From Hemileia vastatrix (taxonomy: Eukaryota; Basidiomycota; Pucciniomycetes; Pucciniales; Zaghouaniaceae), in the NCBI GenBank assembly GCA_030280995.1, contig JASXTE010000008.1, positions 4,669,001 through 4,733,000 on the forward strand: DNA of 64,000 nt, given 5' to 3'. Of this stretch, positions 1-64,000 are shown piece after piece (within the stretch, counting starts at the first letter, position 1; each line of letters starts with the position of its first letter). Below the pieces are notes generated by a model. The model was not told where the DNA came from and did no database searches. It saw nothing but the letters and a program-made list of their open reading frames with translations. Position numbers and translations under genes: made by a program.

Positions 1-145
1 ATGATAGTACCCACATACCCGCAGACCCAATATCCACGGAATAAAACCAGAAAAATACCAAATTCCTTAACAGATGTCAATTAAGACATGCACAAACAGC
101 GCCAAATCACACAACAAAGGCCCCTTCCAATGTTGGAAGACCACA
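1..145 (-). mobile_element. 3' LTR of element A (window-truncated)
   Basis: The reverse complement begins TGTGGTCTTCCAACATTGG and matches the start of the LTR at 10138-11495 (minus) and at 22596 (plus). Because element A reads on the minus strand, this is the first 145 bp (U3 side) of its 3' LTR; the rest lies outside the window. The purine tract next to it (146-160) confirms the boundary. Confidence 0.85.
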
Positions 146-160
146 TCCTCCCTCCAATTG
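146..160 (-). other. Polypurine tract of element A
   Basis: On the minus strand the sequence reads CAATTGGAGGGAGGA directly before the LTR start TGTGG. The same tract with one change precedes the 3' LTR of element B at 24171. Such a tract primes plus-strand DNA synthesis in LTR retroelements. Its conservation in two elements defines the LTR edge. Confidence 0.8.
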
Positions 161-193
161 AGAATGTCCGCATTCTTTCTTCATCCAACCACC

Positions 194-834
194 ATGTTTA
201 ACCTCCTTCCCAAATCTGCCTCTGAAATGCTCCCCTGCCAATACTGCATCAACAATAATTTAATCTGCGCCATAACACCACCTGTTCATCCATACAGAAC
301 GTGCTGCGATGTCTGCCACTCCAGAAAGAAGACCTGCCACAGACCTGGTCCACTTTCTTCCACAACAGATTCACCTCTGCCTCAACCTGGTCCTTCTTCT
401 GCCAGCACCAAAAGATCTAGGCCATCCATCCTGATACTCAGATTAATCAAAAAACTCCACCCTTCCCAGAAGAGTGCCACAACCCATAAAACAACTAGTT
501 CCCCCATCCCTGGTTCATCTGATGGTAAAGAAAATTCATTCCTTCCTTCAACTTTAAAACTGATAACTTCTCAGTTCCTTCCTCTTCTGATAGTGATGAT
601 AACAATGTAGGATCCATTGCACCACCAACACCAATGCACTTTCCCACTATCAAGGCCAAGTTCCAACAACACACATCTCAACAGAGACAACTTCTGCTTC
701 ACTATTTCCAATCCACTCCTGCTAGAGATCCACAGGACATTTAGAACAGAAGACACCTCATTCACCAGTTCAAGGCTAATTCTGAACACTTCATTTCATC
801 TCTTGATTCCCTCTGTAATTCCACTAGTACTTGA
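194..834 (+). pseudogene. Antisense Zn(II)2Cys6-like gene of element A, two exons, one nonsense codon
   Basis: Read opposite to gag-pol, starting 49 nt inside the 3' LTR edge. Exon 1 (194-524) has a fungal-type binuclear zinc cluster at about residues 17-48: C-x2-C-x6-C, a 12-residue linker, then C-x2-C-x6-C with basic residues (CHSRKKTC) in the second half. A 50-nt intron (525-574, GTAAAG...TTCTCAG) joins in phase to exon 2 (575-834), which encodes a helical-looking segment with LHYFQSTPA and a later RRHL. The equivalent gene in element B has the same exon order, cluster position and a YFQETPA / RRIL segment; predicted lengths are 196 and 202 residues. A TAG at 742-744 interrupts exon 2, so this copy is probably dead. 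Zn2Cys6 proteins are normally DNA-binding regulators; that role here is inference. Splicing is predicted, not observed. Confidence 0.65.
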
Positions 835-889
835 GTTTGATTCAGAAAAGAAAAATTGACCACACCCTCTATAGGATGCAACCACAAAC

Positions 890-1345
890 AACCCTCAGTT
901 TTAAGTCTTGGGGGACCATCCTCATCTTATAGTCTTGGGGGACTCAAAAACCCTCAGTTTAAAGTCTTGGGGGACTCAAAAAACCTAAATCATAAACCCA
1001 GAACCAGAGATCAACCACATTAAGACACAGAGAAAAAACTAACATTCTGGGGTAATTGTGAATAGAGCAGCCAGCCTATCAATTACCCCCAAACTTGGCT
1101 TTGCAAAATTCGTAGGCTCCCCCTGCGGATACCCTCCACCAATCATTCAAACCAACTCCAACAACAAAACCCTTTTTCCTCAGTTTATAGTCTTGGGGGA
1201 CTTACAAACCTCAGTTTAAAGTCTTGGGGGACTAACACAGTGTTCAGTATAAAGTCTTGATGGACTGACTTGATACCAAAGCTTTTCAGTTTAGAGTCTT
1301 GATGGACTGATAAAATTTCCAGTTTAGAGTCATAGAGGACTGTCA
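890..1345. repeat. Degenerate 22-nt motif cluster (element A 3' region)
   Basis: At least eight copies of a motif close to CAGTTTAAAGTCTTGGGGGA, near 897, 929, 955, 1181, 1212, 1246, 1287 and 1319, with irregular spacing. The same motif recurs at 2919 and 3177, forms a larger array in element B (25570-26400), and is translated as a protein repeat inside both polyproteins. It is not a simple tandem array. Confidence 0.75.
1049..1089. other. Conserved stem-loop, copy 1
   Basis: Ten-nt arms GGGGTAATTG and CAATTACCCC pair perfectly around a conserved loop containing AGAGCAGCCAGC. The same structure is at 27236-27276 (identical stem) and, with a paired C-G substitution in the stem, at 3009-3050. 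Function unknown. Confidence 0.65.
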
Positions 1346-1488
1346 GAATCTTGCATGAATCTGACTGAGCCAATTTCATGCAATACACACACAGCTAGAC
1401 CCTAGGAGCGTCCGCCTTCACTTCATCTTCTACTCATCACTGACAAAATCTTCTCTTATCCTTTTCATCACCTTTCACACCACAGATC

Positions 1489-2060
1489 ATGTCTGGATCC
1501 CCTGCTGTGGACTCCTCTACTCTTCCTTGCTTCACTGCTCCAAGGGACTATGCCTGAAAACAGTGCATCCACATGTGCAGACCTTGCACATTCACTCTTC
1601 CAAATCCAGATCCAAATTCTACAACTGGGCTTGTGACTCTTGCTATTCCAAAAAAAAGAAATGTGACAGAGATGCCCACTATCCGATTCCTCCGCCTTCT
1701 CCTTCTCACAAGTACATCTCCAGATCCCCTACCAGGTCTCCAGAACTTGGTCCATCCTCTTCCTCTCTATCTTCAGCTCCTTCCAGAAGATCCAGAAGCT
1801 CAGCTTCCTGTACTCTTCCCAAAAGACCAGCCTTAGCTTCTCAAGAAACTGCTTTTATCACTTCTAAATTAGCTCCAAAAGCTTCAAAATCAACCCCTAG
1901 GCTTCTAGACCGTGTCCAGGCGGCCCGCCCGCCTCACCAAACAGTGAAAATCAGGGCCAAAACCTCCAAAAACGGCCAGAAAATAGCCGAATTCATCCAG
2001 ACAACAATAACAACTCAACCCAATTACCTTCTACTGCTCCCAGAGAAATGCAATCCCTGA
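1489..2060 (+). pseudogene. Second antisense zinc-cluster gene copy, frameshifted
   Basis: A second, more damaged relative of the gene at 194-834, on the same strand and in the same 3' region. The second half of the cluster is intact (CDSCYSKKKKCDRD, C-x2-C-x6-C, about 1633-1675) and is followed by a Ser/Pro/Arg-rich tail like that of the first copy. The first half is spread over two frames: an ATG at 1489 leads to LPCF and then a TGA, while the frame carrying the second half has CSKGLC. At least one indel is needed to explain this. I could not recognise the exon-2 segment downstream. The ORF includes a 20-bp GC-rich stretch (about 1919-1940) that matches the GC block of the A LTR. Confidence 0.5.
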
Positions 2061-2370
2061 TCATTACAATCTCTATAATCTCTCCAGCAGGATGCACTTC
2101 AAAGAACACAGTGCTTCCCACAATCCCAACAAAAAACAAAAATGTCATCACAATCCGGACCAGCCTCCAGAAGCATCATCATCCAGACAATGAGCTCCTT
2201 CAAAAAGATTAGAAACATAATAATAATATAAAACAATTAATAAAAATAATTTCAGAATTTTTTTTTTTTTTTTTATGGTCTACTGATATGCTAAAATAAA
2301 AAATTAATAATTAAAATGAAAGCAAATAACATAAATGAAATAAAATAAAATATAAAAAATAATACAAATG
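2061..2370. other. AT-rich non-coding segment of element A
   Basis: Low-complexity A/T sequence including a run of 18 T near 2258-2275. No ORF or recognised motif. It lies between the second zinc-cluster copy and the hairpin region. Confidence 0.5.
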
Positions 2371-2870
2371 GTATCCCCCAGCCAATTGATGAGCTGATCC
2401 CCTGATACCTTACCCACATCCAAGTGCACCTTGATGTGGATACACAATCAATTCTTTTAAATGGTTAACAGAAAACAAAATTCAAAAAATTTAGAAATTC
2501 AGAAAATAATAAAAAATAATGAAACACAGAAACACATGAAATAAATAATAATCAAAAATAAGAAAATAGCATTGCCCGGCCAATTGATGAGCCTTTCCCC
2601 ACCAATGCTTTCCCACATCCAGGTGACCCTGATGTGGTAACACCCTATCTTTTTGATTTTATAATTTTAAACAACCCCCATAAAAAATTAAAAGAAAAAA
2701 AAGAGAAAAAAGAAAATAATCTAAAACTTCTATCTAGCACAAACATAACTGCAAAATCAAAGACAGTCCAGCTTCATAGATGGTCCAATAAGGGAAAGTC
2801 CGGTCCATAGAAATGATCACTGGGTGGGCTCCCTCCAATAAGTAAAAATGATTGGGGACCACCAGTGATC
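2371..2870. repeat. Duplicated hairpin region (element A 3' region)
   Basis: Two copies (2371-2450 and 2572-2646) of a block reading CCAATTGATGAGC... followed by a hairpin whose arms are CCACATC and GATGTGG (2414-2439 and 2613-2637). A different hairpin lies at 2815-2870, with arms based on GATCACTGG and CCAGTGATC. Both hairpin types occur again in the same order in element B (26862-26887 and 26960-27014), so they are conserved parts of the element 3' region, not random palindromes. Confidence 0.6.
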
Positions 2871-2918
2871 CACCACCAATCTGAAAGAACCAAAGATAAA
2901 GAAGCCAGTCCCAAACCA

Positions 2919-3410
2919 GTTTAAAGTCATAGCGGACTTGAAACCTGAATAATAAAGAACAGAACTAGAATTCAACTAGGAAAAACAAAGACTTGAAACA
3001 GACATTATGGGGTAACTGTTCTACAGAGCAGCCAGCTCATCAGTTACCCCCACACTTGCCAAAAAAAAATCTAGAAGCCCCCCCTGGGTACCTTCTAACA
3101 AAAACACAACATTTGACACAAAAAACCAAAACCAATAAGAGTGAAGAATCTGGTACTTGAAAGCCAAAGGAAATTCCAGTTTAAAGTCATAGAGGACTAA
3201 AACCTGTGAAAAGAAACCAATACTAGGGTTCAACCAAATTAAGAAAAAGGGTTGGAAACAGACAATCTGGGGTAACTGTTGATAGAGCATCCAGCCCATC
3301 AGTCACCTCTACACTTGCCAAGATCAAATCTAGAAGCCCCACCCATAGGTACCCTCTAACAAAAGTTTCCAACAAACAGATGCATAGCATCCCCACAAAA
3401 AAAACCAAAA
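2919..3410. repeat. 258-bp tandem duplication with stem-loop copies 2 and 3
   Basis: Two tandem units start near 2919 and 3177. Each contains the 22-nt motif, then the stem-loop (3009-3050 with arms GGGGTAACTG and CAGTTACCCC; 3269-3309 with an imperfect right arm), then a conserved ACTTGCC... and a C-rich tail. Element B has one such unit around 27146-27320 and element A has a more distant one around 1049. Confidence 0.65.
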
Positions 3411-3446
3411 CTAAAGAATGGTCCGTAGTTTATCCTCATTGCGGAG

Positions 3447-4904
3447 TCAATCTTCTTCATGCCTAGTGCCTCTGGGATAAAACCTCTTCACTTGGTCTGC
3501 AGCCACCCTCTTTTTCAAGACTGCACCATCCAACTCTTCCAAAACATAAGAACCTCCAGACGCCTGAGATCTGACTCTGTAAGGTCCATTCCATCTGTCA
3601 GCAAACATTTTGCCCCACTGACTCTCCAAACTTCTATTATACACCAAAACCAAACAACCAGGTTTCAAGGGATTCCTGAGTCTATGAGCCAACTTCTTGT
3701 CCCAGAACCTGACTGATTGATTCCTAATCTTCATCATTCTAGAGTATGCCTTCTCTTGACATCCCTCTCTACATTCCAACTGTTGCATCCTGGCACAGAG
3801 CAAATCTTCTGTTGAGTGCACGTCATCCCAATCGATTCCAAGATAAGAGACAGCTTCCAAGTCCACTGGTAGAACGGCTTTCTGACCAAACATTAACTCA
3901 TAATGAGAATAGCCAGTTGTCCTCTTCACAGTTACCCTATCCGCAAATAAAACAAAGGGTAAATAATGCCTCCACTTTTTGGCACTATCTCCACACATCT
4001 TCACCAAAGCATTCTTGATAACTTGATGGCCTCTTTCAACCATGCCTTCAGCTTCAGGATAAAACGGTGTAGCCACTCTAACCCTAGAACCAACAGTAGC
4101 CACAGCTTCTTTAAATTTGGCACCAAACTCTGGCCCACCATCAACAGTGACCAACTTCATCAACCCATACCTATAAATCCACTCCTTCTTCAAAAACTCT
4201 GCCACATTCTTGGCAGTCAAATTAACCAGAGGCACTGCCTCAACCCAACCAGACAAATCATCCCTAGCAACAATCAAGTATTTATACCTGCCCTCTTTAA
4301 TATGGACAGCATCCAGACTGACCCTTCCAAAAACAGTTGATTCACCAGTAGCACAGCCCACCTCTTTAGGTTTCAAGTGACTTCTTCTTTGACATTCTTC
4401 ACAAGATTGAACCCAACCCTGCACAGCCAACTTCATACCCTGCCACCAAAATCTGTCCGCTACTCTTCTATAAGTCTCCCCAAAGCCTCTATGACCAAGG
4501 TCTTCATGCAAAGACTTCAAAACCAATTCTTGACCCTTCTTCTGAGTCACCACCACTTGAGGATTAGGATGTCTCCTTCTCATCAAGCACCTTCCTGACA
4601 CATAAAATACAGGACTCTTCTTCTTGATTGCCAACCAAGTATCATCATCACAAATATCTGGCCTCTCCAAGGTCAACAGATATTCCACCAAAATAAAATA
4701 AAACCCAGATTGACCCCAGGTCTCATCTTCAAAATCCAACAAAGCAACATCCAAGGGTACAACTCTGTCATCAAAATCACCAGTGTGAAAATGGGCCAAT
4801 TGAGCAGCCCAACCAGGACACCAATCCTTAAATTTTGGCATGTCCTTCTCTTTCCACTGAACCTTGTGAGAATTCAGTTCACTAACAAAAACACCCTTTT
4901 CCAA
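3447..4904 (-). CDS. Integrase region of element A polyprotein
   Basis: An open 485-residue segment that would be the C-terminal end of Pol. It contains an HHCC zinc domain (HEDLGHRG...CEEC) and a catalytic core with VSLDAV, VTVDGGPEF and EGMVERG as the D, D, E motifs; I count 34 residues between the second D and the E, and the usual HPQTDG is replaced by YPEAEG. A GPY/F module (WNGPYRV) follows, and the protein ends GTRHEED without a chromodomain. Element B has a close homologue. A stop just upstream separates it from the RNase H segment, so in the element this domain would need readthrough or is disconnected by mutation. The integrase would insert element cDNA into host chromosomes. Confidence 0.85.
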   Translation of the reverse strand: MEKGVFVSELNSHKVQWKEKDMPKFKDWCPGWAAQLAHFHTGDFDDRVVPLDVALLDFEDETWGQSGFYFILVEYLLTLERPDICDDDTWLAIKKKSPVFYVSGRCLMRRRHPNPQVVVTQKKGQELVLKSLHEDLGHRGFGETYRRVADRFWWQGMKLAVQGWVQSCEECQRRSHLKPKEVGCATGESTVFGRVSLDAVHIKEGRYKYLIVARDDLSGWVEAVPLVNLTAKNVAEFLKKEWIYRYGLMKLVTVDGGPEFGAKFKEAVATVGSRVRVATPFYPEAEGMVERGHQVIKNALVKMCGDSAKKWRHYLPFVLFADRVTVKRTTGYSHYELMFGQKAVLPVDLEAVSYLGIDWDDVHSTEDLLCARMQQLECREGCQEKAYSRMMKIRNQSVRFWDKKLAHRLRNPLKPGCLVLVYNRSLESQWGKMFADRWNGPYRVRSQASGGSYVLEELDGAVLKKRVAADQVKRFYPRGTRHEED

Positions 4905-6748
4905 TTATGAGCTGGCCCAAACAACAACTCCATCTTCATCAACAAAAACATCCTGATCACCGGAATCAAGATCAGATCCAGCCAGTTTAACCTCTTGGAG
5001 GAGGTCAGAACAATCATCCAGTTTAGCCTCATGGGGGAGGAAAGAAAAATCCTCAGAACCCTTTGTGCTGGGCCTAATCACTGGAACATCTTCGTCAAAC
5101 TCTTCAGAATCAGAATCCTCATCTGTAGGTGGCCTCCTTGATAACCCATCAGGCATAGTAAAAGTTTACCTGGTTTGTGTACCAGGTCAAAAGAAAAATG
5201 TTGAATAAGTGCCACCCACCTAGTCATTGGAGCATTTGGAATACTAGGTGTGTTGATCATCTGAACCAAAGATTTTGCATCCACCTGCAGCTCAAAATGC
5301 TGCCCCCACAGAACCGTCTGTAGCTTCTTTAAAATTTTAGCTATGCCACACAATTCCAACTTAGGTTGAGAATACCTAGATCCCACCTCATTAAACACCA
5401 CAGACTCATACCTTACTGGCCTGACCCTCCAAGTCTTATCCTCCTGAGACAAAACAGCACCAGCAGCAATATAGCTTGAGTCCACTGCCAGATAAATCTT
5501 TCCAGCACCAACACCATAATCCAACTTGTGAAGAATTATATCTTCACCAACAACCTTTTTCAGCTTCTGAAAATCCTCTTCACACTCTTCCGTCAATTCC
5601 CAATCTGCATCTTTTCTGGTCAACCTTCTTAAAGGTGAAGCCAACAAATAAAAATCCTTAATGAAAATCCTGACATATACACATACACCCAAAAATCCTC
5701 TGACTTCAGTGGTATTTTTAGGCCTTGGCCATGCCTGAATTTTATTAATCTTCTTCTTCGCCATAATCCTTCCCTCTTTACATACCACATGACCCAGAAT
5801 TTCAAAAGCAGGAACGCAAAAACAGAATTTTGACCCTGAAATGGTCAAACCAGCCTCTTCAATCCTGAACAACACTCTCTCTAGAGTTATTGCATATTCC
5901 CACACAAACCTCCTTATTCCAGGGTTCTCCGATAACACCTTATTACCATAATCAGTGGATGGTCCTTTAATTCCACCATCATCAATAAAAATACCAGCAT
6001 GAGTAGGAACCTCATCCTGCAAAATCCAAGCCATCTGTGCTTGATAAACTGCCACTGAATTACTTGCTCCTTGAGGCAACCTAGTGAACTAAAATCTTCC
6101 CAAAGGAGTCTCAAAAGTCGTGAGAGGCCTTGAATCCGTATGGAATTCCCTCTCATCATAACCACCCATAATATCACCCAAACCATAACACACCCTTCCA
6201 GCAATAGCTTCAACGAAATCCTCTGCACTTGGCGGCATACCAGCGTCCTTGATAGTGACTCTATTCAAGGCTCTAAGATCATGAACCACCCTTAACTTTC
6301 CATTCTGCTTATTTAAACAGAAAACCAGACTTGAGTAACTGTATGTTTATTGTTCATATAACCCAGTCCTGACTCTTTCCCTAACATTCTCCACAAAATC
6401 CTCTCTGATAGCAGCTGGAATCGGAATAGGTTTGATTTGCCAAGGTTCATGACAAAGCACAGGAATCAAGTAAGGTTCCCCATAAGAGTGCTTCAATACA
6501 TCCCTTTCCTCCTCAACAAATGCCACAGCTATTTCCCTTAGCACAATAACGTGCAACAACAACTTCTTTTCTTCTTCAGACAACCACCCATCAGGACCAA
6601 AATTAACAACTTTCAATCTTTCCACAGTCACCCTAGGCGTCTCTACAAATTCTGGGGGATTCTTCACCAAGAGAGTACAGTACTGATCTCTTGAAAAAGG
6701 AGGTCTCTTAAAAGGTAGATTCAAGCCCACAGGAATAGGCTCATTCAC
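4905..6748 (-). pseudogene. RT-RNase H region of element A, broken
   Basis: The region reads, 5' to 3' on the minus strand: the RT entry segment ending GLYEQ (6347-6748), then VHDLRALNRVTIKD and a YGLGDIMGGYDE stretch holding the first catalytic Asp (6089-6289), then GIFIDDGG, the FIDD form of the YxDD active site, and RNase H-like sequence with LAVDSSYIAAGAVLSQ (5078-6079). It ends in HKPGK...DGLSRRPP, the usual RNase H/integrase tether, where the frame shifts near 5160. Stops near 6346 and 6080 and the frameshift make it non-functional as it stands. The tether (4905-5156) contains two copies of the translated 22-nt repeat (LPHEAKL, LLQEVKL). Element B lacks this whole block. Confidence 0.8.
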
Positions 6749-6799
6749 AGGCCTAATCTTCTGTGCTCCCTTCTTATACTTTTCCGCTCCACCTTCAAC

Positions 6800-7666
6800 T
6801 TAAGGGATCTTCAGAAATTCTTCACCACCAGACCTGGAACAAAAACCAAGGGTTTCCCCATTGCTCACATGTGTGGCCAAGGTAATGTTTTTGAAAGGTG
6901 TAGAAGAAACCCTAATGGTGCACAATTGGGAGGAATTACTTTTACACCCCAATCTCACCACTCCAAAACTTTTCCGCAATTCCACATCTTCATCATCACT
7001 TCCAACTTCCAAATCTTCAAATCTTGATTCATCTTCTGAATCACATCTTCTAAAATTGTGCAGTTTATCCTCATGCTGGAGGTCCAAAAATTGATCTTGA
7101 TGATCTTCTTTCTTCAAAATTTTCTGCAGTTTAACCTCATGCTGGAGGCCCAAAAATAGATCTTGACGATCTTCACAAAAATATTTTGCATCTTCTTTCT
7201 TCAGTATCTCCAGATTTTTTTCGTGATTTTCATGAATTATCTTGAAATTTTTATCTTCTTTTCGTGAGTTTTCATCTGATCTACAAAAATAACCAGGGGT
7301 TTCCCCAATTCTCACAGGTGTGGCCCAGGTTATGTTTTTGAAAGGTGTAGAAGAAACCCTAGCGGTGCACAATTGGGAGGACTTACTTTTAGACCCCAAT
7401 CTCACCGCCCCAAAACTTTTCCACATATCTTTCAATAAAGATATATAACTAATCTTCTTCTTTGAACTTGAATTAAAAATAATTAAGAATCTTGAGAGAG
7501 ATCAGAGACTTGATAAAAAACTTGATGAATACTTTCAGAGAAGAGAAACATTAAAAAGAGAAAGTTGAAAATCCACTTGGTATATCTCCAAGGGAGCTGA
7601 CCTACTACAACCTGGGATTTCCTCATGTCGGGGAGAGGTTTTAGCACTAGGTTGATCAGCCCTCCT
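6800..7666 (-). pseudogene. Protease-RT linker of element A with internal duplications
   Basis: Pol-frame segment between the frameshift site and RT. The readable part (6800-7435) holds two copies of a roughly 125-bp unit (about 6855-6980 and 7295-7420), encoding SSQLCTxRVSSTPFKNIT twice. Between them lie FLGLQHEVKLQ and FLDLQHEDKLH, translated forms of the 22-nt motif. Several stops precede 7435. Element B keeps a shorter version (FLDLQQEVKLQ, ILDLQQEGKLQ). No enzymatic motif is visible; it looks like a low-conservation spacer. Confidence 0.6.
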
Positions 7667-7678
7667 TACTCTAAAAAA
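7666..7678 (-). promoter_or_regulatory. Candidate -1 ribosomal frameshift site, element A
   Basis: On the minus strand the gag-protease frame reads TCT TTT TTA GAG TAA. The heptamer T TTT TTA (7678-7672) is a classical slippery sequence placed one codon before the stop. Slipping back by one base enters the frame encoding FFRVRRADQ, which aligns with FFGVAGADH in element B, where T TTT TTG GGG TAG occupies the same place. Conservation of heptamer and stop position in two diverged elements supports a real -1 shift. This copy has an upstream TGA near 7768, so it is not usable here. Confidence 0.6.
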
Positions 7679-7767
7679 GACAGACTCTTAATAGAGCCTG
7701 AGCCGCACTCCAAAAAACCAGAGGAAGCACCCACTTCTTTCCTTCTCTTGAAACAATCCATGCACTC

Positions 7768-8604
7768 TCACATTGAAGATAAACCAGGCGTGGTCTCCCA
7801 ACCATCCACTCCAGGGGATGATAACCTCATGTGAAGTCTCCTTTCATATTCACCAGTCAACTCTAAACTGATTCCCAAATCAAATTGATAACCAATTCTT
7901 GCCTGAAAATCCATCAAAAATGGCCCACCCAAAACTGCTTTTACATTACCTTTAGCAATGTAAAAATGAACCTTCCCTGAGGCTCCTCCAACATCTAACT
8001 TCACAAACTCAGAAGTTCCAACCAATTCAGTGACATGGCCACCAATCCCTCTCAAATTCCCACCAATACCAGTTTTGATGGGGAGGCCCAAATGAGTTGC
8101 CTCAAACAAAGAAATCAGGTTTATCTAAGAACCTGAATCCACCAATGCCCTTGCCTCCCTGCCATTCAGAGTGACATTGACATATCCCAGAGGAGCAGAA
8201 AAATGATTTTCCAACCCCTCACCAAACTTTTCAGCAGAATCACAAATGTATTCTACCTCACCAGAAGAAACCCTTCTCCTGGTCAACAACTTCTACTACC
8301 TATAAGTAAACCCTGGACTGATAGCATACAATTCCCCATAAGATAGGGAAACCTGACCCTGGTTCATCCTTTCCAGGACAGAGTCCATAACATTAACTTG
8401 ACCAGACACTACTGGCCTCTCAAAGTGATCTCTTTGCATCACCACCTTGGTCCTAGAAGATTCTTGAGGACCAGCACCACCAACAGATTTACCATTAACA
8501 GGAACCAAACCAGATCCCTCACCAGAACCTCTGACTCCAACAGGCTTTGGCAATGAAGCCAAAGGAACATCCTCCTCAAAGTCAGAATCCACCTCCATTG
8601 GCAT
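7768..8604 (-). pseudogene. Protease region of element A, broken
   Basis: Continues the gag frame. The N-terminal part (8296-8604) is the acidic Gag-protease linker. An aspartic protease follows around 8120-8160 with ALVDSGS, but the next codon is a stop where element B has Gln. The remainder (7768-8109) contains IGGNLRGIGGH and VLGGPFLMDF, matching B closely. The catalytic DSG triad is therefore intact in A but followed by a nonsense codon; there are also stops near 8295 and 7768. The enzyme would process the Gag-Pol polyprotein in the particle. Confidence 0.75.
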
Positions 8605-8607
8605 TGT

Positions 8608-10047
8608 TCACCATTCAGGTTTTAATGCACCAAAACTAGGGGGGCCCTTGTCAGCCATACCTTTCTGCATCTTGTACAGATCCTCTTTGCTGTACCTTTT
8701 CCTAGCTGCACTCAGCTTAGGATCACCCTTTGAAGCATTTGGCTTTGGTTGGGCCTGAGAACTTCTCTTAGGCCTACCAACCTTCCCTGCTTCCACATCA
8801 TAAACACCAGCCAAGAATTCACCACTTGACTGTCCACCACAAGAATACAACTCCAAACCACCAAAGGAAGTAGAAAAAGAGACCTTATTGACCTCCTTCC
8901 CCTTTCCCTTGATGTCCTCATCTACCTTAACAGAAGACTTCCCCTGATCAGCAATCTCCTCAAAGCTTGGCCTCCTTTGATTGAGACCACCCCTTCTCCT
9001 AACCAAATCAACAGGAGCCTGCCCCTCACTGGGCTTCACATAAGAACTGTCAGGGAACATAAAAACCCTGCCATCAAACTCCACTTTTCCTTCAGACACA
9101 TCTCTGTTCAGTGCCCAAAAATCATTGGACCTGTTCCCCCTCCTACTGCAATAAGAGCAAACCCAAGGATCACTCCTACCAGCCCTCCTTTCAAAATCTC
9201 TTGGCTGAGAAGGTGCCTTATTAACCTTCTTGGCCTCCTGGACAAAAATGTGCAGCTGTTTTGTCAGATCAGCCAAATGCTCCACCATTGGGTCCCTCTC
9301 CTGTTTGGGAACCTGCACCAAATTCTTCTCCTCCTTCTTCTCCCTAGCTTCCTCTTCAGCCAAAGCCTCACTGACTTTGCTGACATACTTGGCACACCCC
9401 TCCTGATAGGTGTCCACAGCCAATAACTTTAAATGGGCCTCAACAGCCTCCTTCACCTTATCTAAGGCAGGCAACTTCTGGTCCACATTAGAAAGAGTTT
9501 TCATCAATTCATTTCTTGACAACTCCTTCAACACATCCATCCTGACATCTCTAGCCAGGTCAGACCAAAAAACATCTTTGGCAGCATTTTCATGTGCCAG
9601 CTCCTCCACTTCCACCAAATATTCCACCACAGGATCAAACTGTAGCAGAAACTTTCTGTAACTATGTAAGTTACCAACACCACCATAAGATTGCCATTCA
9701 CTGACAACCTTGTTCAGATCCACCATAGTGAACCTGACACCCCATCTATCCACCATCTCCCTACACAACAATTTCCAATCCCTCTTCTTGTAGCCAGACA
9801 TGGCCACAATCTCCTTCTCCACTGACCTATCCCCAATGAAGAAGATAATCTGCTTCACCATGTCCAGGTAGGAAGCACCATCCACTCCAGAAGCAGTTTC
9901 ATACTTCTCTAGAAACCACTTGACATCCTCCCCATTAAACTTGGTACCATCCCAAGTTTTAATTCTCACACACTCCCTAACCATCACAGAAGGAAGACCA
10001 TCCCCCCCACTGACAGTCACCACAGGAATAGCAGAACCAGAAGCCAT
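8608..10047 (-). pseudogene. Gag of element A
   Basis: About 480 residues from the ATG at 10047 (MASGSA), chosen because B and A2 align from an equivalent position; an in-frame ATG at 10068 also exists. It contains a Retrotrans_gag-like core (IKTWDGTKFNGEDVKWF...YETA) and a CCHC knuckle region that is degenerate here: CSYCSRRGNRSNDF has lost the His and the last Cys seen in B (CSYCNRRGHRATVC). A stop near 8606 separates it from the protease linker. Gag would form the virus-like particle and package the RNA. The reading frame is open, but the knuckle changes suggest loss of function. Confidence 0.8.
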
Positions 10048-10116
10048 TCCTCCAGACCAAAACACCAAAAAGAGCCAACCAAAGCAAACAGAGATTCCAA
10101 AGAACTAGCAAGTTCA

Positions 10117-10133
10117 CCCCACGTTGGGCGCCA
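10117..10133 (-). other. Primer-binding site of element A
   Basis: Four bases after the LTR end (TCTACA) the minus strand reads TGGCGCCCAACGTGGGG. A2 has the same with one C-to-T change (34146-34162) and B has TGGTGCCAAACGTGGGG (32413-32429). The initial TGG fits pairing to a tRNA 3' CCA; I do not assign the tRNA. Confidence 0.75.
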
Positions 10134-10137
10134 GAAA

Positions 10138-11495
10138 TGTAGACAATCCTATAGTACTAGCTATAGGCCTTGACCAAGGGAGTTGGAGAAAAACCAGAGA
10201 GAAAATCCCCTGTCCCTTTAGAAAAATAGAGTGAGATTTACTTGCTAAAGTAAGTTGGTTCCTGTTTTGCTAAAGACCCCTTTTAAACACACTTGACTGC
10301 TTGATGAGCCAAGAAAGTAGTCCCCAGATAGACTACCAGTCCAAAGAACTGAAATGTAGAACAGAGTCCACACCAGAGACAGCAAAGATACTTGATGTAG
10401 GCTGCAAATCCACACCAGAGACAGCAATAATACTTGCTATAGCTTGCAAGACTATAACAGAGAAAACAGTTGCCAAAGTTAAGTTAAATGAAGAACTTAC
10501 TTGCAACAAACACAGCCAATTCTGGCCAGAAAACAGTGAAAACTGAGTGAGGAACAATGAGATCACCTCCGGATGGTTGTATGATGATTAAGGTTGCCCC
10601 AAACTGTCTTATTCACTATCAACACACAATATGGGGGGCGGACTTGCTAGCAAGTCCGCAACCTTGGACCCAAACTCACCATAGATTGAACACACATTGA
10701 GCTATTGATAAAGGAACCATACAATCAGGGATGAACACCACTCAGCAGAACAGTTTTAGGTGGGTGTTCAAGTAGAGTTCAGTATGGGTTCAGTCTGTGT
10801 TCAGTCTGAGTTCCATCTGAGTTCCATCTGAGTTCAGGTTGAGGACTTGCTAGCAAGTCCACCCCCTATATTGCGTAGTGTATGTACACACAGACCACTA
10901 ACTAAGAGTCCATGCGCACCAACCAATCTGGCGCCTGTACCTGCCAGATTGCATAAAAAACCCTCCTGGAGCACTCCCCAACCTCCTAAAACAGAGGCGG
11001 GCGGGCCGCCCGACGTCAGAGATGCTGCCTGAAGCGGTCCTGCCTCCCTGAAGCCAGAAAACCAATAAAAACCACTAATCTACTTAGAAAAACTAGCTAC
11101 AACTACTAAATCCTTTAAAACATGGAATTTCACGATAACAACATTGAGACATGAAATATAGAGAAAAATTAGCTCTATCAAATGGTACTAAGCACTTAAC
11201 CCTAAGAATTAAGGTTAGCCCATAAAACATGAAAAACAAAATTAAACAGCAATCTTTTATAAATGAAAAATGAGGAAATGACCCCTTAAAACTCAGAATA
11301 TGAAAAATGTCTCCAAGACATAAAATATAGAGAAAAACCAGGGCTATCCAATGATAGTACCCACATACCCGCAGACCCAATATCCACGGAATAAAACCAG
11401 AAAAATACCAAATCCCTTAACAGATGTCAATTAAGACATGCACAAACAGCGCCAAATCACACAACAAAGGCCCCTGCCAATGTTGGAAGACCACA
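10138..11495 (-). mobile_element. 5' LTR of element A (1358 bp)
   Basis: In element orientation it runs TGTGGTCTTCCAAC... to ...GATTGTCTACA, with TG...CA ends. The same sequence in A2 is divided between 22596-23075 and 33544-34141. Near 10992-11040 there is an isolated GC-rich block with CGG/CCG triplets (GGGCGGCCCGCCCG). Compared with A2 it carries an extra 257-bp insert at 10624-10880. The outer flank is ACGTC at 11496-11500; the partner copy lies outside the window. The hydrophobic ORF inside is judged fortuitous. Confidence 0.85.
10624..10880. mobile_element. MITE-like insertion in the A LTR, CACTA termini
   Basis: A 257-bp segment absent from the A2 LTR (junction near 33660). Its ends are CACTA... 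and ...TAGTG, and the inverted ends share CAATAT, a run of G and GGACTTGCTAGCAAGTCC, an 18-bp perfect palindrome that occurs once near each end. The interior (about 10764-10845) is a minisatellite of a 12-13 bp unit like GAGTTCAGTCT. No coding capacity. At the equivalent site A2 has three bases (CAT), so I cannot tell an empty site from an excision footprint, and no clean target duplication is visible. Confidence 0.55.
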
Positions 11496-11756
11496 ACGTC
11501 AATTATCTTTGCTTTCTCTGGTGTCGAAATTGGTCTACATTTCAGTTCTTTGGTCCAGTAGTCTGTCTGGGGACCACTTTCTTGGCTCATCAAGCAGTCA
11601 AGTGTGTTAAAAAAGGAGCCTTATGAAACAGGGACCAACTTACTTTAGCAAGTAAATCCCCCTCTATTTTTTCTAAAGGGATAGGGGATTTTCTCTCTGG
11701 TTTTTCTCCAACTCCCTTGATCAAGGCCTATAGCTAGTACTATAGGATTGTCTACA
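11496..11756 (+). mobile_element. Fragment of an older A-family LTR
   Basis: Plus-oriented sequence matching the last roughly 250 bp of the A2 LTR (33890-34141), with clear divergence, ending in GATTGTCTACA. The A 5' LTR interrupts it on the left. On the right it abuts the truncated LTR of element F. It shows that a copy of family A landed in an earlier A-type LTR. Confidence 0.75.
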
Positions 11757-11821
11757 GCGTGGCTTCATCTCTGTTAGATAATTAATTATTTTACTGGATA
11801 ATTCTAGTAGCCTGGCTGACA
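11757..11821 (-). mobile_element. Remnant of the 3' LTR of element F
   Basis: Sixty-five bp matching the inner end of the F 5' LTR (20596-20660): AATTAATTATTTTACTGGAT... ending GCCTGGCTGACA. The purine tract follows on the inside (CTCCCTTACTCT). The remaining LTR is missing, cut by the A-type LTR fragment. Confidence 0.75.
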
Positions 11822-11854
11822 CTCCCTTACTCTAAAAAACAATAAAAACAAATA

Positions 11855-12935
11855 CTATGAGTTTTTCTTTTTATCCTTTTTTAGTAGAACAGGAATATAT
11901 GATATCTTGTTCCCAGGTATCCAAGAATCATATTCAGATGATTTATTCTTGAATCTTAATAAGTATTCTGTACCTTTATCAGCAGTGAATATTCTGTCAT
12001 TCAGAATCTTGTCCATTTCTGCTGTTTCAGTGATTTCATTAGGGGTTTTCTTTGGTCTTCCCCTCCTTTTTGGAAATAAATTACTATTGGATGTGTAAGG
12101 TTTCAAAAGAGATATTGGAAAAACAGGATGTTTTCTGTGATATGGAGAATACAAAATAACTTCAACTGCATTATCAAGAACCATTCTTCTGACAACAAAT
12201 GGACCAAAAAATGGGTCTTTCAATTTGTTATTACCTTGTAAACTTAAGTGGACTGTAGAAATCAACACTTCATCACCATTTTTAAAAGTGTATTCTTAAT
12301 GGGATTTGTCCCATCTTTTCTTCTCATATTCAAATGATTTTTCAATACATTTTTGAGCATGACTTCTGCAAAGTTGTTGCATTAGAAGAAAATATTTTAC
12401 ACCAGGATGTAAATCCAATTTAGGTATTTTATTATTGAGATTTTTAGCAGGAGTATTTGGAACATGTCCAAGCCAGAGCTCAAAAGGCTTTCTTTGAGTA
12501 ACAGAATGAACAGTGCTATTACAAGCAAATTCCAACCCAGGCAGTAAGGTAACCCAATCATGAGTGAATCTTTCATTTTCTTTATACTCAAGGCCAAAGG
12601 CACAATACCTTCTTGTCATGTCCTCTAAAGTCTGAATCATTATTTCAGCTAATCCATCAGTCTGAGGGTGATGGGCAATAGAAAGTTTCAGATCACAGCC
12701 ACAAACATCCATCAGAGACATCCAAAATTCATAAGTAAATATAGGGTCTCTGTCAGATATTATGGATTTAGGAAAACCAGCAGTATTAAACTAATGAGAC
12801 CACCATAAGAAAGCTAATTTTTTAGTTGGAACATCTTTGTGAGTAGGGATAAATTTACACATTTTTGTGAATCTGTCCACAATAACCCAACAATAGTTAT
12901 AAATGTCTTTTCCAGAAATGGGTAATCCTATTACA
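11855..12935 (-). pseudogene. Element F integrase C-terminal half and chromodomain, broken
   Basis: Two frames separated near 12290 carry the integrase core end (HHPQTDGLAE, with IMIQT where C has RMIQT), the RKPFELWLGHVPNTP stretch, the FVVRRMV module and a C-terminal chromodomain-like segment (EYLLRFKNKSSEYDSWIPG, about 11880-11960). It matches C and E throughout. A frameshift and several stops make it a relic. The core is cut at 12940 by a solo LTR; the rest resumes at 14113. Confidence 0.8.
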
Positions 12936-14117
12936 AAATCTGTCAGCCTAGATATCCCTAGGACTGAGTATTTCTTATACTTAAAATAATATAAACTTAA
13001 GTAAATTAAGCTTATATCTTAAAAATAAGGTTAAAATAATAATATATATGATTATATTACATATATATATAATTATTACTCTATTATATAAATTATATTA
13101 GTTTAAATAGGTTATCCATAGCCTAATAATACTTATTAAGGTGTTAATGGAGTCATAATATACTTATCTTAAGTGATATGAAGTAATTATTGACATACAT
13201 AAGCTTATATGTATACATAAATCTCATATTCAGTAAATATGCAGTATATTATGTATATATAGGTAAATAAGTAGGTTTTATCCCCTTAATAGCCTATAAC
13301 CTTTTTTTTCTGCTTATTTTAGGTCATATGGACGTATCCAGTGGACTCACAACGCCTAAAGAAGAATAAACATCTATTTCAGGCACATACACTCAGTCTG
13401 GACAACTTAATCTGCTTCCATGGATGAATATTCACCGATTTATGGGTTGGGAGGTCATTTCTGGGTTAATATGGATGCTTGGGGATATTATTGGGGGCTT
13501 GGACATTTCAATTGTTTCCTTTATATGCTTTGGGTTTCATTAAATCTCTTTTTGATTGCTTATTTTACCTGTTTCTTTATGGTATCCGCTTTATCTGGAT
13601 TTTCTATTTGTGGTATAGATCTGTGTTATCATTAATTGTGATGGAGGGTTCTTACTGGAGGTCTGGGTGTTGAATCTGCTTGAAGTGGACACCATGGGGA
13701 GGTGATGGGCCCTCACAGTGCTTTAATTGCTGGGATAGCAGTGACATCATCTGGATTGAAGGTCTGTGCACTCCAGTGGATTTGGGTATAAGTAAGAAGG
13801 GATTTTGACGGTTTATTATCATCATTCAATTACTACACTTCAATAAACACTACAATACAATTATTAGTATTCAGAAATATATTATAAAGCCCTTATAAAT
13901 TGATATTATCTTTATAAAAGCTATAACTATATTTTATTCTTCTATTTTCCACCACTAGCATGCATTTAAATCCAAGTATTGTGAGTTTTATTTGAGTATA
14001 ACTATTCTATTAGTCTTCCCCTGAGGTTTAATCAATAAATAATTTATCAATAAGTAGTAGGACCATAAATAAATACTATTATATCATACTTATATACTAG
14101 AATATACTGACAAAATC
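12936..14117 (+). mobile_element. Solo LTR (12941-14112) with AAATC target duplication
   Basis: A 1172-bp insert starting TGTCAGCCTAGATATCC and ending TATACTGACA, flanked on both sides by AAATC (12936-12940 and 14113-14117). Joining the flanks restores the F reading ACAAAATCCATG found in E and C. The first eight bases match the C/E/F LTRs, so it belongs to a related family and reads on the plus strand. A TATAAG motif (about 13788) and an AATAAA motif (about 13842) fit LTR signals. No internal element genes remain, consistent with LTR-LTR recombination. Small hydrophobic ORFs inside look fortuitous. Confidence 0.9.
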
Positions 14118-15880
14118 CATGTTTATTATCTGCCATGGTGAATCAGGAGGTTCAATATGTTGCATTAATACAGCTCTCTTATCAGTCAGTCATTTTGATT
14201 TTTAGCAAGAATCACAAGATTCAACATATAATTTGGTGTCTTCAGAAATATTAACCCACCAAGAAGTTTTTTTAATTCTTATCATTGTTTTTTCAAGATC
14301 GAAATGTCCAGCCAATATGTCATCATGACAAATTTTCAAGATGATTAATTTCATGGAAGAAGGAATAACAATGACATTACTCAACTTTATTCTATAATAG
14401 AGGTAGCCTTCATCAATTGAAAATTTACCTTTTTCATAAGCCTTCTGGTACTTTGGTTGAAAGGTTTTAATTTATGCCTGTATTGAAGCATTCTTTGGAT
14501 CATTTAATATGGTACATATCTTTTTTAAGTCAGTGTCCTTATCATATAAATCCAGAATAAGCTGTAATAGCTCTTCCTCCATATCAACCACATTTATCCC
14601 ATTAATATGAATAATTTCATCTTCAGGAACATATGCAGGATTTGACTCATCATTTGGAAATGGTAATCTTGATAACATATCCACATTTGAGTGAACAATA
14701 CCAGTCCTATGAATTATTGTCATTCTCCCTCTATATTCTTTAACAGCCAGTTTCCATCTGAAAATATGTCTGTTAGGTGTTTTAAAGTTTAGTAGGGATT
14801 TGACTGAATTTCAGTTAGTGACAAGTTCAAATTTCTGCTCATCCAGATAATAATTTAGCTTCTCTAAAGCCAAAACTACTGCTAAACATTCTAGTTGAGT
14901 GGCACCATATTTCAATTCACTATTTCTCAAGGTTCTTTAAATATAACAAATTACTACTTCTTATACTTTATCACTCATCACTTCTTTCTGATGGAGGGCA
15001 GAACCAAGATCAATAAAACTGGCATCAGTGTATAAAAAAAATGGTTGATTAAAGTCAGGTAAAGGAAAAATTGGTGCTGAAATCAAACAATGTTTCATAG
15101 TATCAAAAGCTCCTTGTCTTTCACTGTTCCAAACAAAAGCAACATCTTTCCTTGTCAGTTGGGTAAGGGGTAATGTTATGACTTGGTAATTTTTAATACA
15201 CTGTCTATATTATCCACACATTCCCAAAAAACTCTGTAGCTCTCTAACTGTGGTAGGAGTTTTCACCTGTTTTATGGCTTCCTCTTTGTTTTGGTCAACA
15301 CCTATCTGTAACCCTGAGACAACATGACCAAGAACTTTCAAGGAATGAAAACCAAATTTTCATTTCTTCAAAGCCAGTGTCATATTTATCTCATCCATCT
15401 TATGGAAAAATTTACACAGGTGGTTAAGATGGCCCTCAAATGATTTAGAGAATATAATAATATGATCAATATAAACCATCAGCCATCCTTCAATTATCTC
15501 CTGATGGAATGTGTTATCCATAACTTTTTAAAAAACTGAAGGGCATTTTTAGGGCCAAATGGCATCCTAAAATACTTATAAATACCCATATGAGTAGTAA
15601 TCATTAGAAATTTCTGTGAATTCTTCTCAACAGGTACCTGGTGATATCCCTTGTTACCATCCAAACAGATTATATATTTAGCACCTTGTAAGGTAGCATG
15701 TATAGAGCTAATTCTAGGTAAACAATAGATATCATTAAAAGTATAAGTATTTAATGCTCTATAGTCACCACTTAACCTGGTCTTATATTTCTCATGAGAA
15801 ATTAGGACAGGTGAGATAACACAATATTTAGGTGTCTCAACTACCTTTTCAATAATATTCATTTTCAAAAAGGTAGAAAT
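14113..15880 (-). pseudogene. Element F RT, RNase H and integrase N-terminal part, broken
   Basis: Aligns throughout with the C and E Pol: an integrase zinc domain (CHDDILAGHFDLEK...CDSC, 14202-14384), the RNase H end and tether (14472-14880) and RT (15494-15868, LSGDYRALNTY... and GYHQVPVEKNSQKF). Frames change many times. The RT active-site box is YIDH where C has YIDD, and stops interrupt both sides. This copy cannot make RT. Confidence 0.8.
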
Positions 15881-18800
15881 ATTATCCTCAATACCTTTTC
15901 TCTTTGTGGGAGAAGCAGGATAAATCTTCCATTCAAACTAGGTGGTATGTCAGTTAATGGACAAGATAATGAAAGTTTCATTTCTTCTTTAACTAATCCT
16001 AGTTCATGTGACCCATGAGCAAAGGCCATAGGAAAAGATTTCATCAATTTAATGTTAGAATCTTTATCCTCACCAGAAAGTTGTTCTCCAAAAAAAGCAT
16101 TGTCAACTTCAGACATAAGGGCATGAATTTCCTTTGTAGATCTTTCTTTATATTGAACCATAGAATTACATATGTTCAATTCTGGTTTTAATAATTTTTT
16201 GGGGGAGGAAATCTTAAATTTTCTCTTCCCATTCATCCCCATTGTGGAGCTGGTTTGAAGGATCCAATTTTATTCCATATTTGGTTAAAATGTCATTTCC
16301 TATAATAAACCAAATGCTTAAGTTATCATTTTTCATTACAACAAAATCACAAATAGCTCTTACAAAACTATGGTTATATTTAAAAAACACTGTGGCTTTG
16401 TATTTACTAATGGGGACAAAACAGAGCCATAACCTCTCCAATTTTCAGAAATGATAGGCATCAGTTTTGATTTATAGTCTTCATCCACTAAAGCTAGTCC
16501 TTTTTCAGATACTACACTTCCTCCAGCTCTAGATTCCAGAACAACTTCAATGCTGGTTCCATTGATCAAGACTGGTGCTTTGAGAGGGGCAATAACAATT
16601 GAGCTATCCTCAATGTTCCTTATGATCTCAGCATCTTCAACTGTAGATAAATCATTATTATCAATATCAATAGTATTTAAATAATGAATATCTTCTTCAA
16701 GCATCAAGATTTCTTGTTGAGATTCATATGAAATATTGCTGGCACAATCACTTGAAGTATCATCCAGTGCTATTGTGTCATCAGAATGCTCCTCAGTTTT
16801 TTCAACAAGATTTATCTTTTTGTCACAAACATGGCCTTTCTGCCAAGGCTTGTTGCACTTGAAGCAAGTGTTTGTTGCATACTTTTTAGGTGCAACAGGG
16901 GCAGAAGGTTTACCAACCTTTTCCAGAGGTTTCTGTTGGTAAGTGGAGGATTTCTCCAAAGGGGTTCTAGGATTGAATCTTCTGGAATAATACTTGTTTT
17001 TTAGAAGGATCTCATTACAATTATTAATGAAGGAAGAAGGCTCTCTGGAGAAATCAGTCCTAGCCACTATCAAGTCTCTCAAAGACATTGGTAATTTATA
17101 AAGGATCCTGTCCTTCCATAACTCAAAATCCATATTTGGGTCCATTGCCTTCAAGATTTTTACAAGTTTCATTAAGAACTCAATAGGTTTATTGGTAGAA
17201 GAGCTATATCTAGTTTCCTCATACTGCCTTTGTTGAGCCATCCTAAACTTGGAGCCACCAAATTGTGCTTTAATCAATTTTTTTCAATCTTCCCATGAGT
17301 AGTCATTCCTATCCAGAAGAACAGATTCATACCACATTAGGGCTACATTGGTAAACAAATAAGTTAACTTAGACAAAATTTCTTCATCTGGGAGTTTGTA
17401 AGAATTTTTTAAGTTATCAATTCTGCAAATGAATTGCTGCCAATCAAAAGAAGAATCACAATCAAATGTTGGATACTGGTCAAGTTTTTGGCCAATTCTT
17501 TTGATTTGAAGGAGTCTCCTTAGTATTAGCTTGTTTCTGAGTAAGAAGAAGGTGTAACTTCTCCAATTGTGCAGTAATCTCATTGTTTAATCCTTCTGTT
17601 GAAGATCCTGGTGCATCATCAATTTTTGATGGATGAACATTGGTCTCAACAGGCATTTCTAAATCTAATTTAACTTTAGATGAACTAGCAACAGGTAAAC
17701 TTGGAGCATCCTGTACCATATTTTCCTTAAAGGAAAATTCAGAATATTATTGATCATTAAACAATGAATTCAATTTTTCTTCAATGGTTGTTAGTCTGGT
17801 TTTCACCCTTGGAAGACTAGATAAACTCTCATTTATTGCTGCAAAAGATAACTGGCTTTTATTTTGAAAAGATGAATAATGATCACTTAATGTCTTCAGG
17901 TTTATCTTATCTACCTCCAGCTCCTGGCAACAGTCAGCCACAGTATCTTGTAGTTTAGACAAATTATTTTTGATATTTTCCATAAAGCAACTTTCTTTTC
18001 ATTAGTTGCTTTGTAATGAAACAAATCATCAAAAACTCTCTGCAACTCACTACTTAATGCTTGATAACCCTGTTCATTTAACAAAAAATTATATTTCTTA
18101 GTTAATTGCATGTTGTTCATGATATGATTTTGTTTAGCAATAATATCTCTTAAATATTTATCATTAATTTTTGCTACATCTGGAATGTTTCTTAATAAAG
18201 AAACAGAGTAACTTTCCAGATTCTCATAAAACTCAGGCTCAAGTGTTTCATCAAAAAAAGCCATATCAGGATTTATCATTGAAGTAGCAATTAAAACTAA
18301 AGGATTTAATACATAAGAGTATTGAGTGATTTGTCTACTCTTATCAACCTCTACTGGTCTCATAGTTTTATCCCCTCTGCCAGAATTACCTGAAGGAACT
18401 GGATCAGTAACAAGAAATGGTACTTGAGATTAAATAGAGGGACTTACCAAGGCTTGGGAAAGATCTGAATATTGTTTTTTCTTTCTCTGCCTCCTTCATA
18501 AGGGTGAGGATGTGTTGGGTTGAATTGACTGGGTCTTGAACGACCTTCCTGAGGTATTTAGGCTGCTGTTGAGACAGATAATCCCACTTCCACTTTTACA
18601 CTTCCAACTTTTCTGGTTTCTGGGGAGAAAATTGTCGAAGAACCCTGGGGGGAGGAGGTCTCCTCTTCTCTTGAAGAAAGGCATCTATTTTTCTTACCTT
18701 TTCTTCTAGTGAGTCTATTTTTGCTCTAAGTCTTAAGTTATCTGTCCTCAGTTCCTTTTTTGGGTGGATAGATTCTTTACTTGCTGAGGTAAAGTTATTT

Positions 18801-19037
18801 TTTTTATTTTGAAGCCTTTGGGAAGTCCTTCTGGGGGGTTGATTGAAGGCTTTTGTTCCTGAGCATTTGATTTAACCAAAAGCTCCACTTTCTCCATTTC
18901 CAAATCCTTATTGGTTCAATGATTTATTAATTTGAGCCAATTTTGTAGTTAAAGGATAACTCACAGAAGTAGCCTCATCATAATCAATCAGATCAAATTC
19001 CTCTTCACGTGCAGCAGAAACACCTTGATCAGTCATT
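15865..19037 (-). pseudogene. Element F gag and protease, broken
   Basis: From an N-terminal MTDQ near 19037 through a QYPTFDCDSSFDWQ core (17284-17583), a zinc knuckle CFKCNKPWQKGHVC (about 16835-16880) and a protease in which the DSG triad reads ESR (about 16530). The gag 5' part keeps traces of the two introns seen in C and E: GTGAGT after ATSV and GTAAGT after the exon encoding LPKGFKIKK, but both 3' splice sites are damaged and stops occur in both possible frames. Homologous to E at high similarity; clearly dead. Confidence 0.8.
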
Positions 19038-19865
19038 GTTTAAATTTAACCTGAAGTGAGGGAAGGAAACAATAGGATAAATTCTTTTTTTTCTTTTTTT
19101 TAAATGAAAAATAATAATAAAAAGAATCTAAATTTCTTCAGGACAAAAATCAAATGAAAATAATAAATTATTTATTAATTCAAAATAATCTTATTACCAG
19201 GATTAAAAGAAATCAACTGAAGAAATAAAATTAAGTTTTAATTAACAAATAAATTTATGATAATTATTAGGATTTAAATCAACTTAAAGATATTTAATTA
19301 CCAGGACTTAATTGTAAACTGAAATAATTTAATAAATTTTTTTTTATTAATGATTAAAATTTTATTGTCATGATAATTTGTCAACTGGAACAATAAAATT
19401 TAATTTATCAGGACAAAGTCAACTGAAAATTATAATTAATTTAGAAAAACAAATTTCTTACTTTTAGGAATAAGAACACAATTTCTCTATCTTTTTCAAC
19501 TAGGAAAAAATAAAAAAAAATTAATTTTAATTTACCAGACACCTCCCCCTGTAAAATGAGCAAATTATTGCCACTTACAGAGTGCTGAGTAAAAGGAAAT
19601 ACATAGAGTATGAAGAGTGCAAAGTGACTCACAAATAGTAATCAATATAATTACCATAAAATTTTATGACAATAGTCAATATATAAGCCTAAGTTTTGGA
19701 GTGCAGTTTGATTCCTGTTTGCGGCAAAAAAATAAGTCACATGATTGATGACGTTTGTGGTTTTTGTTGTCCACTTGTCCTTATAGGTACCTTGATGGCG
19801 ATGGTCCCACGGTCTCCTGCCTCAAGATAACAATGCGCTGTCGACGATTTGGAAAGGCAGCCAAC
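19038..19865. other. 5' leader of element F
   Basis: AT-rich leader between LTR and gag, with spaced repeats of CAGGA...GTCAACTGAA also seen in the E leader (44820-45500). Next to the LTR the minus strand reads GT then TGGCTGCCTTTCC (about 19863-19851), the presumed primer site. No gene. Confidence 0.6.
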
Positions 19866-20660
19866 TTTTGGTGGTACTCTTGGTCTAGATGATAAAACTG
19901 GAGGTCCTACCAGGGTTTGGATGGTTTTAATGGGCTCTCAACAAATTGGTACATATTTCTTATAATCTGATTGTTTTACTCAATTAAAAAGAGGTGTTTT
20001 TAAGATATTATTATAATTTATAGATAAGAATTATGTTGTTGTAAATACTAATATGATAAAATATAGTAATAAAGGATTTAAATAATATATAAAAAAATAT
20101 GTTTATTAAGTAAGGAATGGTTTTAAAAGTACAAAAAGAGGGGGCATTTTATAGGCAAAAATGTGAGAAAGAAAGACACGGAGTTAACACCACCTAATAC
20201 AAGGGTGTGAGAAAAAGAAACTAAATAAAGAGAGTATGTGAAATAATAAAAGATATACTAAATGGTGCGTAAATAAAGGTATCATTTTTATTTTAAATAA
20301 AACTTAAGATCCCTTGGACCATTACATTTAGTACAAAAAATTTATTAAACAAAATCTAAATTTCTTAATAAAGGAGTTTGAAAATCTTCTTCTTTTTATA
20401 TATTTTTTTTACATTTAAATACTATTTTTAATTCCTCTCATCTGTATTATCAAGCATGATGTTAGGGAGTTAAAATGTATGTGACAATTACTTATTTTTA
20501 TTAATTATTTACATTACTTAGTGTACTTATATAGTTAGTTGTAAGTAATACATAAGTAGGTAGTAAATAATTAATTATTAATAAGGATTTAAAAGGCATT
20601 ACTTCATCTCAGTAAGATAATTAATTATTTTACTGGATAAGTCTAGTAGCCTGGCTGACA
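19866..20660 (-). mobile_element. 5' LTR of element F
   Basis: About 795 bp. The outer end reads TGTCAGCCAGGCTACTAG on the minus strand, like E. The inner end is set by aligning CCAAC/TTTTGG with the E boundary CCAAT/TGTCAAGG, so the terminal CA has decayed. It is more diverged than the LTRs of C or E, consistent with an old insertion. Confidence 0.7.
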
Positions 20661-20763
20661 TTAGTCCTACAGAGGGCTAATTTGGAACTGAAGGGTAATA
20701 TTAGTCTTCCAGAGGTCTAATTTGGAACTGAAGAGTATAATTAGTCCTTCAGAAGACTGATTT
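20661..20763 (+). repeat. Short tandem repeat, about 40 bp x 2.6
   Basis: Three successive units start TTAGTCCTACAGAGGGCTAA, TTAGTCTTCCAGAGGTCTAA and TTAGTCCTTCAGAAGACTGA; the first two share AATTTGGAACTGAAG. It lies between the F LTR and a C-type LTR fragment and has no coding potential. Confidence 0.7.
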
Positions 20764-21017
20764 TTTCAGCCAGGCTATATCAGGAGCCCAGTAAATGTTA
20801 TATTAATTTACTGGAACCAAAAGAGGATGTAAAAATATGCATTTTATGAATATAAATTAAAATTTTCTTGAATAATAAAATTATATAAGTATCTTATTAA
20901 ATATATAAAAAAAAGAATTATATTAATTTTATTTTTTTATAATTTATTTATACATTTAAATTAAGCATGATATATTTAATATTCTATAAATTATGGCCCA
21001 TTTATATGTATTTAATA
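20764..21017 (+). mobile_element. C-type LTR fragment (5' part)
   Basis: Begins TTTCAGCCAGGCTATATCAGGAG and follows the LTRs at 51259 and 52489 for about 250 bp, down to TATGTATTTAATA, where they continue but this copy is cut by GGGGGTGTCAATG. The cut marks the 5' end of the inserted DNA transposon. Confidence 0.75.
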
Positions 21018-22595
21018 GGGGGTGTCAATGTTCAGGGATCCGCAATTAGGGATCAGAATTTTTTTTCCCCTGATCAGAAATTATTAATTGCAGAAGATTC
21101 TTATCCACTAGCCCTGGGGCTAGTGGATAAGGAATCCATGATAATGCATTATCCTGTCTCTTAAACCCCAATTTCCATTCCTAATTCCTGATCCCAAACT
21201 CATCAAATTCATGATGGATTTTTAAGAAAGTCACATGACATATAATTTCTGATGCCATCCTTAAGTCTCTCCTCACTATATGCTACTTAAGTTTTTTTTC
21301 TATCTACACACCCCAACTTCACATTTGGCAGTGAATTCCCACTTCCCACTCATCACCTAAACCTTCTACTGACACCAATACTACTGACAAGAATAAAGAA
21401 CCTCTCTACTAGATGGCTACTTCACTCCACTATTAATGCTATCACTTAACTTTTATTTCTTTACTATAAATCTGACTCTGATTTGGAAGATTCCTTAGCC
21501 TATTTGTGTTTTCTTTCCAAAAAGTGTTACCTCATTTCCAGCGGGCCAAATCTTTATCATGATCCCTGATATGATCTCTGCTCCATTCTCAACATTCCCC
21601 AACTAAAATTCACTCAGCTATTTAGAACTTCACCCAATTCTTTCTTCAAACTTTATCAACTCATCTCTGAACATCCTATCTTTCATAACAATTCCCATAA
21701 CAAACAGCATAATCCTGCCATTCAACTTGCTGTTGCACTATGTTGCTTTGGCTCAAATGAAAATGGTGCTGCTGTATGACGTTTTGATAATCTATTTAAA
21801 ATAGGATATGGTACAGTGATATTATACACCAAGAGCTGTATGATTGCTATCCTTTCCCTCAAGTTTTAAACACTTGCTTAGCCAACTCCAGAACAATGAC
21901 TTGAATCCTCTCAAGTAATGCAAGCCAAAGGTTTCCCTGGCTGTGTAGGTTTTGTTGATGGCACAACTATACCTTTGAGTCAAAAGCCTGCTTATTATGG
22001 GAACCATTATTTTGATTTCAAAAAAATGTTTTTTCAAAATCTTCTCTAATTTCTCATCATTCATGAACTAACTTTTTATTTTCCTTCTAGATACTCTATT
22101 GCCATTCAGCTTATATGTGATTTCAATAAAAAATTATTGCTTTTCACAGTGGCTGCCCTGGATCATGTCATGACTCTTCTATCTTCCAAAGAATGAGGAT
22201 TTATCAAACCCCAGACTCATACTTTGAAAAATCTCAGTACCTCCTTAAAGACTCAGCATATTCAAGTGGGAAGTACATTATACCTGCTTTCCGTGCTGCA
22301 ACCTTAGAAAATGACCCCAAAACTAAATTTAATTATTACCTTTCCCAATAAAGAGTACAGATTGAAAAAGCTATAGGTATTTTAAAAAGATGATTTTATA
22401 GTCTTCAGGAGCTCTGAATCCAATTTCAAAAAAAATAGAGGTCGAAATTGTGAATCATTCGATCATAACTTGCATTATACTCCACAATATCCTAGCTGAT
22501 TTAAACAATGAGTGGAAGGATCTTTATGAAGAAGAGGATCCTGAACCAGAACCAGCTCTCCCCTCCCTTGAATCACAAAACATTCAATCAACCGG
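21018..22595 (+). mobile_element. Harbinger/PIF-type DNA transposon relic
   Basis: Starts GGGGGTGTCA where a C-type LTR is interrupted and includes a transposase pseudogene. The 3' end is missing because the A2 LTR inserted at 22596. Near 21098-21131 is a 15-bp perfect inverted repeat (CTTATCCACTAGCCC, 2-nt loop) of unknown role. I could not define a terminal inverted repeat pair because only one end is present, and the usual 3-bp duplication cannot be checked. Confidence 0.7.
21540..22560 (+). pseudogene. Harbinger-type (DDE_4 family) transposase, degenerate
   Basis: Translations in changing frames give the family landmarks in order: IQLAVALCCFGSNENGAA, GYGTVILYTKS, GFPGCVGFVDGTTIPLSQKP (first Asp) with YYGNHYFDF, then IAIQLICDFN, SGCPGSCHDSSIF (second Asp), YLLKDSAYSSGKYIIPAFR, IEKAIGILK (Glu) and IITCIILHNILAD. 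A 63-nt intron is likely at 22028-22090 (GT, ACTAAC branch, CTAG) because removing it joins FDFKK to YSIAIQL in phase, as in family members. Stops and a frameshift near 22140 show it is dead. The family normally needs a Myb-like partner, not seen here. Confidence 0.8.
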
Positions 22596-23075
22596 TGTGG
22601 TCTTCCAACATTGGAAGGGGCCTTTGTTGTGTGATTTGGCGCTGTTTGTGCATGTCTTAATTGACATCTGTTAAAGAATTTGGTATTTTTCTGGTTTTAT
22701 TCCATGGATATTGGGTCTGCGGGTATGTGGGTACTATCATTGGATAGCCCTGGTTTTTCTCTATATTTTATGTCTTGTAGACATTTTTCATATTCTGAGT
22801 TTTAAGGGGTCATTTCCTCATTTTTCATTTATAAAAGATTTCTGTTTAATTTTGTTTTTTGTGTTTTAAAGGCTAACCTTAAGTCTTAGGGTTAAGTGCT
22901 TAGTACCATTGGATAGAGCTAATTTTTCTCTATATTTCTTGTCTCAAAGTTGTTATAGTGATATTCCGTGTTTAAAAGGTTTTAGTGGTTGTAGCTAATT
23001 TTTCTAAGTAGATTAGTGGTTTTTATTGGTTTTTTGGCTTCAGGGAGGCCAGGCCGCTTCAGGCGGCCCGCCCGC
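22596..23075 (+). mobile_element. 5' LTR of element A2, first part
   Basis: Starts TGTGGTCTTCCAACATTGG inside the Harbinger relic and matches the reverse complement of 11005-11495. It is interrupted by element B at 23076, in the GC-rich block ...GGCGGCCCGCCCGC; the LTR continues at 33544. The unbroken order of these two parts can be read in the A LTR around 10985-11005. Confidence 0.85.
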
Positions 23076-24170
23076 TATGGTAAGGTAAACTCTTACAGTC
23101 GCCTTTCTGTAAGCAGAATCCGGAGGAGATGTGTGGATTTAGCCGAAAACCCTGTCCTTCCAATAAAAATAACAAAATGGGAATTCTAAATCACTAAGCT
23201 AACCAATCTACTTGGATCTGATTGATGAAAATAATGAAACTCTAAAATATTTAACACTTATTGAGATTTAAATAAAAGTGGCTGTTGAGAAAAGAAATAC
23301 GGATAACAACAATTAAGGTGTACCAGTGAAAGATCTGAAAATATTGACTTTTATGTTTTTATAATAATTTGAATTTTTATGAGACAGCAATAATCAAGTC
23401 CCAGTGATGAAGACTTTTCTAAAGATACCCTGTATGAAGTGTGATTTAAATTGTTGAGTAGTATTTCTAAAATGTTATATATAAGATAAAAAGTTATAAG
23501 GGTATTACAAATTTATTTAATTTGTTGAGTAATAAAAAATGAGACCGTGGTGGTTAATAATTAAGCTGTATGATGTGTCCCCCCTCACAATTTCGAGTTT
23601 GAGAGGCGCTTAAGTATTCCTAGTCACGTGCCTAAGTTTTCCCCTCCAGAGCTCTCCCAGAGTCAAAGCGGAGTCCGTACGGAGTCCGTCCGGACTTCCG
23701 GACTCAATTAGAACCTTAAAACTATAATAAAAAATCTAGAAAAAATTACACGTAATAGAGCTACTTCCCCTTTACATACCAAACTATAAAATTTTCGTAG
23801 TCTGCGCAGCTCTAATTACCCCGTGAAAATTCATCAAAGTTAAGTAATTTCTGAAAACGTAAATATTTCTATAAAACTTTAAAATTCATTTAAAAATATA
23901 AGAAAAATAGTAAAAATTCTGGAAAAATTTGCCAAGGTTCTTGAGTGACTCGACTTAATACTTATAATATTTTCAGACCGTAAAAATAAGTTTTCTCCGT
24001 AAAATAAATTGTTTTTGTGTAGGCATTCTCTCGTGACCAATTTCTTCATATTTAAAAATCAAATAAATTAAATAAAACCCTTTTTTTATAAAAATAATAA
24101 CACCAATCTTGCATGCCGTAGTAACTCCATTTACGTACTTAGGTGCCATACTAAACTTTAGGCTACCACA
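23076..24170 (-). mobile_element. 3' LTR of element B
   Basis: In element orientation TGTGGTAGCC... to ...CCTTACCATA, 1095 bp, matching the 5' LTR at 32432-33543 at roughly 97% by eye. Differences include an 18-bp unit present only in the 5' LTR, in the GC-rich block. That block (23666-23705) contains CGGAGTCCGTACGGAGTCCG and is the only GC-rich part of the LTR. The left flank (CCGC) and the right flank of the 5' LTR (CTGC) may be a decayed target duplication. Confidence 0.85.
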
Positions 24171-24185
24171 TCCTCCCTCCAATCG
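24171..24185 (-). other. Polypurine tract of element B
   Basis: The minus strand reads CGATTGGAGGGAGGA next to the LTR start TGTGG. It matches that of element A except for one base; the conserved sequence extends a further 15-20 bases into the element (AGAATG...ACATTCTC). Confidence 0.8.
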
Positions 24186-24293
24186 AGAATGTCCCCATTC
24201 TTAAAACTTTGCATAAGTGGTCGAACACAATATTCATCTTTAACCTTCAACCACCATCTTCTTTAATCAACTATAAAATTCATCTTCATCAAT

Positions 24294-24986
24294 ATGTCTT
24301 CCAAAGAACTTGTCGCTCCATGTGAACTCTGCGCTCGATACCAGGTACCTGGTTTAATGTCCAACCCTAATCTTCCTGGTAGGACAGCTTGCCACTTATG
24401 CCGTGTGAAAAAAGTCAAATGTAACCGGCCATTAGTTCCTTCTAAAACAAACGTATATTTAGGACCAGCAGCTCTCCCTGATCACTCAACTTCTAAAAAG
24501 CGATCAAAAATTCATGTCTTCTTAAAACGAATAAGATCAAAAGCAGCTTCAAAAGTTCAATTTTCATCAGCAGATCCCGGCCTTATTTTGCCTTCACAAG
24601 ATCCTAATCCTATAACGCCAGTGCCCCCAACCAACTTTTCTGAGACTATGTTTCCTGGCTCTAAATGTAGGACCCTATTATCTTACTAAAAAAAACTTTT
24701 AATCAAAATTTGACTAAACCTATGACTTAATAACATATTTGAACTTCTAGCTGTTGAAATAACCAACACTGATGATGTTGGTAGATTGAAGATGGACTAT
24801 ATCAATCATTATCCAAATTTTCATCGCTATCTTTTTCTTGACTTTACTAATGAGTTGAAACGAAAAATGCTGGCCTATTTTCAAGAAACTCCAGCTAATA
24901 ACCATGAAGACCTCATGAAAAGAAGAATTTTAATGCAAAGCTTTGATAATGATGTTGAACAATTTCAAAGAAATTATCTTTTCTAA
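24294..24986 (+). CDS. Antisense Zn(II)2Cys6-like gene of element B, two exons
   Basis: Lies opposite to gag-pol, 124 nt from the LTR edge, at the same place as the gene in element A. Exon 1 (24294-24666) encodes PCELC and then CHLCRVKKVKCNRP, the second half of a zinc cluster; the third Cys of the standard six is Gly in this copy. An 84-nt intron (24667-24750, GTAGGA...CTTCTAG) restores phase exactly, forming a TCT codon across the junction. Exon 2 (24751-24986) encodes MDYINHYPNFHRYLF, LAYFQETPA and MKRRILMQSF, similar to exon 2 in A (LHYFQSTPA, RRHLIHQF). The predicted product is 202 residues and no stop interrupts it. A DNA-binding role is suggested by the cluster only. Alternative view: exon 1 alone (131 residues) is the product. 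Confidence 0.65.
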
Positions 24987-25569
24987 CAGTATAACTTGAT
25001 AAAATTTTGTTTTTGCTTGGTCTTCTTAAACTTTCAACATAAATGATGTTTTCTTTCTTCTCTGGCTTGATATAACATAAAATAAAATAATATAAATCTT
25101 GTGATGATTCCACTACTGAGAGCAAGGTTTGAATCCCTTCAGACTCCCATATACCAGTCTTCCTTCTTGTCACAGCATTGAGAGAGTGGATCTTCCTATG
25201 AGCCGAATACTCCTGATTCCAACCTCATAGGGCCCCCCACTGAGCCAAATTCTATGATTCCAATCTCGCCATAAGGTCCTCCAAGCTTCACACCAAAAAT
25301 GGCCTAACACTGAGGCACTAAAAAAATCATTCCCTAAAATCCAACTACCATCCTAACTTCTGATTCCTTCATCACAATTTTCAAACTTTGCTATACAGCA
25401 AACGCATAAAATACTTTTGCCAGGCTTCCAATAATAATATTAACTTTAGACCATGTTAAAGCGCCACAAATTTCACCTAATTAACCATTATGCTTTCATT
25501 AGCATCATCACCACCTAAAATTTTAACCCCCTAAAGCTTATCAGCACCCAATTCCAGAAATAATTGAAT

Positions 25570-26400
25570 AACCAGTTTAGAGTCTTAGTGGACAGTTATA
25601 AATTAAAAGATTGAATTGAGTTATCCAAACAAGATTGACATTCCAATTTAAAGTATTGGTAGACCAAACATATAATCGATTGCCAGTTTATGGTCTTGGT
25701 GGACCAAAGATCGTTTAGGTGCATAAATAACTTGATAAATTCCTAAGTAAGGCCTAGGATTGACCAAAGATTGAATAAATTTGATAATCCAGTTTAATGT
25801 CATAGTGGACCAAACATTTGATAGACAAGTAATCCAGTATAAGGCCATAGTGGACCAATGAATGTTGAATTATCCTGCAGATATTAATTTTCCAGTTTAA
25901 AGTCATAGTGGACTAAAAAATGAGTGAACTACCAGTTTAAAGTCATGGTGGACCAAACATTTAATCGATAAGAAATCCAGTTTAAGGTCATGGTGGACCC
26001 AAAAGCTTGATAATAGTCCAGTTTAGGGTCTTGGTGGACCTAACATTTGATAACACTCCAGTTTAAGGTCATGGTGGACCTAACATTTGATTTATAAAAA
26101 AAAAATCCGTCTCCAAAAATATCCATAAAATCTTGATCATACTTCAAATTCAGTTTAAAGTCTTGAAGGACTAACAGCTCCAATATAAAATTTTTAATGA
26201 GAGTCTTGAAAATTAGCCAGTTTAAAGTCTTGGAGGACTAAAAGCTCTGAAATTCGTATAAAACCCTTAAGGAAAGTCTTGAACAGTAGCCAGTTTAAAG
26301 TCTTGGAGGAATAACAGATCCAAAATACATATAAAAAAACCTTAAAGAACGTCTTGAAAAGTAGCCAGTTTAAAGTCTTGGAGGACTAACAGATATCTTG
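25570..26400. repeat. Array of about 14 degenerate 22-nt motifs (element B 3' region)
   Basis: Copies of CCAGTTTAAAGTCNTGGNGGAC occur near 25572, 25641, 25682, 25789, 25833, 25890, 25931, 25977, 26018, 26059, 26151, 26217, 26290 and 26366, spaced unevenly by about 40-110 bp. Variation is concentrated at fixed positions (CTT/CAT, GTGG/GAGG). Another copy is at 27146. The same motif is translated as DLQQEVKL in the polyprotein of this element. Confidence 0.8.
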
Positions 26401-26820
26401 AAGTAAAATCCCATAGGTTTGAGTTCCCCTAGACCCTGTTTCCTGTATAAACTAAATGAATAAACTAAAAAGAATGAAGACTGAAAAATAAACTAAGAAA
26501 TATGATAATAATTTTGATTTAATTAATTAATTTTTTTATTATTTTATTATTTTATTTAATTTTATTTTTTTTATATTTATTTTATTTTTATTTCATTTTA
26601 TTATTTTTTAATTTTTAATTTTTATTTTATTTTTATTTTTTATTTTTATTTAATTTTAATTTTAATTTTGTTTTTAATTTAAAATAAAAGATTTTAGAAA
26701 AGATAGTTTTTGAAATAAAAGTTAAATTTTTAATTTTTAAAGAAAGATAAATGAATGTGAAAAGAAAGATAAAAAAAGTAATAATAATAAAAAAATTTCA
26801 AAATAAAATTTTTAAAAGAT
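26401..26820. other. AT-rich low-complexity segment of element B
   Basis: Almost pure A/T with TTTTATTT-type repeats around 26520-26680. No ORF or recognised signal. Confidence 0.5.
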
Positions 26821-27320
26821 GCCCCCCGCCCATTTGATGAGCCGTACCCTCAACATCATACCCACATCCAAGTGCAACTTGATGTGGTTACACAATTTTG
26901 AGAAATTGAAAAGAAAATAAAATAAATGAAAGTTTTTAGAAGATAAATTTTATAATGATGATCACTGGGTGGGATCCCTCCAATTAATAAAAATGATTAG
27001 AGACCACCAGTGAGCATCACCTTTGCAATAATTCATAATATATATTTAAAGGAAAGAAATCACAATCTAGCATAAAAAAATCAAAAACAAAATAAAATAA
27101 AAAAATTTTGAATCCGGCGTTGAGAGCGGTGTCTCTTGATTCGTTCCAGTTTATAGTCTTAGTGGACTTCCTATAATTAAAAGACAAAGCCAGGATTTAA
27201 CTAGAAACTGGGAAAATTTTGGAAATGAACATTATGGGGTAATTGTGTATAGAGCAGCCAGCCCATCAATTACCCCCACACTTGCCAATATTAAATTAAG
27301 AAGGTTCCCCTGTGAACACT
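26821..27320. repeat. Conserved hairpin block of element B
   Basis: Contains, in the same order as element A, the CCACATC/GATGTGG hairpin (26862-26887), the GATCACTGG/CCAGTG hairpin (26960-27014), one copy of the 22-nt motif (27146) and the GGGGTAATTG/CAATTACCCC stem-loop (27236-27276) with the loop AGAGCAGCCAGC. Flanking sequence is diverged while these features are kept. Confidence 0.65.
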
Positions 27321-27479
27321 TCTTCCAATAAATTTTAAAAATTTTCCAACACTATCTTCGCCCATATTTTAAGAATTTTAAGTTTTTGAAAATTTCAAAG
27401 AAGGTCTTCTTGAATTTTGTTAAGTTTCATCATAGTTTCGTCACCCATATGCAGTGTAACGACAGTAAAGTATTTTGAT

Positions 27480-27605
27480 AAAAAGAAGATAGTTTATCCT
27501 CGTTGCGGAGGTATCCATAAAATTTTGTAGATATCATAGTTTTTCTCATTGCGGAGGAATCCATAAAATTTTGTCGATATTATAGTTTATCCTCATTGCG
27601 GAGGA
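27480..27605 (-). repeat. Three copies of AGTTTATCCTCRTTGCGGAGG at the integrase 3' end
   Basis: Near-identical 21-24 nt units start around 27489, 27538 and 27584; the last overlaps the integrase stop codon, so the protein ends FLRNEDKL. Element A has one copy at the same place (about 3427). They look like another variant of the dispersed 22-nt motif. Confidence 0.65.
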
Positions 27606-29709
27606 AGACTTTGGCACTCCTGGTGCCTCTAGGATAGAACCGTTTCACTTGATCGGCTGCTACCCTCTTCTTTAATACTACTCCATCCAACTCTTCTAAC
27701 ACATATGAACCGCCAGAAACTTGCTCCTTAACATTATACGGTCCATTCCACCTATCTGCAAACATTTTTCCCCACTGACTTTCCAAACTCCTATTATACA
27801 CCAGGACCATATCACCTGGGCTCAAAGGTTTCCTTAATCAATGTGCCAACCGCTCATCCCAATATCTGACTGATTGATTTCGGATCTTCATCATCCGCAA
27901 ATATGCCTTTTCTAAATATTCTTCTTTCTTTTCTAGCTGCATCATTCTTGCACACAATAATTCTTCAGTGGTTTTGACCGTGTCCCAGTCAACTCCAAGA
28001 TATGATTCAGCTTCTAAATCAACCGGTAAAACTGCTTTCTGTCCAAAAACAAGTTCATAAGGTGAAAATCCGGTCGTCCTTTTGGCAGTGATTCGATCAG
28101 CAAATAAAACTGAAGGTAAATAGTGCCTCCACTTTTCAGCACTGGTCCCACACATTTTAACTAAAGCATCCTTGATAACTTGATGCCCTCTTTCAACCAT
28201 GCCTTCAGCATCAGGATAATATGGGGTTGCTACCCTAACCTTTGATCCAACTTTCAATACGGCCTCTTTAAACTCTGTCCCAAATTCAGGACCTCCATCT
28301 ACCGTCACCAACTTCATCACCCCATACCTATATACCCAATTATTCAACAAAAATTCTGCCACATTTTTGGCAGTTAAATTAATAAGAGGCGCTGCCTCTA
28401 CCCAACCAGATAAATCATCTCTGGCCACAATTAAATATTTATACCGTCCCTCTTTTATATGAACGGCATCTAAACTAACTCTTCTAAAGAGCGTATATTC
28501 ACCGGTTGCGCGTCCAGGTTCTTTTGGCCTTAAATAACTTCGTCTTTGACATTCTTCGCATGACTGAACCCACTTTTTAACAGCCATCTTCATGCCAGGC
28601 CACCAGAATCGATCAGAAATTCTTCTAAACGTTTCTCCAACGCCTCTATGCCCAGGATCTTCATGCAGTGATTTCAAAACTAATTCTTGCCCCTTCTCTT
28701 GAGTTATAACTACTTGAGGATTTGGATACCTTCTCCTCATTAAACGTCGACCTGATAGGTAAAACGTAGATGACTTCCTCTTGATTGCCACCCATTCATC
28801 GTCTTCACAATCTTCTGGCCTCTCTAAAGTCAACAAATATTTAACTAACAAAATATAAAAACCAGTCTGACCCCAGACTTCATCTTGAAAATCGATTAAT
28901 ATAACATCAATAGGGACTTCTCTATCACCAATATCACCTGCACATGAATGAGCCAATAATCGTTGACCCCTAAATAAATCTTTAATCGAGATTTGTCGAC
29001 GTTTTTCTTCTGAACCTTTGGATCCTTCGTAAACCGTATTTGAAAATACCTCTTTCTCTTTATCCACCTTTTTATTTAAGTTCTCTAATTCTCCAACATA
29101 TACACCATTCCTTAATTTACTACTATCCCACACTACCAATCCATCTTCCTCTACATACACCACATCTTCTTCTACCTCCTTTCTACCAAATTTATCTACA
29201 CCTTTTCCAACACCTTTATTAACATAAAAACTATTTTCCAGTTTATCCTCTTGGTGGAGGTCCGGAAATGAATTTTCACAAAAATTATTTTTTTGTGTTT
29301 TAATTATACTGAGATTTTTTATTGGACTTTGATAAGATTTTTGCAGTTTACCCTCTTGCTGGAGGTCCAAAATAGAAGGAGATACTTGCAGTTTAACCTC
29401 TTGCTGGAGGTCCAAAAAGATACCCTTCCAATTTTTATCCAACCTAATTTGGCCCAATTTGCCTTTTTCACCATTTTTAAATTTAATAGAAAAACAGGGT
29501 AAATCCAATAAACATATAGAAAAGTCCATAACGTATTTGCACTCCAAAGTAATATTAACAGAAAATAATTGAGAATCCACTTGAATTATCTCCAAGTGAG
29601 CTGACCTATTGCAATCCGGGATCTCATCCTGAGGAGAGATTACAACATTAGAGTGATCAGCCCCTGCTACCCCAAAAAATGAGGGCATCCATCCCTTTCC
29701 AACAAACAT
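27580..29709 (-). CDS. Element B Pol lacking RT/RNase H: linker plus integrase
   Basis: Reached from the gag-protease frame by the -1 shift at 29673-29679. An N-terminal spacer with FLDLQQEVKLQ, ILDLQQEGKLQ and FPDLHQEDKLEN repeats leads directly into VYVEEDGLVVWDSS, which in element A comes after RT and RNase H. The integrase follows: HEDPGH...CEEC zinc domain, DAVHI / TVDGGPEF / GMVERG catalytic motifs (34 residues between the last two acidic residues by my count), and a WNGPYNV module. One TGA at about 27836 replaces the Arg codon seen in A (AHRLRNP); otherwise the frame is open to FLRNEDKL. Loss of RT with an otherwise clean frame suggests mobilisation by another element. Confidence 0.85.
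29667..29680 (-). promoter_or_regulatory. Candidate -1 ribosomal frameshift site, element B
   Basis: The gag-protease frame reads CAT TTT TTG GGG TAG; the heptamer T TTT TTG (29679-29673) precedes the stop by one codon. The overlapping integrase frame is -1 relative to it and starts matching element A right here (FFGVAGADH). Element A has T TTT TTA GAG TAA at the same point. I did not find an obvious pseudoknot by eye. Confidence 0.6.
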
Positions 29710-32255
29710 AATTCACCAGAAGCCGTCCGTTTAATATGCCACTTCTTGGTGCAAAAACAACACTGGCACAGAGTAGTAATCCCTGGCCGTGTTTCCCAAC
29801 CTTCATCTCCAGGAGGCGCTAACCGCATATGTAACCTCCGCATATCTTCACCAGTGATCTCCAAACTAATTCCCATGCCAGCTTGATACCCTATCCTGGC
29901 CTCAAAATCCATCAAAAAAGGACCCCCAAGAACAGTTTTGACTGCTCCACTGGCCACATAAAAGTGAACCTTACCAACAGATCCACCAATGCCTAACCTG
30001 ACATGCTCAGCTGTACCCATCAGCTCTGTTGCATGCCCTCCAATGCCTCTGAGGTTTCCCCCAGTTCCACTTTTAATTGGAAAGCCTATACTCGTCGCTT
30101 GCTCCAATGAAATTAAATTAATTTGAGACCCTGAATTGACCAAGGCCTTTACTTCTTTACCGTTAAGAGTTACCACCAGGTAACCCAGGGGAGCGGAAAA
30201 ATGTGTATCTACATCTTCCCCAAACTTTTCAGCATTTTCACAAATATATTCCACCTCTCCAGTGGAAACCCAACGCCTCGTCAAATTCTTCTTTTGCTTT
30301 TCAGCAAGCGCCGGACTAATTGTAAATAACTCCCCCAAAGATAAGGGAATCTGCAGTTGATTCACCCTATTCAAAACTGCGTCCATTGCATTAGCTTGAC
30401 CAGAAACTACTGGCCGCTCATACTGGACCTTTGATTTAACAACCTTGGCCCTGGGTACCTCTTGAGGACCAACCGAGCCATCTTCACTTTCTATAACCCT
30501 AACTCCGTCACCAGCTTCTTGCACTAATCCTGATCCATCGCTAGTCCTTCTTACTCCCTCCATTGGGATGGGACCGCTAAAACTTGGTCTGGGTAGAGAC
30601 GCCAACGGTACGTCCTCCTCAGAATCCGAATTATCCTCTGGCATAGGCTCACCATTTAAATCAAACTTGCCATAACTAGGGGGCCCCATATCAGCAATCC
30701 CCTTCTGCATTTTATATAATTCGTCCTTATAGTAAGGGTTCAATTTGTTGGCGGCAGTTTGAGCACTAAAATTCTTGTCCTTAGAGTAAGGGTTCACTTT
30801 GTTATTGGCCTTGCCAGGATAAGCCCTCAATTGGCTCTGAATGCTACTCTTCGCCTTAGTAGCAGCTGCTCTTCTAGCAGCATTAACATCGTATTCTCCG
30901 TCCATACAGCTACCCTCCACCTGGGCAACCGTTGCCAGCTCTAAACCACCAAAAGAAGTAGAAAATGTGGCTTTACTGACCTCTTTCTCTTTACCTTTGT
31001 CAGCTTTTCCACCATTACCATTACCATTTTTTCCACCCTTGGCATTTACATCTTCATCCGTCACCTCTTCAAATCTGGCTCTCCTTTCAGCCGTTAAACT
31101 TCTTCTGACCAAATCAGAAGGAGACTGTCCATCACTGGGCTTGATGAACGAACTATCAGGAAATTTATAAACTATACCATCAAATAAAGCTCGCCCAGCA
31201 TCCATATCCTTATCAAGAGCAAAACAAACTGTTGCTCTGTGCCCCCTCCTATTACAATAGGAGCACACCTTTGGCTCATCGTAGCCACCTCTATAACTAC
31301 TACCACCATTCCCACCATTTCTCCCATTTCCTGGGAAGCGGTTACCATTATTATTGCCATTATAACTTCGACGTTCATAACCTCTGGACTGATAAGAAGT
31401 CGAGGTCGACGAAGAAGCGATTGGGGCCTTGTTGGCCTTCTGAGTCTCTTGAACAAATATTTTTAACTGTTTAGTTAAATCGGCCAAATGATCAACCATC
31501 TTATTATCTACATTGCCCTCAACTTTAGCAGCAGGTAATCCCATTTGAGCCTTCTTGGCCTCCTGGGCTTTGACCATAATATTGTTGTTTTCGGCCAAAA
31601 CTTTGCTAACCTTGCTAACATATTGAGTGCAGGACTCTTGATATTTGTCCAACGCAAATAACTTTAGATGGGATTGAATGTTGTCCTTGATAACCTCCAG
31701 AGCCGGCAGTTTCTGCTCACCATTAGGCAGTTCCTTCATCAAATCTTTTCTTGAAAGATCCTTCAAGACGTCCATACGAATATCCCTACTGCATGCTGTC
31801 CAAAACAAATCTTTTGCTTGATTCTCATGCACTAACTCATCCACCAATATGAGATATTCCACCACTTCATCAAACTGAACACAGAGCTTTTTGAAGTCAG
31901 CCATAGAAGAAACACCACCTTTTGCTTGCCAGTCTCCAACAATTTTATTGAGGTCCATCATAGTAAACCTAACACCCCATCTATCAACCATAGCTTTAGA
32001 AAGCTTTACCCAATCCTTGTCCTTGAATGCCTGCATAGCAATACCCTCTTTTTCCACCTCCCTATCAGCAATAAAAAATCTAACTTGCTTCACCATATCC
32101 ACATGAGAAGCACCATCAACAGCAGCAGCAGCTTCATACCTGCTAATGAACCATTTAACCTCCTCCCCATCAAACTTTGGGCCATCCCAAGAAACAATTC
32201 TAACTGAGGGAGTAAGAGGGTTAGAAGATCCAGAAGCAACAGCAGAAGAAGACAT
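29667..32255 (-). CDS. Element B Gag-protease polyprotein (862 aa)
   Basis: Open throughout. Residues about 15-250 form the Gag core (RIVSWDGPKFDGEEVKWF), 270-340 a Gly/Asn-rich linker, then an intact CCHC knuckle CSYCNRRGHRATVC (about 335-348). A mixed-charge linker with DNSDSEEDVPLASLP follows, then a retropepsin-like protease near residue 715: KALVNSGSQINLIS. The expected catalytic Asp (DSG) is Asn here (GAC to AAC type change), although surrounding motifs IGGNLRGIGGH and VLGGPFLMDF are kept. So particle assembly may be possible but self-processing should not. The start at 32255 (MSSSAVASGS) matches MASGSA in A. Confidence 0.85.
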   Translation of the reverse strand: MSSSAVASGSSNPLTPSVRIVSWDGPKFDGEEVKWFISRYEAAAAVDGASHVDMVKQVRFFIADREVEKEGIAMQAFKDKDWVKLSKAMVDRWGVRFTMMDLNKIVGDWQAKGGVSSMADFKKLCVQFDEVVEYLILVDELVHENQAKDLFWTACSRDIRMDVLKDLSRKDLMKELPNGEQKLPALEVIKDNIQSHLKLFALDKYQESCTQYVSKVSKVLAENNNIMVKAQEAKKAQMGLPAAKVEGNVDNKMVDHLADLTKQLKIFVQETQKANKAPIASSSTSTSYQSRGYERRSYNGNNNGNRFPGNGRNGGNGGSSYRGGYDEPKVCSYCNRRGHRATVCFALDKDMDAGRALFDGIVYKFPDSSFIKPSDGQSPSDLVRRSLTAERRARFEEVTDEDVNAKGGKNGNGNGGKADKGKEKEVSKATFSTSFGGLELATVAQVEGSCMDGEYDVNAARRAAATKAKSSIQSQLRAYPGKANNKVNPYSKDKNFSAQTAANKLNPYYKDELYKMQKGIADMGPPSYGKFDLNGEPMPEDNSDSEEDVPLASLPRPSFSGPIPMEGVRRTSDGSGLVQEAGDGVRVIESEDGSVGPQEVPRAKVVKSKVQYERPVVSGQANAMDAVLNRVNQLQIPLSLGELFTISPALAEKQKKNLTRRWVSTGEVEYICENAEKFGEDVDTHFSAPLGYLVVTLNGKEVKALVNSGSQINLISLEQATSIGFPIKSGTGGNLRGIGGHATELMGTAEHVRLGIGGSVGKVHFYVASGAVKTVLGGPFLMDFEARIGYQAGMGISLEITGEDMRRLHMRLAPPGDEGWETRPGITTLCQCCFCTKKWHIKRTASGELCLLERDGCPHFLG

Positions 32256-32412
32256 CCCAATAAGTAATGAAAAGCGTTAACAATCGATAAAATAACAAGC
32301 CTCTTGCAGGCCAATAACAAAAATCCAATTAGAGTTCCAGAAAATAAGCCTCTTGCAGGCTAATAACATTCTTGATCCAAGTAAGTCTTTAAAGAAAGCT
32401 AGAGAAATTGTA

Positions 32413-32429
32413 CCCCACGTTTGGCACCA
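32413..32429 (-). other. Primer-binding site of element B
   Basis: Minus strand TGGTGCCAAACGTGGGG two bases after the LTR end. Same site type as A and A2. Confidence 0.75.
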
Positions 32430-32431
32430 AC

Positions 32432-33543
32432 TATGGTAAGGTAAACTCTTACAGTCGCCTTGCTGTAAGCAGAATCCGGAGGAGATGTGTGGATTTAGCC
32501 AAAAACCCCGTCCTTCCAATAAAAATAACAAAATGGGAATTCTAAATCACTAAGCTAACCAATCTACTTGGATTTGATTGATGAAAATAATGAAACTCTA
32601 AAATATTTAACACTTATTGAGATTTAAATAAAAGTGGCTGTTGAGAAAAGAAATACGGATAACAACAATTAAGGTGTACCAGTGAAAGATCTGAAAAGAT
32701 TGACTTTTATGTTTTTTTAATAATTTGAATTTTTATGAGACAGCAATAATCAAGTCCCAGTGATGAAGACCTTTCTAAAGATACCCTGTATGAAGTGTGA
32801 TTTAAATTGTTGAGTAGTATTTCTAAAATGTTATATATAAGATAAAAAGTTATAAGGGTATTACAAATTTATTTAATTTGTTGAGTAATAAAAAATGAGA
32901 CCGTGGTGGTTAATGATTAAGCTGTATGATGTTTCCCCCCTCACAATTTCGAGTTTGAGAGGCGCTTAAGTATTCCTAGTCACGTGCCTAAGTTTTCCCC
33001 TCCAGAGCTCTCCCAGAGTCAAAGCGGAGTCCGTACGGAGTCGAAACGGAGTCCGTACGGAGTCCGTCCGGACTTCCGGACTCAATTAGAACCTTAAAAC
33101 TATAATAAAAAATCTAGAAAAATTACACGTAATAGAGCTACTTCCCCTTTACATATCAAACTAATTTTCGTAGTCTGCGCAGCTCTAATTACCCCGTGAA
33201 AATTCATCAAAGTTAAGAAATTTCTGAAAATGTAAATATTTCTATAAAACTTTAAAATTCATTTAAAAATATAAGAAAAATATTAAAAATTCTGGAAAAA
33301 TTTGCCAAGGCTCTTGAGTGACTCGACTTAATATTTATAAAGTTTTCAGAACGTAAAAATAAGTTTTCTCCGTAAAATAAAGTGTTTTTGTGTAGGCATT
33401 TGCTCGTGACCAATTTCTTCATATTTAAAACTCAAATAAATTAAATAAAACCCTTTTTTTATAAAAAAAATAACACCAATCTTGCATGCCGTAGTAACTC
33501 CATTTACGTACTTAGGTGCCATACTAAACTTTAGGCTACCACA
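32432..33543 (-). mobile_element. 5' LTR of element B (1112 bp)
   Basis: Pairs with 23076-24170. The GC-rich block (33016-33082) has one more CGGAGTC unit than the 3' LTR. Its right edge TGTGGTAGCC borders CTGCCTCTG, the continuation of the split A2 LTR. Confidence 0.85.
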
Positions 33544-34141
33544 CTGCCTCTGTTTTAGGAGGTTGGGGAGCGCTCCAGGAGGGTTTTTTATGCAATTTGG
33601 CGGGTACAGGCGCCAGATTGGTGGGTGCGCATGGACTCTTAGTTAGTGGTCTGTGTGTACATAATGAATAAGACAGTTTGGGGCAACCTTAATCATCATA
33701 CAACCATCCGGAGGTGATCTCATTGTTCCTCACTCAGTTTTCACTGTTTTCTGGCCACAATTGGCTGTGTTTGTTGCAAGTGAGTTTTTCATTTAACTTA
33801 ACTTTGGCAACAGTTTTCTCTGTTATAGTCTTGCAAGCTATAGCAAGTATTATTGCTGTCTCTGGTGTGGATTTGCAGCCTACATCAAGTATCTTTGCTG
33901 TCTCTGGTGTGGACTCTGTTCTACATTTCAGTTCTTTGGTCTGGTAGTCTATCTGGGGACTACTTTCTTGGCTCATCAAGCAGTCAAGTGTGTTGAAAAG
34001 GAGCTTTATAAAAACATGAACCAACTTACTTTAGCAAGTAAATCTCACTCTATTTTTCTAAAGGGACAGGGGATTTTCTCTCTGGTTTTTGTCCAACTCC
34101 CTTGGTCAAGGCCTATAGCTAGTACTATAGGATTGTCTACA
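33544..34141 (+). mobile_element. 5' LTR of element A2, second part
   Basis: Continues from 23075 once element B is removed: GCCTCTGTTTTAGGAGG... to ...GATTGTCTACA. It lacks the 257-bp CACTA-ended insert present in the A LTR (junction about 33660). It includes a duplicated 35-bp unit with TTGCTGTCTCTGGTGTGGA (about 33850-33915). Confidence 0.85.
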
Positions 34142-34145
34142 TTTC

Positions 34146-34162
34146 TGGTGCCCAACGTGGGG
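34146..34162 (+). other. Primer-binding site of element A2
   Basis: TGGTGCCCAACGTGGGG four bases after the LTR end, as in A apart from one C-to-T change in a CpG. Confidence 0.75.
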
Positions 34163-34232
34163 TAGAACTTGCTAGTTCTTTGGAATCTCTGTTTTCTTTT
34201 GTTGTCTCTTTTTGGTGTTTTGGTCTGGAGGA

Positions 34233-36059
34233 ATGGCTTCTGGTTCTGCTATTCCTGTGGTAACTGTCAGTGGGGGGGATGGTCCTTCTTCTGTGATAGT
34301 TAGGGAGTGTGTGAGAATAAAAACTTGGGATGGTACCAAGTTTAATGGGGAGGATGTCAAGTGGTTTCTAGAGAAGTATGAAACTGCTGCTGGAGTGAAT
34401 AGTGCTTCCTACCTGGACATGGTGAAGCAGATTATCTTCTTCATTGGTGATAGGTCAGTGGAGAAGGAGATTGTGGCCATGTCTGGCTACAAGAAGAGGG
34501 ATTGGAAATTGTTGTGTAGGGAGATAGTGGATAGATGGGGTGTCAGGTTCACTATGGTGGATCTGAACAAGGTTGTCAGTGAATGGTTATCTTATGGTGG
34601 TGTTGGAAACTTACATAGTTACAGGAAGTTTCTGCTGCAGTTTGATCCTGTGGTGGAATATTTGGTGGAAGTGGAGGAGCTGGCACATGAAAATGCTGCC
34701 AAAGATGTTTTTTGGTCTGCCCTGGCTAGAGATGTAAGGATGGATGTGTTGAAGGAGTTTTCAAGAAAGGAATTGATGAAGACTCTTTCTAATGGGGACC
34801 AGAAGTTGCCTGCCTTGCATAAGGTGAAGGAGGCTGTTGAGGCCCATTTGAAGTTATTGGCTGTGGAAACCTATCAGGAGGGGTGTGCCAAGTATGTCAG
34901 CAAAGTCAGTGAGGCTTTGGCTGAAGAGGAAGTTAGGGAGAAGGAGGAGAAAAATTTGGTGCAGGTTCCCAAACAGGAGAGGGACCCAATGGTGGAGCAG
35001 TTGGATGATATTACAAAACAGCTGCACATTATTGTTCAGGAGGCCAAGAAGGTTAATAAGGCACCTTCTCAGCATAGAGATTTTGAAAGGAGGGCTGGTA
35101 GGAGTGATCCTTGGGTTTGCTCTTATTACAGTAGGAGGGGGCACAGGTCCAATGATTGTTGGGCACTGAAGAGAGATGTGTCTGAAGGAAAAGTGGAGTT
35201 TGATGGCAGGGTTTTTAAGTTCCCTGATGGTTCTTTTGTGAAGCCCAGTGAGGGGCAGGCTCCTGTGGATTTTGTCAGGAGAAGGGGTGGTCTCAATCAA
35301 AGGAGGCCAAGGTTTGAGGAGATTCCTGATCAGGGAAAGTCTTCTGTTAAGGTAGATGAGGACGTCGAGGGAAAGGGGAAGGAGGTCAATAAGGTCTCTT
35401 TTTCTACTTCCTTTGGAGGTTTGAAGTTGTATTCTTGTGGTGGACAGTCAAGTGGTGAATGCTTGGCTGGTGTTTATTATGTGGAAGCAGGAAAGGTGGG
35501 AAGGCCTAAGAGAAGTTCTCAGGCCCAACCAAAGCCAAATGCTTCAAAGGGTGATCCTAAGCTGAGTGCAGCTGGGAAGAGGTACAGCAAAGAGGAGCTG
35601 TACAAGATGCAGAAGGGTATGGATGACATGGGCCCCCCTTGTTTTGGTGCATTGGACCTGAATGGTGAGCCAATGCCAATGGAGGTGGAGTCTGACTCTG
35701 AGGAGGATGTCCCTTTGGCTTCATTGCCAAAGCCAGTTGGAGTCAGAGGTTCTGGTGAGGGATCTGGTTTGGTTCCTGTTAATGGTAAATCTGTTGGTGG
35801 TGCTGGTCCTCAAGAATCTTCTAGGACCAAGGTGGTGAAGCAAAGAGCTCACTTTGAGAGGCCAGTATTGTCTGGTCAAGTTAATTTTATGGACTCTGTC
35901 CTGGAAAGGATGAATCAGGGTCAGGTTTCCCTATCTTATATGGAATTGTATGCTATCAGTCCAGGATTGGCTGATAGGCAGAAAAAGTTGTTGACCAGGA
36001 GAAGGGTTTCTTCTGGTGAGGTAGAATACATTTGTGATTCTGGACACTTTTTTAATTGA
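34233..36059 (+). pseudogene. Gag of element A2, truncated
   Basis: Closely matches the A Gag from MASGSAIPVV. It reads through the Gag core, a knuckle region (CSYYSRRGHRSNDC, second Cys changed to Tyr), the acidic linker DSEEDVPLASLP and the start of the protease linker (RRRVSSGEVEYICDS). Homology ends at about 36038, where the sequence becomes the satellite unit at half of its palindrome (GGACACTTTT), adding GHFFN before a stop at 36057. Protease, RT and integrase are absent. The frame is otherwise open for about 600 codons, longer than A because the stop near 8606 in A is missing here. Confidence 0.8.
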
Positions 36060-37827
36060 GAGTAGGCATACAGCAAATCTTCTTAAACTCAAAAGGGATT
36101 TCTTATAAACATATACACTGGTATTTGATCTTTCTGTGTCATTTAAATTTACCATTTGATTAATTTTTTGTTATCATTATATTATAAATGTTATTACTAC
36201 AGTAATAACTTGTGTGAAAAATGCATACCAGGTGCTTTTCCATCTTTTATCATATATTATTAAATAAAGGTATAAGAGTATGAAAATTATTTATTTTAAA
36301 AATGAAGAATTGATATCCAAAGCAATATGAGCAATAAAGAAGTAAAATAAAAGGGATAAAATAAGAAAAAAAAATCTAAGGAAAATTCCCACTATCAATA
36401 ACAAGTAGAGGTGTTAGGTCAAATGTGCACCACCAGGGCTAAACTTGCACTATATTTTCATTTTTGTTAAACCAAGGAAAGTGTCCTGATGAGTTTTGAA
36501 AAATCATCAGGAGGACATTTTGGCAATATCAAACTACTTATTGTGCAATGATTGAGCAAAATGTAATTTTCATTTCCATAGAGTAAATTTATCCCATCTG
36601 ACTGCATGCAACCAAAAGTGTCCAGCACAAGTTCAGCCAAACTTATGCTGGACACTTTTATGATGGTGAGTATCTAGGGTTCAGGTCTTCTTCAGTTCAT
36701 CAGGTATTCCTTATAAACAAATAAACTTGTATATTATCTTTCTGTGTCATTCATATTTATCATTTGATTCATTGTTTTTCACCATTATACTGTTAATGTT
36801 ATTAGTATTGAAAAAAAGTATAAGCCAAATGCATACTGGGAGATGCTAGATCTTTAATAATCTTATTAAATAAAGGTAAAAAAAATATGAAAAGTATTAG
36901 TTTTACAATCAATAAATTGATATTTGAAAGAAAAAAGAGGAATAAAAAAGTAAAGTAAAAGTGATTAAATATGAAATTAAACATTCAAATAAAATTTCTG
37001 CCATCAAAGAAAATTTGAGTTTTCAGACCAAAATTGCATCACCAGTTCTATATTTGGAATATATTTTAATTTTTTTAAAATTAATAAAAGTGTCCACCTG
37101 AGGTTTTCCAAAAAATCAGGAGGATAGTATAGCAGTATAAAACTACTTCTTGTGCAATGATTGATCAAATATTCATTTTAACTTCCATTGAGTAAATTTA
37201 TCCCATCTGACTGCATGCAACCAAAAGTGTCCAGCACAAGCTCAGCTGAACTTGTGCTGGACACTTTTATGATGGAGAGTAGCTAGGGTGCAAGTCTTCT
37301 TCAGTTAATCTTATATTCATTTTAAAAATATCTATTGGTATTTGATCTTTCTGTGTCATCCATATTTTTTTTTTTTTTAGTCACCATTATATTATTAATG
37401 TTTTTAGTATAGAAAAAACATGTTTACTGAATGTACACTGTGTGATTTTACAACTTTAATAATATTATATAATAAATGTAAAAAAATTTGAAAGTTATTA
37501 TTTTTACCAAAATAAAATTGATATTTAAAAGCTAAATGATAAATAAAAGGGTAAAATTAAAATTAAAGAGATCAAACATGAAATAGAGATATTAAGTATA
37601 ATTTCTGCCATCATGAGCCAGTAGAGGCTTCAGAAAAAATGGGCACCATCATAGATTAACATGGATCAAATTTACTTTTTACCAAAGTAAAAAATTGTCT
37701 ACCTTAGGTTTGGACAAACTTCCGGGGGACAATTTGTCCAAATAAAACTACTTTCAGTGCAATTATGGAGTGATAATTCACTCTCATTTCCATAAAAAGA
37801 ATTGATTGCATCTGACGGCCTTCAACC

Positions 37828-37871
37828 AAAAGTGTCCAGCACAAGTTTGGCCAAACTTGTGCTGGACACTT
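37828..37871. other. Perfect 42-bp palindrome in satellite unit 3
   Basis: AAGTGTCCAGCACAAGTTTG is followed, with no loop, by its exact complement. In units 1 and 2 the same palindrome has a few mismatches in the centre. It can form a long cruciform or hairpin. Confidence 0.8.
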
Positions 37872-37934
37872 ATATCATGGAGAGTAGCCAGGGCACAGGT
37901 CATTTTAAAAAATCTGGAATTTCTTATAAACATG

Positions 37935-37939
37935 TCCAC
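37935..37939. other. Target site duplication of element E, left
   Basis: TCCAC at 37935-37939 matches TCCAC at 46783-46787 on the other side of element E. Removing the element joins ...AAACATGTCCAC to TGTTATTAAAT within a satellite unit. Confidence 0.9.
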
Positions 37940-38752
37940 TGTCAAGGTTCACTTTTGGTCTAGAAGCTTTGGTACGGAGTTATATGAAGATTTTAAGGAT
38001 TACTTGGACTCTAAATAATTTAGTACGTATTTCTCAATCAAAGATGATGTTTTACACAATGATAAGAGTTAGATTTAAAATATTTATATAAATTATAGAT
38101 TAGAATTACGTCCTTGTAAATACTAAAGATATAAGATATAAGAAATAAATATTATATTGTAGTTGTAGTAATAAGTAAGTTGGTAAAAAGGATGATTCAA
38201 AAGGACAAAAAAGAGAGGCCTTTTATAGGCAAAGGAGAGAAAAAGCACAGCAATCAAATTATAAAAACAGTAGTTTGAGAGAGAAAAAAGAACATTCCAG
38301 AAGGAGTATTTCAAATAATAAAGTTATTCTAAAAAGAAGGCATCAAAAAGATGTATTTACAGAGTATGTCAGAAATACATCAATATATTTAATATTTAAT
38401 GTAGAAGTCAATTCCAAATAAGAAATTTGAATTTTTTGTATATATTTAATATTATTTGAATATTTAAATCTTATTTTATCTTAATATCTATTTTTTAATA
38501 TAAAATTTTATTTTTTTTTCAACCTGTCAAATGAGCATGGTGTTAGAGAAAAATATAAGGGACAAAATTATATTTTCAATTTTAATTAATTATTTAATTT
38601 TTTAATTTTAACATTCTGTAATTAGTTAATTTATTATAACTAATTTTAATGTAACTAAATTATAATTAAATAATAATTAAAATGATAAGGTGCGGCTTCA
38701 TCCAGTAAATAATTAATTATTTCACTGGGTAAGTCTAGTAGCCTGGCTGACA
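37940..38752 (-). mobile_element. 3' LTR of element E (813 bp)
   Basis: Element orientation TGTCAGCCAGGCTACTAG... to ...GTGAACCTTGACA. Differs from 45971-46782 at roughly 15 positions, about 98% identity, so the insertion is fairly recent. The adjoining purine tract reads AAGAGTGAGGGAG on the minus strand (38753-38765). Confidence 0.9.
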
Positions 38753-38785
38753 CTCCCTCACTCTTAAAAAAACAATATAAAAATG

Positions 38786-39607
38786 CTATGATTTTTTCTT
38801 TTTATACTTTTTTAGTAGAGTGGGAAGATTAGATATCTCCTTCCCAGGTATCCAAGAATCATATTCAGATGATTTATTCTTGAATCTCAATAAGTATTCT
38901 GTACCTTTTTCAGCAGTGACTATTCTGTCATTTAGAATTTTTTCAATTTCTGCTGTTTCAGTGATTTCATTTGGGGTTTTCTTCGGTCTACCCCTCCTTT
39001 ATGGGAATAAATCACTATTGGATGTGTAAGGTTTCAAAAGAGATATTGGAAAAACAGGATGTTTTCTGTCATATGGGGAATACAGAATAACTTCAACTGC
39101 ATTATCTCCAATCATTTTTCTGACAACAAATGGACCAACAAATGGATCTTTCAATTTGTTATTACCTTGTAAGTTGAAGTGGACTGTAGAAATCAACACT
39201 TCATCACGCTTTTTAAAAGTGTATTATTTATGGATTTTTCCCATCTTTTCTTCTCATATTCAAATGATTTTTCAATACATTTTTGAGCATGATTTCTACA
39301 TAGTTGTTTCATTTGAAGAAAAGATTTTAAACCAGGATGTATATCCAATTTAGGTATTTTGTTATTGAGAATTTGGGCAGGAGTATTAGGAACATATCCA
39401 AGCCAGAGCTCAAAAGGCTTTCTTTGAGTAACAGAATGAACAGTTCTATTATCAGCAAATTCTAACCCAGGAAGTAAGGTAACCCAATCATGAGTGAATC
39501 TGTCATTATCTTTATACTCAAGGCCAAAGGCACAGTATCTTCTTATCATGTCCTCTAAAGTCTGAATCATTCTTTCAGCTAAACCATCAGTCTGAGGGTG
39601 ATGGGCA
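38786..39607 (-). pseudogene. Element E integrase C-terminal half and chromodomain, broken
   Basis: Three frames cover MIQTLEDMIRRYCAFG (39193-39570), the FVVRKMIG module (38999-39199) and, after a stop at about 38998, a chromodomain-like tail (TEYLLRFKNKSSEYDSWIPG). Frameshifts near 39608 and 39220 and a nonsense codon break it. Same order as in C. Confidence 0.8.
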
Positions 39608-42600
39608 GTAGAAATTTCAGATCACAACCACAAACATCCATCAGAGACATCCAAAATTCAGAAGTAAATTTTGGGTCTCTGTCAGAAATTATGGATTTAG
39701 GAAAGCCAGAAGTATTAAACATATGAGACCACCATAAGAAAGCTAATTCTTTAGTTGAAACATCCTTGTGGGTAGGGATAAATTTACACATTTTTGTGAA
39801 TCTGTCCACAATAACCCAACAAGAGTTATAACTGTCTTTACCAGCAATAGGTAATCCTGTTACAAAATCCATTTTTATTATTTGCCATGGAGCATCAGGA
39901 GGTTCAATATGTTGCATTAATCCTGCTCTTTTACCAGTTAATCTTTTTGATTTTTGGCAAGAATCACAAGATTCAACATATAATTTTGTTTCTTCAGACA
40001 TATTAGCCCACCAAGCAGTGTTCTTAATTCTGATCATTGTTTTGTCAAGATCAAAATGTCCAGCTAATATGTCATCATGACAAATTTTCAAGATGATTTC
40101 TTTCACAGAAGGAGGAATAACAATAAAATTACTCAACATTCTTCTATAATATAGATATCCTTCATCAATTGAAAATTTACCTTTTTCCAAAGCTTTTTGG
40201 TACTTTGGTGGAAGAAGGGTTTTAATTAATGCTTGTATTGAAGCATTCTTTGGATCATTTAATATTGTGCATAACTTTTTCAAGTCAGTGTCCTTATCAT
40301 ATGATTTCAGAATAAGCTTTAATAGCTCTTCCTCCATATCAACCAGATATATCCCATGGATATGAATTATTTCAACCTCAGGATCATAAGCAGGATTAGA
40401 GTCATCATTTGGTAAAGGTAACCTTGATAACATATCCACATTTGAGTGAACAATACCAGCCCTGTGAATAATTGTCATTCTCCCTCTGTACTCTTGAACA
40501 GCAAGCTGCCATCTAAACATATGTCTGTTAGGTGTTTTCAAGTTTAAATGGGATTTAACTGCACTGCAGTCAGTGACAAGTTCAAATTTCTGGTCATATA
40601 GGTAATAATGAAGCTTTTCTAGAGCCCATACTACAGCTAAACACTCTAAATGAGTAGCACCATATTTTAATTCACTATTTCTCAAGGTTCTTGAAATATA
40701 ACAAATTACTACTTCTGAAACTTTATTATTTATCACTTGTTTTTGATGGAGGGCAGCACTAAGACCAATGAAACTGGAATCAGTGTACAAAACAAATGGT
40801 TGATCAAAGTCAGGTAAAGAAAGAATTGGTGCTGACATCAAACAGTGTTTCATAGTGTCAAAGGCTCTTTGCCTTTCACTATTCCAGACAAAAGCAACAT
40901 CCTTTCTAGTTAATTGGGTAAGGGGTAAAGCTATGACTTGGTAATTTTTAATATACTGTCTATAGTATCCACACATTTCCAAAAAACTTTGGAGCTCTCT
41001 CACTGTTGTAGGAGCTTTCACCTGTTGTATGGCTGCTACTTTGTTCTGGTCAACACATATCTGTAAGCCTGAAACAACATGACCAAGAACTTTTAAAGAA
41101 TGGAAACCAAATTTACATTTCTTCAAAGCAAGTGTAATATTTATTTCATCCATTTTCTGGAATAATTTACACAGGTGTTTAAGATGGTCCTCAAATGTTT
41201 TTGAGAATATAATGATATCTTCAATATAAACCATCAGCCATCCTTCAATTATCTCTTGATGGAATGTGTTATCCATTACCTTTTGGAAAACTGAAGGGGC
41301 ATTTTTAGGGCCAAATGGCATCCTAATACATTTATAAATACCCATATGAGTGGCAATCATCAGAAAGTTCTGAGAATTTTTCTCAACAGGTACCTGGTGA
41401 TATCCCTTATTAAAATCCAAACAGCTGATATATTTTGCACCCTGTAAAGTAGCATGTATAGAGCTGATTCTAGGTAAAGGATAGATATCATCAACAGTAT
41501 AACTGTTTAGTGCTCTATAATCACCACATAACCTGGCTTTATCTTTCTCATAAGAAATTAGGACAGGTGAGATAACACAATATTTAGGTGTTTCAACTAC
41601 CTTTTCAACAATATTCATTTTTAAAAGGGTAGAGATATTATCTTCAATATCTTTTCTCTTTGTGGGAGAAGCAGGATAAGGCTTCTTCTTTAAACTAGGT
41701 GGTATATCAGTTAATGGGCGCAACAATGAAAGTTTCATTTCCTCTTTAACTAATCCCAGTTCATGTGACCCATGAGCAAAGGCCATAGGAAAAGATTTTA
41801 TCAAGTTAATGATGGAATCTTTAACCTCACCAGAAAGTTGTTCTCCAAAAGAAGCATTGTCAATTTCAGACATAAGGGCATTCATTTCCTTTGTAGATCT
41901 TCTTTTATATTGAACCACAGAATTACATGTGTTCAATTCTGGTTTTAATAATTTTTTAGGGGAGGAAATTTTAAATTTTTTCTTCCCATTCTTCCCCATT
42001 GTGAAACATTGGTTTGAAGGATCCAATTTTATGCCATACTTGGTTAAAATATCATTTCCTACAATAAACCAATTGCTCAAGTTATCATTTTTCATGACAA
42101 CAAAATCACAAATAGCTCTTACAAAACTATGGTTATATTTAAAAAACACTGTGGCTTTGTATTTACCAATGGGGGACAAAACAGAGCCATAACCTCTCCA
42201 ATTTTCAGAAATGATAGGCAACAGTTTAGATTTATAGTCTTGATCTACTGAAGCAAGTGCTCTTTCAGATACTACACTTCCTCCAGCTCCAGAATCCAGA
42301 ACAACTTCAATGCTGGTTCCATTGATCAAGACTGGTGCCTTAAGAGGGGCAATAACAATTGAAATATCCTCAATGTTCTTTATGATCTCAGCATCCTCAA
42401 CTGTAGATAAATCATTATTATCAATGTCAATAGTATTTAAATAATGAATATCATCTTCCAGAATCAAGATTTCTTGTTGAGATTCATATGAAATATTGCT
42501 GGCACAATCACTTGATTTATCATCCAGTGCCAATGTGTCATCAGCATGCTCCTCTGTTTGTTCTACAAGATTTATCTTCTTATCACAAACATGGCCTTTC

Positions 42601-42932
42601 TGCCAAGGCTTGTTGCACTTGAAGAAAGTGTTTGTTGCATAATTCTTTGGTGAAACAGGGGCAGAAGGTTTACCAAACTTTTCTAGAGGTTTTTGTTGAT
42701 AAGTGGAGGGTTTCTCCAAAGGGGTCCTGGGAATGAATCTTCTTGCATCATACTTATTGTTTAGAAGTATCTCATTGCAAGTATTAATGAAAGAAGAGGG
42801 TTCTTTGGAGAACTCAGTCCTAGCCACTATCAAGTCTCTCAGAGACATTGGTAATTTATAGAGGATCCTGTCCTTCCATAAATCAAACTCCATATTTGGG
42901 TCCATTGCCCTTAATATTTTTACAAGTTTCAT
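39579..42932 (-). pseudogene. Element E Gag end, protease, RT, RNase H, integrase start (1117 codons open)
   Basis: Long open segment. Knuckle FFKCNKPWQKGHVC has lost its first Cys (Phe). The protease keeps VVLDSGAGGSVVSE. RT has the usual LCGDYRALNSYTVDD and GYHQVPVEKNSQNF motifs, but the active-site box is YIEDIIIF where C has YIDD, replacing a catalytic Asp with Glu. RNase H (LYTDSSFIGLSAAL, HLECLAVVWALEKLHYYL) and an HHCC zinc domain (HDDILAGHFDL...CDSC) follow, then the core D motifs up to a 1-nt deletion near 39608. Loss of the RT Asp suggests this copy depended on other copies or was damaged after insertion. Confidence 0.85.
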
Positions 42933-44139
42933 TAAAAACTCAATAGGTTTATCAGTAGAAGAGCTATATCAAGTTTCCTTTAACTGCCTTTGTTGAGAAA
43001 TTCTGAACTTGGAGCCACCAAATTGTGCTTTAATCAATGTCTTCCAATCCTCCCATGAGTAGTTATTCCCATCCAGGAGAACAGATTCATACCACATCAG
43101 GGCAACATTAGTGAACAAAAAAATTAACTTGGACACAATTTCTTCATCTGGGAGTTTGTAAGAATTTTTTAAATTATCAATTCTGCAAATAAATTGTTGC
43201 CAATCAGAAGAAGAATCACCATCAAATGTTGGGTACTGGTCATGTTTTGGCCAATTGTTTTGATTTGAAGGAGTCTCCTTAGTACTAGCTTGTTTCTGAG
43301 TAAGAAGCAGCTGTAATTTCTCTAATTGTGCTGAAATCTCATTGTTTAATCCTTCTGTTGCAGATCCTGGTGCATCATCAGTTTTTTATGGAAACTCAGT
43401 GTTATCGACAGGTATTTTTGGATCTATTTTTATTTTAGATGAACTAGCCACAGGTACTGGTTGAGCATCCTGCACTATATGTTCCTTCACAGAAATGTCA
43501 GAATATCTTTGGTCATTTAACAATGAGTTCAATTTTTCTTCAATGGTTGTTAGTCTTGTTTTCATTCTTGGAAGACTATATAAGCTTTCATTGATAGTTG
43601 CAAAAGATAATTAATTTTTATGTTGAAAAGATGACAAATGGTCACTCAATCTTTTCAGATTTATCATATCTATCTCTAACTCCTGGCAACAGGCAGATGC
43701 AGTATCTTTTAGTTTAGACAAATCATTTTTTATATTTTGCCATAAAGCAATTTTTATTTCATGGGTTGCTTTGTAATGAGACAATTAATCAGAGACTCTC
43801 TGTGCTTCACTTTTTAATGCTTGATAACCCTGATCAGTTAACAAACTATTACATCTCTGAGTTAATTGCATATTGTTCATTATATGATTTTGCTAGGCAA
43901 TAATATCTCTCAAGTGCTCATCATAAATTCTTGCTACATCTGGAGTATTTCTCAATAAGGAAACTGAGTAACTTTCCAGACTCTCATAGAACTCAGGGTC
44001 AAGAGTTTCATCAATCGCAGCCATATCAGGATTAATCATTGAGGTAGAAACTAAAAGTAATGGATTAGATACATGAGATATCTGTCTACTATTCCCAGCC
44101 TCTATAGGTCTCAAGGTTTCATCCTGCCTTCCAGATTTA

Positions 44140-44198
44140 CTGGAAGGAACAGAGTCAGCCACAAGAAAAGGCACTTGAGAATCAATAGAGGGACGTAC
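44140..44198 (-). other. Predicted intron 2 of element E gag (59 nt)
   Basis: Starts GTACGT, has GGCTGACT as a possible branch site and ends CTTCCAG. Removal joins ...CCC TG to T AAA TCT and returns to the Gag-Pol frame. Same length and phase as intron 2 in C. Confidence 0.65.
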
Positions 44199-44680
44199 CA
44201 GGGTTTGCTGGGTATCACCATATTGGGCTTCCTTCTTCTTTTGCCTCCTTGATAAGGGTGGGGAGGAGTGGGGTTGGCCTGAGTGGGCCTTGATGGACCT
44301 ACCTGAGGTAACTGATGCTGGTTTTGAGCCAAGTAGTCCCACTGAGTGTTGAGCCAGTCCCACTGCCACTTGGACACTTCCACCATCTCTTGGGATTGGG
44401 GAGCCAATTGTTCTTGATCCCTGGGAGGAAGAGGTTTCTTCTTCTCTTGGAGAAAAGTATCTGTTCTTTTCACCTTTTCTTCCAAGGCATCTACCTTTAC
44501 CTTTAGTCTCAAGCTTTCTGTCCTTAACTTCTTTATGTGGGTAGACAGATTCTTTACCTGCTGAGAGAACGGCATCTTTTTTATCCTGAAGCCTTTTGGA
44601 AGCTCTTCTGGTGGGTTTGTCATGGGCTTCTGATCCTGAGTATTGTCCACCAGGATTTCTACTTCTTCCATCTCTACATC

Positions 44681-44738
44681 CTGTTTGGGGCAAGGATTTA
44701 TTAGTTTGAGAAATTCTTCTTGTTAAAGGAGAACTTAC
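44681..44738 (-). other. Predicted intron 1 of element E gag (58 nt)
   Basis: Starts GTAAGT, has AACTAATA as a branch site and ends CAAACAG. It joins ...ACT TCT to GAT GTA GAG ATG; in C the equivalent junction gives GAT GTG GAA ATG. The lengths 58 and 64 are both 1 modulo 3, so the frame change is preserved. Confidence 0.7.
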
Positions 44739-44810
44739 AGAAGTAGGCTCATCATAATCAATTAAGTCTAGTTCTTCTTCACGTGCAGCAAAACCACTTT
44801 GGTCAGTCAT

Positions 44811-45970
44811 TTTAAGATTCTACTGAAATGAAGGAAAGAGACAAAAATTAATTAGTCTTTATTTTTAATTTTTATTTAACAGAAATAAAAAAAATAATAA
44901 AAAAAAATCTTTTTAGGATAAAAATCAACTTAAATAAAATTAATAAAAAAAAATTTAAAACCGGGATAATACAATCAACTGTAGAAATAAATTAGAATTT
45001 CTATTAATTTTTTATTTTCAGGATTTAAATCAACTAATTTATTACCAGGATTTATTGTCAACTGAAATAATCAAATATGAATCTTTATTAATTAAAAAAA
45101 TTTTTTTTTAACTGATCACTTAACTACCAGGACTTAATGTCAACTGAAGTAATTAAATATGAAGTTTTATTTTAAAATTTTTTTACTGATCACTTAACTA
45201 CCAGGACTTAATGTCAACTTAAGTAATTTAATATGAGTTTTATTAATTAAAAAGATTTATTGGATTACCAGGACTCAAAGTCAACTGAAGGAATTAAACG
45301 TGAACTATTTATTAATAAAAAATATTATTGTCAGGACAATTTGTCAACTGGAACAATTAAAATTTAAATTAATCAGGACAAATGTCAACTGAAAAATTAT
45401 AATAATTAATATTAAAATATAATTATTTTATTAATAAAAATATTATTGTCAGGACAGTTTGTCAACTGGAACAATTAAAATTGAAATTAATTAGGACAAT
45501 TGTCAACTGAAAAATGATAATAATTAATATTAAAATATGATTATTTTATTACTTCTGGGACTAAGAACAGTTATTGCTCTATTATGGTCAACCAGGAAAA
45601 ATAAAAAAAAATATAATAATAAAACTAAATTTCAAATTACCAGACACCTCCCCCTGAAAAATGAGCAAATTAATGCCACTTACAGAGTGCTGAGTAAAAG
45701 GAAATATGTAGCAAATGAAGAGTGAAGAGTAACCCAAAAATAGTAATAACCATAATTACCACAATATATACGATCTTTAGTCAGTATATGAACTTATGTT
45801 TTGGAGCGCGGTTCTATTCCCGTTCGCAGTCAAAACTTTTATCACGTGACATATGACGTTTGTCGTTTTCTCGCCTCCACTTGTCCTTTACAGGTACATG
45901 TACGCCGATGGTCCCCTCGATTACGCCTCAAGTAATGTTGCACCGTCGATATTTCGGAAAGGATCCCAAT
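44811..45970. other. 5' leader of element E
   Basis: AT-rich, with five or more repeats of a unit containing CAGGACTTAATGTCAACTGAA (about 44990-45520). The primer site reads TGGGATCCTTTCC on the minus strand (45968-45956), two bases after the LTR. No gene seen; an ATG-initiated ORF at 45853-46122 crosses into the LTR and is judged fortuitous. Confidence 0.65.
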
Positions 45971-46782
45971 TGTCAAGGTTCACTTTTGGTCTAGAAGCTT
46001 TGGTACGGAGTTATATGAAGATTTTAAGGATTACTTGGACTCTAAATAATTTAGTACGTATTTCTCAATCAAAGATGATGTTTTACTCAATGATAAGAGT
46101 TAGATTTAAAATATTTATATAAATTATAGATTAGAATTACGTCCTTGTAAATACTAAAGATATAAGATATAAGAAATAAATATTATATTGTAGTTGTAGT
46201 AATAAGTAAGTTGGTAAAAAGAATGATTCAAAAAGACAAAAAAGAGAGGCCTTTTATAGGCAAAGGAGAGACAAAGCACGGCAATCAAATTCTAAAAACA
46301 GTAGTATGAGAGAGAAAAAAGAACATTCCAGAAGGAGTATTTCAAATAATAAAGTTATTCTAAAAAGAAGGCGTCAAAATGATGTATTTACAGAGTATGT
46401 CAGAAATACATCAATATATTTAATTTTTACTGTAGAAGTCAATTCTAAATAAGAAATTTGAATTTTTTGTATATATCTAATTTTATTTGAATATTTAAAT
46501 CTTATTTTATCTTAATATCTATTTTTTAATATAAAATTTTATTTTTTTTCAACCTGTCAAATGAGCATGGTGTTAGAGAAAAATATAAGGGACAAAATTA
46601 TATTTTCAATTTTAATTAATTATTTAATTTTTTAATTTTAACATTCTGTAATTAGTTAATTTATTATAACTAATTTTAATGTAACTAAATTATAATTAAA
46701 TAATAATTAAAATGATAAGGTGCGGCTTCATCCAGTAAATAATTAATTATTTCACTGGGTAAGTCTAGTAGCCTGGCTGACA
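45971..46782 (-). mobile_element. 5' LTR of element E (812 bp)
   Basis: Partner of 37940-38752. Ends GCCTGGCTGACA at 46782 followed by the TCCAC target duplication. Confidence 0.9.
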
Positions 46783-46860
46783 TCCACTGTTATTAAATCT
46801 TTGTTCCTCACTCATATTTATCAATTGATTAATTTTTTGTCACCATTCACCACAGAAAAA
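46783..46860 (+). repeat. Satellite continuation right of element E
   Basis: TCCACTGTTATTAAATC... ATATTTATCAATTGATTAATTTTTTGTCACCATTCACC follows the unit order seen at 36120-36180. It fades near GGGGGGGTATAGC. Confidence 0.65.
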
Positions 46861-48788
46861 ATGGGGGGGTATAGCTAGCAATACCCCTTGCTTGAACTTT
46901 GTTGATCCAAAAATCTATGCCCGAATTACGCACACATCATCACCATGTAGGAAATTTTTTGGCCTTACATTTGGTCAGAGATTTGTCACAAATTGAGCTC
47001 AAGATGAACCTACATTGATCACCGTTTGATCTTGAAAAATCCTAATTTGATCATGAGTTGAACTCCCTTTGATCTCACTTTGATCTAACATAAGCTTTTG
47101 CATATCCAATATGTCAACTATTCACTTTCAAAAAGATTTGTAATGAATTTCACATGGAATATTAGAACCGAAACCAGTAATTTTGAGTAAATGGCTCATC
47201 AAAATGATTAATCTACAACAAAATACCATCAAAATTCAATCTGATTACTGAAAACTTTTAGTAAAATGACTAATAGATATTTAAATTGGAAAATAATATT
47301 CCATTTCTCAATTTCAAATTCAAAATATAAATCCTCGTTTCAAATGTGAATTTTATAGATTCCTTGCCTTCCTATATTATGAGTAATATTTGAGGTATTT
47401 TAAACCTTTGTAAATATTGTGATGTGCTGCTATAAATTATCTCTGTTTCAATTAAACTTTATTGAAGCTTGATTCCAGAATGATACATATTTTATCCCTT
47501 TTTTGAGAAAAAAGTCACTAGTAATGAATTTAGCCTTTTATATGTCCTTTATTAAACCTCACTTAATCCTACTTAAATCCAAATTGACCCCCACAAAAAC
47601 CTTATTTGAGATATTTTTTAGCCCAGGATGATTCAAGATTGGAGCAAGATATTATTTAAAATATCCAATATGCCTATTGATTAAATTTCTTCAAGCTTAC
47701 TTTAAATTCACATTAACATTAACTTTCACAGGAAATATTAAACACAAATCTTGAAAATATAGTATTTAAAATCATAATAAATATAATATAATATGCTTAC
47801 AACAAAATTTTCTTTCTAGATTAATTGAAACAAAAAATTGTTCATTTGTGAAAATAGAAAAAATACTATCCATCCTGAATTTAGAATTCATTTTTAAAAA
47901 TTTAATGCCCCCTCACTTTCAAGTTTATCATGTATTTCAAAAATTATATTTTTAATAATTTTGTGAATAGTACACCTGAGATATAAACTTGGGGATATCA
48001 AAAACTAAAAAATCAGCAAATCGAAATGTTTTTTATTGTTATGAACGGAAATAATGATTGAAAAACACCATTAGAGCAAGTTTGATTTTGAATAATAGGC
48101 ATACTTTCTCATGTAAATTTCAATAAAAATAATTTTTATTCTTACATAAGTTGCGGTGGATACATTTGAGCTCAAAAAGAATTAAAATTGACAAAATAAG
48201 ACTTCTATAATTCATATTCAAAAATGAAATCACCCTTCATTATCTACCTGTAAACTATTTTAAATTAAATAATTTCAAAGTCAGTATATACTGATGTTTC
48301 TTCTAAAAGATTAATTATATAGATTAATAGTCATAAACAGTTGACATAGATGTTAACTTTATATAAGCAATCTTTAATGCATAAAATGATAAAACTATCT
48401 TTTATGTAAAAAGTGATGAAGGAAAAAAATATTATTAAATTTTTGATGCACTATCAATAAAATTGAAGAAAGAGCATATCAAAAGTTTAAACTTAATTTC
48501 AATTTTGATATCATCATTTTATATTATTTTACTTGAGTAGAAAACAGATTTTAAATCTCAATATAATTTTAAATCCCATTAGTTTGTAGATTTCAACATT
48601 TGAAACTATGAAATAAATATTTATGAAAGAATTTTACAATATTTGCCCTTCTAAAAACTCATAAATCCAACTTCAAATCTTCTAAACCTCACAAGTAACC
48701 ACAATGCATTCTGAAAATACTCTATCTTTAAATAATTAAAGGTAAATAAAATTTTGTTTTTATTCTTTATTTCAATTTTTGATAAATA

Positions 48789-48857
<69 letters not shown>

Positions 48858-51258
48858 CTTAAAAAGTCTAAGAGGGAACATAATAGTGGTTTTGGCATTA
48901 GATATATAGATTCAACTTTCAAAAAATTTGTTTGGAATAAATTACAAAGACAAAAAGGATATATTTATATGAAAGAATACTGATTTAGGTTATCTTAAAA
49001 TTTTATTATCCATTTTTATGGAATATCAATCCATGGTTATCATTCTTTATGATATTATCATAGAATTTTTTCCTTTTTTAATATAATGATTTTCTATTGT
49101 GTGGTATGTAGGTTAAGATAAGTTTAAAAGATTTATTGAAGATATATATACCAGAAACAGTATAATCTGTAGATTTATAACTATAACTTACTTTTCTGAT
49201 GTTTTACATCATTGATAAGTAGCTCATGCATTACACAAGTAAATAATTATAGTCTCTGGAAATAATTCCTTGTGAATTTCAAATTTTTTGTTATTCTTAA
49301 AATCATTACTCAAATAAACTAAAAATTTCTTCAAATATTGATTGAAAGAAGGAGTTACAAAATCTTATTTTGTAGTTATAAAAGTTTGAGTTATTTTTCA
49401 TATTATCAAGTATAATAAACATTTGTAAATTTTGACTTGAAAACTAGTGATCATAGCAAAGTAATACTGGAAGAATCAGATAAAAATGGTGGAATAAAGT
49501 CATAGCACAACAGGAAATGATACAAAATTGTTGATTTTTGGCTCACAAAATTCAACATATTTTTAACATATTTTACCACCTTTAGATAATGTTTAGTGGA
49601 TTTTAACATTATTATAACAAGCAAACTTAACAATGTTTTGATTTTTTTAACAAAAATAAATATTGTTAGATCATTTTTTTAAAAAATATGACTTATTTTT
49701 ATGCTTTATCTACAATAGTTAGTAGTTTTTTTTGCAGAAATTACTTGTTTTGATATTCTATTTTTGAATTTTTTAAGAGAGTTCATTGCATTAAAGTTTT
49801 GTATTAATTTTTCATTAAAGCATCATATTTTAAATCTAGAGATTTGGTTTTGAAATAATATATATTTTTATGTTAATTGACTCATTATTTCTGGATTGAT
49901 AAATTATGTAAAAATTGGGATTGCTTATTTCTAGTGAGTGTACATAATAGTTGGTTTTCAAATCAAAGATTAATAAATGCTGAAATTTTATAAAATTCTA
50001 AATATCTTTTAAACCTTTTTGATTTAAATAATGTTTAATGTTATGTAATCATTCTATAAGTAGAACACAGTTAAAATCTGATAATGGTACATTGCTTTCA
50101 ATTTCTAATAATAAAATTTTATTCTACTTGAAACAATGTAAACTAAAGCTTGGTATCTCATAAGAAACTCACAATTTTCAAAAATCATATTTCCAACTTT
50201 TTAAACATGATACACATTTAAATATATTTTTAGAATAATTTCCTGATTAGTTTCAAATACTAGAAAATAATGACCTCAATTTATTTTAATACTTAAACCA
50301 TTCTGATGAGTGAATTTCACAATCCTCTAAGTAACATATGGTTTCCATTTATACACATATGCATGATTTCCCCTTTTGTTTAATTTTAGCTGAATCTAAA
50401 AAGTAAAATCACATGGTGAATATCATCTATAGATAAACTTCTTATATTAGAAGCTAATATTTCATATGAAGATTTGTTATTGAGTTTGGGAAACATTAAT
50501 AAGTGTTGGGTATTATAATTGAGCCATTTATTCAAGTAAATAAAAAAGGATGACCTTCTAAATATTTCATATATATATATATATATATATAATAAAAATT
50601 AATAATATAGTAGCATTTTACCATGGTTTTATACTAATGTCATATAAAAAAAGGGATTGAACTAAAAATTTTAGTAAAGAAAATAAAAATAATATAAGTT
50701 AATATTCTTGTTTATATTCTCATATTTTTGAAATGGCTTACTTAAGGGAGGAAATTATTTGGTTTTAGAGTACAAGAATTTCTAGATAAAAATCTTCACA
50801 ATATAGTTTCACCCTCTCAAAAAGAAAATTCCTAAAATTTTACTATCACATTTTATATATTTGTTAAGTAATAGAAAATGGAGTTGTGTATTTGACAATG
50901 AAGCTTTAGAAAATGAAATAAATGATTTAACTTTATAATATAATTTTTGAAACAATAAATCATGTATTCAAAAAAAATTATATATCTTACAATTAAGATA
51001 ACAGTATTAATTAAGCAACTCTAACAACTTTGGAAAGAAAACAAGAAAAAAATAATTAGTAAAATGCATAAGTTATTTTTAGAATTTAAGGAAACTTAAT
51101 AGCTCTACCTGTAAACTAGCCTTAAAACAAGTTTAGATTTAACATGTGGAAATTCATACATAGTACCCATCCATCAGTAGAGCAGAATAAAATTTATGTA
51201 GTTTTATTTTATTAATTTATAATAGTATTTTTATCTTTGGCTTTTTCATTAGTATATC
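46861..51258. other. AT-rich region without recognisable genes
   Basis: About 4.4 kb with only short chance ORFs and no match to the other repeats in the window. A small hairpin, GGGGTAT...ATACCCC, is at 46867-46889, and TA microsatellites lie at about 48789-48853 and 50569-50591. I see no coding gene, RNA gene or element end. Confidence 0.5.
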
Positions 51259-52391
51259 TGTCAGCCAGGCTATTCCAGGAGTCCAGTAAATGATATATAA
51301 CTTATGAAACCTTAAAGAGTGGGTAAGAATTGTATTTTATGAATATAACTTAATATTTTATTGCATAATGAAATTATATAAGTATTTTATTATATACAAG
51401 TGTTACATTAAATTTATTGGTTATATATATTATATACAGTTAAATTGAACATAATATAATATATTCTACAAATAATGGCGCATTTTTATGTATTTAATAA
51501 TTATAAATTTATATTTAATTAATTGAAAAACATATATTATAATTATAAGTGTAAAATTGACTTATAATATATTTAAATTAATTACTTAAATTTATATATT
51601 AAATTATACCTCTCATATAATACTAAACAATAATTAATGACGCTTATTTTGACCCTTAATTGTGTTAGAAAAAACAAATAAATTAATTTATACTAAATTG
51701 AGATTAATTACCTGTTTTGTTGCGTCAAAGTATTTTTTGTTTCACTTAAAATATCCTTTAATCAGACTGTACCATCTGTTTGGAATTATTTTTCTCATAG
51801 TTCCTATGTTCCAATCTTGTTTAGTTATTCACTATTTTCACTTACTGATTTGGGAATTAATGACAGGAAAATTGGATTCTTAATTGGGGTTTTAATTAAT
51901 TGTTTCATGTTTTTCTCTATATTGTTATGTTTCATTTACTCTTTGATCTATTTGTTTTATTCTATTCTAATCATTGTATTTAAAAATATAGTAGCGCTTC
52001 AGAAGACCCATTGCCTATAAAAGGGCCTTGGATAATCCCCTGTAGCCTCATCACTTATTACACACTCAACAAATTAAATAACTATTTTATTACGTTTATA
52101 TTTTTTTATTAGTAATACAAATCTAATTAAAAGTCTATATAACAAATTAAACGTTGCTTTAAGTCTGATAGTAATAAAAATTATTTGCCGCGCAGAACCC
52201 TTACATTTAAAAATATTATTGTTAATAAAATCTAAGTTTTTGTTACCTCTCAAAGTTGCTCACCGTTGTTTCCCTCTCAAATAAATTAAATATATATTAT
52301 TTTGATTTATTTCTTTATTTTCCCTTGTCCTCCTCCTTCTCTCCTCCTTTTCTCCTATTTTCCTTACCTCTTCTAGAACAAATGACCGACA
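51259..52391 (+). mobile_element. C/D-type LTR, complete (copy a)
   Basis: TGTCAGCCAGGCTATTCCAGG... to ...AATGACCGACA, 1133 bp, TG...CA ends. The flanks ATATC and ATAAC do not form a target duplication. It is about 98% identical to copy c (53560-54339) over their shared part and more distant from copy b. Confidence 0.8.
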
Positions 52392-52488
52392 ATAACTATA
52401 TATTTTTTAACTTTTTTGTTTTTCATAACATGAGTTCAAAGCTGCACATCACTACTTCAAGATGAAACTCCATATAATGTAATAAATG

Positions 52489-53559
52489 TGTCAGCCAGGC
52501 TATTCTAGGAGTCCAGTAAATGATATGTTAACTTATAAGACCTGAAAGAGGGCGTAAGAATTGTATTTAATGTATATAAATTAATATTTTATTGCATAAT
52601 AAAATTATATAAGTATCTTATTACATATAAGTGTTATATTAATTTTATTGTTTATATAAATTTTTATACATTTAAATTAAACATGATATATTTTATATTC
52701 TAAAAATAATGGCGCATCTTTATGTATTTAATAATTATTAATTTATATTTAATTAATTAAAAACATATATTATAATTATAAGTGTAAAATTGACTTATAA
52801 TATAATTAAATTAATTATTTAAATTTATATATTAAATAACACCTTTCATATAATATTAAAAAATAATTAATGACGCTTCTTTTGACCCTTAATTGTGTCA
52901 GGAAAAACAATTAATTAATTTATACTAAATTGAGATTAATTACATATTTTGTTGTGTAAAAATATTCTCTGTTTCACTTAAAAATCCTTAAATCAGACTG
53001 TACAATCTGTTTTGAATTATTTTTCTCATAGTCCCTATGTCACAGGCTTGTTTAGTTATTCACTATTTTTACTTACTGATTTGGGAATTAATGGTGGGAA
53101 AATTGGATTCTTAATTGGGGTTTTTAGTTATTTGTTTCATATTTTTCTCTACATTGTTATGTTTCACTTACTCTTTGATATACTTGTTTTATCCTATTAT
53201 AATTCTTGTATTTAAAAATATAGTGGCGCTTCAGAGGACCCATTGCCTATAGAAGGGCCTTGGATAATCCCCTTTAGCCTCATCACTTACTATACACTCA
53301 TAAAATTTAATATACTTTTACATTACGTTTATATTTTTTTATTAGTAATAAAATTCGAATTAAAATTCTATATAACAATTTAAAGGTTGCTTTAAGTCTG
53401 ATAGTAAAAAAAAGTGTTTGCAGCGCAGAACCCTTACCTTAAATAATATTATTATTAATAAAGCCTAAATTTTTGTCATCTCTCAAGTTACTTGCCGTTG
53501 TTTTTCTTTTAAATAAATTAAATAATCTATTACACTTTATTTCTTTTATTTTTAATACC
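52489..53559 (+). mobile_element. C/D-type LTR, 3'-truncated (copy b)
   Basis: Starts TGTCAGCCAGGCTATTCTAGG and follows copy a with clear divergence to about its last 75 bp, then joins copy c in the middle of the LTR at TTTTTAATACCTCTC. The 97 bp between copies a and b (52392-52488) is unrelated sequence. Confidence 0.75.
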
Positions 53560-54339
53560 TCTCATATAATACTAAACAATAATTAATGAAACTTCTTTTG
53601 ACCCTTAATTGTGTTAGAAAAAACAAATAAATTAATTTATACTAAATTGAGATTAATTACCTGTTTTGTTGCGTCAAAGTATTTTTTGTTTCACTTAAAA
53701 TATCCTTTAATCAGACTGTACCATCTGTTTAGAATTATTTTTCTCATAGTTCCTATGTTCCAATCTTGTTTAGTTATTCACTATTTTCACTTAATGATTT
53801 GGGAATTAATGAAAGGAAAATTGGATTCTTAATTGGGGTTTTAATTAATTGTTTCATGTTTTTCTCTATATTGTTATGTTTCATTTACTCTTTGATCTAT
53901 TTGTTTTATTCTATTCTAATCATTGTATTTACAAATATAGTAGCCCTTCAGAAGACCCATTGCCTATAAAAGGGCCTTGGATAATCCCCTGTAGCCTCAT
54001 CACTTATTACACACTCAACAAATTAAATAACTATTTTATTACGTATATATTTTTTTATTAGTAATACAAATCTAATTAAAAGTCTATATAACAAATTAAA
54101 GGTTGCTTTAAGTCTGATAGTAATTAAAATTATTTGCCGCGCAGAACCCTTACATTTAAAAATATTATTGTTAATAAAATCTAAGTTTTTGTCACCTCTC
54201 AAAGTTTCTCACCGTTGTTTCCCTCTCAAATAAATTAAATATATATTATTTTGATTTATTTCTTTATTTTACCTTGTCCTCTTCCTTCTCTCCTCCTTTT
54301 CTCCTATTTTCCTTACCTCTTCTACACAACTGACCGACA
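53560..54339 (+). mobile_element. C/D-type LTR, 5'-truncated (copy c), next to element D leader
   Basis: Equivalent to 51608-52391, ends CTGACCGACA and is followed by the primer site. The joined b+c sequence acts as the 5' LTR of element D but is longer than a normal LTR and internally redundant, suggesting unequal recombination or template switching between two LTRs. Confidence 0.75.
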
Positions 54340-54341
54340 AC

Positions 54342-55020
54342 TGGGGACCTTTCCAAACGACGACGACGATCGAGCCTGGCAACGAACGACAAAACCTATG
54401 GACCACCTAGCAAAAACAAAACTTTTACGGCGACTGTGTTTTGAACTTGGGTTCGACATCTTAGGTTTATATTATATTAATTTTTATATTATTTTGAAGT
54501 GATTTCGATATAGTAAGTTCACCTTTGCGCCTCTCACTCATATTACTATATTTTTATTGCAATAACAGTGATTGTGGCTTAATTGCTGATTCACTGAGTG
54601 TAAGTGTTCAATTTTAAAATTTTTTTTTTCCTAGTTGACCATTATAGAGTGTTAAATCCTCTTAGTCCTAGAAGAATTGACATTTTTTATTAATACAAAT
54701 TGAATTATTAATTTAATTTTTATTATTATTAATTATTGTTAATTTTGGTTGACTTAAAAGTACATTGTTCTTAGTCCCAAATATATTGCCATATTTAATA
54801 TTGGTAATTAATTGGTTGAATTAACTTGATTGTTATTCCCAATTTAACCTTGCAATCCATTTTTTTTTAAATTAATTTTTTTTAATTATTACTTTATATT
54901 GAAAATTATTTTTTCTATAATTTAATTAATTAAATTTTTTTTTATTATTTGGAGCAATTATTGACTAACTTTTATTATTTTTTTATAAAATAAAAAGTAA
55001 ATTATAAATTTTCCCACTAG
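54342..55020 (+). other. Element D leader with primer-binding site
   Basis: TGGGGACCTTTCC (54342-54354) starts two bases after the LTR; C has TGGGGGCCTTTCC, E TGGGATCCTTTCC and F TGGCTGCCTTTCC, so bases 4-6 vary while CCTTTCC is constant. The rest mirrors the C leader (62832-63519). Confidence 0.65.
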
Positions 55021-55365
55021 TATGTCCAACAATTTGGCAGAAAAAATGGATAACATGCAAGTGGATGAAATATAAATTGACTATGATGCTGACACTGTAA
55101 GTTCTTCTAAAGTTGGTCATAAAAAATCTTATGCTAACACAAAGAATTCACATACTGCAGGATGTGGAAATGACAGGAAATGCAAACAAACCAAACTCCC
55201 TTCCCCCAGTACCATAGAAGGAAGTAAAGCCTCTAGTGCCTCAAGAAGGTCTTCCAAAAGGCTTCAAAATAAAAAAGCTTCCTCTGCCACAACAAATCAG
55301 CAACCTATCCAGTCATATAAAAGAGTTGAAGACAGAAAATATGACCTACAAAAAAAGGTAGACAC
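55021..55365 (+). pseudogene. Element D gag 5' end, truncated by element C
   Basis: MSNNLAEKMDNMQVDEI and onward matches C almost exactly, including the predicted 64-nt intron 1 (55097-55160, GTAAGT...GCTAAC...CTGCAG). A TAA replaces GAA in exon 1 (about 55072). Homology to C continues to AAAGGTAGACAC and then stops at the LTR of element C. Gag beyond this point should resume on the far side of element C, outside the window. Confidence 0.85.
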
Positions 55366-56625
55366 TGTCGGTCAGTCGTCTAGAAGATATAAGAGAAGAG
55401 GGAAGAAAAGAGAGGAGGACAAGAAGGAGATAGTAGTTTAGAAATAAAGGAAATCAAAACAATTGAAATTATTTAATTTATTTGAGAGAAAGCAACGACG
55501 AGTGATTTGAGAGGTGACAACAAATTGGTTTTATTAATATTTAATATTGTTTAAGTAAGAGTTCTGCGCGGCAAACACTATAATTACTATCAGACTTAAG
55601 GCAACCTTTAAATTGTTATTTAGAATTTTTAATTAGAATTTAATACTAATAAAAATAATAATAAGCGTAATAATTTTATTCTTAAATTGTTGAGTGTGTA
55701 ATAAGTGATAATTCTACAGGGGATTATCCAAGGCCCTTTTATAGGCAATGGGCCCTCTGAAGCGCTACAAGTGACTATATACAAAATAGTAATGAAGTAA
55801 AACAAGAAGATAAAAGAATACATTTGTAACATAGTAATTAAGAGAAAATTATACGAAAAATAATAAGAATACCAATTAAGAATATAAAATTCCCATCCCA
55901 AATTTCCCAAATCAGTTAATACAAAATAGTGAGTAACTAAACAACCCTGTGATCTAAGAACTATGGGAAAAACAGATCAAAACAAGTATTACAATCTGTT
56001 TTCAGCATTTCTAAGTGAAACAAATAACATGTTTTGACGTAACAAGGCATGCAATCATTTTAATTCAGTGTAAATTAATATGTATTAATTGTTTTCACTA
56101 TGTAATTTAATAACTAGTTTAACTGAAACAATTAATTAATTTAATTTGAGAATTTATAATACTATTTTATAAAATAAGTATTATAATTTATTTGATTTTC
56201 TTCCTGACACAATTTAAGGGTCAAAAGAAGCGCCACTAATTATTTTTTAGTATCATATGAGAGGTAGTATTTAATATATAAATTTAAGTAATTAATTTAA
56301 ATATATTATAAATCAATTTTACACTTGTAATTATAATATATGTTTTTTTTCTTTTTAATTAATTAAATATAAATTTATAATTATTAAATACATAAAAATG
56401 CGCCATTATTTGTAGAATATATTATATTATGCTCAATTTAATTGTATATAAAAATATATATAACCAATAAATTTAATGTAACACTTGTATATAATAAAAT
56501 TCTTATATAATTTCATTATGCAATAAAATATTAAGTTATATTCATTAAATACAAGTCTTACCCACTTTTTAAGGTTTTATAATTTATATATCATTTACTG
56601 GACTCCTGGAATAGCCTGGCTGACA
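55366..56625 (-). mobile_element. 3' LTR of element C (1260 bp)
   Basis: Element orientation TGTCAGCCAGGCTATTCCAGG... to ...GACTGACCGACA. The first 481 bp from 55366 differ from 63520-64000 at about five positions (near 99% identical), so element C is a very young insertion. The left flank GACAC (55361-55365) is the candidate target duplication; its partner lies beyond 64000. Confidence 0.9.
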
Positions 56626-56640
56626 CTCCCTCACTCTAAA
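56626..56640 (-). other. Polypurine tract of element C
   Basis: The minus strand reads TTTAGAGTGAGGGAG directly before TGTCAGCC. E and F have AAGAGTGAGGGAG and AGAGTAAGGGAG. Confidence 0.75.
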
Positions 56641-56681
56641 AAAAACAATAATAATAAAAAATGCTAAGATTTTTTCTTTTT

Positions 56682-58139
56682 TTATTTTTTCAACAGAGCA
56701 GGCAGATTTGAAATTTCCTTGCCAGGTATCCATGCATCATGTTCAGATGATTTGTTCTTATATCTCAATAAATATTCAGTACCTCTTTCAGAAGTGATAA
56801 TTCTATCATTGAGAATTTTATCAATTTCTGCTGTTTCTGTGACTTCCTGAGGGTTCTTCTTAGGTCTTCCTCTTCTTTTTGGAAATAAGTCACTGTTGGA
56901 AGTATAAGGTTTAAGTAAAGAAATGGGAAAAACAGGATGTTTCCTATCATATGGAGAATACAATACAACTTCTACTGCATTATCACCAACCATTCTTTTA
57001 ACAACAAATGGTCCTACAAAAGGATCTTTTAATTTGTGGTTACCTTGTAAATTGAAATGGACAGTAGAGATCAACACTTCATCACCCTTGTTAAATGTGT
57101 ATTCTTTATGGGATTTATCCCATCTTTTCTTTTCATATTCAAATGCTTTATCAATACAACTTTGAGCATGTTTTCTGCAGAGCTGTTGCATTTGCATAAA
57201 AGATTTTACACCAGGGTGCAGTTCCAACTTAGGTAATTTATTATTGAGAATCTGAGCAGGAGTGTTTGGGACATAACCTAACCAGAGCTCAAAAGGCTTT
57301 TTCTCAGTGACAGAATGAACAGTGCTATTATATGCAAATTCAAGACCAGGCAAAAGAGTGACCCAATCATGAGTAAATCTGTCATTGTCTTTATATTCTA
57401 AACCAAAGGTACAATACCTTCTAATCATATCTTCCAGAGTTTGAATCATTCTTTCAGCTAGACCATCAGTCTGAGGATGATGAGCTGTAGACAATTTTAA
57501 CTCACAGCCACAAATATCCATCAAAGAGGTCCAAAACTCAGAAGTGAATTTTGGATCCCTATCAGAGATAATGGCTTTTGGAAAACCAATAATATTAAAC
57601 ATGTAAGACCACCATAAGAAAGCTAATTCTTTGGTGGATACATCTTTGTGGGTTGGAATAAATTTGCACATTTTCGTGAATCTATCCACTATTACCCAAC
57701 AAGAGTTAAAGCTGTCTTTACCTGCAACAGGAAGACCAGTGACAAAATCCATATTAATGATTTGCCAGGGAGCACTAGGTGCTTCAATATGTTGTAATAA
57801 CCCTGCCCTTTTACCTGTTAACCTTTTAGATTTTTGGCAGGAATCACAAGATTCAACATATAATTTTGTGTCTTCAGACATATTAGCCCACCATGCAGTG
57901 TTTTTGATTCTAATCAATGTTTTTTCAAGATCAAAATGACCAGCTAATATGTCATCATGACAAAGTTTAAGGATAGTTTCTTTCATTGAAGGAGGAATAA
58001 CAATTACATTGGTAAGCTTCCTTCTATAATATATATAACCATCTTCAATAGAAAACTTTCCTTTATTTAAAGCATTTTGGTACTTTGCAGGAAGAGTTTT
58101 TATTAATGATTGAATTGAAGCATTCTTAGGATCATTCAA
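56682..58139 (-). CDS. Element C integrase with chromodomain
   Basis: Same frame as the rest of C Pol, separated only by a TAA near 58200. Counting from the first residue of this open segment: zinc-domain residues H61, H68, C98, C101; catalytic D131 (MDFVTG), D193 (ISDRDP), E229 (LAERMI), with 35 residues between the last two; HPQTDG is present. Then KKPFELWLGYVPNTP, a FVVKRMVGDN module, a basic stretch KRRGRPKKNP and a C-terminal chromodomain-like segment (EIDKILNDR...EYLLRYKNKSS...WIPG, about 435-480). This makes C a chromovirus; chromodomains in this group guide integration to marked chromatin. Intact. Confidence 0.9.
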   Translation of the reverse strand: MNDPKNASIQSLIKTLPAKYQNALNKGKFSIEDGYIYYRRKLTNVIVIPPSMKETILKLCHDDILAGHFDLEKTLIRIKNTAWWANMSEDTKLYVESCDSCQKSKRLTGKRAGLLQHIEAPSAPWQIINMDFVTGLPVAGKDSFNSCWVIVDRFTKMCKFIPTHKDVSTKELAFLWWSYMFNIIGFPKAIISDRDPKFTSEFWTSLMDICGCELKLSTAHHPQTDGLAERMIQTLEDMIRRYCTFGLEYKDNDRFTHDWVTLLPGLEFAYNSTVHSVTEKKPFELWLGYVPNTPAQILNNKLPKLELHPGVKSFMQMQQLCRKHAQSCIDKAFEYEKKRWDKSHKEYTFNKGDEVLISTVHFNLQGNHKLKDPFVGPFVVKRMVGDNAVEVVLYSPYDRKHPVFPISLLKPYTSNSDLFPKRRGRPKKNPQEVTETAEIDKILNDRIITSERGTEYLLRYKNKSSEHDAWIPGKEISNLPALLKK

Positions 58140-61100
58140 AATAGTAACTAATTTATTTAAGTCAGAATCTTTATCATATGAATCCAGTATTAATTGTAAT
58201 TACTCTTCTTCCATATCAACTATAAATATACCATGTATATGAACAGTGTCATCCTCAGGTACATAAGCAGGATTGGAGTCATTATTTGGCAGAGGCAATC
58301 TGGAGAGCATATCAACATTAGAGTGAAAATTTCCAGCTCTGTGGATAATAGTCATCCTTCCTCTGTATTCCTGAACAGCAAGTTGCCACCTGAACATATG
58401 TCTGTTAGGTGTTTTGAGGTTTAAGAGAGATTTCACAGCACTACAGTCAGTTACCAACTCAAATTTTTGGTCATCCAAGTAGTAATGAAGTTTCTCAAGA
58501 GCCTAAACAACTGCTAAGCACTCCAATTGAGTGGCACCATATTTAAATTCACTATTTCTTAAGGTTCTTGAAATATAACAAATTACAACCTCTGAGGATT
58601 TATCATTAATAATTTGCTTTTGGTGAAGGGCAGCACCCAGACCAATAAAGCTAGCATCTGTATAAAGTACAAATGGCTTGTTAAAATCTGGGAGAGCCAA
58701 TATAGGGGCTGTCATTAAGCAACTTTTCAATGTATTAAAAGCTTTCTGACAGTCATCATTCCAGAGAAAAGCAACATCTTTTCTGGTAAGTTTTGTAAGA
58801 GGCAAGGCTATGACCTGATAATTTTTAATATATTGTCTATAATAGCCACACATACCCAAAAAACTTTGGATTTCTCTTACAGAAGTTGGTGCTTTAACAT
58901 TTTGAATGGCAGCAACTTTATTATGGTCTACACAAATTTGTAAGCCTGACACAACATGGCCAAGGACTTTCAAAGATTGAATACCAAATTTACACTTTTT
59001 TAAAGATAAGGTCATATTGATTTCATCCATTTTTTGGAAAACTTTATTCAAGTGAATCATATGTTCATCAAAAGTTTTAGAAAAAACAATAATATCATCA
59101 ATATAAACCATGAGCCAACCTTCAATAATTTCTTGATGGAAAGTATTATCCATGACTTTCTGGAAAACTGAAGGAGCATTTTTAGGGCCAAATGGCATCC
59201 TAACATACTTATATATTCCCATATGAGTAGCAATAAGTAAAAAATTTTGAGAATTTTTCTCAACTGGAACTTGATGATAACCTTTATTACCATCCATACA
59301 ACTAATAAATTTTGCACCTTGCAAGGTAGCATGTATTGAATTAATTCTGGGTAAAGGATAAATATCATCAACAGTATAAGTATTTAAAGCTCTGTAATCT
59401 CCACATAATCTAGCTTTATCTTTTTCATATGAAATCAAGACTGGGGAGATGACACAATATTTTGGGGTGACATTCACTTTCTCAATGATATTCATTTTCA
59501 ATAATGTTTCAATATTATCTTCAATATCTTTTCTTTTTGATGGAGAAGCAGGATATGGTTTTTTCTTAAGGGAAGGAGGAATATCACTCAAATTACAGGA
59601 TAAGGTAATTTTCATCTCTTCCTGAACAATTCCCAAGACATGAGAACCATGAGCAAAAGCCATAGGGAAAGAGGTAATAGAGGCAACAATAGAATCCTTT
59701 TGTTCATTAGTCAAATGATCACCAAAAAAAGCGGTATTTATTTCATGTAATAAAGCATCCATTTCAGTTGTTGTTCTACCTTTACATTGGGTCAGTGAGT
59801 TACAAGATTTCAACAAATGCCCAGAAGGTTTAGGAGAAGAAATTTTGAATTTTCTTTTCCCATTCATTCCTAAGGTAAAGCAATTATTTGCTGGGTCCAG
59901 TTTCACACCAAACATGGTTAAAATATCGTTTCCCATAATAAACCAATTGCTCAAATTATCATTTTTCATGACAACAAACTCACAAATAGCTCTGACAAAA
60001 CCACCATTATATTTGAAGAATACAGAGGTTTTGTATTTGCCAATAGGAAATAAGGTAGAACCATACCCTCTCCATTTTTCAGAAGTTATAGGTAATAATT
60101 TACTCAAATATTCCTTATCCACTGAAGCCAAAGCTTTTTCAGATACTACACTTCCTCCAGCACCAGAATCAAGAACTACATCAACATTTTTACCATTAAT
60201 GATAACAGGTGCCTTTAAAGGGGATATAGGAATAGAATTGTTAGTAATATCTTTAATTATCTCAGCATTTTCTACTGAAGATAAATTCAATACACAATCT
60301 TCAGATATATTATTTAAATAATGGACATCATGTTCCAACATTAAAACATCTTTAACAGATTCATTGTCATAGGAGATATTACTTTCACAGTCACTGGAAG
60401 AATTATTGACATCAAGTTCAATTTCATCAGTGTCTTCATTTTGTTCAACAAGATGAATTTTCTTGTCACAAACATGACCCTTCTGCCACGGTTTGTTACA
60501 TTTATAACAAGTATTTGTTGCATATTTTTTAGGTGCAACTGGGGCAGAGGGTTTACCAGATTTTTCTGGGAGCTTTATAGAAGGTTTATTCTGATCATTA
60601 TAAGATTTACTAAGGTAATTCTTTGGTTCATATCTATGGTTGAGTAGTACTTCATTACAGATATTAATGAAAGAAGAATTTTCCCTTACATGCTCAGTTC
60701 TAGCAACAATCAAATCCCTAAGAGAATTTGGTAATTTATACAAGATTTTATCTCTCCAAATATCATAATCCATCTTTGGATCAATTGCTCTAAGGATTTT
60801 AGTTATTTTCATCAGAAAAACAATGGGCTTTTCAACAGAGGAGGATACATATCTAGTATTCTCATACAGTCTTTGCTGAGCTAACCTGAATTTTGAACCA
60901 CCAAACTGATTCTCAATCAAGGATTTCCAATCATTCCATGTATAATGATTGTTATCTAAGAGGACAGATTCATACCACATCAAGGCTACATTGGAAAATA
61001 AAGAAATTAGCTTAGAAACAATTTCCTCATCAGGTAGTTTATAAGATCTCTTTAAATTATCAATTCTCTGGATAAAGTGTTGCCAATCAGAGGAAGAATC

Positions 61101-62094
61101 ACCATCAAAGGTAGGATATTGGTCTAACTTAGGCCAATTTTTCTGACTACTGGGATGGTCCACTTTTTGGTTTGAATTATTCATTAGTAATAATTCCTGA
61201 AGTTTAGCCAGGTGTTCAGAAATTTCATTATTTACAGAAACAGCTGGTGCATGACCATCACAAGATTTTTTGCTAGTAGCAAAAGATTTTACAGACTCAT
61301 TGTCAGTTTGTTTAATGGTTGAAATATGAGGAAGAAAGGATGAACTTTGTTCAGGTTTTTTCCCTTTATTTTTATGCAGCTTATTTGCAGAAATCTCATT
61401 TAATTCATTATTGATGGTTAAGGTTGAGAACTTTTCCTGTAGGTCAGACACATAGTTTCTTATTCTTGGAATTTCAGACATCTGGTCATTTACTTTTGCA
61501 AGAGATAGAACATTTCTGTCCTCAGAAACTGAGTGTTTGGTACTTAGTGCATGGAAATCATTTTTTAGCTTCTTAAACTCATTTTGTAGAGATTTTATTT
61601 CATTTTTGAATGAATAATTTTCCTCAATAAGGGGTTTCAATTCACTCAATGTCTTATGTAGACTGATATTTCTATCTGAGATAGCTCTATGGTCACTTCT
61701 TATTTGTTTTTGTTGACTAAGAACAATATTTAAGGTTTCTTTGATTTTTAAATAAGCTGTATCTTGTACAGAAGAACTCACTTTACATTGCAAGTGTAAA
61801 TTATTTAATCTATCATTTTCATGGATTAACACATCTCTCACATGTTTGTCTTTCACAATATTAAAATCAAGGGTATCTTTCAATATTTCCTCAGAAGTTT
61901 TTTCAATTAAGGTATAGATTTCAGGGGGAACAGAATCATTTTTAATTGCAAGAGAAGGATTAATTAAAGATGTAGAAGTTAAATGTAAAGGTTCATCAAA
62001 TGACAATTTGCTAATTACATCAATAGGGCTACTAGTTACAGGAAGCTGTCTTTTAACAGGTTTAACTGTTCTTTCACCATGTTCAATAATATTA

Positions 62095-62153
62095 CTTGCA
62101 GAAGAAGATTTATTAGAAAACATACCCAAGTGACAATCAACCAAATTACTTAC
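62095..62153 (-). other. Predicted intron 2 of element C gag (59 nt)
   Basis: Starts GTAAGT, has TTTCTAATAA as branch site and ends TTCTGCAAG. The AAG acceptor is weaker than CAG, but position, length and phase match intron 2 of E. Removal returns the reading to the Gag-Pol frame at IIEHGERTVKPVKRQ. Confidence 0.6.
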
Positions 62154-62692
62154 CATGGCAGAGGAGGAAACTTCCTCTGGGACTGGTTTTGGGAATGTGC
62201 TTGGGCCTTCTTTCTCCTGCCTTGTTGGTAGGGATGAGGAGGTGGATGGAAATTGGGTGTTCTGGATGGGCCAGGCTGATGATGAGGCGGGTGTTGCACA
62301 TTCTGTTGGTAGTGACTCATTAGATAATCCCATTTCCATTGCTCTACTTCCATAGTTTTTGGATTTTGGATGGTTGAGCTGGGTGGCTGTGAAGGTTGAG
62401 CCTGAAATTGAAGCTGATTGGGAGGCAATTGAGGAGGGGCCTGGGCCTGAATCTGGTTCCTGAGTTCTTGGACCTGATCCCACAATGTGTCTACCTTTGC
62501 TTTGTACGTCATATTTTCTGTCTTCAACTCTTTTATATGACTGGATAGGTTGCTGATTTGTTGTGGCAGAGGAAGCTTTTTTATTTTGAAGCCTTTTGGA
62601 AGACCTTCTTGAGGCACTAGAGGCTTTACTTCCTTCTGTGGTACTGGGGGAAGGGGGTTTGGTTTGTTTGCATTTCCTGTCATTTCCACATC
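62154..62692 (-). CDS. Predicted exon 2 of element C gag (alternative frame)
   Basis: 539 nt open in a frame different from the continuous Gag-Pol frame. It encodes DVEMTGNANKPN, EGLPKGFKIKKLPLPQQ, a heptad-like NLSSHIKELKTENMTYKAKV stretch likely to form a coiled coil, a Gln/Pro-rich part, EQWKWDYL and HPYQQGRRKK. E and F encode the same landmarks in the same relative frame. From LPKGF to the end of the coiled coil, C and E share about 60% of residues by eye, against about one third in the competing frame, so this frame appears to be the selected one. Confidence 0.7.
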
Positions 62693-62756
62693 CTGCAGTA
62701 TGTGAATTCTTTGTGTTAGCATAAGATTTTTTATGACCAACTTTAGAAGAACTTAC
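62693..62756 (-). other. Predicted intron 1 of element C gag (64 nt)
   Basis: GTAAGT donor, TGCTAACA branch site 21-26 nt before the end, CTGCAG acceptor. Splicing joins GCT GAC ACT to GAT GTG GAA ATG. The identical intron occurs in D (55097-55160) and its counterpart in E is 58 nt. Confidence 0.75.
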
Positions 62757-62831
62757 AGTGTCAGCATCATAGTCAATTTCTATCTCATCCACTTGCATGT
62801 TATCCATTTTTTCTGCCAAATTGTTGGACAT

Positions 62832-63519
62832 ACTAGTGGGAAGATTTATATTTTACTTTGTACTTTATAAAAAAAATAATCAAAGTTAGTCAATAATTGC
62901 TCCAAATAATAAAAAAAAAAATTTTAATTAATTAAATTATAGAAAAAATAATTTTCAATATAAAGTAATAATTAAAAAATTAATTTTTTAAAAAAAATGG
63001 ATTGCAAGGTTAAATTGGGAATAACAAGTAAGTTAATTCAACCAATTAATTACCAATATTAAATATGGCAATATATTGGGACTAAGCACAATGTACTTTT
63101 AAGTCAACCAAAATTAACAATAATTAATAATAAAAAAAATTATATTAATAATTCAATTTGTATTAATAATAATGTCAATTCTTCTAGGACTAAGAGGATT
63201 TAACACTCTATAATGGTCAACTAGGAAAAAAAATTTTAAAAATTGAACACTTACACTCAGTGAATCAGCAATTAAGCCACAATCACTGTTATTGCAATAA
63301 AAATATAGTAATATGAGTGAGAGGCGCAAAGGTGAACTTACTATAGTGATCGAAAAATCACTTCAAAATAATATAAAAATTAATATTATATAAACCTAAG
63401 ATGTCAAACCCAAGTTCGAAACACAGTCGCGGCAAAAGTTTCGTTTTGCTAGGTGGTCCGTGCGTTTTGTCGTTCGTCGCCAGGCTCGATCGTCGTCGTC
63501 GTTTGGAAAGGCCCCCAGT
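62832..63519 (-). other. 5' leader of element C with primer-binding site
   Basis: The primer site TGGGGGCCTTTCC lies at 63517-63505 (minus), two bases after the LTR. A CGTCGTCGTCG-type run follows (about 63490-63505). The remainder is AT-rich and mirrors the D leader. No gene. Confidence 0.65.
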
Positions 63520-64000
63520 TGTCGGTCAGTCGTCTAGAAGATATAAGAGAAGAGGGAAGAAAAGAGAGGAGGACAAGAAGGAGATAGTAGTTTAGAAATA
63601 AAGGAAATAAAAACAATTGAAATTATTTAATTTATTTGAGAGAAAGCAACGACGAGTGATTTGAGAGGTGACAACAAATTGGTTTTATTAATATTTAATA
63701 TTGTTTAAGTAAGAGTTCTGCGCGGCAAACACTATAATTACTATCAGACTTAAGGCAACCTTTAAATTGTTATTTAGAATTTTTAATTAGAATTTAATAC
63801 TAATAAAAATAATAATAAGCGTAATAATTTTATTCTTAAATTGTTGAGTGTGTAATAAGTGATAATTCTACAGGGGATTATCCAAGGCCCTTTTATAGGC
63901 AATGGGTCCTCTGAAGCGCTACAAGTGACTATATACGAAATAGTAATGAAGTAAAACAAGAATATAAAAGAAGACATTTGTAACATAGTAATTAAGAGAA
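63520..64000 (-). mobile_element. 5' LTR of element C (window-truncated)
   Basis: Begins TGTCGGTCAGTCGTC on the plus strand and matches 55366-55846. By comparison with the 3' LTR another 780 bp or so should follow outside the window. Confidence 0.9.

What the first reader, a model, noticed from the sequence alone, without database searches (positions are those of the whole stretch)
194..834. Spliced zinc-cluster gene running antisense inside an LTR retroelement (element A)
Exon 1 has exact Zn(II)2Cys6 spacing (C-x2-C-x6-C-x12-C-x2-C-x6-C) on the strand opposite to gag-pol, next to the 3' LTR. Exon 2 joins in phase through a 50-nt GT-AG intron. The matching gene in element B (24294-24986) has the same layout, a different intron length and a similar size (196 against 202 residues). 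Two diverged elements keeping cluster, intron position and exon-2 motif (YFQ-TPA, RR-L) argues for a selected gene, not chance. An antisense regulator encoded at the 3' LTR recalls antisense genes of some retroviruses, but I know of no described fungal equivalent.
Basis: partly seen in the sequence, partly recalled or inferred. Interest (0 to 1): 0.9.

Follow-up and report, generated by a model that had tools for sequence, protein, structure and literature searches.

The report
Backward zinc-protein gene in fungal retroelements
Two distantly related jumping elements in what looks like a rust-fungus genome both carry a small extra gene that reads backwards from one end and encodes a cysteine-rich protein with no relative found, beside dozens of repeated hairpin sequences; a similar layout has been described in plants.

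Summary
The observation mostly holds. Translations of 194-834 (element A) and 24294-24986 (element B) match each other only in the claimed antisense frame, in both exons (0 of 2000 shuffles each), with almost no nucleotide similarity, at the same place beside the 3' LTR. An ancestral antisense protein-coding gene is well supported.

Corrections: A's exon 2 has an internal TAG (742-744), so A is a broken copy. B is open (202 aa) but lacks the third cysteine; the shared core is C-x2-C-x19-C-x2-C-x6-C, not a full Zn(II)2Cys6 cluster, and Pfam scores are below cut-off. Splicing is inferred only. B lacks RT-RNase H.

New: A and B carry 35 copies of a 22-nt motif (34 in the consensus scan, 0.2 expected), in one orientation, that can form a 4-bp hairpin with compensatory arm changes.

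Closest known: plant Retand elements (antisense ORFs of suspected DNA-binding type plus repeat arrays between pol and 3' LTR). My paper searches listed no fungal equivalent, and two protein searches no relative. Best reading: an antisense nucleic-acid-binding accessory regulator; its function is inferred. The whole-genome test could not be run.

The parts
194..524 (+). Element A antisense gene, exon 1 (110 aa; C-x2-C-x6-C-x12-C-x2-C-x6-C, then a basic/Ser-Pro-rich stretch)
   Evidence: homologous to B exon 1 in this frame only
525..574 (+). Inferred 50-nt GT-AG intron of the A gene, with a CTGAT branch-like motif near -15
   Evidence: inference, no transcript data
575..834 (+). Element A antisense gene, exon 2 (YFQSTPA, RRHL motif); internal TAG at 742-744, final TGA at 832-834
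1490..2060 (+). Second, decayed copy of the antisense gene's exon-1 module in element A: CRPC at 1576 and CDSCYSKKKKC at 1632 lie in different frames; no exon-2 match found
   Evidence: similar to A exon 1 (score 75, 0 of 500 shuffles), weakly to B exon 1 (28 of 500); Pfam Zn_clus 14.1 bits, below cut-off
1..145 (-). Inner end of element A's 3' LTR (identical at 143 of 145 positions to 11351-11495)
146..177 (-). Presumed polypurine-tract block of A between the 3' LTR and the antisense gene, similar to B 24165-24202
   Evidence: 94.7% over 38 nt, 140-177; the name is inferred from composition and place
11024..11495 (-). Element A 5' LTR (inner end not exactly placed)
896..1341 (+). Hairpin motif array of element A, 8 copies, between the antisense gene and its decayed second copy
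2917..3447 (+). Three more hairpin motif copies of A (2917, 3177, 3426)
4983..7148 (+). Four hairpin motif copies of A in the pol region (4983, 5019 between RNase H and integrase; 7061, 7127 upstream of RT)
3426..10104 (-). Element A gag-pol region, interrupted by several stops: RT-RNase H and integrase found by profile or tblastn, gag/protease only by DNA similarity to B
24294..24666 (+). Element B antisense gene, exon 1 (C-x2-C-x19-C-x2-C-x6-C)
24667..24750 (+). Inferred 84-nt GT-AG intron of the B gene, at nearly the same place in the protein as in A
   Evidence: inference
24751..24986 (+). Element B antisense gene, exon 2; predicted three-helix domain
23075..24170 (-). Element B 3' LTR
   Evidence: 95.5% identical to 32431-33543
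32431..33543 (-). Element B 5' LTR; a presumed TGG-type primer-binding site follows on the minus strand (no tRNA comparison made)
25573..26387 (+). Hairpin motif array of element B, 14 copies (one of them, 25644, only at three mismatches)
27147..27604 (+). Three more hairpin motif copies of B (27147, 27490, 27583)
29239..29410 (+). Three hairpin motif copies inside B's integrase-bearing ORF, which reads LQQEVKL, LQQEGKL, LHQEDKL across them
27838..32276 (-). Element B gag-protease and integrase ORFs; reverse transcriptase and RNase H not found
27226..27284 (-). Larger conserved hairpin block of B (10-bp stem), matching A 1039-1097, 3000-3058 and 3260-3318

Best explanation
A and B are diverged members of one Ty3/gypsy group that inherited an accessory gene on the antisense strand between pol and the 3' LTR. 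Shown here: two homologous coding exons at the same place in both elements, open in B and broken in A. Inferred: the gene is transcribed from an antisense promoter in or next to the 3' LTR, loses one short intron, and yields a protein of about 200 aa with an N-terminal cysteine-rich basic zinc-binding module and a C-terminal helical (probably self-associating) domain. Inferred: the protein enters the nucleus and binds the element's own DNA or RNA, regulating its transcription or RNA fate as an accessory regulator, as proposed for antisense proteins of plant Retand/Grande elements and as reported for retroviral HBZ. The hairpin motifs, found in this window only in A and B, are the best candidate target, but nothing tested here links them to the protein.
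For: Frame-specific similarity in both exons with 0 of 2000 shuffles reaching it, nucleotide similarity near nil. Same position and strand relative to LTR and pol in two elements. A third decayed copy of the exon-1 module in A. Cysteine motif with a basic C-x2-C-x6-C half resembling Zn_clus (17.3 bits, sub-threshold) and a helix spanning each C-x2-C in a low-confidence model. Exon 2 predicted as three helices at pLDDT 81 from one sequence. 34 hairpin motifs against 0.20 expected, all 34 inside A and B.
Against: No transcript, promoter or protein evidence. Only two elements and no other genome copies could be examined; the genome search did not complete. A's copy is broken. Codon usage in the claimed frame scores above the other two plus-strand frames for each of the four exons, but is topped by two minus-strand frames in each A exon and is only marginally ahead in B exon 2. 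B's openness alone is weak evidence, since its LTRs are still 95.5% identical. The third copy matches B exon 1 only weakly (28 of 500 shuffles reach the score) and no exon 2 was found for it. No sequence or fold match in the PDB supports DNA binding.
Confidence: 0.5

Rival explanations
1. The antisense coding gene is real and conserved, but its product is not a regulator of the element: it may be a captured host gene or an accessory protein for structure or nuclear import of the pre-integration complex.
For: Function is not tested by any search. A plant review also discusses nuclear import of the pre-integration complex (PMC7264820 section 7). The predicted exon 2 is a generic helical bundle.
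Against: No homologue in the protein database: none at E <= 10 among 20 candidates or 476 candidates, though these searches need shared 5-residue words. The cysteine/basic module is of nucleic-acid-binding type (inference).
Confidence: 0.25
2. The region is only a relic: an accessory gene once coding in the ancestor, now decaying in both elements, with antisense RNA (if any) acting as a noncoding regulator.
For: A has an internal stop and a frameshifted second copy. B lacks RT-RNase H, and its integrase ORF ends at 27838 although similarity to A and to relatives runs on to about 27583-27622. Fungal TE-antisense lncRNAs are described in Blumeria (PMC10648671, search listing only).
Against: B's 202-aa frame is open in both exons; aligned A-B codons differ most at third positions (105, 86, 116 of 180 at positions 1, 2, 3), which speaks for past selection only.
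Confidence: 0.18
3. The similarity is chance: cysteine-containing low-complexity ORFs that happen to resemble each other.
For: ORF lengths alone are reached by 6 of 1000 (B) and 13 of 1000 (A) shuffles. Pfam hits are sub-threshold.
Against: Both exons match in one frame only; 0 of 2000 shuffles, also with cysteines fixed; same locus in two elements.
Confidence: 0.04
4. About the motifs only, not exclusive of the others: the hairpin motifs work without the antisense protein, for example as Gag-binding/packaging or dimerisation signals on the sense RNA, or as recombination hot spots.
For: Compensatory arm changes and four G-U cells on the sense strand; copies in the pol region. B's missing RT lies where A has motif copies on either side, consistent with a deletion between repeats (inference).
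Against: In this window the motif occurs only in the two elements that have the antisense gene, but with n = 2 this cannot separate the hypotheses.
Confidence: 0.45

Closest known systems
Plant Retand lineage of Ty3/gypsy elements (TRP28 antisense ORFs), also Grande gene23, RIRE2
   Same: Long pol-3'LTR region; antisense ORF(s) there of suspected nuclear/DNA-binding type; arrays of short repeats in the same region in about half; some members non-autonomous (PMC11963269 abstract, passages and Discussion; PMC7264820 passages and section 7).
   Different: Plant hosts; TRP28 (PF04195), SMC or other domains instead of a cysteine module; no Pfam match to these here. In the parts I read, the repeats are called tandem arrays and no compensating hairpin is mentioned.
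Retroviral antisense genes (HTLV-1 HBZ; HIV-1 ASP)
   Same: Antisense gene under 3' LTR promoters (PMC10186651, abstract and outline); HBZ has a spliced mRNA (PMC6237760, search listing).
   Different: HBZ is a bZIP protein; no bZIP match here; antisense transcription and splicing are shown there, only inferred here.
Steamer-like element MchSLE-1 of a mussel (animal LTR retrotransposon with an antisense mRNA)
   Same: An LTR retrotransposon with an antisense mRNA (PMC10974842, search listing only).
   Different: Animal host; I saw only the title and the start of the abstract, so what the mRNA encodes was not compared.
Fungal Zn(II)2Cys6 binuclear cluster transcription factors (PF00172)
   Same: Basic C-x2-C-x6-C half and, in A only, all six cysteines.
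   Different: B has five cysteines, the basic half comes second instead of first, scores are below Pfam's cut-off.
Ty3/gypsy elements of Pucciniales (Puccinia, Austropuccinia)
   Same: Of 109 proteins matching B's integrase part, the rows named as rust fungi are 40-62% identical and unnamed metagenome rows reach 63%.
   Different: The motif-coded peptide was found in 0 of 110 proteins examined (109 hits plus P0001); whether these relatives carry an antisense gene could not be examined (proteins only).

Membership tests
Zn(II)2Cys6 cluster (PF00172) | Six cysteines, C-x2-C-x6-C-x5~12-C-x2-C-x6~9-C (spacing recalled) | tested here: not met
   Present in A only; B lacks the third Cys and the third copy has no Cys at that place
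Zn(II)2Cys6 cluster (PF00172) | Pfam gathering score (21 bits) | tested here: not met
   17.3 (B), 14.9 (A exon 1), 14.1 (third copy)
GATA-type zinc finger | Cysteine spacing C-x2-C-x17~20-C-x2-C (recalled) | tested here: met
   C-x2-C-x19-C-x2-C in A and B
GATA-type zinc finger | Profile match | tested here: not met
   No GATA family listed at E <= 1 for the B protein or A exon 1
Ty3/gypsy LTR element | LTRs and gag-PR-RT-RH-IN order | tested here: met
   A: LTRs, RNase H and integrase by Pfam, RT by sub-threshold Pfam and by tblastn with relatives at 62-70% identity; gag/protease of A only by DNA similarity to B. B: LTRs, protease and integrase H2C2 by Pfam, RT-RH missing
Plant Retand lineage | Antisense ORF and repeat arrays in a 2.9-6.6 kb pol-3'LTR region | tested here: met
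   About 3.3 kb (A) and 3.4-3.7 kb (B) with antisense gene and motif arrays
Plant Retand lineage | TRP28 domain (PF04195) in the antisense ORF | tested here: not met
   Not listed at E <= 1 for the B protein or A exon 1
Plant Retand lineage | RT phylogeny within Retand | not tested
   No tree was built; the named integrase rows nearest to B are rust-fungal
HBZ-type retroviral antisense gene | Transcription from an antisense promoter in the 3' LTR, spliced mRNA | not testable with these tools
   No RNA-seq available
HBZ-type retroviral antisense gene | bZIP domain | tested here: not met
   Only Zn_clus listed at E <= 1 for the B protein

The most novel reading that the evidence does not exclude
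A fungal retroelement lineage carries a self-contained trans-acting control module: a spliced antisense gene driven by the 3' LTR encodes a new type of cysteine/helical protein that recognises the lineage's own family of covarying hairpins (noncoding 3' array plus copies embedded in the pol region), and so sets RNA fate or transcription of both autonomous and RT-less copies, a fungal counterpart of Rev/RRE-like or HBZ-like systems that arose independently of the plant and retroviral ones.
Probability: 0.15. Interest if true: 0.85.

Novelty: new variant of a known kind. Interest (0 to 1): 0.6.

Why it matters
Antisense accessory genes beside the 3' LTR are known in plant Ty3/gypsy elements and retroviruses, with mostly unknown roles in the plant cases. 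A further, apparently independent case in fungi, with a different protein and with motif arrays in the same interval, would suggest that this interval repeatedly evolves an antisense nucleic-acid-binding gene plus repeated sites. The hairpin motif gives a concrete candidate target, so an open question (what these antisense proteins and 3' arrays do) becomes testable.

Tried and rejected

Related loci: integrase of B and alignment A2 in viral contigs, A2 in genome contigs, A1 in both: 1, 50, 10, 67 and 78 pattern matches, no confirmed relative. Hairpin pattern in viral contigs: 0. Rfam: one sub-threshold match, MIR8024 at 901-990 with 27.7 of 57.3 bits, over the repeats, treated as chance. Codon-usage test: weak, not used as support. 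Chance-ORF explanation rejected. Full Zn(II)2Cys6 membership rejected (B lacks a Cys).

Hairpin rows: one search listed 48 rows at up to three substitutions; I kept 35 and dropped 13 (all with three substitutions, both strands, scattered, none with four Watson-Crick arm pairs); 25644, also with three, was kept because it lies in B's array. Two of the five covariation measures do not exceed shuffles (pairs changed on both sides, 496 of 500 reach it; further pair types, 429 of 500), as can happen with only four pairs. The strand is left open: G-U cells favour the sense RNA in the short motif, but the larger block has one G-U and one unpaired A-C cell on that strand, and 4 of the 35 motifs folded on both strands are weak (-1.6 to -4.5 kcal/mol, several no better than shuffles).

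Full report
What was checked. The window (64 kb, 34% GC) is dense with LTR elements. Self-comparison gives element B as 23075-33543 on the minus strand (LTRs 95.5% identical; a presumed primer-binding site beside the 5' LTR). Element A is also on the minus strand: its 5' LTR includes 11024-11495 and its 3' LTR runs off the window's left edge, ending at 145 (143 of 145 nt identical to the 5' copy). A and B share integrase DNA at 75.8% (27583-28938 against 3426-4781) and gag/protease stretches at about 70%, so they are diverged relatives. Of 109 proteins matching B's integrase part, the rows named as Puccinia striiformis, P. coronata or Austropuccinia psidii are 40-62% identical, and unnamed metagenome rows reach 63%. 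The host is therefore probably a rust fungus or close kin; this is inference.

The antisense gene is real at the level of the sequence. Exon 1 of A (194-524) and of B (24294-24666), and exon 2 of A (575-834) and of B (24751-24986), align with scores 92 and 86 in the claimed frames; every other frame pair, on both strands, scores 32 or less. None of 2000 shuffles reaches either score, also with cysteines held in place. The nucleotide local score is only 24. The protein alignment has 55 identical residues in 180 aligned codons, and mismatches are commonest at third codon positions (105, 86, 116 at positions 1, 2, 3). Both genes start just inside the 3' LTR (48 and 123 nt from it), after a presumed polypurine block that is itself conserved (140-177 against 24165-24202, 94.7%). 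The inferred intron interrupts both proteins at nearly the same point, just after PGS.

A's exon 2 contains an in-frame TAG at 742-744. B lacks the third cysteine, leaving C-x2-C-x19-C-x2-C-x6-C as the shared core. Pfam's Zn_clus is reached only below its cut-off; in B the match is the second, basic half, aligned to the first half of the model, and in A exon 1 it is the first half, aligned to the second half of the model. A third copy of the module lies at about 1490-2060 in A with its cysteine pairs in two frames; it resembles A exon 1 (0 of 500 shuffles) more than B exon 1 (28 of 500), and no exon 2 was found for it. Splicing is not shown: the A intron has a CTRAY-type branch motif and the B intron has none.

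The protein. No relative was found in a 5.8-billion-sequence database with B alone or with an A+B profile. These searches need shared 5-residue words, so distant relatives may be missed. A single-sequence model of B exon 1 is poor (pLDDT 57) but puts a helix across each C-x2-C. B exon 2 is predicted as three helices with pLDDT 81, with no specific fold match. A nucleic-acid-binding head plus a helical association domain is the natural inference, not a result.

Hairpin motifs. Searching around the gene showed a 22-nt motif, CAGTTTANNSTCWTNNNGGASN on the plus strand. The window holds 34 matches with at most two mismatches, against 0.20 expected from 100 shuffles; all 34 are on the plus strand and within A or B. 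One further copy with three mismatches in B's array makes 35 (15 in A, 20 in B, where 13 other three-mismatch rows were dropped). On the sense (minus) strand it reads as a 4-bp stem with a 6-nt loop followed by TAAACTG. On 32 distinct rows, 96.1% of 128 pair cells are paired (shuffled mean 75.6%, 0 of 500 as high) and the covariation score is 0.487 (shuffled 0.135, 0 of 500); the best slid versions give 46.9% and 0.284. Two further measures, pairs changed on both sides (2) and further pair types (5), do not exceed shuffles (496 and 429 of 500). Arm types AGTC/GACT, GGTC/GACC and CCTC/GAGG give two positions with compensatory change. Copies are related by duplication, so cells are not independent events. 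Four intermediate cells are G-U on the sense strand. Against a strong RNA reading, the four motifs folded are only weakly stable on either strand.

Where the motifs lie. Seven of the 35 copies lie in the pol region: 4983, 5019, 7061 and 7127 in A, and 29239, 29344 and 29389 in B. Five of these lie in two open reading frames and read as a repeated L-Q/H-Q/H-E-x-K-L peptide on the sense strand; a third frame tested had none, and the stretch holding 4983 and 5019 was not translated. In A, 4983 and 5019 sit in a stretch of about 0.3 kb between RNase H and integrase where the four relatives compared (P0013, P0014, P0017, P0044) have only 8-26 residues. Larger blocks in the same 3' interval are also conserved: a 10-bp hairpin in four copies (97.5% of cells paired) with one compensatory pair, not significant on its own (68 of 500 shuffles) though the B copy folds better than most shuffles (2 of 200 sense, 10 of 200 antisense as low), and a CCACATC...GATGTGG hairpin in three copies.

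State of the elements. B has no detectable reverse transcriptase or RNase H: an RT-RNase H probe from another element of the window and four relatives find it in A (25% and 62-70% identity) and not in B. B's antisense gene nevertheless stays open. A keeps RT in pieces but its antisense gene and the second copy are broken.

Comparison with print. Plant Retand elements have antisense coding regions in the pol-3'LTR interval in all clusters (97% with the TRP28 domain, predicted to bind DNA), tandem repeats there in about half, and non-autonomous members (PMC11963269: abstract, passages and Discussion read). Antisense ORFs of Grande, RIRE2 and Retand are reviewed in PMC7264820 (passages and section 7). 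Retroviral antisense genes use 3' LTR promoters (PMC10186651, abstract and outline). Searches showed no fungal retroelement with an antisense protein gene, judged from titles and abstract openings of 20 of 61, 20 of 20, 20 of 65, 2 of 2, 20 of 113, 20 of 198 and 20 of 53 papers; Blumeria antisense lncRNAs (PMC10648671, listing only) are the nearest fungal item. Most subscription papers are outside this library.

Verdict. An ancestral antisense coding gene in a fungal Ty3/gypsy lineage is well supported (about 0.9, my estimate). That it is a regulator acting on the element is the best guess (0.5), and the specific pairing with the hairpin motifs is a bold but unexcluded reading (0.15). It is a new variant of a known kind of architecture with an apparently new protein.

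Noticed in passing
896-7148 and 25573-29410: 35 copies of a 22-nt compensating hairpin motif in one orientation, in this window only in elements A and B, five of them inside open pol-region reading frames
   Followed up: yes
1039-1097, 3000-3058, 3260-3318, 27226-27284; 2368-2446, 2564-2643, 26816-26896; [quoted passage not shown]
   Followed up: partly
28938-29548: Element B has lost RT and RNase H (about 2.1 kb less than A between protease and integrase) while gag-protease and most of integrase stay open; possible deletion between motif copies
   Followed up: partly
22596-23067, 23075-33543 and 33546-36042: B appears to be nested near the 5' LTR of another A-family element in opposite orientation (A-type LTR on one side, A-type gag region on the other)
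   Followed up: partly
11761-19350, 38694-45095, 56612-61146: Three copies of another Ty3/gypsy family (75-91% identical stretches); of the ORFs scanned with Pfam, only 56682-58199 showed a chromodomain
   Followed up: no
36078-37932 and 51250-54340: Tandem blocks of about 0.6 kb and of about 0.7-1.2 kb
   Followed up: no
21933-22034: A chance tblastn row shows a frame reading GFVDGTTIPLSQKPAYYGNHYFDFK, which from memory resembles a DDE-type (Harbinger-like) transposase
   Followed up: no
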